Source: Paralichthys olivaceus (lineage: Eukaryota; Chordata; Actinopteri; Pleuronectiformes; Paralichthyidae). Taken from it: a stretch of 64,000 nt of DNA. The stretch covers positions 928,001 through 992,000 of the forward strand of contig NC_091116.1 of the NCBI RefSeq assembly GCF_024713975.1, given 5' to 3'. This document shows positions 1 to 64,000 of this stretch, piece by piece. Position 1 is the stretch's first letter. The number at the start of each line of letters is the position of its first letter. The position numbers and the translations under genes are program-made. The notes below the pieces were generated by a model. That model was given only the letters and a program-made list of their open reading frames with translations, made no database searches and was not told the DNA's origin.

Positions 1-698
1 TATAATTATATCTCGTAATCATTTGGAATCATTTCCATGTGCAGGTTCTGGAAAATCAGAGCTTGTAAGTTTTGGTTGAGTCCAACGTTCTCCATGACTG
101 GAATCACACGTTTCAGCAACACCGGGGGGGCAATCTCATTTAAAGCTCATTAACTCCATCTGCATCTTATACGTGTATGGCTCCTATCTTTCTCCCTGAG
201 ATATTTGATTTATCAATCTGCCCACTCGCTTGCTGTGAATATTCCTCACAATCAGATGATGCTTTCAAATATTGATTGTTTGAGGCCTGGGTTGTGTTTA
301 TTACAAATCAGTTTCCTTTTGGCTAAGAGGAAATCTGTGTGTCTGCTAGCGTGCATGTGTGTGGGCGTGCATGCACACATGCATCCCAGATACAGCTCCG
401 GAAAAGGGAAGTGTGTGTATAAACAAACCACAAGCCGCCCCGAGGTGAAAGTTGCTGCAACGGGCCATTAAACTACTGTTCTGACCTGCTATGGCGACAG
501 CCCTCGCCAAACACTTACACTTAGAGACGAGGTGTGACTTCAGGAACAAACATTCCAGGAGTGTGTGTAGTTGTCTTTCTCTATATGTGTTTTTGGTGTG
601 ATAGTGTTGACGCAAGGAGGGGAGTCACTGAGGGGAATGGGGTGATTAAATTTGGGTGTAAGCCCGGGGGATGAGTGGCTCACTGTTTCCTTGACACA

Positions 699-860
<162 letters not shown>

Positions 861-1154
861 TGTCTCTGCTAGACAAGCTTTTAATTTGTCTCAACTGAGG
901 CAGCCAATGATCCAGACACACAAACTCACAGAGTCGGTAAAAGCTGCTCCGCCGCTGTTCTCTGTCTGGGTTTTGTTTCCAGGACGACTTGTGTCATTGT
1001 CAGAGGCAGCGTGCTCTGTCTCTCCAGCACCAGAACGACAGCAGAGGAACAAATCTCTCTCTGTCATCCGTTTTTTGAGTTTGTCAATCAAAGGGCCTCA
1101 TTGCACGTCAATATCATGAAAACATCTTCTTATATAAATTCTTTCCCTCTCCAG

Positions 1155-2178
1155 TTTTACCCAAACCAGAGGTGACCCACGTGACCTCGTCATCAGGGAT
1201 CACCGAGGCCAACTGCACAGCCCAGTCCCGCCCGGCAGCAGATATTATGTGGGACATCGGCGGGGACAACCGAACAATTGGGCCACCCATTTTGTCCGCC
1301 TACGACCAGGGTGACGGCACGACGATAGTGACGAGCACGCTTCTCTTCCAGGCAGGGCTGCTCAGTGAGCACTCCGTCAAGTGCATCGTGCAACACCAGG
1401 GTCTGGAGAAACCCCTGACGGTGCCCCTCAACACAAAGGGTGAGGAAGTTATAGTGAATCGTAATGAGGTCGTAACTCGCATAGGTGTATTTTTATCCTT
1501 TTCATCTTAGCTTTTCATAAGCCACACTAATAAAGGCTTTTTTTATTTTTACACTGCAAGAGTGCCTTGGTTTATTTCCTTTTTTTAAACTAGAAAGGCA
1601 CTCGGAATTTAATCTGCTCCTAAAGTTAATGGGTTCTTTCTTCCACCAAGTTTCAGTCAAATTGGTTCTGTGATTTTTGCATATTTTTCTGCCGACAGAA
1701 AGAAAGACACCAATGAAAACGTAAACTTTTTGGTTTTAAATCAATATTTGTATCATCTCAAGATTTTTTAACATTTAGTTATCACACAAGAAAAATACCA
1801 GCCACAAAAAATAAATGTTCCCAAAATACTTTTACTACAGCTCGGAGAAAACAAGGCTTTTGTTTTCTCCATGTACATATTTGCAGCTATTTTAGTTGTG
1901 GGGTAATTATGGCTGCTTTGATGGGCTCCTGAATCCTGTAATGTCGCAGCGTACGAGAAGGATACTTTTTTGAGAAATGTTATTCTTAAACCATGTTTAG
2001 TCCAGATGTCATACATGTTCTTTGAAGCTTGAGCGGTGCCTTGGAGGAACTTTAAGTGTGTGTTTGTGCGTTGTAGTGAGTCCAGTCGTGGTGATCCTCC
2101 TCTCGGTGTGCGGGGTGGTGGCCGTCCTCCTCCTCTGTCTGTGTGTGTGTCTCTGCAAGTGCTTAATCTGCACAGACG
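1155..2178 (+). CDS. cd200: CD200 (OX-2)-like membrane glycoprotein, 3' part (Ig C-type exon and transmembrane exon)
   Basis: Two exons are seen: 1155-1439 and 2077-2178, each starting after an AG and ending at GTGAG, both in phase 1. The first encodes a C-type Ig domain. It has PKPEV at its start, a Cys in EANCTAQSRPA, a Trp in IMWDI, a DGTTIVTSTLLF strand and the second Cys in SVKCIVQH. This order matches the membrane-proximal domain of CD200 (TCSATARPAP..W..NGTTSVTS..ICQV in mammals). The second exon encodes VSPVVVILLSVCGVVAVLLL and then a Cys-rich juxtamembrane stretch (CLCVCLCKCLICTD). CD200 is a cell-surface ligand that restrains myeloid cells through CD200R. The V-type domain and leader should lie left of the window. 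I could not place the cytoplasmic exon(s) and stop, so the right limit is only the last exon I can support. Linkage to BTLA next door supports CD200 over other Ig-superfamily members, but another CD200-type paralogue is possible. Confidence 0.72.
1600..1695 (+). repeat. Degenerate RTE/SINE-like 3' tail fragment
   Basis: The stretch contains AATGGGTTCTTTCTT followed by CCACCAAGTTTCAGTCAAATT. This is the wording of a common fish retroposon tail, also seen at 29.4 kb and 30.8 kb in this window. It is short and diverged, with no coding capacity. The family name is from recall. Confidence 0.4.
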
Positions 2179-5100
2179 GTGAGTGTAAACACATCAGCTC
2201 CACCACGTCACATTCACTTCTCTCAAACAACATGCATTTTCTGTCCCTGGCCACATTTGTTAACATGTTACAACCCAGAAAACAAGGTCATGCCTCTCTG
2301 GTGGTTGTCCAGAGGTATTTTAGGGAGTGCAGGGAGCTGGTTAAGAAAGAGAGAATTGAAACAACTCCTGTTATGATGTACGTGAAGGCGGATTTCCCAC
2401 TTTTGGCATGAAGCAAAAACATGGAGTATATTTTGAGATTAGAGTCTTTTCTCCACTCGGGGGGTTAAACAGTCTTCTGATATTCAGTGCTTTGTGTTTT
2501 TTTCTTGCGGCCTGTTGTGGCAGCCAAGTTTAAGTACCTCTTGTCATCGCAGTGATTATGATGAAAGTGTTTTCTCCTGGCTGCATGAACAGAAGGCATC
2601 CTGGGACTTTTAAAAATGTTTCCTGCTTAAAGCTGCTAATATTCATATTTTTAGATTAACAATGGTTCACATGACAGAGTTAGTCAATTATCAGTCAACT
2701 CTGCAGTTCCCTTCGTCTCTATGGAGAATTTCAGCTCATTGTTTTCGTTGTACGGCCTTCAACTCTACTGTGTTCTCGTTGGTCTCTGGGAAAAAACCTT
2801 CGGACTGGTGTGAAAGAGGCAACAATTTCCATTGCAACGTCCTCCTGCCGCTAATATGAGCTTGAAGCCTCAGGGCGAGAGGAATCGTAAATTAAATTCT
2901 TATTACTGAGAGGTTAGAGGAGCAAGGCTTAGTCACAGTAGATCTCCACATTATTTAGACTTAGATAAGAAGATACTCGACTCTTGCTCCACACTGTGGC
3001 TTTCTCTTCAGTGAAGAGCCAATTAGAATTCCCTGAAAGAATAACAACAGTATGAGAAAACAAATAATGTGAAGATGCTTAAAGTGAGAGTGAACGAGTG
3101 CTTCACAGTCATCACACACTGATAAGGTCCCCTCACAGCCCCTCTCCACACACTGCTCACTCACGTGTCATCAAAGCTCCGCTGACGCCTTTCCTCGCAA
3201 TCTTCTCTGGGTGTCACGGAAACAGTGATGGCGGCCAGCGGTGTAAAGTGTGGACCGCTGCCCACTTCCCCCTTATCATAAATTTACCGCCCACCGATGA
3301 GAAGCAGGAAAGGTTTGGCTGAGCCCTCTGCCAACGCTGTGGCCGTAAAGAAAGAAAAACAAAAGTGGGCGCTGACGTGTCAAGGTTAGGACGGTCCCAT
3401 GGCTACTCTCCATTTGGCAACGTAGAATTCAGCCTTCATTTGTAGGAAGTGTTGTCCCATTGAATACGTTTATTTTTTAAATTTCATACCTGTAGGACCT
3501 TTTTCTTTAAAAGTCTTAAAACTCCAAGAATTCTCAAATCCTGATTAATGAGTTTCCTTTTTCCCTACGGCTCCTCCGCGCCCTTGTTTTCTTGCGCGAT
3601 AAGAATGGTCACATACTCACATTTTCCCGATGCCATCCCTCAACCCTGCTTTCCTCATTGTGTCAAAGTTCCAAAAGCAGCTTTCTCCCACATGCTGCAC
3701 ACCACAAAGGCCACAATCATGCAGTTGATTCAGGCGTGCTGGTTGTTTTTTCCCCCCGCACATCTCTAACTCATGAGACGGGGGCAGTCTTGACAATCTC
3801 AAACACCATGTTTGCACGTGATTGATAGTGTTGTGTCGGACCAGAGCTTGCTCAAGTATCAGTGGTCAGAGAAGAGAGATGCACTGTGAAAATAGATTTT
3901 CCTGTTTTGCCTCTCTCAGGAAATAAGCCTTCTGTTTTCTTGAGACTTTCCTCGTCGTCTGAAAGTCTTCGCCCCGAAGTTCTTTCAGTTTCCAACTCGC
4001 TGAGTCCTGAGCTGAATAACAAGTGGTTGTGCTGATTGTCTTGAGTTAGCAGCCGGAAGAAAAGGCCTAATCCTCTGCACTGTGGAGGGAGGCGGACGCA
4101 TTAAGGGCCTGTGGGGTGGGAGCAGTGACGAGGAGGAACCAGAGGTCAAAGTTGAATACAACTCCCCACACACACTTGACTGTAAAGACACACACGCACT
4201 TCCCATATTTCCCGGTCACACAGGCTTCTATTGTGATGTAATTCACATTTAGGGAAAGGGAGATGCGATGCAGCTGTGATGCATCCTTTAGTAAAACAAT
4301 TTTTCCATTAAAATGTCCTTACTGACATTATCCAAAACGTTAAAGACAATGTTCAAACATAGAGAAACCCCCAATTTTACTCAATGTTACGGGACGTTTG
4401 ATTTTGCCTTTGAATCGCTATAGTTTTATAGCTTTTCTCAGGATTTTGGGTGAAGTGACCCTTTAAGCCATTGATGCAGGGCAGTACAGTTATGGTATTT
4501 CTTCCCTCAAGCAAGAAGTCAGCACATTCTCCCTGAATGAGTGTTGAAGCTGAAAGTAAAGAAAGTAAAACCAAAGCATGTCTGAGACGTTCAGTTCCAC
4601 AGAAGCCCACGGTCAGTGGCTCGAAACGTAGTTAAAGGTGCAGAGCGTTTCGGTGGAACAAGTAGCCACCCACAAAATAGCTCTCGTGGCTTTCCTCTGA
4701 ACTTGTGGGTGTAGTTCAGCCTCTGTCTGCTTCAGTCATAGTTTGGGAAGTAGCGCAGAAGGGCCTGAGGTTCTTCCAGTAAACTACCACTGGAGTATTT
4801 GTGTCTGCGTTTCTGTGATCTTTGGCGTGGCTGCGAGGCGATGTCCAGACTGCAAGGTGCTGCGTTGGCACAGCTTTAATGTTTTCCAGGGCACCTTTCA
4901 ACCCGTGGCACCACAGGAAGTGCTGAGGGAGGTAAAGCATCCGGTCTGGCACACAAACACGGTCTAAAAACAGTGATTGCTGCTAAGAGATTAGAGGGAG
5001 GAAAACAGAACAGAAGGTGACACCTGCTGGTCACTACACTTTAAATAAAAATCCTGTTTAACCTTAAAACTCATCTTGTTTTTCTTTAATCTGCAGCGTT

Positions 5101-8100
5101 GAATGATTTGTCTCTCCTGCTCTGATTGGCTCGTAAGGCTACATGTGTCCATTCAGCAGTAACTCTGCAGAGCACCTCGAAATAACTCACATTGCTGCCA
5201 TATGTACACGGAGGTGTGAAAGGCCCCTAATCATAGCCGTAGAATTCCTGCTTTACTGTCAGGTACATGTGCTCTTTTTCAGATCTGAGCGGGGTGTTGT
5301 GGGTTTCTGTGACTTTAGACTATTCTCAAAATAAACCTTTGTCCCCCTGTATAAAAGTTTGATTGATCCACGTTGAAGTGGCTCAAGAGAAGAATTGCTT
5401 TGCCTCCATGTACCAAAACAGGATTTGATGCTTTCATCACCTGATTGATGGATTTACCAAAAACCTGTGAAAGTGCTCGTTCTTTTACTGATGAAATCTC
5501 AGCAACGAAAGCATCCCAGACTGAACAGTATCCAGTGCTCCTGAGACAAAAAGTACTGACCCACTAACTGTGCGTTCCGCCCCCCCCTCTTTGTGTCCAG
5601 ACTGATTTGCGCCGCTGCTTTGATGAAGGTCCAGCAGAGCTCTGAGTCTGACCTAGCTGCTCAGCGCCGTGCCGTCCGACTCAGCGCGCACAGGACGGGA
5701 ACAAAGCTTTTTTCTGGGACAACCCTGCTGGCTCACTGCTAGACACAAAGGAAACAGAACTAAAACCACCTTGTTTAACACTAGATTTTACACTTATGGT
5801 AGAAAAGCTGCTATAATTATTGACAAAATCACTGTGATCAGAAAAGAGTTGGGGTCAAATGAAGCTTTCTAACCTTAAAGATGTTTCAGTGTGAGGTTAG
5901 ATCAGTTCTGCTGTGTTAAATGGAGTGATATGTTATATATTTTTTTACATACAGGTTGTATATAGATAGATTTTTGTTCGCTTCTGCTCTTAGTTTGAAG
6001 TATTCTGACTGAAATATTAATATAATCTAAATAATCTGTGTGACTGTTTTTTTCTGACCACAGCTGCCTCATATCTCCTCCGATATAAAAGTTTATAAAA
6101 CTGTAAAAGACTTCAACACAGTAAGATATAAGCAAGTACCTGATTTTAATAAAGGTCTGAAATCCACAGGAAGGGAAGTGTGATGTGATCTTGCGTTCTT
6201 TATTTCCAGTTAAATATATGTGCAACACTGATGCCTAAAAAGGCCTCGATAGGATTGATTAAAAAGCAAACACAATTTATCGACACTTTTCCACTGTGGA
6301 CCTCCAAAATGTCCACAAATGTTTTCACTTTGTAAATTACAGGAAATCAAAAACAGAGCAGTGGAGCTGAGGCTAAAATCAGTTTGTGTGCGTGTGCGTG
6401 TGCATGGATCATTATAAAGTATTTCATGACCTAGTTGTACCATACACGGAAAAATATATTATCACAGACGGGTTTTTTCAATTTGAAGTCAACACTTGTG
6501 TTGAACAAACTTGATGAAGTGGTTGGTTACCAGTTGCTGTATTTTTTCTTAAAAATAAGAAACAATTTTCTTCTTTAAGAAGCAACAGTTTTAGTTTTGC
6601 AGGAAAGTGTACAGGGAGTGATTTTGTGGAACTCTTATTCTGATAATTAAACACAGCTATTGGATGTTTACATCTAATCTAATTTCATACTGAAGTCAAT
6701 GATCTATAGTTTATCATAAGGTTTAAATCTGATAAACACCTAAAGTGTTGTTACAGAATTTAGCAAAAAATAATAAAACTGCTGTAAATATGATATTTTC
6801 TAACATTGCCTTGTTCCTCTCTGTTTTATATTTCTGTCTTCATTGATTTTTTTAGCAGTTTTCACTTTCCTGTATCTGTCAGAATTTATTAAAGAGCAGA
6901 TTATCTTAATTTGAGTCAAATAAAAAAAAAAAAACTGAGACTTCTGTTTTTATTGCTTATTTTTTTAATCGTCTGTGTTTGTGAGATTAGATCTAAATTA
7001 TGAGATCAGAAATGCTTAACTATGGGATGGTAAATCAAAATTATGAGATGATAAGAAATAGAAAGTCGTTATCTTTAGATAGTAAGTCATTATTCTGAGT
7101 TGGAAAGTTCTTACAGGGCTCCCATAATATTTTTAGATGTTTCACGTACCTCACGACTAAACTCTGGGTGATGGTCGTGTGGAGGCTGTGGGTGGTACAT
7201 TATAAACCCACCAGAAAATTACACAACAGGAAACTCATTTCCTCCTCAGCCCACGCAAGTGACTTCATGCTTTTACTCTCAGACCCTAGGAGTGGCTTCA
7301 CAGATTTCTCGTGACATTTTTGAAATGATCTGCCTCGAAATAACTCTAATTAACCTGCAAGGTCAACTTCAGCTATTGCTCAGAGGTTTAAAAACTCAAT
7401 AAATTGTCCAAAGAAATGTCCACAGTCTTTTCAACATCTCTTTCCAAAACAAATATGTGTTCATTTTTCATTCTTTGGAAGAAACTGATTCATTTCCTTG
7501 ACTTTTTTTCCCCTAATATTTTGAAATAGTCTGACGTGGTCTATTATTAATTCTCTCCAAACGCCTCTCATGTACGTTTTTGTTTCCACATACGTCCCCG
7601 AGACAGGAAAAGGGCCAGTCGTTCCTTTGTTGTGGCATCTGACTGATTTATTCTGATTGTCATGTTATTAAAGCAAATAATTTCCCCATTAATAATAAAA
7701 CAGAGGCTTATCTGAAGGAAACTCGGTGCCAACATTGAATTAACGAACAATGAAACCAGAAATGTTTATGGAATCACCCTTAAGAGATTTAGGTATTCAC
7801 CTTATTAAGATTTTTAAATATTTAGCTCTGAAAACAGTTGAATCAACGAAGATAAGGTATCATCTGATCTGATGAAAGTTCAGGATGCTGCTTTGTTTTT
7901 ACAGCACTCAATGGCAACATCGTGTGATTTGCTTTTAAGGGACTTTCCTCTTGTCCAATTTGGCCTTAGTTCCTCTTTTTGTTCACTATTTATTTACCTC
8001 CATTGCACCAAATACCTCAATATACAAATACTTTAGTTTTAGCTAGTTTAGTTTTAGCTTCCTTGATAATAGCTCTGAAGGGGACAATGTGTCTCTACCT

Positions 8101-9183
8101 GCATGTGTCACATTGTGGTTGGTGGGCGATGCATGCATGTGCAGGTTTGGTGTGAGTTAAACGTGTGTGTGTGTGTGTGTGTGTGTCACATCGTGCAAGC
8201 AATGCACCTTGAAGCACTTTTACAACCACAGAAGTATCACATCCCACAGGCCAAAGTGCTTCAAACAGCCGTTAAACGTACGTTCTGCACATTGTACCCA
8301 GCGAGTGACACATGTTGTAGCTCGCTTGTCGTCTTTTACTCAGGCCGCAATGAAAAATAAACATCACAGAGATCAATGTGTTTTTTGTCACTGCATCACA
8401 AAGTTTCTGAGGTGGTTCCTGGTTTTAAAGGTGCAGAGCGTTTTGGTCTGAACTGAAATGCGTCGAGGGATGATCTTCTTTCCCTGCGTGTCTTTTCCAC
8501 CTGTATGTCTGCAGGTTAAAGGTGACGTCTTTTTTACCACCTCATCCTACAATAAGCAATGAACCGCTAATTCAGATGCATGTGCGAACATGAATGCATT
8601 ATACTGAATTTAGTGCAATGTTTTTGTTATATTATGCATGTGTGCGATGTGTAAATCCAAGATAAGCACGTTCGTCAATGTTAAAATGCTAAATCTATAG
8701 TCATATTCAATACAAAATTGCTAAACTAGCTCTGTAAACATTAAAGATGATATTTTAAATCAAATATAGCTAAATTGTTACATTAATAGTAGTTGAGACT
8801 ATATTTTTCTGAAAACAATCTTTAACAGTTGGGTGAGTCTGATGATGAGTCGAGGGGTATATTTTCTAATTTTACATCTTCAACTGTAAAATAACCTCCA
8901 TCCCTTCCTGTCATAGGTTTTTACATATGGTTAAGTGTGGTTTTATTTCTGCTTCCTGTGGTTTGATTTCTGCTTCCTGTTCATCAGTCGACACGCTGTC
9001 TGCTCCCGAATGCACCAGACACCGTGCCCAGAGAAGAAAAGCTTCAGTTCATCATCCACAGAAAAGAACAGAGGTGCAAACACACACAAGCAATCACTGT
9101 TAAAAGAGGTATTGGTACCGAATGTGTGCACGTAAATTGAGTCCTGCACAGGAAAGAAAACTATGAACGAGTAAATGTATTAC
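2179..9183. other. Long stretch with no supportable exon
   Basis: AT-rich DNA between the CD200-like transmembrane exon and the BTLA-like gene. The open frames here are short, lack recognisable domains and look random. It holds a small (TG)n at 8163-8186 and probably the unlocated cytoplasmic and 3' UTR exons of the CD200-like gene. One short run (GGTGCAGAGCGTTT) occurs near both 4636 and 8430, which suggests two copies of some old repeat. Confidence 0.6.
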
Positions 9184-9184
9184 A

Positions 9185-9185
9185 T

Positions 9186-9243
<58 letters not shown>
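9185..9243. repeat. (CA)n microsatellite
   Basis: About 29 uninterrupted CA units between the CD200-like gene and the 3' end of the BTLA-like gene. Confidence 0.95.
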
Positions 9244-9246
<3 letters not shown>

Positions 9247-9452
9247 GTTAAACAATAGTACTTTCTCATATGAGACATTTCACACTTTTACACCAGGAGT
9301 CCAAGTGTCAGATTCACCATCATTCATGACAGTGAACAGGCTTTTATGAAGGGGGTTAAAGGAACACAAAGCAAAGTAGGTGTAATTCCATTCTTTAATC
9401 AATTACAGTCAATCTAGCAGATTGATTTTGAGACGACTCATTCTCATAGATA

Positions 9453-11160
9453 TTAAGGCTGGCGGCTCAGATCTGGCGTGTTCCTGGATTGTCCTGCACA
9501 GCAGAGACCTTGGACAGAAATCAGGTGGGATCAGTTTCTCTTCTCAGAATCATGATAGTAAATATGCAGTGCATTTAATTGTTCTTATTGTATTGTGCCA
9601 TTTGGAATCTTTCAGGTGAGACCTTATGCTTTCAGTAGGTGGTCTGCAGAGTGCTGGTCACGAGGAATTAACCAATCAAATCAAGTCTCACCTCCACACT
9701 GTCTCTTTGGTGCAACGTATATCGCTATGACAATGACGACAAACAGCATGATCCCAGTAACGTAGCACGCTGATGACAAGCCAGTGTTCTGAGCTGTCGG
9801 GATTCCTGTCGGACTAGAGAGGACATTTGATTCAGCATCAAAGAAGCATTTAAATAAATACAATGAATTGCATGTGATACAGCATCGAATTAAGCTCTTG
9901 CCTGAGAGAGAGAGTCGTCCACCCAACTGTTTTGGCCTTGATATTACCTGAAAAACATTCAGCTTGAGTTTCCTGCATCAGTATAGTCTAGAAATCCTGC
10001 AGTGCAGAAAGCATCACTCACCATGGACAGAGACGTTGATGGAGTGACCCACATCATTTCCCACTCGACACCGATACAGACCTGAGTCGCTGCTGAGTAT
10101 ATTTTGGAATTTCAAAAACGATACCCCCTCGGAATGGTTGACCCCTTTCCACTCAGTTTTAATGTGACTGCTACTGCTGACATTGACGTGTTGAGCTGTG
10201 TTTTCCTCCAGCTTGTACCAGAGCACTGTTGGTGCTGATTTATTACAGAATTCAACTGTGCAGTTAATGACAAGGTCTTGTCCAAGGGAGATCTCATAGG
10301 CTACGTTGCGGCGTACGTTGATTATTGGTGTACAGTCTGATTCTTCACCTGCTGAAGAAAAATGATAATACAAGAGGATTAAAAATATATAAAATGATAG
10401 ATTCTTACTAACGAATGCTTAATGACAGTTGTTGTGTCGTGGTTGCAGGATCTCCTGCTGCTTTCTTCATATCGAAGAGACAAACTCCTGAAAAAGTGCC
10501 GACCCAACTTTCTAGACATTTTCCTTTGTTTGTGTCTTTTTAACATATTATCAACATTATTTTTATCATCCAAAAAGGTTTTTTTTTTTTATTTCCTCTT
10601 CTGGACAGTGTCGGTGTGTGTTTGACTGACGGTGACAAACTAAAAAAAAGTGTACCATAGAACCGGCATTTAACCGAACCCATTATGGTTCCAGAAAGGT
10701 TTGCGTAGTTTTTAATGTGTTGCATTTAGACCAAAGGACACAGTCATGTTTGTCGGGACAATAGGATGGGGACCTAACGTGGTTGTCTAATTTTATATCT
10801 TGTGGTTCTTTGCTGCGCCACTGACAATAGCCTGCAGGAAGCGATTGAGCGGAAACAAGTTTGTTACTGACAAAGATCGAGAAGTAACCGTTGGTTTACG
10901 TCTTTTTTAATTGAAAACACAGGGAAAGAGCTTTGTACTGTAAATTAAAAGAGGATGCAATTGGATGTCATCCCCATTTTCACCAGTATACAATTAAAAC
11001 AATGAATCCAAGAATTATAACTGACTCATATTTGTGATTACGACTCAAACTGAGGGAATGATGTTGAAATGATAAACACCAACTTACTGTCAGCTTCCAA
11101 CGTGCAGACAAGCATCACCAAGATAAAAACGGGAAGGATGATCAGGCCGTCAGGTCTCAT
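9453..11160 (-). CDS. BTLA-like Ig receptor paralogue, probable short-tailed form
   Basis: Proposed exons, read right to left, are 11160-11088 (leader), 10351-10022 (Ig), 9901-9692 (stalk plus membrane) and 9493-9453 (tail). All junctions are GT-AG and all phases agree, giving 654 nt or 217 residues. The leader starts MRPDGLIILPVFILVMLVC. The Ig exon has the BTLA pattern CTVEFC, VLWYKLEE and SGLYRCRVG. The membrane segment is around YVTGIMLFVVIVIAIYV, followed by PKRQCGG. The best in-phase tail exon ends the protein after NTPDLSRQP, with no tyrosine. Mammalian BTLA instead carries inhibitory tyrosine motifs. An alternative acceptor 9 bases or so downstream of a stop would give a tail with IYENESS, but its acceptor is poor. 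The Ig exon is almost identical to that of the neighbouring BTLA gene, while leader, stalk and membrane parts are unrelated. It is probably a tandem duplicate acting as a decoy or partner-dependent receptor; this function is inference. Leader and Ig exons are firm. The start of the stalk exon and the tail are less so. Confidence 0.65.
10016..10394 (-). repeat. Duplicated Ig-exon block, copy 1
   Basis: 379 bp covering the whole Ig exon plus a few bases of intron on each side. It matches 13386-13764 with only five mismatches: three adjacent in one codon (10302-10304) and two in the flanking intron. Similarity stops abruptly at both ends. Confidence 0.93.
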
Positions 11161-12402
11161 GGTGACAACGCTTCAAGAACCAGATGATCACCTCTATACC
11201 TCGAAGTAAATGACACGAGGAAGACTTTGCTTCCTGATTATGATTTCACTGGGGGGCTGCATCTCCACACACACACACACACACACACACTTTTTTCAAC
11301 CCTGATAGATAAAAAAAAAACTTTCTGCTTCCTCCTTTACAGCAAACGGAGTGAAAGCAAGCGTTGGCCCAACATAATCTCAATTCAAATCAAGCAGTCA
11401 TGGACACACATTATATTATATGATTGCACAAAAACATCACATTATTACATTCTTCTATTTTGAAGTTACAGAAAGATTACAAAAGCGATTTTTTACATTC
11501 ATGCAGTCGATATGATACAGGATGCAAACCATTACTGTCTCAGGTGTGATGTCACTCTGAAGAACATTTCAAGTCGTGAGGGTGAAGTCACAGTTTTTAA
11601 CAAACATCGCAAAGCAGGATCGCAAACAAAAGCACACTAGTTGTAAACAGTTTGTAAAAAAGTCTGTAACAATCCATTTAGTTTGGTAAATCACGCTTTA
11701 GCTCTACAGACGCTGAGGACTTCTCATCATGTCTGTGACGTTCAGCCCTCGTTCACTGGCTCCGATTGAAAGTGTTAAATCTTTAAAAACGGGACAAGAT
11801 TTTAGAAAATGCAGTTTATTTTTTATGAAATGTTTCTATTTCAGAAAAGTGGTCATTGTAGGTTCTGGGCAAAAGTAAGAGTGAATTAGTTGGGGGGTGT
11901 TTTCAGTAGCGAATTATCACACATGAATACTTCATACGGAGGTTTGAGTCACAGGTTTGGTTCTTACTCGATCAGTCAACCTTAGTTCTGTAAAATGCTC
12001 TCTGGGTATTTCCATAACTTCTTATTTTAAGTTCTTCTAACTTTCTTGATTTGTCAAACTTTCAGCGATACTGAGATGTGAGATGCAGTCGGCAGGAAGA
12101 GAAAGAACCTGTGCACATGCTGACATTTCCCTAATTTTTGCTCTCGTGTCGTTCATATTGTACATGAACCAACAACGTTCCCAGAACAGCTCTGACAAAC
12201 TTCATCTTGAGCAGAGAGAAGACCTGTGCACGTGTAGAGGGGGATAAACCGGCTGCAACAACAACCTTATCCTCGCTGTACGAGGGCCGTTGTAGCTCCT
12301 CTGTGATTTACCAGTTTGAAATGTTCCACTAACTTCTGCCAAATTCACTCGAGCACACGTCAGGACTGACATTACACCACATCTCCTGTGGTTGTTGCGT
12401 GT
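11161..12402. other. Gap between the two BTLA-type genes
   Basis: The stretch holds the promoter region of the BTLA-like paralogue (its ATG is at 11160) and the 3' UTR of BTLA (stop at 12403). There is a small (CA)n at 11264-11291. No other gene is seen. Confidence 0.55.
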
Positions 12403-15400
12403 TTACATCACACGAATAGCTGCGTATTCCGAACACTCCTGCGACCTCTGTGGCCGAGCGGCGGCCCCCGATGGCAGCCGATGGTTGAGTGCCGCGTACA
12501 CAACACTGGTCCCCTCCTCCGCAGCATTCCTCTTTCTCTTTCTGTCTTCCTTCACCTTGCTGTAAACTTGATCTCTTGATCCCTCGGCCAACTTGTCGGG
12601 TTGTGGGTCTTTCGGCGCAGATAGACAAGCTGGCGGGGCAGAGGGGCTTGCTCTCGGCGAAGGCTGGAGGCCGCCACGTGGGGAGTGGGTCTCGACCATG
12701 GGAATTGCTGCGTGCTGCACACATCCAAGAAAGAATATTCCATTGCATCGTTGGAAGGATTTAAAATGGGATGAGGTGGATTAAAGTGTGACATTTACTG
12801 GTCTTACCTGATTTTCACTTTGTGTCTCTTTCTTTTGTTTCCCTGCAAGATTTTGACGGATCGGTTATTGTTTTCCGACTCATTGATTTGTACCGCATGG
12901 TGCCTTTATTGAATTTCTTTTAAAACAGCTCACCTTTGCAGCATCGTATTGATACAGTTAAAACTATCACTATGGTGACGAATCCCACGGTCCCAGCAGC
13001 AGAGTACACGTACATCCACATATGTTTTAGGGGCTCTGGATCAGAAGTTCTGCTATCTGTAAGGATAGGAAGGAATTCATCTCAACTTTTGTGTTTAAAC
13101 GGTTTCATGATTCAGAGGAAGTTAAGCCTTACTTGTATTATTATTCGATGTGTGTTCAGCACCACCTATAAAACAACACAGGGCTATTGTTTTGAGGGTT
13201 TTTTACGACATGGAAATACAAGGGGTAAAATAAAGACTCAATATCTAATAATAATAATATTCAAGAATTTGATATCTGATATATTTTACATTCTGGATCC
13301 AGTACTGCTCTTGTGCATTTATCATACAATAGTGATTATTTCTTTTTTATCTCATCTTGATGTGAACACAGGTTTTTTAAGTCACACTCACCATGGACAG
13401 AGACGTTGATGGAGTGACCCACATCATTTCCCACTCGACACCGATACAGACCTGAGTCGCTGCTGAGTATATTTTGGAATTTCAAAAACGATACCCCCTC
13501 GGAATGGTTGACCCCTTTCCACTCAGTTTTAATGTGACTGCTACTGCTGACATTGACGTGTTGAGCTGTGTTTTCCTCCAGCTTGTACCAGAGCACTGTT
13601 GGTGCTGATTTATTACAGAATTCAACTGTGCAGTTAATGACAAGGTCTTGTCCAAGGGAGATCTCATAGGCCGTGTTGCGGCGTACGTTGATTATTGGTG
13701 TACAGTCTGATTCTTCACCTGCTGAGGAAAAATGACAATACAAGAGGATTAAAAATATATAAAAACATGTTTTATAATGAATGGTCATTGACAGTTGTTA
13801 TGATCCTTACATGCCTTGACAATGACTTGATTTGAATTTGCGAACACAAATAGCTGAAGGAACAGAAAGTAAACTGCACTTCTTATGAGGAACTTTAAAA
13901 CCACATCGATCAGAGGAAGGTAAGGGGGGTGTGGCACTTCCAAACTTAAAGGCTATTATCGTGCTGCACAACTTGGACCATTAGTCAAGTGGTGTGACAA
14001 GGATTATAGTGCTGGGTGGAAAGACATTGAGTGGGTGGTGGCAGATATTCCAACCCAGTCCCTGATTGGCGATTCAAAATTAATGAAGTCATTACAAGAG
14101 TCTATAGATCCAATAACTTTGCACACATTCAATATCTGGTTTGATTTTGTCAAACAATACAAAATAGGAGGAGATATAAAACAGATAAGTTGGTTTGCAT
14201 TTGATGACAGATTTAAGCCAAGCTTAAGTGACCACAACTTCAGGGACTGGGGTAGGAAAGGGCTCAGAGCAATGTGTACAGTAATGAAGAAGGGACATCT
14301 AATGAACTTCCAGGAATTGAAAAGCAGTTATGGATGAGGAAACAGAGACCATTTTAGATACCTGCAGTTGAGGGATTCTTTTGTGAAGGAAATACAAACT
14401 GTAAAAACCTTGAATGGTGTAATTGAGTTAATGATTAAGACATACAGTGGCTCCACATTCAGAGCAGTTTCACGGCTGTATCGAAACATCACAGACTCAG
14501 AAGCTACCTCTGCTCTCTACATTAAGGAGAAGTGAGAGAAGGAAATGAATATTAACTTTTACTTACTCTAGAAGAATGGCAGAATATGTGTGAAACACAG
14601 CACACAACAACAAGTTCAAGACTATGGAGGGAATTAGGATTGAAAAACCTGACCCGCTACTTCATTACACTTAAATTGAAGAGTAAACAAACTGGTCCCC
14701 AACATACATGTTGGCGATTATGTGGAGAGAGAGAAGAAAATCATACACACATCTTCTGGAAATGCCATAAACTGAACTCATACTGGGGAAATGTACACAA
14801 CATAATTCAAAATATTTTGGGATATGTGATACCTAGAGAATCCAGAGTGATGTACATTGGAAGATTGGATGACTATGTCCTGGACAGTATCTAACAAAAA
14901 TATTATTGATAACATGTAAAAAGCAATAACACGGAACTGGTGTAGGAGTGAACCACCTACTTTAAGTCAGTGGTTAGAAATCTTAAGAGAGGTATGTACC
15001 ATGGACAGAATGACCTACAAGCTGAGAATGAAGGAAAATGTTTGACACAGAGAAGAATCCTTGAAACATGACTGATCATGATTTATGTACCATATATTTG
15101 GAAAATGTATGCAGATAACCATGTTTACTATCCCTTGACTTTTTCACCTTTATTGTTGTTTTATTTTGCATTATAAAACACTTTCCTCATTTAAATTGTA
15201 AAACCTACAAAACCTCAATAAAAATTAAAGTTTCATAAAAAATCATCGATCAGTAAATAAGGTTGGAGATGAATGTTTTTTGCATGTTTATTAAATTTTT
15301 TATTACAGCTGAAATGATAATAATAAGAAGTAATCACTCGCCCACAGTGAGACATTATTAGATAATTTACATCCTGCCCACAGACCACGATAAGAACCTT

Positions 15401-15410
15401 TAAAGTCATA

Positions 15411-15476
<66 letters not shown>

Positions 15477-16163
15477 AATAAATTAATTCACACAGTCATT
15501 ACTGTTTTTAAAAGATAAGAAAATAATGCAGGTAGTTCTCATTGCAAGTGAACGAATTTAACTGGACAATCATGACCTCCGGTTTGTAATCAACACTCTT
15601 ATTTTGTGGGTACATGATGAGTTACATTTGAAAACTCATCACATTGTTTTATGCATGCTTTCTTTAAAGTTTGAGAGAAAATCTGTAATTGTTTCCATCA
15701 AGCACCCACATGTGTAAAAACACTGTCTAGAGGGGTTTTTTGGGACCTGAAACTATGTTTATTTAAATTTCTCAGTTCATTTCAAAATTCCCCGATTTTA
15801 AAGACAAGTCATGCTTTTCATGCTTGAGGCAGAATCATGCAGATGGAGTTTGGCAAATAGATATATGCCTACTTTGTCTTTCCAAAAATCTGAATCCAGT
15901 GTGGACTTGAGCGCAGCACTTCTAAGTTCAACACCTTCAGAGAAATCTGGCCTCCGACCCCTTTGGAAAGGCTTCAGATTACAATGCTCTCCAGACAGAA
16001 TAAAACAAGAATAAACACTGCTTCAATGGACAGAAGAACAGCGCCACAGAAATCCTGAGACAACACGATACACAAAAATTAACTTACCGCCAGCGTTTAA
16101 GGTGAGAACCAGCGCTGCCCAGAAGGACACATGCAGGGCGCTGAACCAGTGGTGAGGCCTCAT
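12403..16163 (-). CDS. btla: B- and T-lymphocyte attenuator (BTLA), complete
   Basis: Five exons, read right to left: 16163-16088 (leader), 13721-13392 (Ig), 13056-12934 (membrane), 12842-12808 and 12714-12403 (tail). All junctions are GT-AG and in phase. Total is 876 nt or 291 residues, against 289 in human BTLA. The leader is MRPHHWFSALHVSFWAALVL.. (1-25). The Ig domain covers about 27-135, with Cys in NCTVEFC and YRCRVG. The membrane helix is at about 148-172. The tail carries QVYSKV (Tyr239), VVYAALNH (Tyr261, ITIM) and CSEYAAIRV (Tyr285, ITSM-like). These match the human IVYASLNH and TEYASICV motifs in order and at the same end of the protein, which makes the identification firm. BTLA binds the TNF-receptor family member HVEM and recruits SHP phosphatases to dampen lymphocyte activation. 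The ATG at 16163 was chosen because it directly precedes the hydrophobic leader; an in-frame upstream ATG would precede it with hydrophilic sequence. Intron 1 holds a LINE insertion. Confidence 0.9.
13386..13764 (-). repeat. Duplicated Ig-exon block, copy 2
   Basis: Partner of the block at 10016-10394. It contains BTLA exon 2 and its splice sites. The other exons of the two genes do not align by eye. Confidence 0.93.
13914..15243 (+). mobile_element. 5'-truncated L1-like LINE with target-site duplication
   Basis: The element is flanked by the 10-bp direct repeat CATCGATCAG at 13904-13913 and 15244-15253. Its left part reads GGVALPNLKAYYRAAQL, the conserved region downstream of the reverse transcriptase in L1-type ORF2. 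The right part encodes CGEREENHTHIFWKCHKLN, the C-terminal Cys/His motif of L1 ORF2 proteins. Several stops and frame changes (for example at about 14336 and 14535) break the frame, so it is dead. The 3' end is A-rich with AATAAA near 15220. It is inserted antisense in BTLA intron 1. Only the C-terminal part of ORF2 is present, as expected from incomplete reverse transcription. Confidence 0.88.
15413..15470. repeat. (CT)n(AT)n microsatellite
   Basis: A run of CT units joins an AT run in BTLA intron 1, just downstream of the LINE insertion. Confidence 0.95.
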
Positions 16164-16879
16164 GATGGGATCTCTGGTGAAGCCTCCTGTCATCTTTCGA
16201 ATATGCTCCTCAAATGCATCATTATAGAGAACTACATGCTGTGACTGCACCTGCTGCTTCCTCTTTCTCTTTGCATCTTTCCCCTTGAAACGAGGGGCGT
16301 TGAATGTACTGGAGGTGAGTCAAGATCAGTGGGTGGTCTTGGTTCTGCAAATGCTGCAGGTCCAACACGGTTCACAAGGTTTCAGGCTTTCCCTGTCACT
16401 TCCTTATCATTTCTGACTATATTGTTTAAGTCCTCGCACCTTTACGTCTTCTTCTTTGCTGACAGTGTTTTCAAGCTGACTCCCCCCCCCCTTCCTCTTT
16501 CCTCCATCGTGTGCATCTGCAAACGTGCACAGCTGTGTGGTTTCAGCGGAGAATGTACAGTGCACTGAAGAGGAGAGGGGATGCTGTGGCCTCTTGAGCT
16601 CTGATGCCCACTCTGATGTTTGTTTGTGAGTGTGTGGTTACTATAAGGCAACACCTTCCGTCTTATCGACCTATGAATCTTTCAGGTTCCAAAGAGCCCT
16701 CTAATCTTAGATGACTTGTTACTGCTGTAGTTAACTTCTGGAAAAAGTTGCATCGTCATTTTTGAGAATCTAAAATGTGATTCTTATGATGTCAGGGTTG
16801 AATAGATGCGACTTGAGCTGTATTAAGGGAAAAGTAGGACCACAATATATGCCACAAAAAGTCAGGAGATCTCAACCAC

Positions 16880-17745
16880 TTTCAGAATCAGAATCAGAAT
16901 CAGAATCAGAATTCTTTTATTTGCCAGGTATGTTTGCACATACAGGAAATTGCCTTGGTGTCGTTGGTGCACTACTTATGTACATAAAACAACAATATAA
17001 GAAACAACAATATATAAGAAATTGAATAAAATAAAAATAAAATAAAATAAAATAAAATAAAATAAAATAAAATAAAATAAAATAAAATAAAATATAGTAT
17101 ATACATATATACAGTAACAGAGTAACAGGGTTATGGGCACGTGCTGTGCGAAGGTGCAGAGATTGGTGATAGTGCCAGTAGTATATAATAAATTATAAAT
17201 TATGTGCAGGGGGTGGGGTGTGGTGGGGTAGAGTCAGTGCGGTGCAGAGTCAGTGTGAAGCAGGGGGCTTGTTTGTGAGCCCCACTGCCACGGGGAAAAA
17301 ACTGTTCAGATGGCGAGAGGTTTTAGTCCTGATGGCCCGAAACCTTTTTCTGGAGGGAAGTCTCTGGAACAGGTGGTGACCGGGATGTGAAGGATCAGCA
17401 ATGATCTTGCCTGCTCTCCTACTGGTCCTGGAGTGGAACAGGTCCAGGAGGGCAGGCAGGTCACAGCCGATGACCTTCTCAGCTGACCTTATGATCCGCT
17501 GCAGTCTGCCCTTGTCCTTGGCAGTGGAGGCAGCGAACCAGACGGTGATTGATGAGGTGAGGATGGACTCAATGATGGCTGTGTAGAATTCAACCATCAC
17601 TTTCTGCGGCATGTTGAATTTCCTCAGTTGCCGCAGGAAGAACATCCTCTGCTGGGCCTTCTTGGTGATGGAGGTGATGTTCTCCGCCCACCTCAAGTCC
17701 TGTCCTTTCACTATTTTCATGTAAGTAAAATGTTTTCTCTTTAAG
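16880..17745 (-). mobile_element. L2-like LINE fragment, 3' end
   Basis: A minus-strand frame from 17720 to 17250 encodes an uninterrupted C-terminal part of a non-LTR retrotransposon ORF. Recognisable pieces are LRQLRKFNMPQKVMVEFY, ESILTSSITVWFAAS, IIRSAEKVIGCDLP, DPSHPGHHLFQRLPS and FFPVAVGLTN, in the order typical of fish L2/Maui-type elements. A short 3' region follows that contains the AAAAT run. The element ends at about 16880 in repeated TGATTC units (read on the minus strand), a hallmark of L2-type 3' ends. The 5' part is missing. It lies between the BTLA leader exon and U2AF1. The clade assignment is from recall and could be a related clade. Confidence 0.75.
17030..17093. repeat. (AAAAT)n pentanucleotide microsatellite
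   Basis: About 12 consecutive AAAAT units inside the 3' region of the L2-like fragment. Confidence 0.93.
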
Positions 17746-18094
17746 CAACAGAAATAAATGCAAATAAAAAGATGTTTGATGATTTTATTTCATTTAATTT
17801 ATTTAATTTATATTTTTCTTAATAATTATCATCATAACTTCTATTTCGTTGATCTACTTTGTTGTCCTTTTTGTAATTGGTACTATTTTAGTTCTATGTT
17901 TGTCTCCTCATCGGCCGTTTTACTAAAATTGTTGTTATGTGTTTTATATATTTTTTTATATTCAAAAGGATCAATAAGAAGTGATGTGGAAAGAAAAAAA
18001 AAGGATAAATCTTTATTTTTATATAGGGTCTATATGGAAAACATATTTTCTGTAGCAACAGCGCAGACGTGTGGCGCTCAGGGGAAGTGCAATC

Positions 18095-18158
18095 CGAATG
18101 CGCATGCGTGCTCTGTTTGCGTCATGACGTACATTAGTACGTCCGCGACGAGCCGAAA
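18095..18158 (+). promoter_or_regulatory. U2AF1 core promoter and 5' UTR
   Basis: A palindromic NRF1-type site (TGCGCATGCGT) lies at 18099-18109, and a CRE-like TGACGTAC at about 18124. Local GC and CpG content rises just before the ATG at 18159. There is no TATA box. This fits a housekeeping promoter; the exact start of transcription cannot be seen. Confidence 0.6.
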
Positions 18159-21100
18159 ATGGCGGAGTACCTGGCGTCCATTTTCGGCACAGAGAAAGAC
18201 AAGTAAGTTTATTGAACATTTGTCGCCGTGGTCTCCTTCGTGGTGGGTTTAACGTGAAGTGTGTTGGCAGCGGCTCCTCCCGGTTCACTCAGGGGCCTCG
18301 TTATCACCGCAGCGCCGCTAAATGCCTCACACAAGCTAACATTAGCAACAGGAAGCTAACGCCGAGCTAACGCATTGAATGAAACTCATTAACACACCAG
18401 AGCTAACTTGCAGCCACTGTCAGATGTTTGCTATCGCACAGAATTCTCACTGTGTCTTTGGTGCAAACGTGAATAGGAGAAGCACTTTTAATTTTTTTAC
18501 ATGTTTTAAAACCCACAGGGAGCGAGAGGCTTGGTTAATAAATGATGTTGTTAGCATAGCTGCTGCTTCGCTCAGGCAGATGAGAGCCTCCTACACGTTT
18601 GAGAGTGTGAAACTTTTCACAAGTTGCTGAATCAGCTGTGGATGTGTGGTCCTTGTGTAATTCTAACAGCAATGTGGTGGACATCATGCTGCCCTGTTGC
18701 CCTAAACCTTTAACTCCAGAGGTTTGAAGGGATCTATTGGCAGAAATTAAATACAAAACAATCCTAGTGATGTTTTCACTAGTGTTTCATCAACATTGAT
18801 CCGAATGGGTTTTTTTTTTACCCTAGAATGGGCTCTTTCTATTCAAATACTTTATATTTACATCAGGAGCGGGTCCTCTCTATGGAGGCTGCCATGTTTT
18901 TTTACAGTAGCCAACACTAGACAAACTAAACACCTTTTGAGTCCTTCATGTTTGGAAGGGGAGGGTGACGTGAGGGGTGTTCAGCTGCAACATAAAACTG
19001 AGTTCTACACTCTGAAACTTTAAAAGATGATGCTATTCTTTCTCTTCCAGGGTCAACTGTTCCTTCTATTTTAAAATCGGAGCTTGCAGACATGGAGACC
19101 GCTGCTCGAGATTGCACAACAAACCAACCTTCAGCCAGGTGAGGATCCCACCAAAGTTCTCCCCCTAAAACAAAGGCTCTATTCTGCAGGATTGACACCT
19201 CGCTGTTAGCCACAATTTCACTCAGAGCGTATACATCCGCCAAGTCCCAAATGTCACACACACCCATAGATATCAGTCCCCTAAATGTGCCTGATTCATT
19301 TCATCTACATCCATGAGTTACTCCCTGAGAAATTGGTGTTTAATGCACCCAATCTTGCAATCTTCAACAAAGAAGCAACTCCTGGATCCCCACTGAAATG
19401 TCTGGGGTGCTTCCCTGACCCATACATCATCGTCCCTCTAGGTTTTGTGGTAAAAGGCATACAGATCTGATCTGTTTGAGAAGTGTACACGGTTAAGTTT
19501 AATTTGACAAATTTGCTATGATGTCTTCACAGCAAAAAGCCAAAGTGTTCATGTGTTTTAGATATATCTTCAAGTTTTAATTATTAAATATTAAGTTTTT
19601 GGGGGTGCTTTACTGAATATAAGTGGAATATAGTTGAACACAAATGTCAAAGTCAACCTTTATTGTCATTCTGCCATATGTTATTGGATCTATAGGATGT
19701 GAGTAGTGCAAACAGGAATAGTAAAAAAATGGATTGAGAAGTGAAAAGCAGATGTGGTATGGTAGCAGTGTTTGCAGTAAAAAAGAAACAGCTGCAAGGG
19801 CCTGTTCACAGGATATATAATTTTGGCCTCAGGAGGATGTCATACCTTATCTGACGTGTAATCCTCATTGTTTTCTTTTCTTCAGATTCTTGGCAATGAA
19901 GGATCTTGTGCCTGCATGACTGTCAGAATGTAAACAAGCTAAAATAGAAGTTGTTGTAATCAGAAATGGCACAAAACTATCACACAGCCCTGTCTGACCA
20001 CTGTTTTCTTTCTCTCCTCTGCAGACCATCTTGATTCAGAACATCTACCGAAATCCCCAGAACAGTGCACAGACCGCAGATGCTTCACGCTGTAAGTTGA
20101 ACATAAATTGCCTGTTTCTTTAAAATAGAGTTCACGTCTAGTTGAGTGACAATGGAGGCCTCATAATCTCTCTACTGTTCAAATCATTCATCTGTTATCA
20201 CCTAAAACCAATAGACCCTTTTCACGGCAGCCAGTTTGACATGAAATAGTAGGATGTAACACAGGTGTTACATTCATTTATGTGTTATACCCAAATACGA
20301 CGGAACCTTCATCAATGTGACTAGTAACACCTCTGTTTACCTACTATTTCAGGTCAAAATGGCTGCCATGAAAAAGCTGTATAATAAGCACCAACTCCTC
20401 CTTCTTCCTCCGCTGTGTAGCTGAAGCCTAAGGAACAGCACCCACAGATAATGGAACAATGCTACTCAAGTGTCTGTGTTTGGTGTGTACACAGAGTCCA
20501 GTGTAGTAGAGCTGAAGTAGAACTTATTGTACAGATACTGTAGGTGTATAATGGAGGGGGAGGGCTTCCTGTGTAATGCCTTCATATTGCTCTTGACACA
20601 CTTGGGTCCTCTACCAAGACATCTGTTTTATTGCATTTTACCTTTCACGATTTTATTGGTAATATAAGTCTTGAACGATCCGAGTCTGACCCCAACTCTA
20701 CAGGCATCAGTTTTGTCTGTCCTTATCCAGAGGCAGTGAATGTGAGCTGCACTGAGTTTATGTTATTTGTCCCTGACATGCATGGTAATTGCTTGTTTTC
20801 CCAGAGTACAGACATGTGCAGTGTAAAAAAACAAAAGAAAAAGAAAAGACAAATCAGTCCAGACAACTGATCTGAATCATCATGTGTTAGATTTTTCTTG
20901 TTTTTCATCTCCATAATAAAACCTTTGGTCAGCTGTTGCTATGGAGCTAGCTAGACTATACAGCCTAACGTATTGTCTTTCAATGCCCTTCTTTATTCAA
21001 AGGGACCTTAAAGCAGGCGAAAACCATGTTAACATCTTCTGAGCGATCTACAAAACTGTGAAGGGTTGCAATGAGCTTCCCCTGTAATAAATGACAGCTC

Positions 21101-24100
21101 CGTAATTTTTCAGGTATCCTGTGAATGCAGTTTTGTCCATCACATAATTAGCTGGAGAGCAGTGCCGTTTCCTGACAGCAAAATATCTAATCACATATTT
21201 TTTCCTCCCCAGCTCTATATTTGGTTGGATTCCATATCACAGAAGTTTACGTTTTGTATTTCAGACCATTTCCCTCTTGAACATTTACCTTCATAACCTT
21301 CAAAACTCAAGTCTGCTGGTGGTTTGCACTGTAAGTTCTCCCTTCATCTGCAGGACCCTCCAGCACTGACCACTTGATGCACTGTGTCACACCTCCCCAC
21401 ATAAATCTGGTTGAGTGTAGTAATATGTCCTCTTGATTTCCTGCAGTTAGAATAACTGGCCTCATGCTTTTTTGCATGTTTCCTTGTCAAATGTCCCCGA
21501 GTCTATGTGGTGCAGTAGAGTGCACAGGACAGCTTCGGTGTCAGATCCTTTGGTACAGATGTGATAGACTATGTAGGCTATAATTGACTCACTCTTCCTG
21601 TGTTGCTTCCTTTGCACTCAGCAGTTTCACATTAGGTGCATTTTATTTGCTTCTAAATCTGAAAGCTAGTGTCGTCTTCAACTACTTCCTTTATGAAATG
21701 GTGAACCCAACAATGGTGTGGTATTACATCATGGCCCCTAAAATGTCATTATTTAAACAAATATTTCCCCCTTTGTTTGGGGAAAAAAACCACAATATAT
21801 CTCTGTCCATACGATAACACAAAAAACGCCAAACTCTCAAACAAGCATGTTTGGCCAGTAGGTGGCGATAAAGTCTATATCAAGGATGAACAAAGACCTG
21901 TGTTTAAAATTTTTTTAGTTTAATCAACTGAAAAAAACAGTTTGTGTGTGGACAAGAGGCTTAATTTTACAAAATATCCGCATGAGTGTGGACAGGGCCT
22001 GAGAGGGGTCAGCTGTAGGTTTGCCTCGGTGAAGTAGGTCAAATTACCATATGAGAGAGACAAGCATCCAGTAATACGCAGAATTACCTCTTTGAACCAT
22101 GTTTACAGGTAACATTTATACGAGTGTAACTACCATAGCACGAAGCATCATGCTATGTTGTTACAGTTAGTTTTGTCCATTGAGATATTATGAAGTACAT
22201 TTAAACATTTTCTCCAAACACTTGTAGCTTTGCCTTGACTGTCTCTTGTTGACATTTGCAGGTGCCGTCAGTGATGTGGAAATGCAGGAGCACTATGATG
22301 AGTTCTTTGAGGTGAGTGACCTTTTGTGCTTGTTACTTGTGTCCATTCCACATGTTGCAGGACACAACCTCACTGCTGCGTTATCTGCCCCTTGTGACAC
22401 TTTGTTGCTGAAAGGTTCAACACTTTCTTGCCACTTGCCAAAATGTGTCCAGCTTTTTGCTGACGCAAGAATCCTTTATTTGGTCTGAAGCAAATATTTA
22501 CACAGCACGAGCTGGAAAAACTTGACCTCATGGAAAATTTGGGATAAAGTTAATGGAAAAAAATAGATTGATTGTTGTTATATTTTAAAATAAATGTTGT
22601 ATTTTATATTCATGAGTTTGCTGCATGCCTGCTGCGTTCACACCAATTATGCTATTTAAATTTTATTTATGTCATAATGATGCCATTTGACATCATTCCC
22701 TTGTGATTATGAATAAATGATGAAAATGATCCATCAGATGTCACATGGGGAATCATTTTCTGATCATTATAAGCTTTTGATTGATTTATTATTTGTAGTG
22801 ATCTCTAAAAGTTTGGTAATCCATTCGTGTAGAATCCATACGGCTGCTGTGAGGACAAATACAAATGAAACAAACCAAGGACAGAAAATAATCATATAGG
22901 ATGGTTGATGTGTGAATAGACACTTTAACTGAATCACTCTCAAATATGCTGTATGTTGCTGTGAACGTGTTGCACTGGATTATTCATTTAATTCCACAGG
23001 GTTAACCCACCAGTCAACTGGATTGATTAATCCTTGTTGATGGCTTTTTTTTTAATTAATGATAAAAACAAATGGTTGGACAGTTTGTTTATTTTTCTCT
23101 TTTTTAAAAAACAGGAGGTGTTCACAGAGATGGAGGAGAAGTACGGAGAGGTGGAGGAGATGAACGTGTGCGATAACTTGGGCGACCACCTCGTCGGCAA
23201 CGTCTACGTTAAGGTTGGTGATGGATTTTAACTAACTACAAGAGAAGGAAGGTAAATATAAAAATAATTTAAAAAATTTAAAAGGTAATATGAGTTCACT
23301 TAAATGTAGCATTTAAAATCTTAACAAAAATGTTTTACTTTCATCTTAGAACTGTTTCATTTTTGCTCTAGGTACAATTCCATAAAGTTAATTATTAACA
23401 GTCTCCAGTTATTGCCTAAGTACAGTATCCTCTGCGTGTAGTTTCGTCGCGAGGAGGATGCAGAGAAAGCAGTCATGGACCTGAACAACCGTTGGTTCAA
23501 TGCTCAACCCATCCACGCAGAGCTCTCCCCGGTCACTGACTTCAGGGAAGCTTGCTGCCGCCAGTATGAAATGGGGTGAGTGACACGAGGAAAATTGTAT
23601 TTTATTAAGATTAAAAACATGATAACTGACTTAAACATAATGAAATACATTCAAATTAAAGAATATTTATTTTATAATGTTTCATTTCATAATTATTTCT
23701 GTAATGTCAAAGGTATTTCCTGTCGCAAGTCCCAGAACCAAAACTTTTTTTTTTATCATGGTTTTTTAAATGAAGAACCAACCCTGTGCTGACCCAGCTT
23801 TAAAACTCTTTGTCGCTATTTTACCATATTCTTATGCCGAAATACTGAACATTTAAAAATAATCAATAACCGAAGGTTGATTGTGTTTGAAGATCGATAC
23901 ATTTAAAATTGTTTTTGTAAAACAAGACGTACCTTTGTTTTCATTTTCATTTCTTTACATTGGCTGCATTGTACCAATACCCTGACAGAGGATTTCTGAA
24001 TTATCAGCAGCTATAAAGCCCCAGTAATAGTGTCCATGAACTCACATGTAGCTACAATGCAAAACATTACTAAAAGTGATGTGCTGCTGCGACATCAACA

Positions 24101-25018
24101 GCAGGTGATTCAGTACAATATCATAGAGGTGCCTGCTGAAAGAGAAATGTTGTATTAAGTTTATCTGAGAAGCAAGTTTGTGTTAAAAGGCTTGTGTGAT
24201 GCCACAGGATAAAGTCAATAAAAACTTGTTGAATCTGCAGCAAGACGATCCAAGATAAAGCTCCACTTTTTACCCTGTAACTAAAGCTGATTTACAAACC
24301 AAGAGAATCAGTGTGTTGGCCTGAGGCTCCAGAATATCTGGAACTCTGAAACCTCCAGGTTTTACTCTGGGCTTATTAAATATGAATATACACCACCTGA
24401 AGCACAGAATCCACTGACATGAAAAGGGCATAAAGCATTCACCTTGTTTGTGTGCTGGAGCAGCAAGGCACTGAAACCTCTCCAGCCTCACGTGCACGAT
24501 GTGGGATATCACATTTTCTTTTAAATGCAAAGATAAACTTCTGACCCTCTCTTTTATGAGTGTGAGTTTGTTTGCTCTGCCAATGAAAACAAACTGTCGA
24601 GGGAAAGATCTGATGTTTTTCTTGTCCCGCTCGCTTGCTCCTCAGCTTTCATAACTAAACCAGCTTTCCTTGTGGCACTGCCTCACCGAATACAAGGCTG
24701 GCAGGTTTTAACTCTTGATGGACTGTCTTCCTACAGAGAGTGCACCCGAGGTGGTTTCTGCAACTTCATGCACCTGAAACCAATATCACGAGAACTTCGA
24801 AGGGAGTTGTATGGCCGCCGGAGGAAAAGGTATGGGAATCCAGAAAGTGAAATTTTTTTTAGAGGATAGGTTTTAATTTGGAAATTAATCCTTATTTTTC
24901 TCCCTGAAGGCACCGCTCTGGCTCGCGCTCCAGGGAACGACGCTCCCGCTCCAGGGATCGACGGCGGGACCGTGAAAGGCGGAGGTCGAGGGATCGGGAG
25001 CGCTCTGGAAGGTTCTAA
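18159..25018 (+). CDS. u2af1: Splicing factor U2AF 35-kDa subunit
   Basis: Eight coding exons: 18159-18202, 19051-19138, 20025-20091, 22262-22311, 23115-23213, 23442-23575, 24737-24829 and 24910-25018. They give 684 nt or 227 residues with perfect phase. The protein starts [20 protein letters not shown] and follows human U2AF35 closely. Zinc finger 1 (CCCH) is at about 16-40, the UHM domain that binds U2AF65 at about 65-147, and zinc finger 2 at about 149-175. The arginine/serine tail ends [11 protein letters not shown]. Ser34 and Gln157, the human mutation hot-spots, are conserved. The glycine run of the human RS tail is absent. The protein recognises the AG at 3' splice sites in the nucleus as a dimer with U2AF65. 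Exon 3 (67 nt) encodes [20 protein letters not shown], the U2AF35b (Ab) version, and I see no second version in the neighbouring introns. Confidence 0.97.
19285..19485 (+). repeat. RTE/SINE-like retroposon fragment in U2AF1 intron 2
   Basis: It contains GAGAAATTGGTGTTTAATGC, then CACCCAATCTTGCAATCTT, CAACTCCTGGATCC and, near the end, CCCATACATCATCGTCCCTC. I recognise this as a widespread fish interspersed repeat. The family name is uncertain. Confidence 0.45.
19641..19700. repeat. Possible interspersed-repeat end in U2AF1 intron 2
   Basis: The stretch reads AAAGTCAACCTTTATTGTCA and then a short non-coding segment. Similar wording ends several fish LINE and SINE copies. It is weak because the other end is not visible. 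Confidence 0.3.
20214..20380. mobile_element. MITE-like element with ~35-bp terminal inverted repeats
   Basis: The left arm (about 20219-20253, containing CACGGCAGCCAGTTTGACAT then GAAATAGTAGG) is the reverse complement of the right arm (about 20339-20375, CCTACTATTTCAGG then TCAAAATGGCTGCCATG), with about 32 of 35 positions matching. The interior is ~85 bp without coding capacity. A TA-type target duplication is possible. It lies in U2AF1 intron 3. Confidence 0.7.
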
Positions 25019-25182
25019 AGGAAGCCAAGACTGTCCCAATGTTCCCACAACACATCCTTCCCTCTTTACCCCAGCAGTGATGACAGTTACTTTATTTTTG
25101 GTGAATTGTTCAAAGTGTTTTTTTTTTTTTTTCTTTCTTTCTTTTATTCCCTTTTTTTAAGACGAGCTTGTGTCGCTTTCTC

Positions 25183-25188
25183 AATAAA
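25183..25188 (+). terminator. U2AF1 poly(A) signal
   Basis: AATAAA about 165 bp after the U2AF1 stop codon, preceded by T-rich 3' UTR. Confidence 0.8.
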
Positions 25189-25199
25189 ACAGATTTGTA

Positions 25200-25900
25200 A
25201 CTCAGATGAACATTACTTTATTTCTTATGTAGTGATGTTTACAATTGGTTGGTGAGAGCTATTCTTACAAATACACACGTTGAAACCAGTGGGGAAAGAG
25301 TAATTACATCAAGTAACAGGAAATTTGATCAAATAAAACTTTAATTTATGACTTTTAAATGCCCCTTTAAATTCTCTAGATCTGGACACTGAAAAATATC
25401 AGTTCCCTCAACATGTCTGATTTTCTCCATCACGATCCATGAATTATTTTCAGAGAAATCAATAAACACTCTGTAACACAATGTAAAAGAAAGTTTCTGG
25501 CTTTAGTAGATGTTGCATTATCCAGTTGACAAACAAACAGACAAAAACATAACCTTGGTGGAGGTCATAAGAAACGTTAGAGGTACATTTCTACACAGGG
25601 TCCAAACATGGTCATGCTGACTTGACATCGTACCGAACAAATTTCCAGCCAATCAAACTGATCGATAACAGGGAAGGTTATCGATTATTCTTGAAGGTGT
25701 AGAAACACCTGTCTAAACACAGGAAATGACGTATCTCTACATTTTTGGGCAAAGGCCAATAGAAGAAACTAAGATTTAAAATGAACTCAAAATAATTTCT
25801 GAACAAAATCCTGTTTTTTATTGGCACGTGTGAACAACATAGAGGTAAACAAGTGGTCACGTGTTTACGTGCGGAGAGTGTTTGGTCAATAAAAAGTAAA
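25200..25900. other. U2AF1-CBS intergenic stretch
   Basis: AT-rich sequence between the U2AF1 poly(A) signal and the CBS promoter. Reversed RTE/SINE-like wording (AACCTTGGTGGAGGTCAT) at about 25551-25568 suggests an old retroposon remnant. No gene is seen. Confidence 0.5.
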
Positions 25901-25954
25901 CATGTGTCGTGCGTGCGCTTTTTCCCAGACGCCCTTTTGGATGGGAACCCCTGC

Positions 25955-26176
25955 GCTGTGATTGGCCGAGCGCACCAAACAGACGCCCTCACCGCAGCCA
26001 ATGGGAGGCCGCCGTGAATCTTTACCCACGTCCTCCCACGTATGTCGTCACGAAAGAATCCGCAGCCCTCGCGCGGACGCTGTTCACTCCTGCGGGACCG
26101 TCTCACCAGGAGCCACGCGCTTTCCCCCCTGTATATTTTCGTCTTTGAATCCAAGGCTTTTTGGACAAGTCACCAG
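25955..26176 (+). promoter_or_regulatory. CBS promoter and non-coding first exon
   Basis: This is a GC-rich segment with two CCAAT boxes in opposite orientations (GATTGGCCGAGCG at about 25960 and CAGCCAATGGG at about 25996) and a TATA-like TGTATATTTT near 26131. It is followed by an exon ending in CACCAG before GTGAGTGGG, so the donor is after 26176. The next compatible acceptor is at 29546, eight bases before the CBS ATG. The first exon is therefore probably 5' UTR. Its start is unknown, and alternative first exons are possible. Confidence 0.55.
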
Positions 26177-29100
26177 GTGAGTGGGATTTAAACTAAAAGG
26201 GAGAATTTCACGCATCCACACGGAGTTTTGTTTATGACGTTTGGTGCGTGACCGCGGTTCCGCAGATGCGTTTTCTGATGCAACACTGCAACCGCACAGC
26301 ATTGATGATGCGATGTTGCGTGTTGTTCCGCCGATGACGAAAATCAATACCTTTAAATCCCGTGCGATTGTTTTCTGTGAATTCCTCCAGTCACGTGTGT
26401 GTTTCTCTTTATTCTCCTCCATTAAATCGGAGCCGGATCGTGTGTGTTTCTCCATTTTCATCCTTTTATCGATCTCCTTTCATTCTGTCACGTGTTTGTT
26501 CTGTTACACTTCTATTGACCAGGCAGATAATCGATCATTTACTGTAGGGCTGCTACTATCGATCTATTTACCATTTATCGATTGGCCATTATTATTACCC
26601 AGAAACCCCTTTGTGACCAGGTTGATACCCCAACCACATTTACTTGCTTATCTTTTACAGTTTAAACTCAGAGTTGAGGAGCTGATCACAATAGAACTCA
26701 TTTAGAATATTAATAAAACATAAAAATTGAATGATCGCCATCAGCGATGCCTTTGACCATCTAATCAATCAGATGATTATTGAGCCACACTGTTGTATCT
26801 ATTATCTCTCATCTCCTCACACTTTAGCATGGGAGTTCAGAGGTCATCATAATGTGACCATGTGGTGTGTGACTTTCAGGTGTTTGATGTCAGGGTCTCC
26901 AGGGCCATGCATTCCTGCTGCTCACATTTGGCCCCACCATTTGTTATGGCTGAGTGGATATCTATAGCCATGCTCTTCTTGTGCTGCTGTGCCTCCCGTG
27001 TTATGGTGAGCAGCTGATAGAGCAACCCCTGTGCCACTTATTGGAAAAATCTGACACGGGGAAAAGTCTGAGAAAAGGGGGAGCTGTGAACATACCACAG
27101 GAGATTAGAAATGCCAGAGTTTAAGCAGATAACCAAGTCTGATATGGTAAGAATATTACAAGGGGTTTTTCATTAGTTTGGATTTAATCTTGCCAGGCTC
27201 GGATCAGGTGATTTTTTTTCTGACTTATTGGCCTGGTAGGTATTTGAGGATTCTGGGCTCAAGTGAGGAGAATTAGAGAAATTGAAGTTTCTCCTTCCCA
27301 TGAGTCTTTTTTACTGCCTGGGCTTGGTGCCGCATGTGCATTGGCAGAGGATCATGTAACCCACTTGAACCCCGAGGGGTCACCGCATATCACCAACACT
27401 CTCCAACTGAGCACGGCCGAGCCAGTATAACCTGAATTAGCAGCACGACTGGCCCTGCCCTCGGAGATCTGACACCAAGAATTTAACGTGGGCAGGAAAG
27501 GAGGGTTAATGCCGAAGATTGAGAGCAGATGGTGATGGAGGTTGCAGCTTTAACACCGAAAACACTCAACTCATACAAGATAAACAAGATACCTGATACC
27601 ACACCAAACTGCTCTTTCCTTTATCGTGTCATTTGAATGTGGTTTTCAAAGTCTTCCTTTGCCGTGGTGACCTCGAGCTCCTGTGAGTGGCAACACTAGT
27701 GGAAGCTGAAGTCCTATGGTACAAGAAGCCATATTACTTGGGGGACGTCTTCATCGCCAACTTAAAACCATTATGAAGAAGAAGTGATTTCTGGGAAAAG
27801 AAAATTCCAGTTTAAACAGGGTGACACAAATATACTTTAAAGATGTTGATACATAGATTTGCAATCTTTCTGAAAGCCAGCATTTCTGATACTGGTATAC
27901 AACATCTGTTTGCAGTGATGCATTCTGAGGAAGAGTCATTGTTGCAGAAGTTGCAGACTAGCACTGGTGTTCTGTTTGTTTTACTGTGTGGACGTGTCTG
28001 AACATGTGGTGCTAGTCCACAGGAGTCACCAGCAGATGACTGATGTTGACTTATCTTTGAGAACAAGTCTGAACAAACGGCGGAGCCATAAAAAGGGGCC
28101 CGCAGTTTAACAGCTGGCCCCAGTGTACACTGTGGGTTATTAACGCTTCATGGGACCATCGAGAAACCTAATGCACATCTTATCAAGTTAAACAGAGATG
28201 ATGATGCATAAACAGATGCAAAGAAATCTTGTTTTTCTTTGGTTTTCGTTGTTTTGATCTATTAAACTGATCCGTGAATTTAAAGCTAAAACTAATGATA
28301 TCTGTCATCTGTGATTAATTGTCACATGATTTTGTCAGTTAATGGATAAATTAATTGAAGATTTGACAGCTTTGTAGATTTGACAAACAAAACAGCAACT
28401 TCTCACATTCGAGCAGCGAAAACCTGGAAGATTTCTGGCATTTGTTTCTCCATAAATGATTATAATCAGTTAAAAACTATGAATTCAACTATAAAAACAT
28501 TAGCCAGTTTATTTCCAATCAGTTGACAAACTTTTAAATAATTATCCATTTCCCAGCCCCTCACTGGACGACTGATTAGTAATATTTATCACCAGGCAGC
28601 ACCACTGACCTCCACTTTAGGATAATGTTTAACATTTAGCTCTATATGTGTGAGTTTTACAACATTTTATTGCTGGTCACAACCAGTGACTGAGTCAGTT
28701 TAAGCTTTACATTCACAAACACAGATAATCTGAGATGGACGTGCACGGCTGCAGTGGACTGTACATTTTTTCTTAGATGACTGATGTTATCGATTCTGTG
28801 CGGGATTGAAACCTTGTCAGAAAACAACAGTGTTCTGCCAAATCTCCTGGTAAAGAATGATTTGTTGGTACTAACATGACTCTGCACTAAAAGAAGGAAG
28901 GGTGGTGCAGTGTTTCTGTTTTACTGGCTTCTGATGTTACGTAATACGCTCGTCTTTAAGAAGAGGTTGTGGTATAAGAGTTATAGTCGAGTTTCTCTCT
29001 GTGCTGGTTGACAACTCGTTACATTAAGTGCAGACAAATGTCTGGAAGTCAAAGACAAAGTATCGTCGGAATTGGCGGAATTAGTCCGATTATTTTGTAA

Positions 29101-29289
29101 ATTAAGCCTGTCCTGTGTTTCCTGGGTTGTTTCATCTTTTTTGTCTCTCAGATCTAATGTTTAATGTTGAGATCTCCTCCACAGTGAATAAAACTCACCT
29201 GAACCAATTCTTCTACACCAATATGGGCTCAAACCCTTCTTTATTATTGAATTCATTTTCAGTTGTAAACCTTCACTAACTGTGGACAA

Positions 29290-29505
29290 ACTGTGCTATG
29301 TCACTATTTTTTCTATTTTCAAAAACCAGGTAGAACACAGTACTCCTCTTTTTTTTCATCAAGATCCACTTATGATGCAAAAAACACCTCTGGAATTTAA
29401 TGAGTTCTTTCTTGGCCCTTGTGCCATCCCTCCAACAAGTCTTGTGGAAAACCATTCAGTAGTTTTTGTGTAATCCTGCCTACAAACGGGAGTGAAACCT
29501 TAAAC
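29290..29505 (+). repeat. RTE/SINE-like retroposon tail before the CBS start exon
   Basis: It contains TTTAATGAGTTCTTTCTTGG, CCATCCCTCCAACAAGTCTTG and ATTCAGTAGTTTTTGTGTAA, the 3' wording of an abundant fish retroposon family. It ends about 40 bp before the acceptor of the first coding exon. A shorter relative is at about 30805-30840 in CBS intron 3. Confidence 0.5.
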
Positions 29506-29554
29506 TCAAATGTCAACGATAATAACATATTTCCCTGTTTTCCCAGGATAAGCC

Positions 29555-34775
<5,221 letters not shown>

Positions 34776-36230
34776 CAAGCTGAAACATACACAACAAACA
34801 TTGCACCACGTTTAGTAGCCTTTAGTGTCTGAGGGATGATGAAATCATTTTAAGCTGAGCTATTGATTGAGGTTAGCTAATTTCTTTCCATTTTTTAGAA
34901 AATTATTTTTTTTTATGTTTAAATTTAAGTCTTACAATATAATAAGCAAATTATGTTGTGCCACTTGGTCGTTTTATGATATTTCCTATTTGGGGCACTA
35001 CTTATTATAGATGCTAGTAGTGCTCAAAGCAATATTTTGTAAGTTCAGAAACTTGCTTTTTCTTTTGTAGCCTTGAAAAGAGGCCTCCTTATTCGTCTAT
35101 TTGTTGAAGTACGTGACTGTTTCTTTACGGCCTTGTGTACCAATCAAACATTAGAAATAATAGAAGACCTTCATCTCATATATCAAGTTTAGACAACTAA
35201 ACAGTTGCTGTATATATAAACTTATGATTTCCAGTGTTGCTCACTATGTGCTGCTTTTTCATTTGAGTATGTGTACACAGGATGGAATACATTTGGGGCA
35301 TAATCGCATTTCTTTCAACGGCCATGCAGTGGTGTTCCCCGCTCCGTTTTCAACTCAGTGCCTGCGATGTTACTTTAAAGTGACTGTTGAATCTTAGCTG
35401 TGTCTAGGATAACCACTTTGTATTGCATCAGGTTTCCCTCATGAATGTGTATGATACAATAAAATTTAAAGAAAGTCTCTGAACGGTTGTCACAGTAATT
35501 GGAAAAAGAACAGTATTAACATCATTCCTGATATCCTCAGTACTGAAGGGCAAGGAAATCAGCAAGACTGCTAAATATATGTAGAAATAAGTGAAAATGT
35601 TAAGGGACATATTTACCGACAAATGTGTCTTTCTTTTCGTCACAAAAAGAGCAGACGGGTAAGCAATATACAAACTATCTATTTCTGTTCCTCACATTTC
35701 TGTCTTTGTTTTATAACTCAGGCTTTTAAATATCCTTGTAATGAAACTGTATGAAAAGTTAAACATAAGATACAGTTTGTTTGATCTGCTCATGGCAAAC
35801 AAAACTTTATTTCAAGTGGTTAAAAATAAATAATGACTTTAATAAATTTAGTACAGTGGCCCTGAAGTGCAAATCACAACAACAAATTTTATTGGTGAAA
35901 CCTATACTGACAAATCACAATTAGAGCTAAAGAAAAACAAGTCACATAACACAGCACAAAATAAAACACAACGCAAAAAATAAAACACTGACAAATTTGC
36001 ACTAAATTACAGAGTTTACCTAAACACACCCATTGAAAAAAATCAAAAAACTACAATTATTCAATGATATGGAAAACAATCAATGTTAAATAATACATAG
36101 TGGAGTTAGCTACATTATATTTGAGTTAATCAAATCTTAACTACTTGTTTTTTTTACGACAAAATGACTAATTGGTTGCATTAATCACTTTTTCCAATTT
36201 GCACCAAGGTACGTGAACGCAAATATTGAC
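34776..36230 (+). other. CBS 3' UTR and AT-rich intergenic stretch
   Basis: The CBS 3' UTR runs from the stop to about 35480, with AATAAA at 35459-35464. From 35800 to 36200 the DNA is strongly A-rich with imperfect ACAAATT/AAAATAAA runs. No gene or domain-bearing frame is seen. Confidence 0.6.
35459..35464 (+). terminator. CBS poly(A) signal
   Basis: AATAAA about 685 bp downstream of the CBS stop codon, the first good signal on this strand. Confidence 0.7.
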
Positions 36231-36259
36231 AGTCACTGTGTTTGTGTGAGCCATGTGGG

Positions 36260-36477
36260 TGGTGGCGCATGTTTTACGGCTCTGGCAGCACCGTGCGAGC
36301 GGGGAACCGTCAGATCAACCCTGTCCTTCGGTCTCCGCCCCCCGGTCAGCTCCTCGTCGGTGTAACCCGGTGAGCTGAAGGAGCGGGGCGCCTCGCAGTG
36401 GCCTCGTCCAATCAGCGCTGTCATCGGGGACGTATGTGTTGTGTGGCCGCGGCGACGAGCGGGGCCACACGGGCAGT
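36260..36477 (+). promoter_or_regulatory. ZNF654-type gene promoter, CpG-rich
   Basis: GC and CpG content rise sharply from 36270. An inverted-CCAAT context (GTCCAATCAGCG) lies at about 36407-36418, and there is no TATA box. The high CpG content continues into exon 1 and the start of intron 1, to about 36700, as in a CpG-island promoter. Confidence 0.6.
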
Positions 36478-39400
36478 ATGGCGGAGGAGTGCGGTGCGAA
36501 CGAACCGGAGGAGCTGGGGACGCGGCTGCACGCTCTGTCCGGCCGCTACTCGAGCGAGGAGCTGCGGGCCGACAGCGGAGCCTTCTGCGCCGACTTCTGC
36601 GAGGTAAGGAGCCGCGACGGGAGCTGGTGTCCGGGCCCGTTGTCGAAGAGACGGAGCGGGTATGCTGGCCGACTCCCCTCCCCCAGAAATGCTCGCTCCG
36701 CGGCTAGCATTAGCTCCCAGCCTCGTAAGCTCGGAGCTAAGGTCTCGCAGTCGACCAAAACACCCACAAATCAGCGTAACGCCTTGTAAATAACACGTCC
36801 AACGACGTGGGCTCGTCTTCTGCTGGTGTTAGCGACAACACGGAGTCTGTGGATGAGTAATATTGTGCTAATTATTGTTCTCTGCACAGCAAGCTAACTC
36901 GGCTACTCGCCAGCTGGCCAGCTAGCCCAGGATTTAGTTAGCCTGAGCCACGGACTGGACAACTCTCTGCAGCCCAAACAGTTGATGTAATCACCGGCTG
37001 TGTGGCTGGTAGCATGTTAGCTTCTCCTCTCTAACCACAGGTTGGTCCTGCGATTGTTAGCGTTCGTTATCGACATGTTTCGTAATGACCCCAACAGCAA
37101 CAAGACATGGACCTGTAGGTGCATCCCCAGATGAGGTTACAAACTCCTGACGGACAGTGGAGATGGTCAGTTAAACTACTGTCACTGCCAAGATGTTGGT
37201 TTTTATTTAATTACAGGGCCAGTGGCGTTAAATTCAGTGGTTAACTCGATATATTGGCACTGATCAGGGACAATTCAAGAAGCACAATTCGTGTGTTTTG
37301 ACTCAGACAAGCTGACTTCGAAAAATTCCAACTTCGAAATGTTTTTGAAGTCTTATCTGGCCCTCCCTAACAACAAAAACACATGGACTTGTAGATGCAT
37401 GCTTGCAGAAATGGATAACAACATTTCTGGTATCACAACATGTCCTCACACACTGAAGTTTTCATGAGACAATAACTTTGGAGGATGAGAATCAGTCTCT
37501 TTGGACACTAAGCAAATGGAATTCATGAACCACAGCTGTGTTTAAACAGAGATTGACTGGTGGTAGTTCCTGTATAGCACAACTTAGAAATGTTTCTTAA
37601 TGAACAATGTTAACCCCCCCAACAGCAACAAGACATGTGCCTGTAGATGCATTCTTGCAGAAATAAAGCACACTGTTTCTTATGTCTCTAATTGTCTTCT
37701 AATTTTTCAAATTACAATAACGTTTGAGGATCCAAACAGAAGAGAGTCACAGATAAGGTTATCCCCTTGTTGCACATGGAAATGGTGAAACCACAATATT
37801 TATTCTTATTTCTCTATTGGGACACAGACATTAAAGTCAGTGCTTTACTCAACATACAAGCACAGTTTGGGGACACATGAGGCACAACTGGTTTGGTTAA
37901 TCCTTGTTTTAAATCTGATAAACTGCCAAACATAAACTGATGCTTTGCAACTTCCTGTTGTTTAATTTACAAGGAACTGTGTGTAGAGGCCCGAGGATTA
38001 ACAGTCACAATGGTGCACAAGAGCAATGTCTTGGGTGTCCATCGTTGGAGAGCAATACAAGCAAATTGTATTGTATTGCAGACAGGCCCCTGCCTTACAT
38101 AGGTTAATATTGTGCACTGTAATTACATGCTGTCATGGGGATGGGAAAATATAATTAAAAATATGACCAGGCCTTACTGATGATTCTCATGGTAATCAGT
38201 GACTTACACAGCTGTCTGTTTCCTCTTGGTTTTTAATAATAATAATAATAATAATTTATATTTAAAGTTATTGGTTGAAGGGCTGCAACTAACAGTTAAT
38301 CTAATGATTATTTGTTGTTGATTTGTGTGTCAAATCTTGGTCTGACCAACAGTCACCAAACTATATTACATTTGCAACATAGAAAGGTTGGAAATTAAAA
38401 ATGCTTTTTATTGGCAACACTGCACAAATTGAACCTGTTGAAACACCAAAGTACCTACAACTACAGTCAAAACACCTAAAACCCCTGCAGACGGATACAA
38501 ACTGGAAATTGTCCTTGTCATTTTGTTTTTACGTGTCTGATTTGCCTTTTCTCCCTGCAGCTGGTGGAGGAGTTTGCCTCTCGCTGGCAGGTGCCACTGC
38601 CTCAGCTCAGGATCTTAGAGATAGCTCTCCGCTACTTTTCCAGATCCTCTACCTTCTTCGCGTCAAACTGTGATCATGTGCTCCACACACTCAGTAGCCT
38701 GGCATTGTGAGTACACACACCTCCTGAAAGAGCTGGCTTTCTTGGTATAGAAGATAGTTAAATCAATGTGAAATACCCCTGCACGTTTTACCACAAGTTT
38801 ACGGTGGTGACTTATCACTAAAAATAATAAAAGTCAACAAATAACCACTTGTCTCTTGTCAACATTTCTTGCCTGAAATGTAGTCACAGATCAACCAGAT
38901 AGATCAACACAGTGATTTAACTCTGTACATGTTTTGATTCCTGCTTTTTTCCAGTTTTACACCACTAATATATACACAGAATATATATATAACACTTGCC
39001 AGTGGTGGCATTTGTAGTTTCAAACCAAATACATGCAGAACAAATTTGATTATTCACACATGCTAAATAAAACCATTCCTTTATGTATTTGTTCACCAAC
39101 TCATTTTGGTGATTTTCTGGGCTGCTGGCTGCAACGTTTATGGAACCGAAGGTTGATTGTGTTCGCTGGCTCACACAAGCACATTTGTGAGCCAGGAAAG
39201 CCTCTGGAGTTCTGCCAGCTGGAGACCCAACTCCATCCATTAACTCTCTGTCCTCTGTCCCCCAGGGTCTCCCCTCAGTTTCCTAATTAACTCTTTATCC
39301 CAATAAAGTGTTTGGATCCATATAAACAACTGAACAGATCAGTAATAGGACTTTGTTGGTAGAAGCTAATGCCTTTCATCCCCTGACAGGAGTGTTTTTG

Positions 39401-42400
39401 AGTTGCTGCTGTTCTTTGACCAGAAGGATTTCCACCAGGAGCCACTGAAACATTTCACTGTCACATTCCAGGTAAGAAGGAACAGACAATTATTTTATAG
39501 TTTCTCAGTGTGCTTTACTTCTCAGAACAGATCAACTGGTGGGGGCAGTATCGCTGCATGAAAACACTGTTACATCTCTAATAATCATTGCTTTTTCCTC
39601 CCTCATCCTTCCAGGAATGTCATTCGGTCCTTGCGAGATATCAGAATGTTCACTTACTTCAGGTGGAGCGTTTGGTTCAGGGCCACGGGCCTTGGTCCAA
39701 CTCAGTCTTACAGGGGATCCTCAGTGAGTCCAGTTTACCTCAGAATGACGGTAGGCAACATTTTTAACAACTGTCTTTGCACATTCCATATAATTGACCC
39801 TAGTTTCGTACGTCGCACAGGGAGAGTTTTTATTTTCTAAGAACATTTTCTCTCTGGTTGTTCATTGTAAGGGTTAGGGTTAACCCAAATGTTTGCATCA
39901 TAAATCTCTCTTTTCTGGCTTGACCTCTCCTTAGTGGATGGGTGCATCACCGCTGAGCTGCCGGTGTTCTTTGAGCTCCGGGTGCGCTACCTTTTGTCCT
40001 GTGAGCGGGTCAGTGAGGCCATGGCCTTGGCTAGGTGTTGTGCTCGGCATCCTATGGCAGGACGACACTTGTTCTTTCTCCAGGTCTACCTCACGTGGCT
40101 CTACAAAACGTCAAAGCACGACCGCCTACATAAAGAGGTGGGTTGAGTAACTGTTGTTTACTGAAGATTCTGTCTGAATTTAGCTTAAGTACCACACAGA
40201 GCAGTCGTTACAATGATACTTCCATTGTCCCCTGATTTCAGGTGGATGATGTTAATAGCAAAGATGCTGTTCACATCATCTGTAGTTTGGAGTGTGAGGA
40301 ACAGGATGACTTGTTACTTGGCCTCAGCAGAGCCTTCCTCTCCCAGCAGCTCCGCAGGGGAGACATGTACTATTTGTGGTAAGTGGACGCTAATGTAAAT
40401 TGAAGGTTGTGTATAACATCAGCTTTAAAGGGTTTTCATTTATACAAATATCTTAACTCTTTTCATCTGCAGTGATCTTGTCTTCATATGGAGTAAACTT
40501 CACAGTCGGTTAAATACATCCAAGCAAGCTCTATGGGCGGAGAGCCACCAGCTGATGCTGTGTGCCACCAATGTCAACTCAATCTTTCCATTCATCAGAG
40601 CCATACTGCAAGAGGTGAAATATATTTGAATTGTAGTGATTGAGTCTTAATTGAGTAGATTTATTAGTGTTTAATCCTGTGTTGGTAATTTTTTCTAGCT
40701 GGGTGAAGATGGTAGGCAGTTCTGCGTGGAGCTTTGTACTAATGCCCTGGAGTCTTGCCTTCCCTGTGATGTCGTCACCAAGTCCCTAATCTACAAAACC
40801 ATTGCTGGCCTGCTTCCCAACGACCTGGAGGTTTGCCGGGCGTGTGCTCTCCTTGTTTTCTTCCAGGAACGCACAGTTGAGGCCTACAAGAGGGTGTACC
40901 TTCTTTACATGCATCCCGATCAGGAGTACCACGTGGAGTACAGCCCCATCAGGAATAATGTTCGCTTTGAAATGCTGCAGGTAGAGTTTCTTTTTTGGCC
41001 AATCATGTCATCGAAAAAGCACAGTTTGAGACTCTCAGACCACGTTCAGGCCTGGTGTTAACATCTGTCCTGAGTGATCCGATCGCAGGAGGTCAGCTCT
41101 AAATACAGGTGTAAAATCTCTCAGGACTGATATTCATACCAGGTCAATTCAGATTAGCTGTGCTTTGTTGTTGTTGTAATCTTTCCATATTGGAGTACCA
41201 AAAGAAATGTTCCTTATCTCCTCAGGTCTTGAAGAAAGACCTCTACTTCGACCCAGAGTTTTGGAACCTCATTGCTTTGCGGACCAATTGTTTGAAGTTG
41301 ATGAGCGAGAAAGTGGTTAGTGCTGCCCTTGAAGAAATCATGGAGGACAAATGGATCTCTAACTATTCCACCAAAGAGCCTGCTTCACGGTCAAGTTCAT
41401 GTCGGAGAGGAAAGAAAGGGGCACTTCAGGCAGCATCAAAGAAGCGGCACCAGAGAAACGATACGGACACGGCATCCAAAAGACTAAAGGTGGGCCCAGA
41501 CAAAACACAACTGAATGATGATCATGCTGTAAAGAAGAAAGGTACCCATGGGTTAAGACCTTTGAAGAACAAATCATCTGAACCTTTGAGACGTTCATTT
41601 TGGCGGCTGGACAGAATACAAGACAACGTCACCATTAGGTATGGAGAACACAGACGCATCACGCGACTCTCAGAGAAGAACCCTCCAAAACGAAGTATTA
41701 GAAAACCCAGGTGGCTTCTGGAAGACTCAAATACTCTTCAAAAGAACAACGTTCCTCCCAATATCAAAAAGCACGAGTTGAGACATCAGCAGCATCATCG
41801 ATCTTCGGTCATGAAGAGGCCTGAAACCGGTCAGATCAAGAACAATGCAAAACACAAACCACCAGTAAACTCGCATTTAAGCACAAAGGACATCAGCAAG
41901 CACCAGAGAGAATTTTCTTTGGATTATGTTAAACCAGCGCCGCCTCCACAAGTCATTCTTGAGCTCTCCTTACCAGACAATGAGCTGCTGGGTACGTTTA
42001 CTGAGGACTCTTGCAACAGACAGAGAGGATTTCCCCAAGTGCTTCTTTACAAACCCACAGTGAAGCCTTCTGCCACATCACAACCCGTGAAGACTGTCCA
42101 TCGCAAGGAAGTTGTTCTAAGAGCGCGGGATGCCGCCATGTTTGTAAAACAACTGCACTGTTACGCTCGGCGCCAGAAAGGAAAAGGACATGGATTGAAT
42201 GTTCATGGCTCAGTATCAACTATCACACGTTCTTCTGTGCAGGGAAGTCCTCCTAAAGATGCACCAAGAGAGCACTGCAAAAAGCCTGAGGGGAAAGGTG
42301 CCTCTCGGACACTATCTGAAGTTAATTCACCCCCAGTTTTAGAAAAAGTCCATCCAGTTTCACAAAAGACGTCTGCAGCAAGAGAGTCTGCTGATGCCCC

Positions 42401-45400
42401 ACAGACACCAGCAGGGGCAAAAGTGACTAAATCTCCAGGGTCAGACAAGGTCACTCAACCTGCAAGCAGAGGGAAAGTGTTACGCGGTGTTACTTCAGCA
42501 AGAGATAAATCTGCGGTTGAAATGAAAGCCACCACTGCGTCACAGACATCAGAAGAAGCTGAAGGAACAGGAAACCCAGTGTTGGATAAGATCATGCAAG
42601 CTCAGACAACTTCAGCAAGAGAGCTCTGTGAAGAACCTGCTGTTGAAATGAAAGTCACCATTGCCTCACAAACCTCCTCAGCAGCCAAAGTGCCACAGTC
42701 CCCAGGTTTAGGTATATGTAAACCACAAAGTGTAGAAGACCTCTCAAAAATCACTGCTTCGGCCGAGGGTTCACAGACGACATCTGCAGACAACACTCAG
42801 AGTATAGTTAACAATGAAACCCCCCCCTTCCCCGATATAGCCAATAATTCAAACACTGCCGATGCAGATCCTTTGCCCTCTCGGACCCAAGATGTTGTTC
42901 TCAGAGATGGTGAAAAAGACCTCAAGTCACCCTCCTCGCTGGCTGAAAGAATTCCTGCTGCCAAAGCAGAAGCAGACACCCCAGAGGTGCTAAACACAGT
43001 CTGCAACAGAATCACTGAGGCGGACTTACACACACCTTGTGAGAGGGACGCAATCCCCAGAGGAAACATGGTCCCTCTTAGTAAAGCATCAGAGCCTCTG
43101 GCTACTTATTCGCCTCCAGACCAGGACGCTATGAATGACATATCTGCTCTGACGTTAGTAACGGAGATGGTTACTGAACTTGCACCTGAGGCACTTGCTC
43201 AAGATCTGGAGAATGACAAACAGCGAGCTCCAGAGAATAGTGCCTACAAGGATTCAACAGCTAAAAGTAAAACTAAAGTACCTCACAAAATCCGGTCTAC
43301 CTCCAGCTGCTCTGTACCAGCACAGGAAGCCTCCACAGTCAGTGATGTGCAACTAAAGAAAGGGACAACAGACACTCAGGATATTGATTCAGATGCATCT
43401 GAGAACAGTGAGCCAGAAACTGAGGAATCCAAGTTGGAGTTCAACTGTACTTTCTGTGACAAGTTCTTTAAGGGAAGTCGTGTTGTGGCACATGCAATGT
43501 TCCATTATCGAAAAGATGAGTGCATGTTCTGCAGGACGATGTTCAAAGACGACCTCTTAGCCATGATGCACCTGTCAGATCACATAGAGAAGCTAAAAAA
43601 GAGCAAAGACCAAGAAAACAGGGTCTCTGAGACCAAAGGTATTTCCACACTGAAAATCTCCGCCAAAGACAACGCCACGAACATGTCGCCTGCTCGTCGT
43701 GGAAGGGGGAGACCGAGGAAATCTGCTGTTGTTCCTGAATCAGTAAGTCTTCAAGATCCAAGGCCCCATGAATCCAGAAAGTTGAGATCTAAAGAAAAGC
43801 CAGCAGATGAAAAACTTTCACAAGAAAAGAAACAAAACACTTCAGAGCACCTTCGAAGTGAAACTCCTGTTCATAAAGTCAATGGGCATGTTGGAAAAAA
43901 GAAAGAACTTGGACACGTTGGCAAAAAGAAAGGGATTGTCAGAGCGAGAAAGGATTTGGAAGCCAAGCCACAGCAGGAGAAATCCCAGGAAAGAACAAGT
44001 AATGGATCTGAGAATCGTGAGTTGTCAGAAAAAGATAAAAAGATAAAAACTGGATCCCTGTCGTACTTGAAGGCAACCACAAAAAAGAAAAATGTGGAGC
44101 CACAAGAGAAAGTTTGTTGTCCTGTGGATGGATGTGTTTGGTTTAAAGATTTGTCAAAAAACCGTGTTGCGCTCCTGTACCACGCTCTGGATGACCACTA
44201 CGGTGAGCTCAAACCTTTAGAACTGGCATTCCGCGTGGGAAACAGTAGATGCTCTATTTGCATGAGGGTTTTGTGGAGCTTCAAACACTTTCAGCATCAC
44301 GTCGAAAGGCACAGAGTCTCTCCTCGCCATCCTTGCCTTCATCAGGGGTGTCCGGCCCGGTTCAAATCAGGAATGGAAATGAGACGCCACACCAGGAGGC
44401 ACAGTCCGCTGCAGGCAGTGTGCTGCCTCCCTGGGTGTTCTCAACTATTTATTTGTCTCTGGGCACTAAACCTTCATGAACGAGAGCACTACACTTCCAA
44501 ACCCACAAAACCAGACAAGATAACTAGTGAACAAACGAGCGACAAACATAATAAAACAGCGGTTGGGAGGACACAGCAGGATAATGAGCCAAAAGATGCA
44601 GGTGCTCTGAATAAGACTGTGAGTTTAAAGGCTTGTAAATTACGAAGACGGGCTACACATAAGTCGTCATCACGAAAACACATGAAAGCTCCTCCTTTCT
44701 CCAGGGTCAGAGAATTTAAAGAGAGAAATGAAACCGAGGATTCAAATGTCTTAAAGAATTTGTCCAACAAAGACACTACAGCACAGCCTTCTGTTCCAAA
44801 TCTGAGATTAAGACAAACATTAAGAAAAGTGCAAATAACAAATACGACCATGGCAGCTCGTAAAGTCATCTCATCATCGTTAAAACGCAACAACAAAGTG
44901 AGGCACAAGTTCAAGAAACACCAGGTGAAAATAAACACAGACGTACCGAAGAGAAGAGGTCGTCCTCCCAAATTAAAGAAATCTGTGCATGATGAAAACA
45001 CTTCTACTGGTCAAAACAGTGAAACCGTAAAAGAAAAAACTGCTCTGCAAAAAGATCCGAAGGCTCCTGCTGAGCTTTCAAGTCCAAGTCCTAAAGCAGC
45101 AGCAGATGTTGGCGACGGTACAAAAGAACATGAAGTTAACAAAACTACAAAAACATCAGACAATGAATCAAAGTGTAAGAAATCTGTGAACAAGCAGATT
45201 AAGAAGTGTCACATTAAACAAATGGTCTTGCATGATCCCCAAACATCTGCTGTGACATCCAATAGTTTAAATCCATCAATCAGCAGATCCTCAGTAGACA
45301 AGACACGGAAGTCGACCACTGACAAAGTGAAGAAAGTCAACAAAGCGAAAAGGCGCTCCTCTCTAGAAAGTGGTTGCCAAAGTGCTGCTTCAAATTCCAA

Positions 45401-46815
45401 TGAGTCAAAGAAGTGCAAGGTTAAGAAAGGCAAATTCGACACAAAGACAGAGTCTGCTTTGAAAAAGACAGTTGAATCTAAAGCAGTCGTCGTAGATGAG
45501 GATGGAAAAGCAAAAACAGAAAACAAAGATACTGTGCCTGCTGTTGCATTGGACAGTTTAAATCAGGCAACTTCACCTTCCACCACATCTGGAGTGACAA
45601 ACGAGGAGAAATCATCGAAATCTCAGTTCACGAAAAAAGAGAGACCTAAAGAGAGCAGTGCTAAAACGACTTCTTCCGACGCTGACAAGGTAAAAAAGAA
45701 GCAGAAGGATGTTATTAAAAAAGCGGACAAAAAGACAGTCAAGGAAAAACAGCCATGCAAGGACCCAAGCAAAACCCCAGTGAAAAAGAAATCAAAATCT
45801 GTAGTTCAACAAGAGGAGGGGACTAAAGCAGTTGCAGCATTGGACAAGAGCAATCAGAATGAGGAGGGCACAGTAAAGGACGAAGCCTCAGATGCAACTC
45901 TTTCCAGCTCTGGTTCCTCCGTACCTGCAGATACCAGCAGCTTAAATGAGAAGACGTCTGCCACTGAAGAGAACACGCAAAAAATGAAAGAATTAAAGAA
46001 AAACTCTGACCCAAACAAAGACAGTAAGAAGCACAAGAGTATTCATAAAGAAGGTGATGCAAAGAGTTTCAAAAAATCTAAAGGTGATGATGCCCCATCA
46101 GCAAAACCCTCTAAAACAGAAGTCAAACCACTCTCTGAGGTCAAAGCCAAGGTCGAGGAGAGCTCTGTAGGCCAGGAGGGAGCAGCCTTAGCGGAAACAC
46201 CACCGTGTCCAATCAGCAGCTCTGGTTACTCTATCATGAACGGAAAAGCGTTGGATCGAGTTGTGAAATCGACTGTGTGCAAGGACACGCTGGCCATGTA
46301 CGGTAAGAAGCCGTACATGCGTCTGCCACCCACGGCGTACCTCGATGAGAAGTACATCACCATGCCAAAGCGGAGGAAGGAGATGACGCTGTTCGAGTCC
46401 TCTCAGAGGAGCCCACCTCCTGGACAGGCCTGTGTCGCAGCGGCGCAGCAGCGACAACGATGTGCCAACTGTTTCGCTACCTTCAACAGTGCTGAGGATC
46501 TGCAGGGTCATCTCCAACTGCAGAGGTGCTCCAACCTGTTTGGGTTCGACTCTGATGATGAAGGTGAGTAAGAAGCCTTTGTTATAGATTAGTCAAATCG
46601 CAAGCGTCAACACAGCAGCTCCTCTTTTTCCAACAGGCTTTCATTTATTTTATGTATTGACTAAGTAAAATTAGTCCAAACATAATTTAGTTCTTATATA
46701 TGTAGTCTTGAATTGAAACATGTATCAAAACTTAACCTCCAGGGCAGAGGTAATAACACAAGCATACAGGTTCAATTTTTTAAACAATCTCTTTTCTGTT
46801 TCAGGCAACAGTTGA
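36478..46815 (+). CDS. znf654: ZNF654-like C2H2 zinc-finger protein (ZNF292/RLF/ZNF654 family)
   Basis: Exons: 36478-36603, 38561-38706, 39390-39471, 39615-39750, 39935-40137, 40242-40378, 40473-40614, 40699-40980, 41226-46563 and probably 46805-46815. The protein is about 2200 residues. The first 418 form an all-helical region shared with ZNF654: compare WQVPLPQLRILEIALRYFS and FELLLFFDQKDFHQEPLKHF with human ZNF654. The giant exon 9 encodes Lys/Ser-rich low-complexity sequence. It also carries C2H2 fingers at about 1157-1215 (CTFCDKFFKGSRVVAHAMFH, CMFCRTMF) and about 1382-1500 (five or so units from CCPVDGCVWF to LFICLWALNLHEREH). AT-hooks RGRGRPRK (~1243) and KRRGRPPK (~1661) are visible. 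The C-terminus has KKPYMRLPP..YLDEKYITMPKRRKE and a last finger ending LFGFDSDDEG, the ZNF654 ending. Human ZNF654 is about half this length, so the middle is expanded here or reduced in mammals. It is probably a nuclear DNA-binding protein; targets are unknown. If intron 9 is retained the protein ends DDEGE, and if spliced DDEGNS. Confidence 0.85.
37085..37900 (+). repeat. Diverged ~270-bp tandem repeat in intron 1 of the ZNF654-like gene
   Basis: The phrase CAACAGCAACAAGACATG followed by CCTGTAGATGCAT and GCAGAAAT recurs at about 37094, 37371 and 37619 with mutations. A second phrase (TTAAATTCAGTGGTTAACTC) near 37228 recurs in altered form near 37830. The copies are old, perhaps 70-80% identical by eye. 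Confidence 0.6.
41040..41160. mobile_element. MITE-like fragment in intron 8 of the ZNF654-like gene
   Basis: The wording CACGTTCAGGCCTGGTGTTA, GAGTGATCCGATCGCAGGAG, CAGCTCTAAATACAGGTGT resembles a frequent non-autonomous fish DNA transposon. Inverted ends are suggested: GTTCAGGCCTGGT near the start and ATACCAGGTCAATTCAG near the end. No coding capacity. Confidence 0.45.
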
Positions 46816-48180
46816 ACAGATGTGATTAAGTCAAAACGGATTATCGTCTCAAACGCAAAGCGGACCGACCTGTGGACCTGCATGAAGCCCCTGGACGGAT
46901 CATACCTCAACAGACTCTTCTCTGATTGACTTGTTTTTTTTCATTTGGGCAGAGACTACTGCTTCAGGCGTTAACGCAGGGAACTGAAATTTGTGCGAAC
47001 TGACGTTTGCTGCAGCATGTGCCTGTAATGCAAGGCCAGGGAGCGGCCAGAACACACACAGCCAATCGGTGAAAAAAGACTACTGACCTGGATCCCAGTC
47101 AGACTGTTAGCAGACAGCTTGTACTGAAGTGCCTGCTCTGGCTGTTTCAAGCGGCTTCGACTGGTTTGGAGATGAAGCGTTTAAGGCAGGGCTCTTGAAA
47201 TCTGTGAAAAAGAACTGATGCTTGATGAAAAGGCTGCTCGTGCTACCACTAGGATACATATTGTTCACATCAGTAAGCCATAACATGACACTTTTGCTTT
47301 TTGCACTCTTTTCATAAATTATCTTCACTTTTGTTCAGCTGAAATTCTTTTATGTTATTTTAACATCCTGAGGTCACACATTTAATGTAGAGTCTAAACT
47401 TTGAATGATGTATGATTTCTATTATCAATTTCTAATTTGAAAGGTTTTTAAGTATAATTCTTGTTTGAATCATTTCTAATGTTGAGTCGCCCTCGGGGTT
47501 GATTAGGTTCTGCTTGTTGTCATCATGAGTAACCAGTAGGGGTCAGCGTGCAGCAATCTTCCGATCCTCATCATGATAATTTAACACATTTCTTTTAACA
47601 TTTTATGAAACAATTTGATCATGATGATATACGCATTTTCTCAGATTTATACATAGACATGAGATTAATTGCATTTATTTCAAGAAATGCTTTGTCTTCC
47701 AGTCACATCCATTGACGTTTATTTCTTTTTGCAGAAACAACTTCAAAATGTGCCAGTATCCCACTAATACTCTGCTGGAGTCTGTCACTGATCCGCTCTG
47801 CTATTGTTCACCGTCAGAGGAGAAGCTGACATTTTGGCTTCTGTGATATTTTCTCACTTTGATATAGATCTTTTGTTTCCCCCCAATCTTTACTGAACTG
47901 TACAAGACCATAGAACCATTGTGAATTCTCTGTTAGGCTGAATGTTGTCTTTCAGGATTCCTCCAGAGAGGAAGAGAGACGTGGCAGTAAAACTACCACA
48001 GTTTTAAGTGTAATTAAGGAGGAGGTTGCGCGAGTCTTTAATGAGCAGCAGGTTATATTTATTTATGTTATTTTCTATCTTTTGTAAATATTTGAAGAGT
48101 TTCGATGGCTTATTATAAAAATGGGATGTTGGAGTTGGGTTTATATTTTGTCCTTTGAAGAAAAACAATAAAACTTATTT
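46816..48180 (+). other. 3' UTR of the ZNF654-like gene
   Basis: Sequence from the stop in the last exon to a consensus AATAAA at 48167-48172. It is AT-rich with no supportable reading frame. If intron 9 is retained the UTR starts at 46572. Confidence 0.6.
48167..48172 (+). terminator. Poly(A) signal of the ZNF654-like gene
   Basis: AATAAA followed by a GT-rich stretch (TTCTGTGTGGCCTT) at 48184 onward, as expected downstream of a cleavage site. Confidence 0.7.
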
Positions 48181-48239
48181 CAATTCTGTGTGGCCTTAAA
48201 GTGTTTTTCAATTACATAAAAGTACAGGGTTTAATCAGA

Positions 48240-49835
48240 GTAATGGGCAGTTTATTCCAACAGTAGGGAATGAAACCAATAAGACAGCCTCAGCTGCAGA
48301 GATGAGAGAGAATACTAAATTATGTCCCTGCTCTTCAGAAAAGTTTGCAAGCCAACACGTGAAGCTAATGGATAAATCCAAGATGGGAACCCAGCTGCCA
48401 AGTGTGCATAACCCAGCAATAAAAGATTTCAAATAAAAATACTTAGCTGGCAGTGTTTGGCAGCCCTTGACACCAGAGTTGTTTTTGGTTTCAAATATTG
48501 AAGCTATGAACATTTTCTTATGACCATAGTGAAAACGTGTGGCAAAGGCACGGCCGGTAAAACTTTAAGTTCCCCATCGTTAATAAATCTGCTTTTCTTT
48601 TCTTCTCTCCTAACTTAAATGTTCTGAGACTAGAAAAATAGTTGAAATGACAAGAATATCCATCAAAGCAACTTCAGCTCTATAAAACATACTTGTTTTA
48701 ATTAATTGAGGTTGATTGTGATTATTCTATAATTTTAATGACCTTTTTTTCAGATTTTTAAAGGAACTGAACTCGCACCTGCAGCCAAAACACCTGGATT
48801 TCCACCTTCAGGCTCCGATTCTTCACCATGGACTTCACTTCTGGACTATGAGCTGAGTATTCAGAGTGACAAGAAGCATTAACTCAGAAACAAACCCAAT
48901 TTCTTCCTCATTTTTTAAATGAGGGTACAGCTGAATCTCAGCTGTATCATCTCTTTCGAATTACTCAGATCTCTGGCTTGGTTGTGAGTCATTGCTACTC
49001 TGCATTAGTCACTGTTAAGCAGCCTAACGATTCAGACAAACAAGTGTTTTGGCAGGTTAATAAGACAGACAGGGGCCAGACTGAAAGGCGATCACTCCAT
49101 TTTCCATCTGAGTCTGAAGAAGAAACGGGAGTAAGCAGGAAGAGTCAGGTTCCCGCTCACAGGTGGGTGCATGTGGGTCTGTTTACTGGCAGGTGGAGGG
49201 TTGTTTTTCCACTGTATTGTAATTTGAAACTTGAGCAAGGTAACGTGTTTTTTTTATCACGCAAAGGAGCAGTGACATGTTTGGAACTCATTGTATCTGT
49301 TAGAGTTGGATTATGTGTGTTAGGATACCACATACTACATTTATGATGTGTATAAATAAAAGCATACCTGTTACTTGACCTAGGGGATATAACTGAAAGA
49401 AAAAAATGACACATTTGTAATTCTATGAATCAAAACTCTCATCGGCAATGGGATAAATTACAATTCAGTGCGTTATATTTGGGGATTTTGCTGCTACTGA
49501 CTCTACAGAATAAAATATAAGAAGTACATTGATACTGAGCAAGTTGGCAAATGAATTAACTCTTATCCACTCGTGCTGTTGTTACAATAGCTGAACTTAT
49601 TTAGCAGTTGTAGCGTTCAACATATAATTGTGAGACAGGAAAAGTAACAGTGTTGCATGAAATGGCAAAATACAATCTGAAATTCTGATATTTTTTTAAA
49701 ATACTGTGAAAATTCCACAGAGATTGGTTGGTGGAAAATCAAACATGTCCTTTGTGGGTTGAGTTATTCTGGGAAAATTAATTTCACAGCCTTTTTATGC
49801 CCTGAAAATGGCAACAAGTACGCAGTTGACTCACA
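48240..49835. other. Intergenic stretch between two convergent genes
   Basis: No supportable gene. The frames are short and lack domains. It separates the 3' ends of the ZNF654-like gene (plus) and the VEGF-C-like gene (minus). Confidence 0.55.
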
Positions 49836-49841
49836 AAGCGT

Positions 49842-51355
49842 TTATTTATTTTGTGTTTCACTTGATAAAATTATTAAAACAGTGTTTATACTGTGACCTT
49901 ATCCTCAAGAAAGTGCAATAAGATTAGTCAACATGAACAAAACTGGGACAAAAACAGGAGTCTGACGATGCTTTTAATCAACACTTCAGAACTACTTTAA
50001 ATATTTAATCATAGGAACGATATTTTTCTCTACGTCCATAAAGCACAAACACTACAATCATTTCTACACTGCAGTAAATCTTCATCTTAACATTTAGGGT
50101 ATTTCTGAGTTGGAAGATTGTAACATTTGAAGCTGAGGCGTCTTAAGAGACTTATTAACATACATTTTTTGCAGTGCAGGAAAAGTTGATGGGTAAAATT
50201 TCAATTACTCCATCGTAATTAAAACTAGCGGAGTACAAAGACATGTAGGCAAAACAATATTTAGTTATGATGCTGACTTAAATACAGAATTTTACAACAA
50301 CGCAATTCCATCCTCAAAATATCACTGTTTTAAATATGAAAAAAAAGATTTAAATATTTACAAAATATTTTACATAGAATGTGTAAAGTTAAATTATAGG
50401 ATGAACTAAAACTACCCAAGTGTTGCCATCCATTGTGAATGGATTCAGCCATGTATAAAGGCAATCTTCAAAGAGCAGCACTACAGTAGAGGCAAGTAGA
50501 AACTGGAATATAATAACTGTGGGGAGTGTTTAAATTAGCTTTTAATGAAACAGGTTCTGGCATTAAACAAATTCTCTCTTCTTAAAAAAATGAAAGAGGC
50601 TGCACCAAATAAGTCTCCTGATTTAAAAATCCACTTTTTTCTCATGTGCCAGAATAAAACCCCTCAGGTGCAATAAGAGATTCACTCAATCCCTTTTAAA
50701 ATAGACACATTCATCTATTGTTGGAAATTGTCTCTGGACCAATAAAATATATTATCACCGTTTCCACCTCTGCTCAAAGAGGGGATACGAGCAAGAACTC
50801 TGCAAAAGTAAATCCTTCAACCTCTCAAATATGTCACGACTCTACAGCTTAATCTGGGAGGGGGGGGTGCAGCCTGTTATTATCCTGTTCCACTTTCCAT
50901 TTCACACGGTCGTGGTTGAGTTTCTTGCTCAAACTCGCTGCAGCAGGGATGAATGCTGACTAAGGTTCTGGTTGGTCCATCCCGCCCACCCCTGTCGCTC
51001 TTTGCAGCTTAGTTTTTAGGCAACGTGACAGGTCGTTTCCAGTCAGTCATTGGCCAAGAGAGTCAGATATCTCCTCATTTCCTTGTCTTTTTACTGGTTT
51101 TACTGCATGTGGTTGGACTTATTGTTTCATTGGGAAAAGAACCAGTCTCCTTTAGCTTAGAGTGTTAGAGCACGGGCTGCCTTATTAAAACTCCTCCAAG
51201 TGCTCCTTGTAGTCTGCTGTAATCCAATAGAAGTTAATGTAGTTCATGTCCTCCTGTCAAAGAGTTACGTCTGCTTCCTTTGTTTTCTGGCCAAAGAGTT
51301 TGAAGCCTCAGGTCAAAGGGCATCACTCCTGCTCCACTGTCAGGCCTGTGATTGG
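49842..51355 (-). other. Probable 3' UTR of the VEGF-C-like gene
   Basis: AT-rich sequence downstream (minus strand) of the VEGF-C stop at 51356. Overlapping AATAAA signals on the minus strand lie at about 49842-49851. The UTR end is inferred, because other signals could be used. Confidence 0.4.
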
Positions 51356-54300
51356 TTAATTCCACTCAGGCCTCATGTAATTGGGGATGCACTGGCAGAC
51401 CTGGTGACTGTAGTAAAACCCAGACGGGCACACACGTCTGGGATTTCTGCACGGCAACCTGTAACAACTGGACGAGAGGGAGAAGAGGGAGCACAGTGTG
51501 AGTGAGGGCCAGAAAAGGCAAGATCAAGAGACGGATGAAAGGAGGGGAAATAGAAAAAAAGAAAAGAGTGGAATTAAACGAGGAGGATTTTTGAAGGAAA
51601 GAGGAAGAGAGAGGAGCAGGGGAGAAATCAAAGAGATGACACAGGGGAGATAATATTCTCTTGGCATGCATACTATTGATGATTCAGATCTTCACATCCC
51701 TTCTGGATACACCCTAATCCAAGTTTTGTTTGTGGACGCATCAAAAGATTCTGTGTGTGTGAGTGTGAGTGTGAGTGAGAGGGCAGGAATTAAGGCCACA
51801 TTCTGGGAACTCTCCCCTTCAAAATCACAGTAGGTGTATGGTCTTCTGTGCACCGCCTACCGTGACCAGATGTTGAGTCAAACCAAAAACTAGACAAAAC
51901 AATGAATAGAGTGAGGGAGAGGAATAATACTAATATCCCACACTGACCTCATATATCACAGAGATGGACTGGGTGGTACCAGCTACTTGTATGTTCATGT
52001 ACAAGTATACAAAAGTCAAACCTTCTATAATCCTATGCATAATATGTTTGGTTAGGGATTCAGGGTACGTTTTTCTTCATGTGAGTTTAATATTTTTTAC
52101 ACAGCCTTTTACTTTAACTAATACTTTTGCTTTTATTTGGACGTGATTATTAAGTGATACATTCCATCCATCCTATATTGTTCAGGCTAGATCTAACTTG
52201 TACTTAATACAATCCAATGGCTATTTACAAAAATGGAGGACGCATCTGCATTTCAACGCAGTTTTAAAGTTTAAATATCTCGGATACAGGCGCCGCCATG
52301 TTCTACCCTGGTGACGTCAGTCGTCGGAGTCTGCGCAGTAGACAGACCTCGCTTTCTGACGTGTGTTCCCGCCAATGAACCCGCGCAGCCAATCGCCAGG
52401 CAGCATTCACCTGTCACTCACAAGGTACCGCCCCCTAGTTTTTCTACCTACTTAATCAGACCAAATCATTTTTCTCCGCAGTTTCAGTCGTCGTCTTTTT
52501 TAAGGTGGAACAAGTGGAAGTGACGCTCAAAGCTTTTTACACCAACCCTGAAGAAAAAGAAGACTTGAAGAAGAAGTTTCTGGAAACCTTCGGGACTGAA
52601 TGGCTGATCGTGTCTGTGACCCACCTGAGGTGAGTTAGCATCCCCTGGTTTTCTTGCTACACTTAAGCTAACCCGCCATTTTAGGTTTTCAGTTTCAGCT
52701 TTCATTTGGTTGCCAAAATGTCCTTTTTGTTCTCAACAGCTCCACTCGTGTCTTCACGTGAAAATATGTCGTGATAAAATGTTTAAATGTGTCTTAATCA
52801 TTATTAAAGGTTTTTTTATCAGCTAACATGAGACATTTTATAAGCTATCTCCTGCTAATTCTTGCTGCGTCACTTCATTGATGCTAGTTCTGTGTGGCTA
52901 AAAATGGTGATTAGCAGGTGCTAATGCTTGTCTAGCTGTAGTAACAAGTATCGTTTGATCTTATTATCACTTCACATTGTAATAAAAAATGTTTCAGTTG
53001 TTAAAAAATATGTCTTAATCATTATTAAAGGTATTTTATCAGCTAACATGAGACATTTTATAAGCTATCTCCTGCTAATTCTTGCTGCGTCACTTCATTG
53101 ATGCTAGTTCTGTGTGGCTAATAATGATGATTAGCAGGTGCTAATGTGTGTCTAGCTTTAGTAACAAGTCATTTTTATTGAGAACTAATTTTTTTAATGG
53201 GACTTGTTTTATTCTTGAACACCACATTTACTTTTACAAATTGAATTTGAAATTAATTTAAATGTTTCAGTCGAGAAAAAGTGTCTTAATCATTATTAAA
53301 GGTATTTTATCAGCTAACATGAGACATTTTATAAGCTATCTCCTGCTAATTATTGCTGCGTCACTTCATTGATGCTAGTTCTGTGTGGCTAATAATGGTG
53401 ATTAGCAGGTGCTAATGTGTGTCTAGCTTTAGTAACAAGTCATTTTTATTGAGAACTAATTTTTTTTTAATGGGACTTGTTTTATTCTTGAACACATTTA
53501 CTTTTACAAATTGAATTTGAAATTAATTTAAATGTTTCAGTCGAGAAAAAGTGTCTTAATCATTATTAAAGGTATTTTATCAGCTAACATGAGACATTTA
53601 TAAGCTATCTCCTGCTAATTCTTGCTGCGTCACTTCATTGATGCTAGTTCTGTGTGGCTAATAATGGTGATTAGCAGGTGCTAATGTGTGTCTAGCTTTA
53701 GTAACAAGTCATTTTTATTGAGAACTAATTTTTTTAATGGGACTTGTTTTATTCTTGAACACCACATTTACTTTTACAAATTGAATTTGAAATTAATTTA
53801 AATGTTTCAGTCGAGAAAAAGTGTCTTAATCATTATTTAAGGTATTTTATCAGCTAACATGAGACATTTTATAAGCTATCTCCTGCTAATTATTGCTGCG
53901 TCACTTCATTGATGCTAGTTCTGTGTGGCTAATAATGGTGATTAGCAGGTGCTAATGTGTGTCTAGCTTTAGTAACAAGTCATTTTTATTGAGAACTAAT
54001 TTTTTTTTAATGGGACTTGTTTTATTCTTGAACACATTTACTTTTACAAATTGAATTTGAAATTAATTTAAATGTTTCAGTCGAGAAAAAGTGTCTTAAT
54101 CATTATTAAAGGTATTTTATCAGCTAACATGAGACATTTATAAGCTATCTCCTGCTAATTCTTGCTGCGTCACTTCATTGATGCTAGTTCTGTGTGGCTA
54201 ATAATGGTGATTAGCAGGTGCTAATGTGTCTAGCTGTAGTAACAAGTCATTTTTATTGAGAACTAATTTTAATAAGACTTGTTTTATTCTTGAACACCAC

Positions 54301-56237
54301 ATTTACTTTTACAAATTGAATTTGAAATTAATTTAAATGTTTTGTTTGAAAAAGTGTCTTAATCATTATTAAAGGTATTTTATCAGCTAACATGAGACAT
54401 TTATAAGCTATCTCCTGCTAATTCTTGCTGCGTCACTTCATTGATGCTAGTTCTGTGTGGCTAATAATGGTGATTAGCAGGTGCTAATGTGTCTAGCTGT
54501 AGTAACAAGTCATTTTTATTGAGAACTAATTTTAATAAGACTTGTTTTATTCTTGAACACCACATTTACTTTTACAAATTGAATTTGAAATTAATTTAAA
54601 TGTTTTGTTTGAAAAAGTGTCTTCGTCATTATTAAAGGTATTTTATCAGCTAACATGAGACATTTTATAAGCTATCTCCTGCTAATTCTTGCTGTGTCAC
54701 TTCATTGATGCTAGTTCTGTGTGGCTAATGTGTGTCTAGCTGTAGTAACAAGTCATTTTTAATGAGAACTAATTTTTTTAATGTGACTTGTTTTATTCTT
54801 GAACACATTTACTTTTACAAATTGAATTTGAAATTAATTTAAATGTTTCAGTCGAGAAAAAGTGTCTTAATCATTATTAAAGGTATTTTATCAGCTAACA
54901 TGAGACATTTATAAGCTATCTCCTGCTAATTCTTGCTGCGTCACTTCATTGATGCTAGTTCTGTGTGGCTAATAATGGTGATTAGCAGGTGCTAATGTGT
55001 CTAGCTTTAGTAACAAGTCATTTTTATTGAGAATTAACTTTCTTAATGTGACTTGTCTTAATCATAAACACCACATTTTAGTTTTATAAAGTGAATTTCA
55101 ATGCAACTATTTACTACTTCACTTAAGTTTTCTTAAGGTTTGGTTCTGTTTTTCTCCATGTAAGTAGTTTTTTCACACAGTCCTTTACTTTTACTCTTAT
55201 TTTTGGATCTGTGAATTTTGTAAACAACTGTGAAATTAACAAATAATAAAAAATATATGATTTATTAGTTCTTTGCTTGCTTTTGATCTAATGTTATAAA
55301 AACCTCTGTAATCCAATGCACAAAATGTATGGTTCTGAATGTTGGGTATGTTTTTCTCCATAAATACAGTATTGTTTGGTAACAGACTTTTACCAATACT
55401 CTTGCTTTTATTCTAAACCTTATTTTTGTTATCAGTGAATTTTGAATACAACTGTAAAATTATAAAACCTCTAATTTTTCTTCCTTGACAGAAATACACA
55501 GTAACTGGGGGCTAATGTTCAACTAAGGCAATGTACTCGTAGGCCTGATATGAACTATTTCACAAGGTATAAGAAAGTTCCATCAAAGGTCTTGTGTATT
55601 TCTGTGAACTTAAAGTGAATTTGTAAAAGCCACGACTATAAATCACTCCTATGAAGTTATGTTTTTCTTTTTGCCTGTCACTCCATCTGTCTCTGAGCCT
55701 GTCAGATGGCTGCTCTGTGCACTGTCATCAAGTTCACTCCGTCTCTCCGCAGGCCTCTGGGTTCAGAGGAAGGTTGATCTCTTGCAAGCTTGCTGTGGGA
55801 ACCGCAACATGCGTGCTGAAATGAACACGCAGCTGAGACCGTGGTTGAATGTTTAGGGCGCCCTGTGTCCATAAAAGGTTGTGTGGAAACTTGTTGGCAA
55901 AAGTAAATGGAGAAAGAGTTTTTCCTTCTTTAGTTTGGAATGTTTGACATGTCCATTGAGATTTTGCTTGTTTTCTCCCCCTCTGACTTTCTCTGATGCT
56001 CAGTTGCTTTCTTCGCTCCCAGGGTGAAAACTTGTGCTGCAAGGACTGACCAGCCAAACTAACCCCACAAGCACAGGAACAGTTTTCCCACTGGTTGACA
56101 GAAATTTTGCATTTGAATTAAAGGTTTTTCATGTGTATATCACATTTCTCTGGTCCAGTGGAGAGGTGAATCTGTTCATATGTCTTTAAGATATCTCTGT
56201 AAAATGTTTTTCAATAATTGCTAAGTATGCTATCTAC

Positions 56238-56302
<65 letters not shown>

Positions 56303-57555
56303 GCGCCTTCTCAAAACCAGTTACTGTGTCTTTGGCCATACTGAGGTACATACAGTACATTATTGGGTCAATGTAAAATTTTATGAGGGAAATACTTTCA
56401 ATATTGGTGTAATACATAATTTTGAGTCCAGAACAATTTTTTTTAAACAACTAATGTGTTGGGCAAATACAAAAAAGCAATGCAGTCATTACAAATGTAT
56501 TTGCGTTATATTTAACAACAATTTGTCCACTTAAACCTAATATAAATTGGATTCTATGAATTTTATCTGGTTGCTCCACCTGACAAATATGCTTAGTGAT
56601 TGTCTTTTGAAGTGTTGCAGGACGATGACACGATAAGGTCTTAATCTTGCTCTTTAAAATGCCATAAGATAATGTTTGAGCGCTATACAAATAAATTGAC
56701 TGAATAAATATGCTTGTTACAAAAAATATTTAATTAGGTGCTCTGTAATAGATTCTGATAAAACATGATTTAATCGTCTTATTTTGATGCACAAACAATT
56801 GAAAATGGAATCTCAAATGTCAATACAATAAAATTATTAATATTTTAAAACAAATGCAATTATTTAGTCTCATGATATGCTTCTCTTGCAGCGTGTTAAT
56901 TTTGTATGTGCTCCTTGTGTTGTGCTAATTTGTCTTGATAGTGTCATCTAAATGTAATTCATATTAACATTAAAGGTGTAGTTCACAGAAAAGTGAAACT
57001 TCACTCATGAGAGTCCACAAAAACACATTCTCAGCAGTACACAGTGTTGCGGCCAAAGTGACTCCTTAAGACATAATAAAACAGAAGATTCCGTCATTGA
57101 CCCGAATGCAGAAGAAACATGTTTATGACAAAAGTGTGTTAATACTTTTTTTTACTTGGTGCAGAGGGGTTTTCAGTTTGGCAGAGATCCAGACTGGATA
57201 TTTGCATCCCCAAAGGAGGCATTCGCATTACTTGTCTTTCTCCACAGGAGATTAGAAGACAGGGATGAGAAATTGGATGTTTTTGCTGAAGGACTCTTGA
57301 ACTGGTTGCACATTTGCTGAAAATAAGCCTTGAAACATTCTCTGTTGGCCTACCTGCAGGTGTCTGACTTGAACTTCTTGCCTTGCCGAAGACACGACTG
57401 TGGACTCTCTCTGCACTGACAGAGGCAGGTATCAGGGTTGAGGGGCTGATTCCCAGGACAGTCAGCCGCACATACACAGCCACACAGGTCTTCATCCCAC
57501 CGCTGGCCGGCAGGGCACAACTTCCCTTCGCCTTGACCTTCACACTGGCATTCAC
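51356..57555 (-). CDS. vegfc: VEGF-C-type growth factor, last two coding exons
   Basis: Exon 57555-57354 (202 nt) and terminal exon 51467-51356 (112 nt, stop included) are joined by a 5.9-kb intron with matching phase (AG|T makes the Ser before CYRLPC). They encode the Cys-rich C-terminal silk-type region. C-x10-C-x-C-x-C units are seen in CPAGQRWDEDLCGCVC and CPGNQPLNPDTCLCQC, then RESPQSCLRQGKKFKSDTC, and finally CYRLPCRNPRRVCPSGFYYS with VCQCIPNYMRPEWN at the end. Human VEGF-C has CPRNQPLNPGKCACEC, TESPQKCLLKGKKF and CYRRPC..CRCVPSYW in the same order. VEGF-D is less similar (it lacks NQPLNP). VEGF-C is a secreted lymphangiogenic ligand of VEGFR3/VEGFR2, and this C-terminal part is removed by proteolysis on activation. 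The receptor-binding exons are not in the window and should lie to the right. The intron contains an internal promoter-like site and a large tandem array. Confidence 0.87.
52265..52631 (+). promoter_or_regulatory. Promoter-like element with candidate first exon inside the VEGF-C intron
   Basis: A GC-rich island in AT-rich surroundings. It has a YY1-like GCCGCCATGTT at 52292-52302, a CRE-like GTGACGTCAG at 52311-52320 and CCAAT boxes at about 52374 and 52389. Downstream an exon ends CCACCTGAG before GTGAGTTAG, so the donor is after 52631. The only ATG-started frame in the exon is MADRVCDPPE from 52602. A second frame without ATG reads VEQVEVTLKAFYTNPEEKED. Possible acceptors are before 55489 and 55754; with the latter the protein would be 33 residues. 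It is probably a lncRNA or short-ORF transcript antisense to VEGF-C. I do not recognise any product. Confidence 0.45.
52770..55090 (+). repeat. Tandem array, nine copies of a ~270-bp unit
   Basis: The unit begins GTGTCTTAATCATTATTAAA and continues through ATCAGCTAACATGAGACATT, CTGCGTCACTTCATTGATGC, GGTGATTAGCAGGTGCTAAT and AGTAACAAGTCATTTTTATT. Unit starts are near 52790, 53012, 53283, 53553, 53823, 54093, 54355, 54619 and 54864, so spacings are 222, 271, 270, 270, 270, 262, 264 and 245. Inner copies are nearly identical and outer ones more diverged. No coding frame persists through it. Confidence 0.96.
56239..56303. repeat. Palindromic microsatellite (TG)n(TATG)n(AT)n(AC)n
   Basis: A TG run changes through three GTAT steps into an AT run and then into an AC run. 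The left half is the reverse complement of the right half, so the whole locus can fold into one hairpin. Confidence 0.92.
56965..57075 (+). mobile_element. Solo arm of the foldback (MITE-like) family
   Basis: The wording AAAGGTGTAGTTCACAGAAA, GAGTCCACAAAAACACATTC and GTGTTGCGGCCAAAGTG matches the arm of the element at 58786-59455 in order, with mutations. It lies just downstream (minus-strand sense) of the VEGF-C exon. Confidence 0.55.
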
Positions 57556-57699
57556 CTGAGAGATTGACATAAGGAGAAAAACAAACATGAAGATGATTTA
57601 ATGAGGTTTGTCAGTGCAGTTGGTCATGTTTTTACTTGTTTAATATTTGTATAAACTTCCAAACCCCCCTTTTTTTTTGGTGTTACTCCATTGCTTTCA

Positions 57700-60600
57700 G
57701 ACAAGGTCTTAAAATTTTGGCAAATAAGGTTGCCATTTTGGACAATTTTGCAATTCTAGACTACCCACATTTTTTATTTTAATCTCAGCTTGTAATTCTG
57801 TAAATGCATAAGTAAATATTGGTATTGTCATTAAATTGCACTGCATTTACTGTAAACTGATCTTTGTGAAATCTTTTTCTTGAAAGCAGCACCTGAACTG
57901 CAGCCAGACATCAGATTTCCATGCTGCAGTTGTCTTCCCTCCAGCATCATCATTGTCACCCACCCAGATAAGTAGGCCATCCTGGCCAATTCAGGATTCA
58001 AGACAGTTATATTTAGCAGATGGTAACGTTATGACCGTGTGCAGGTTTTTGAACAATGACTTGCTTCTGATTTGTATTTCACAGCAGATAATATTTTGTT
58101 AGAGAATGTCTATTAAGTTGTTAAGCTCTGCCCATCCCACCTGGCCTGCTCCAGCCTCTGCTGACACAGCCTGAAATCAAGTGGTCAAGCATCACTGAGC
58201 AAAGTGTTAACCAGCACCTGACAGATCTGGTGCCATCTTGCCTCAAAAGAGAACCACCCCAACATACAGAGGGCCCATGCCTGTGATGCCAGCCTCCAGC
58301 TCTGTCTCCGGAGGAGTCTCACTGATGTCCCCACTCTGATGCCTGCCTTTCGCTAGACCACTAAGCTCCAGAGAGATGTCGTCAAGAGCGTGTCAGGCCA
58401 GTGACGCTAACATCAAACCCTGTCTCCCTAAGGAATGAAGAGTTGTGCCCAACCTGCCTCGCCTCCAGCCACTGCTGGCACAAAACCATGGATCCATCAT
58501 TATCTGTCTCCTGAGAAGTTTCACTTGTTCTCTGTTGGCCTCTCGTACGGACTCCCTGGATCATGCACTGGTGTCAGCTGTTTCCAACCCTGCCTTGCCG
58601 CTGCCGATACACAGCCTGGGATCCAATGGTCTGCCAGTATTGAAGCCTGGACTAACCTGTTGAAGACTCTGATGCCTGCTTTTTGACCAGACCACTAAGA
58701 TCCAGAGACAACTCAACCATCGCCACATTCCATCCTCCAGAGGCTCTCTGACTGACCGAGGCATCCTGCCGTCTCTTAAAAGGATAGTCCACAGATGAAA
58801 GAGATTTGCTCTTTCTATTCACCACTATGCTGTTGGAGGGGTGGGTGAAGTGTTTGAGTCCACAAAACCCTTTTGGAGTCTCAGGGGTAAACGGTGCTGC
58901 AGCCAAATCCAATCCAATTGAAGTAAACGGTACCTCTTTTTCAGATGTAACAAAAGTACAGAAATAACACTACATGTCTCCATTCTGCTCGTATGGCGTC
59001 ACCCAAGTGTCCGGAAGCCCCCTTCATTTATTGGCGACTCGAAATGGCGTCATATACACCATGTTTTCAGACTAAATATCCTCCCCGGAGCCGCGCTCAC
59101 GTTTACACGCACCGTACACACCTCAACAAGCCCTCGCCCAAGGGCACACGCGGGGTTCGCGTCAGCATCGCCACTTCCCGTAGTGGACTTTTAGGCTCAA
59201 GACAAGATGTAAATGACGCTGTTACGTGTCGAATATGAATGTCAGGGGTTTCCGGACGCATGGATGTCATCACACTAGCAGCACGGAGGCATGTTGTGTT
59301 TTCTTTTTTTCTGTTTTGTTACCTTTGAAAAATTGATCACCAGTGCTTCATTTCTATTGGATTTGACTGCAACACCTTTTACCCCTGAGACTCCGGAAGT
59401 GTTTTGTGGACTTAAGCACTTCACCCACTCCTCCATCAGCATAGTGGTGAGTGGCTAATGAGGGAATTTCCTTTATCAGTAAGCTATGCCTTTAGGGGGC
59501 TGGCCTTTTGTTTCACCCCTACGATGGACCTGCAGTTACACCGTCTGTTGCCAGCCTGCTCTCAAGACCACCCCAGCAGCCTCCAGAGAGAACTAGCACC
59601 AGTTGCTGCTGACACAGTTTACAATGGAAGTCAACATGCAGCCGAATGTTCTGGTACCGCTCTCAGAGAGAATTGGCTCACACAGTAGCCTTCCATTTCA
59701 TCAAGTGGATGATGCCAGCCTCCAGCTCTGTCTCACGTACGTCCCCACCAGCCTCTCTTGTCTCCTTGGGACATGCACCAGTGGCAGCTGTTCCCACCCA
59801 GTCTGGCCACCAGCTACTGTGGAGACACAACCTGAAATCCAGTACACCGCCTGTATTGCCGCCTACGCCAACCTGTTGTTGAATGCTTTGATGCCTGCCT
59901 TTTACCAGACCACCAACAAAGAGAAGTCATCAATGCTAATGCCTCCTGCTGAGGGATTGAGGAGCTGATAGTATCCTGGCTGGTTTACTGATGACGTGTT
60001 TTTTTCTGTGACGCCGTCCTCAAACCCTGTCTCCCTAAGGCATGACGTGCTGTGCCCAACCTGCCTTGCCTCCAGCCACTGCTGGCACTAAAACCCTGGA
60101 TCCACCATCACCTGAGAGTTTTTGGCCTTGCAATCTCCTGAGAAGTTTCACTTGCCACCACGTTGGCCTCTGATGGGGATTCCCTGGGTCATGCACTGAT
60201 GTCAGCTGTTTCCAGCTCTGCCTGGCTGCTGCCGATTCACAGCCTGCAATCCAGTGGTCTGTATGGAAGCTTGGACCAACCAAGCTTCCTGACACTAACC
60301 TCAGACCTTGTCTCCCTAAGGCATGAAGTGTTGTGTCCAGCCTGCCTTGCCTTTCACAGCCAGTGGTTCGTAGTGAGTAAAACTGTAATAAGAGAGAATG
60401 CCATTATATACGTAACCCACATGTTTTATTTAATCTGAGCGTGCGATTTTGTAAATGCATAGGTAAATATTGGTGTTGTCATTAAATTGCACTGCTTTTA
60501 CTGTAAACTGATCTTTGTGAAATCTTCTGTCTTTGACAGCAGAACTTGAAACAGATGTACCACTCCTGAACTGCAGCCAGACGTCAGATTTCCATGCTGC

Positions 60601-63600
60601 AGTTGTCTTCCCTCCAGCATCATCACTGAAGCCCACCCAGAGAAGTAGGCCATCCTGGCCAATCCAAGACCTAATTGTCATGCGCACAATAATTATATTT
60701 AACAGTCATAAGTGCAGGTTTTTAAACAGTGATTTGTTTTGCTCCTGACTTGTCTGATTTGTATTTCACAGCACATAATATTTTGTTAGCGACCGTCTAT
60801 TAAGTTGTTTTTAAATTCTTGTTTTTATATGCTAAAAAAATTAATACAAAAAATGTAATAAAATATATAAAATAAAACATAAGTATTAAAATACAATATA
60901 ATAAAATGTATATGTAAAAAAATGATTGCAAATATTGTAAGGTGCAGAGTTTGCAGTAATTATTGCAGATTGGAGGAGTTTACTGCACAGTCTGGCCCCC
61001 GGTGGCTGCCCACAGTTTACAATCCAAGTCGACATGCAGCTGAATGCCCTGGTGCCACACCCCCCTCAAAGACAATTGGCTCTCACAGTCACCTTCCATT
61101 TCATCGCATAGAGTTTATAGGCCTGTGATGCTAACCTCAAGCCCTGTCTCCCTAAGGCATGAACAAGTGGAAGCTGTGCCCAGCCTGCTTGGCCTCCCCC
61201 CACTGCTGGCACAAAGCCCTGGATCCACCCGTCACCTGAAGGTTTGCCTGATATCCAATAGCGAGCCTGTATTGCCACCTACTCCAACCTGCTGTTGAAT
61301 GCTTCGATGCCTGCCTTTTATCGGACCACCACCAGAGAGAAGTTATCAATGTTATTGCCTCCTGCTGAGAGATTGAGGATCTGATAGTATCCTGGCCAGT
61401 TTACTGATGTGGTGGTTTTTTCCCTTTGTCTTTAGGTCCTGGTTCTGCTGTTACTGAATGATCGGGAAGAGACTTGAGTACAGAGCTGAGAAATGTGGCG
61501 TCTGTGGTTCTTCGTGAGTAAAATTATAATGAGAGAAAAACAATGCGTTTCTAGACTCTACCCACATATTTTAATTAATCTGAGCTTGTGATTATATTAA
61601 TACATAGGTAAATATTGGTATTGTCATTAAATTGCACTGCTTTTACTGTAAACTGATCTTTGTGAAATCATCCATCTTTGACAGCAGCACCTGATATAGA
61701 TGTACCACTCCTAAACTGCAGTAATCCATTTAAGATTTCCATGCTGCAGTTGTCTTCCCTCCAGCGTCATCATTGACACCCACCCAGATAAGTAGGCCGT
61801 CCTGGCCAATTCACGATTCAAGACTTTAATGTCACGAGCACAACAATTATATTTAGCCGATGCTAACGTTATGACCGTGTGCACATGAGTGCAGGTTTTT
61901 GAACAATGACTAGTTTTGCTCCTGACTTGTCTGATTTGTATTTCACAGCAGATCATATTTTGTTAGAGACTGTCTTAGTTGTTTTTACTTCTTTTTTCAT
62001 ATGTTAAAAATAGAATATAATTTTTTTTTATATATATATAGAAAATAAAAAAAAGCTAAAGTATTAAAATACATTATAATAAAATGTACACCCAAATTAG
62101 TGCAAATATTGTAAGGTTTAGAGTAAGTGATGCAGATTGGAGGAGTGCACTGCTCAGTCTGGACCCCAGCGGCTGCTAACAGTTTGCAATCAAGAGTCAA
62201 CATGCAGCTGAATGTTCTGGTGCCGGCCGCCTGAAAAGAGAACCCACTCACACAATCATCCCAACATACAGAGGGCCCATGCATGTGATGCGAGGCTCCA
62301 GCTCTGTCTCCTGAGGAGTCTCACGGATGTCCCCACTCTGATGCCTGCCTTTCGCTAGACCACTAAGCTCCAGAGAGATGTCGTCAAGAGCGTGTCAGGC
62401 CAGTGACACTAACATCAAACCCTGTCTCCCTAAGGAATGAAGAGTTGTGCCCAACCTGCCTCGCCTCCAGCCACTGCTGGCACAAAATCCTGGATCCACC
62501 TGAGTGTGCTTGCCCTTGCAGTCCTCCAGTCTGGTCTCCTGTTGCTGTCTTCCAATTTAGTCGACTGTGTTTCCTCTGAAAATCACACCAGAGAGCCTTT
62601 GCCTGTGATGCCAGCCTCCAGCTCTGTCTCCGGAGGAGTCTCACTGATGTCCCCACTCTGATGCCTGCCTTTCGCTAGACCACTAAGCTCCAGAGGGATG
62701 TCGTCAAGAGCGTGTCAGGCCAGCGACACTAACATCAAACCCTGTCTCCCTAAGGAATGAAGAGTTGGGCCCAACCTGCCTCGCCTCCAGCCACTGCTGG
62801 CACAGCCTGAAATCAAGTGGTCAAGCATCACTGAGCAAAGTGTTAACCAGCACCTGACAGATCTGGTGCCATCTTGCCTCAAAAGAGAACCACCCCAACA
62901 TACAGAGGGCTCATGCCTGTGATGCCAGCCTCCAGCTCTGTCTCCGGAGGAGTCTCACTGATGTCCCCACTCTGATGCCTGCCTTTCGCTAGACCACTAA
63001 GCTCCAGAGAGATGTCGTCAAGAGCGTGTCAGGCCAGCGACACTAACATCAAACCCTGTCTCCCTAAGGAATGAAGACTTGGGCCCAACCTGCCTCGCCT
63101 CCAGCCACTGCTGGCACAAAATCCTGGATCCACCTGAGTGTGTTTGCCCTTGCTGTCCTCCAGTCTGGTCTCCTGTTGCTGTCTTCCAATTTAGTCGACT
63201 GTTTCCTCTGAAAATCACACCAGAGAGCCTTTGCCTGTGACGCCACTTTCCAGCTCTGTCTCCTGAGGAGTCTCACTTGTACCCCACCAGGCTCTCCTGT
63301 CTCAGAAAGGCATGCACCAATGTCAGATGTTCTCACTGTGCCTGGCCTCCAGTCGCTCCCGAAGTACTGCCTGCTGCAATCCAATGGCCCACTATGATTG
63401 TGCTACGTGTCAACCTGCATGTTCTGGTGCCATTTCGTTTCCACACCTGGAAAAGGGTTTCCGTTGACAACCCTTAGTGCTTGAAGTCCTGGCTCTGCCC
63501 ATCCCACCTGGCCTGCTCCAGCCTCTGCTGACACAGCCTGGAATCAAGTGGTCAAGCATCACTGAGCAAAGTGTTAACCAGCACCTGACAGATCTGGTGC

Positions 63601-64000
63601 CATCTTGCCTCAAAAGAGAACCACCCCAACATACAGAGGGCCCATGCCTGTGATGCCAGCCTCCAGCTCTGTCTCCGGAGGAGTCTCACTGATGTCCCCA
63701 CTCTGATGCCTGCCTTTCGCTAGACCACTAAGCTCCAGAGAGATGTCGTCAAGAGCGTGTCAGGCCAGTGACGCTAACATCAAACCCTGTCTCCCTAAGG
63801 AATGAAGAGTTGTGCCCAACCTGCCTCGCCTCCAGCCACTGCTGGCACAAAACCATGGATCCATCATTATCTGTCTCCTGAGAAGTTTCACTTGTTCTCT
63901 GTTGGCCTCTCGTACGGACTCCCTGGATCATGCACTGGTGTCAGCTGTTTCCAACCCTGCCTTGCCGCTGCCGATACACAGCCTGGGATCCAATGGTCTG
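57700..64000. repeat. Modular repeat cluster
   Basis: At least three module types recur in varied order. Module A (starts GGTATTGTCATTAAATTGCA, with CTGATCTTTGTGAAATC and CAGATTTCCATGCTGCAGTT) lies near 57820-58020, 60470-60690 and 61617-61850. Module B (CCTGTCTCCCTAAGG, then GCCTCCAGCCACTGCTGGCA) lies near 58420, 60030, 61142, 62420, 62745, 63055 and 63788. Module C (CAGCTCTGTCTCCGGAGGAG, CTTTCGCTAGACCACTAAGC) lies near 58297, 62297, 62616, 62934 and 63664. Modules B and C share internal wording, which suggests one ancestral unit of about 150 bp. The cluster continues past the window. Open frames inside it follow the repeat and show no domain. Confidence 0.9.
58786..59455. mobile_element. 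Foldback MITE-like element with ~230-bp inverted arms
   Basis: The left arm (about 58795-59030) and right arm (about 59225-59455) are inverted copies. Matching pieces include CACCACTATGCTG, GGGTGAAGTG, GTCCACAAAAC, GGAGTCTCAGGGGTAAA, GCAG.CAAATCCAAT and GTCCGGAA. A ~190-bp CpG-rich centre has no coding frame. It is inserted in the modular repeat cluster. Confidence 0.82.

Follow-up and report, generated by a model that had tools for sequence, protein, structure and literature searches.

Two gene models lie in tandem on the minus strand of the window, by which we mean the whole stretch of DNA that was analysed (64,000 nucleotides). Each has one Ig exon, and the two Ig exons sit in near-identical copies of one block. 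We refer to the models as gene A and gene B; their features are listed below, with splice scores calculated from home-made matrices.

16163-12403, minus strand: gene B model, in tandem with gene A
16088..16163, minus strand: gene B leader exon MRPHHWFSALHVSFWAALVLTLNAG, ending in phase 1 (from a leader scan of 10400-30000; a prediction only)
13765..13800, minus strand: gene B intron 1 flank, homologous to 10395-10434 (29/36 aligned bases)
13386..13764, minus strand: gene B copy of the block, comprising the Ig exon (13392-13718) flanked by 46 intron 1 bases and 6 intron 2 bases
13133..13165, minus strand: gene B stalk exon, phase 1-1 (gene model)
12934..13056, minus strand: gene B stalk and membrane exon, phase 1-1 (gene model)
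12808..12842, minus strand: gene B first cytoplasmic exon (low acceptor score, 0.9, home-made matrix)
12403..12714, minus strand: gene B last coding exon, with VVYAAL (ITIM), SEYAAI (ITIM/ITSM-like) and the stop (gene model)
11160-9100, minus strand: gene A model, in tandem with gene B
11088..11160, minus strand: gene A leader exon MRPDGLIILPVFILVMLVCTLEAD, ending in phase 1 (from the leader scan; the best match in the window to the gene B leader)
10395..10434, minus strand: gene A intron 1 flank, homologous to 13765-13800 (29/36 aligned bases)
10016..10394, minus strand: gene A copy of the block, comprising the Ig exon (10022-10348) flanked by 46 intron 1 bases and 6 intron 2 bases
9692..9805, minus strand: gene A short stalk and membrane exon, phase 1-1 (gene model)
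9100..9143, minus strand: gene A tail exon, ending in ...LNLRAHIRYQYLF and a stop (acceptor score 7.7, home-made matrix)
8942..8947, minus strand: AATAAA, a possible gene A poly(A) signal about 150 bases beyond the stop

Two BTLA-type gene models

The best single-domain match of the gene B Ig domain in the PDB is mouse BTLA (PDB entry 1xau; 1.1e-06, 31.7 bits, residues 4-109), and three more BTLA sequences, of the human type, come next. Titin and DSCAM outrank BTLA solely by summed multi-domain scores, and CD160 was not among the matches listed. Four cysteines of the domain align with those of 1xau, which we take to be those of the canonical disulfide and of the extra BTLA disulfide (C34-C63 in the human protein). 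Pfam places Ig_3 and I-set over the cut-off and V-set under it for gene B, and returns Ig_3 and I-set for gene A, whose Ig domain differs from that of gene B by one residue over 108 codons. Both genes have a BTLA-type Ig domain, which supports the earlier note in its description of two BTLA-type genes. AlphaFold2 run on a single Ig sequence gave a mean pLDDT of 45.0, and no conclusion was drawn from that model. Pattern searches returned 71 matches in the genome contig collection and 12 in viral contigs, with no relative among them, as expected for such collections, and there was no match in phages.

The tyrosines of VVYAAL and SEYAAI in the gene B tail are spaced 24 residues apart. Both sequences match the ITIM pattern, with SEYAAI having Ser in place of the Thr of an ITSM. 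The Grb2-type motif of BTLA takes the YxN form; it is absent from the gene B tail, in which the third tyrosine belongs to YSKV. Passages of PMC8043046 assign the Grb2-type motif to mammalian BTLA. Gene B resembles mammalian BTLA (CD272) in having a single Ig domain that aligns over its full length with mouse 1xau, the four cysteines included, in carrying, towards the C-terminus, an ITIM and after it another tyrosine motif (as described in parts of PMC8043046 and PMC12151841) and in its stalk of about 27 residues, compared with 24 in the human protein (a figure from an excerpt of PMC8558838). It differs in that the second motif is SEYAAI and not TxYxx[VI], and in that the membrane-nearer tyrosine (DQVYSKV) has no asparagine at +2. 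Judged by its Ig match and tail motifs, gene B looks like a BTLA. Its Ig exon can also be read in an open frame from an ATG at 13788 through the intron end (MTIHYKTCFYIFLILLYCHFSSA); this reading was set aside because a pyrimidine tract would encode just such a hydrophobic run and gene A has no corresponding in-frame ATG.

Gene A also departs from mammalian BTLA, with no long tail and a stalk of about 11 residues; its tail is 20 residues long. A counterpart of the gene B stalk exon (13133..13165) was sought in gene A and not found, and comparison within the window gave no homology of gene A to the gene B stalk exon or tail. The in-frame membrane exon requires the second of two AGs (exon start 9805), which lies 8 bases beyond the first and has an acceptor score of 5.0 versus −1.9 on the home-made matrix; splicing at the upstream AG (exon start 9813) would put the exon out of frame, with a stop ahead of the membrane segment. 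The predicted membrane segment, SACYVTGIMLFVVIVIAIYVA, contains no charged residue. Its ORF is one of the 17, from 1298 in the window, with a mean hydropathy of at least 2.4 over 21 residues; several of these 17 are simple repeats. The sole tyrosine motif of the tail, IRYQYL, fits the inhibitory (ITIM-like) pattern, as do 361 of 20000 segments of 14 residues drawn at random from the translated ORFs of the window. The 20 residues contain no ITAM-like motif pair, and they do not make up the long inhibitory tail, with its two tyrosine motifs, of a BTLA; gene A is filed here as a BTLA-derived paralog rather than as an inhibitory BTLA.

The near-identical block and its surroundings

The two copies of the block, 10016-10394 and 13386-13764 (379 bases each), are the same at 374 of 379 positions, bearing out the earlier report of identity at all but five. 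In each, the minus strand carries an Ig exon whose frame is open and whose splice sites are intact. The block family and a CT microsatellite family are the only direct repeats of at least 40 bases reported in 1-30000. In gene A coordinates the mismatches are at 10302, 10303, 10304, 10356 and 10366, all within the 5'-terminal 93 bases (10302-10394); over the remaining 286, on the 3' side, the copies are identical. The chance of such clustering is 0.059 if the three adjacent bases count as one event and 0.005 if five events are counted, and we regard it as a weak sign of repeated tracts. The Ig exons differ at three of 327 bases, which together form a single codon (GTA/ACG, Val/Thr); the 108 codons hold about 71 synonymous sites. 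The intron bases inside the block differ at two of 46. Conservation of the protein sequence was rejected as the sole cause of the identity: purifying selection at the protein level is insufficient because near-identity extends to synonymous sites and to the intron, with one amino-acid change in 108 codons.

The identity had been said to end sharply within a few intron bases on either side of the exon. This is true downstream, where the identity stops 6-7 bases past the exon, but not upstream, where the block spans 46 intron bases and the introns beyond it can still be aligned. Here, 29 of 36 aligned bases (40 columns) are the same, so identity falls from about 99% to about 80% within homologous intron 1 DNA. 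Shuffled controls throughout were of bases, dinucleotide blocks or codons. The score of this 5' flank was reached by 0/2000 shuffles over 60 bases (z 5.9) and by 3/2000 over 120 bases (z 4.5), and of all sites in the window the gene B one fits the gene A flank best (score 38 versus 34 for the next). The 3' flanks showed no homology, with scores reached by 1464/2000 and 1543/2000 shuffles. An L1-type insertion sits in gene B intron 1. The idea that near-identity restarts past it was rejected, as the remainder of intron 1 showed no homology (score reached by 192/200 shuffles).

The leader and membrane exons had been called unrelated, which is too strong: 45 of 72 aligned bases are the same in the leader exons and 73 of 107 in the membrane exons, both modestly over chance, and the three exons common to A and B all join in phase 1. 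The leaders are reciprocal best DNA matches in the window, equalled in one direction by a stray site at 8457-8566 (45.5 for the pair; next-best scores of 43.5 and, in the tie, 45.5), and their score was reached by 0/300 shuffles and 1/2000 codon shuffles. For the membrane exon DNA the corresponding counts are 0/300 and 2/2000. The 3' halves of the membrane exons are reciprocal best matches; the full gene B exon matches 12287-12456 better than it does the gene A exon (54.5 versus 53.5), and at the protein level the score of the membrane segments was reached by 18/300 shuffles. The similarity of these exons is near the noise. Most of the shuffle tests nevertheless go against unrelated exons, and the exons outside the block appear to have diverged without being clearly unrelated.

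Origin of the shared Ig exon

What is seen is a near-identical tract in otherwise diverged homologous sequence, with a 374/379 block, a 29/36 flank on the 5' side and nothing on the 3' side. We favour gene conversion between old tandem duplicates, to which we give a probability of about 0.7. A BTLA gene would have been duplicated in tandem long ago and the copies would have diverged, with B retaining an inhibitory tail and A being short in both stalk and tail; at a later time, one copy's Ig exon would have overwritten that of the other, perhaps more than once. We infer the conversion itself as well as its number and direction. More than one conversion may lie behind the gradation from 286 identical bases on the 3' side through 93 bases with five mismatches to about 80% identity further upstream. 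The tract would stay near the exon as no other stretch common to both genes is as long as the Ig exon, and no selection for the exon limits is needed, given how short the leader and membrane exons are and that the introns have ceased to match. The whole account, in which an old duplication and conversion of the Ig exon leave B inhibitory and A a short-tailed binder of the same ligand, seems to us rather probable.

The earlier note had offered either exon-limited conversion or a transplanted exon. Conversion on the scale of an exon agrees with the step in intron 1, and that same step, lying inside homologous DNA, makes the transplanted exon the less favoured of the two. Recent insertion of a copy of one gene's Ig exon into the other, for example from B into a gene A that was unrelated or had no Ig exon, would account for the lack of homology in the 3' flanks, for the weak leader and membrane similarity and for the failure to find a stalk-exon or tail homologue in gene A, but it predicts even identity up to an edge and unrelated sequence thereafter. 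The 5' flank is instead homologous past the near-identical block, the leader and membrane exons beat the shuffles in most tests and the phases agree; we consider such a transfer improbable. Placement of the reads of a single Ig exon at both sites during assembly is very improbable: near-identity limited to 379 bases is what it would give, but there are five fixed differences, two of them intronic, the block grades into homologous intron on one side, and each site has its own fitting, in-phase leader and membrane exons.

Function of the pair

If conversion acted in this way, the two receptors would share one ligand-binding domain. On binding ligand, B would inhibit the cell through its ITIM-type tyrosines, and A would bind the same ligand without that signal, as a decoy, as a competitor on the same cell or as a ligand for a partner receptor. 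Expression and function of A and B are presumed here, and the role of A as a decoy or ligand-only BTLA is put forward tentatively: it fits gene A better than an activating role does but is less likely than not. The ligand of fish BTLA may differ from HVEM, since zebrafish BTLA has been reported to interact with PD-L1 (according to passages of PMC12298638).

Paired receptors with homogenized binding regions are on record in primates. In excerpts of PMC5701461, gene conversion homogenizes the V-set ligand-binding exon region of Siglec-11 and Siglec-16 while the 3' exons have diverged, and in those of PMC12447643 conversion keeps an extracellular domain of about 112 residues alike in CD300A and CD300C, which differ in their tails. 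As in B and A, an inhibitory Siglec receptor and a paralog with a different tail have a homogenized binding exon, and the CD300 pair shares the combination of like binding domains and unlike tails. The converted Siglec region, however, is about 2 kb, with 87.6-93.4% identity outside it (same excerpts), compared with at most 379 bases and faint homology here. Moreover, Siglec-16 is described there as activating, and CD300C, in the CD300 excerpts, as activating and as carrying a charged residue in its membrane segment; neither trait is seen in gene A. CD160, an Ig-type HVEM ligand that has a short stalk and occurs as GPI or membrane forms (from parts of PMC8558838), has a layout resembling that of gene A, but it is analogous and not a family member. 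The gene A Ig domain is almost identical to that of BTLA.

These pairs, with converted binding regions and divergent tails, are typical of activating/inhibitory systems, and such a pairing had been suggested for this locus. It is unsupported: activation by gene A, through an adaptor or its own tail, was rejected given the uncharged SACYVTGIMLFVVIVIAIYVA, the lack of an ITAM-like pair and a sole motif that is ITIM-like, and it is most improbable. A more serious contender, still unlikely, is that gene A is a decaying copy (a pseudogene or the source of a soluble by-product), with neutral conversion and no paired function. The frameshift and early stop from the first AG, the missing stalk exon and the short tail would fit decay, as would the soluble BTLA made in mouse and human by splicing without the membrane part (described in passages of PMC8438243). 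Set against this, one acceptor choice, the higher-scoring one, leaves the frame open through leader, Ig, membrane and tail, the membrane segment is in one of just 17 of 1298 ORFs with such hydropathy, and a good tail acceptor and an AATAAA past the stop are present. A paired checkpoint, in which an inhibitory and a short-tailed BTLA have their binding domain kept identical by repeated conversion and tune the brake, with the tandem AGs (9813/9805) giving secreted and membrane forms, is speculative and rather doubtful; if true, a dedicated gene, not alternative splicing, would provide the competitor or ligand-only BTLA.

Multiple BTLAs in teleosts were reportedly described by Bernard et al. in 2007, to go by the title, and several bony fish BTLA genes are already on record (as excerpted from PMC5413580). 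Conversion of BTLA exons did not appear among the literature matches listed. The importance of the locus is moderate, since the general pattern is known: published work covers both the presence of multiple BTLAs in teleosts and gene conversion in the ligand-binding regions of receptors. A lymphocyte checkpoint receptor would join the immune receptors with a conversion-homogenized binding domain and, if gene A is expressed, the fish would have a genetically separate short-tailed BTLA with the same ligand-binding surface as the inhibitory receptor, which would be a clean system in which to probe the BTLA domain minus its signalling tail.

The repeated block and the gene models

Base-by-base comparison of 10016-10394 with 13386-13764 gave 374 identical positions of 379, bearing out the near-identical block with five mismatches described in the earlier note. 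The mismatches (10302-10304, 10356 and 10366) are confined to 10302-10394, the first 93 bases of the block in the transcribed sense, and the 286 bases of 10016-10301 carry none. A search for direct repeats of at least 40 bases in 1-30000 reported two families, a CT microsatellite and the block. Each block copy holds an open Ig (immunoglobulin-domain) exon on the minus strand, and the models of the two tandem BTLA-type genes, gene A and gene B, were built by hand with splice-site scoring and phase checks; both are predictions.

Predicted exons of the two genes
16163-16088, minus: gene B leader exon
13718-13392, minus: gene B Ig exon
13165-13133, minus: gene B stalk exon
13056-12934, minus: gene B membrane exon
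12842-12808 and 12714-12403, minus: gene B cytoplasmic exons
11160-11088, minus: gene A leader exon
10348-10022, minus: gene A Ig exon
9805-9692, minus: gene A membrane exon
9143-9100, minus: gene A tail exon

GT/AG is present at every exon border of both predicted genes, and the shared exons have phase 1 junctions in both alike. The predicted products have 301 residues (gene B, the upstream gene) and 185 residues (gene A, the downstream gene, to whose model an AATAAA at 8947 belongs). The gene A membrane exon (minus) has two candidate acceptors 8 bases apart, with exon starts at 9813 and 9805. A tandem CAG-CAG acceptor opens both Ig exons (10348-10351 and 13718-13721, minus), and, depending on which CAG is used, the protein would be one residue longer or shorter just behind the leader. 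An ATG at 13788 (minus), in the gene B intron upstream of the Ig exon, is in frame with that exon; a start there would give a signal-peptide-like N terminus without splicing.

Other features of the window
1079-1507, plus: Ig-domain exon (Pfam C2-set_2, 2.4e-06), which we take to be CD200-like; human CD200 lies close to BTLA
17253-17789, minus: open stretch matching Pfam ALKBH8_N (3.5e-18), a model that often matches fish retroelement remnants
29552-31970, plus: exons presumably of cystathionine beta-synthase, one piece of which matches Pfam PALP (6.5e-10)
52987-55098: eight tandem copies of a 263-base unit (93% matches)
58125-58633 and 63492-64000: two copies of a 509-base sequence, 99.8% identical, the second reaching the window end; the surrounding region (57.7-64 kb) contains further related repeats

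Encoded proteins

For the Ig domain of both models the nearest Pfam families above cut-off are Ig_3 and I-set. In a PDB sequence search the best single-domain match was mouse BTLA (1xau; over the length of the domain, 1.1e-06), with four cysteines aligned in the printed alignment; titin and DSCAM reach higher ranks as score sums over many domains, neither having a single stretch that passes alone. Scans of genome_contigs and viral_contigs, collections without fish sequences, turned up no relative. A single-sequence structure model was too poor for use (mean pLDDT 45.0). The Ig domains of the two genes differ at one residue in 108. The predicted stalk is about 27 residues in gene B and about 11 in gene A, compared with the 24 given for human BTLA in a passage of PMC8558838.

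The gene B tail has VVYAAL and SEYAAI, the tyrosines lying 24 residues apart, and DQVYSKV closer to the membrane. A section of PMC8043046 describes a Grb-2 motif, an ITIM and an ITSM for BTLA tails; compared with these, the second gene B motif (SEYAAI) has Ser for Thr and gene B lacks YxN. Beyond its membrane segment gene A has the tail PKRQCGGLNLRAHIRYQYLF, in which IRYQYL matches the ITIM pattern; this pattern also occurs in 361 of 20000 14-residue pieces drawn at random from window translations.

Block edges and probable gene conversion

The most telling observation is the upstream edge of the block. The 60-base flanks upstream of it score 38, against 17.5 ± 3.5 when shuffled (0 of 2000 shuffles reach it), and the score of the 120-base flanks is reached by 3 of 2000; of all places in the window, the gene A flank matches the gene B site best. 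In the 40 columns adjoining the edge 29 of 36 aligned bases are identical. The downstream flanks are without similarity (score reached by 1464 and 1543 of 2000 shuffles). The stop of identity a few bases into the intron, claimed for both sides, holds downstream but not upstream, where intron homology goes on past the block. Gene B intron 1 has an insertion near the upstream limit of this flank, with open stretches (13924-14891, plus) which we liken to an L1-type reverse transcriptase in its C-terminal part; Pfam zf-RVT scores 17.7 bits there, under the cut-off of 27.5. Beyond this remnant the similarity to the gene A intron is not resumed (192 of 200 shuffles score at least as high).

The leader and membrane exons, previously called unrelated, appear to be related between the genes, with a modest signal above shuffles. 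None of 300 base shuffles reaches the leader DNA score of 37 (z 4.0), and none of 300 the protein-level score (z 3.4); with codon shuffles the figure is 1 of 2000, and 45 of 72 aligned bases are identical in a gapped global alignment. With both strands scanned, the gene A leader is the best match in the window to that of gene B (45.5; next 43.5), and the reverse match is also best, tied with a plus-strand site at 8457-8566. For the membrane exons (73 of 107 aligned bases identical) the DNA score is reached by 0 of 300 shuffles (z 4.7) and the protein score by 18 of 300 (z 1.9); with codon shuffles the figure is 2 of 2000. The gene A membrane exon matches that of gene B best (53.5; next 52.5); the whole gene B exon has one better (54.5) and one equal (53.5) match elsewhere in the window, and the 3' halves are mutual best matches (48.0 versus 45.0; 46.0 versus 44.5). 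The stalk, cytoplasmic and last exons of gene B, like the tail of gene A, have no match in the partner gene among their eight best places in the window.

The trace expected of a conversion tract is an abrupt fall, near-identity giving way to about 80% inside homologous DNA; since identity drops in this way within still-homologous intron, we read the block as a probable tract. A transplanted exon would border unrelated sequence on both sides; the upstream intron here is still homologous. Conversion requires a run of matching sequence, and no stretch common to the two genes is longer than the 327-base Ig exon. The leader (73-76 bases) and membrane (114-123 bases) exons are short and intron homology is gone, so conversion would be limited to the Ig exon because homology is left there; confinement to this exon alone does not show selection for a shared ligand. 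Under random mismatch placement a clean run as long as the 286 bases has a chance of 0.059 with the three adjacent bases as one event and 0.005 with 10302-10304 entered as separate changes (five events), so that several successive rounds of conversion are only hinted at.

Proposed working and known systems

Gene B would inhibit through its tail tyrosine motifs. Gene A would bind the same ligand without the inhibitory tail and so may serve as a decoy, as a same-cell competitor or as a ligand sending a signal to the cell that carries the partner; a passage of PMC8558838 discusses membrane BTLA as capable of activating HVEM. The activating partner proposed earlier finds no support in the gene A sequence, whose predicted membrane segment contains no charged residue. 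A secreted gene A form is possible, because use of the upstream one of the two acceptor AGs (membrane exon start 9813) shifts the frame to an early stop, the start at 9805 giving the membrane form; soluble BTLA arises by splicing in mammals, as a passage of PMC8438243 states.

From its gene content the window is probably teleost DNA. Multiple BTLAs are mentioned for bony fish (PMC5413580, citing Bernard et al. 2007) and a PD-L1/BTLA axis for zebrafish (in a portion of PMC12298638). Excerpts on Siglec-11/16 (PMC5701461) and CD300A/C (PMC12447643) describe a converted ligand-binding region with divergent tails, and similar conversion work is noted for CEACAM families. Like Siglec-11/16 and CD300A/C, gene A and gene B have closely alike binding domains and divergent tails; by this analogy the BTLA pair would join the receptors with a converted binding region, a general pattern already documented.
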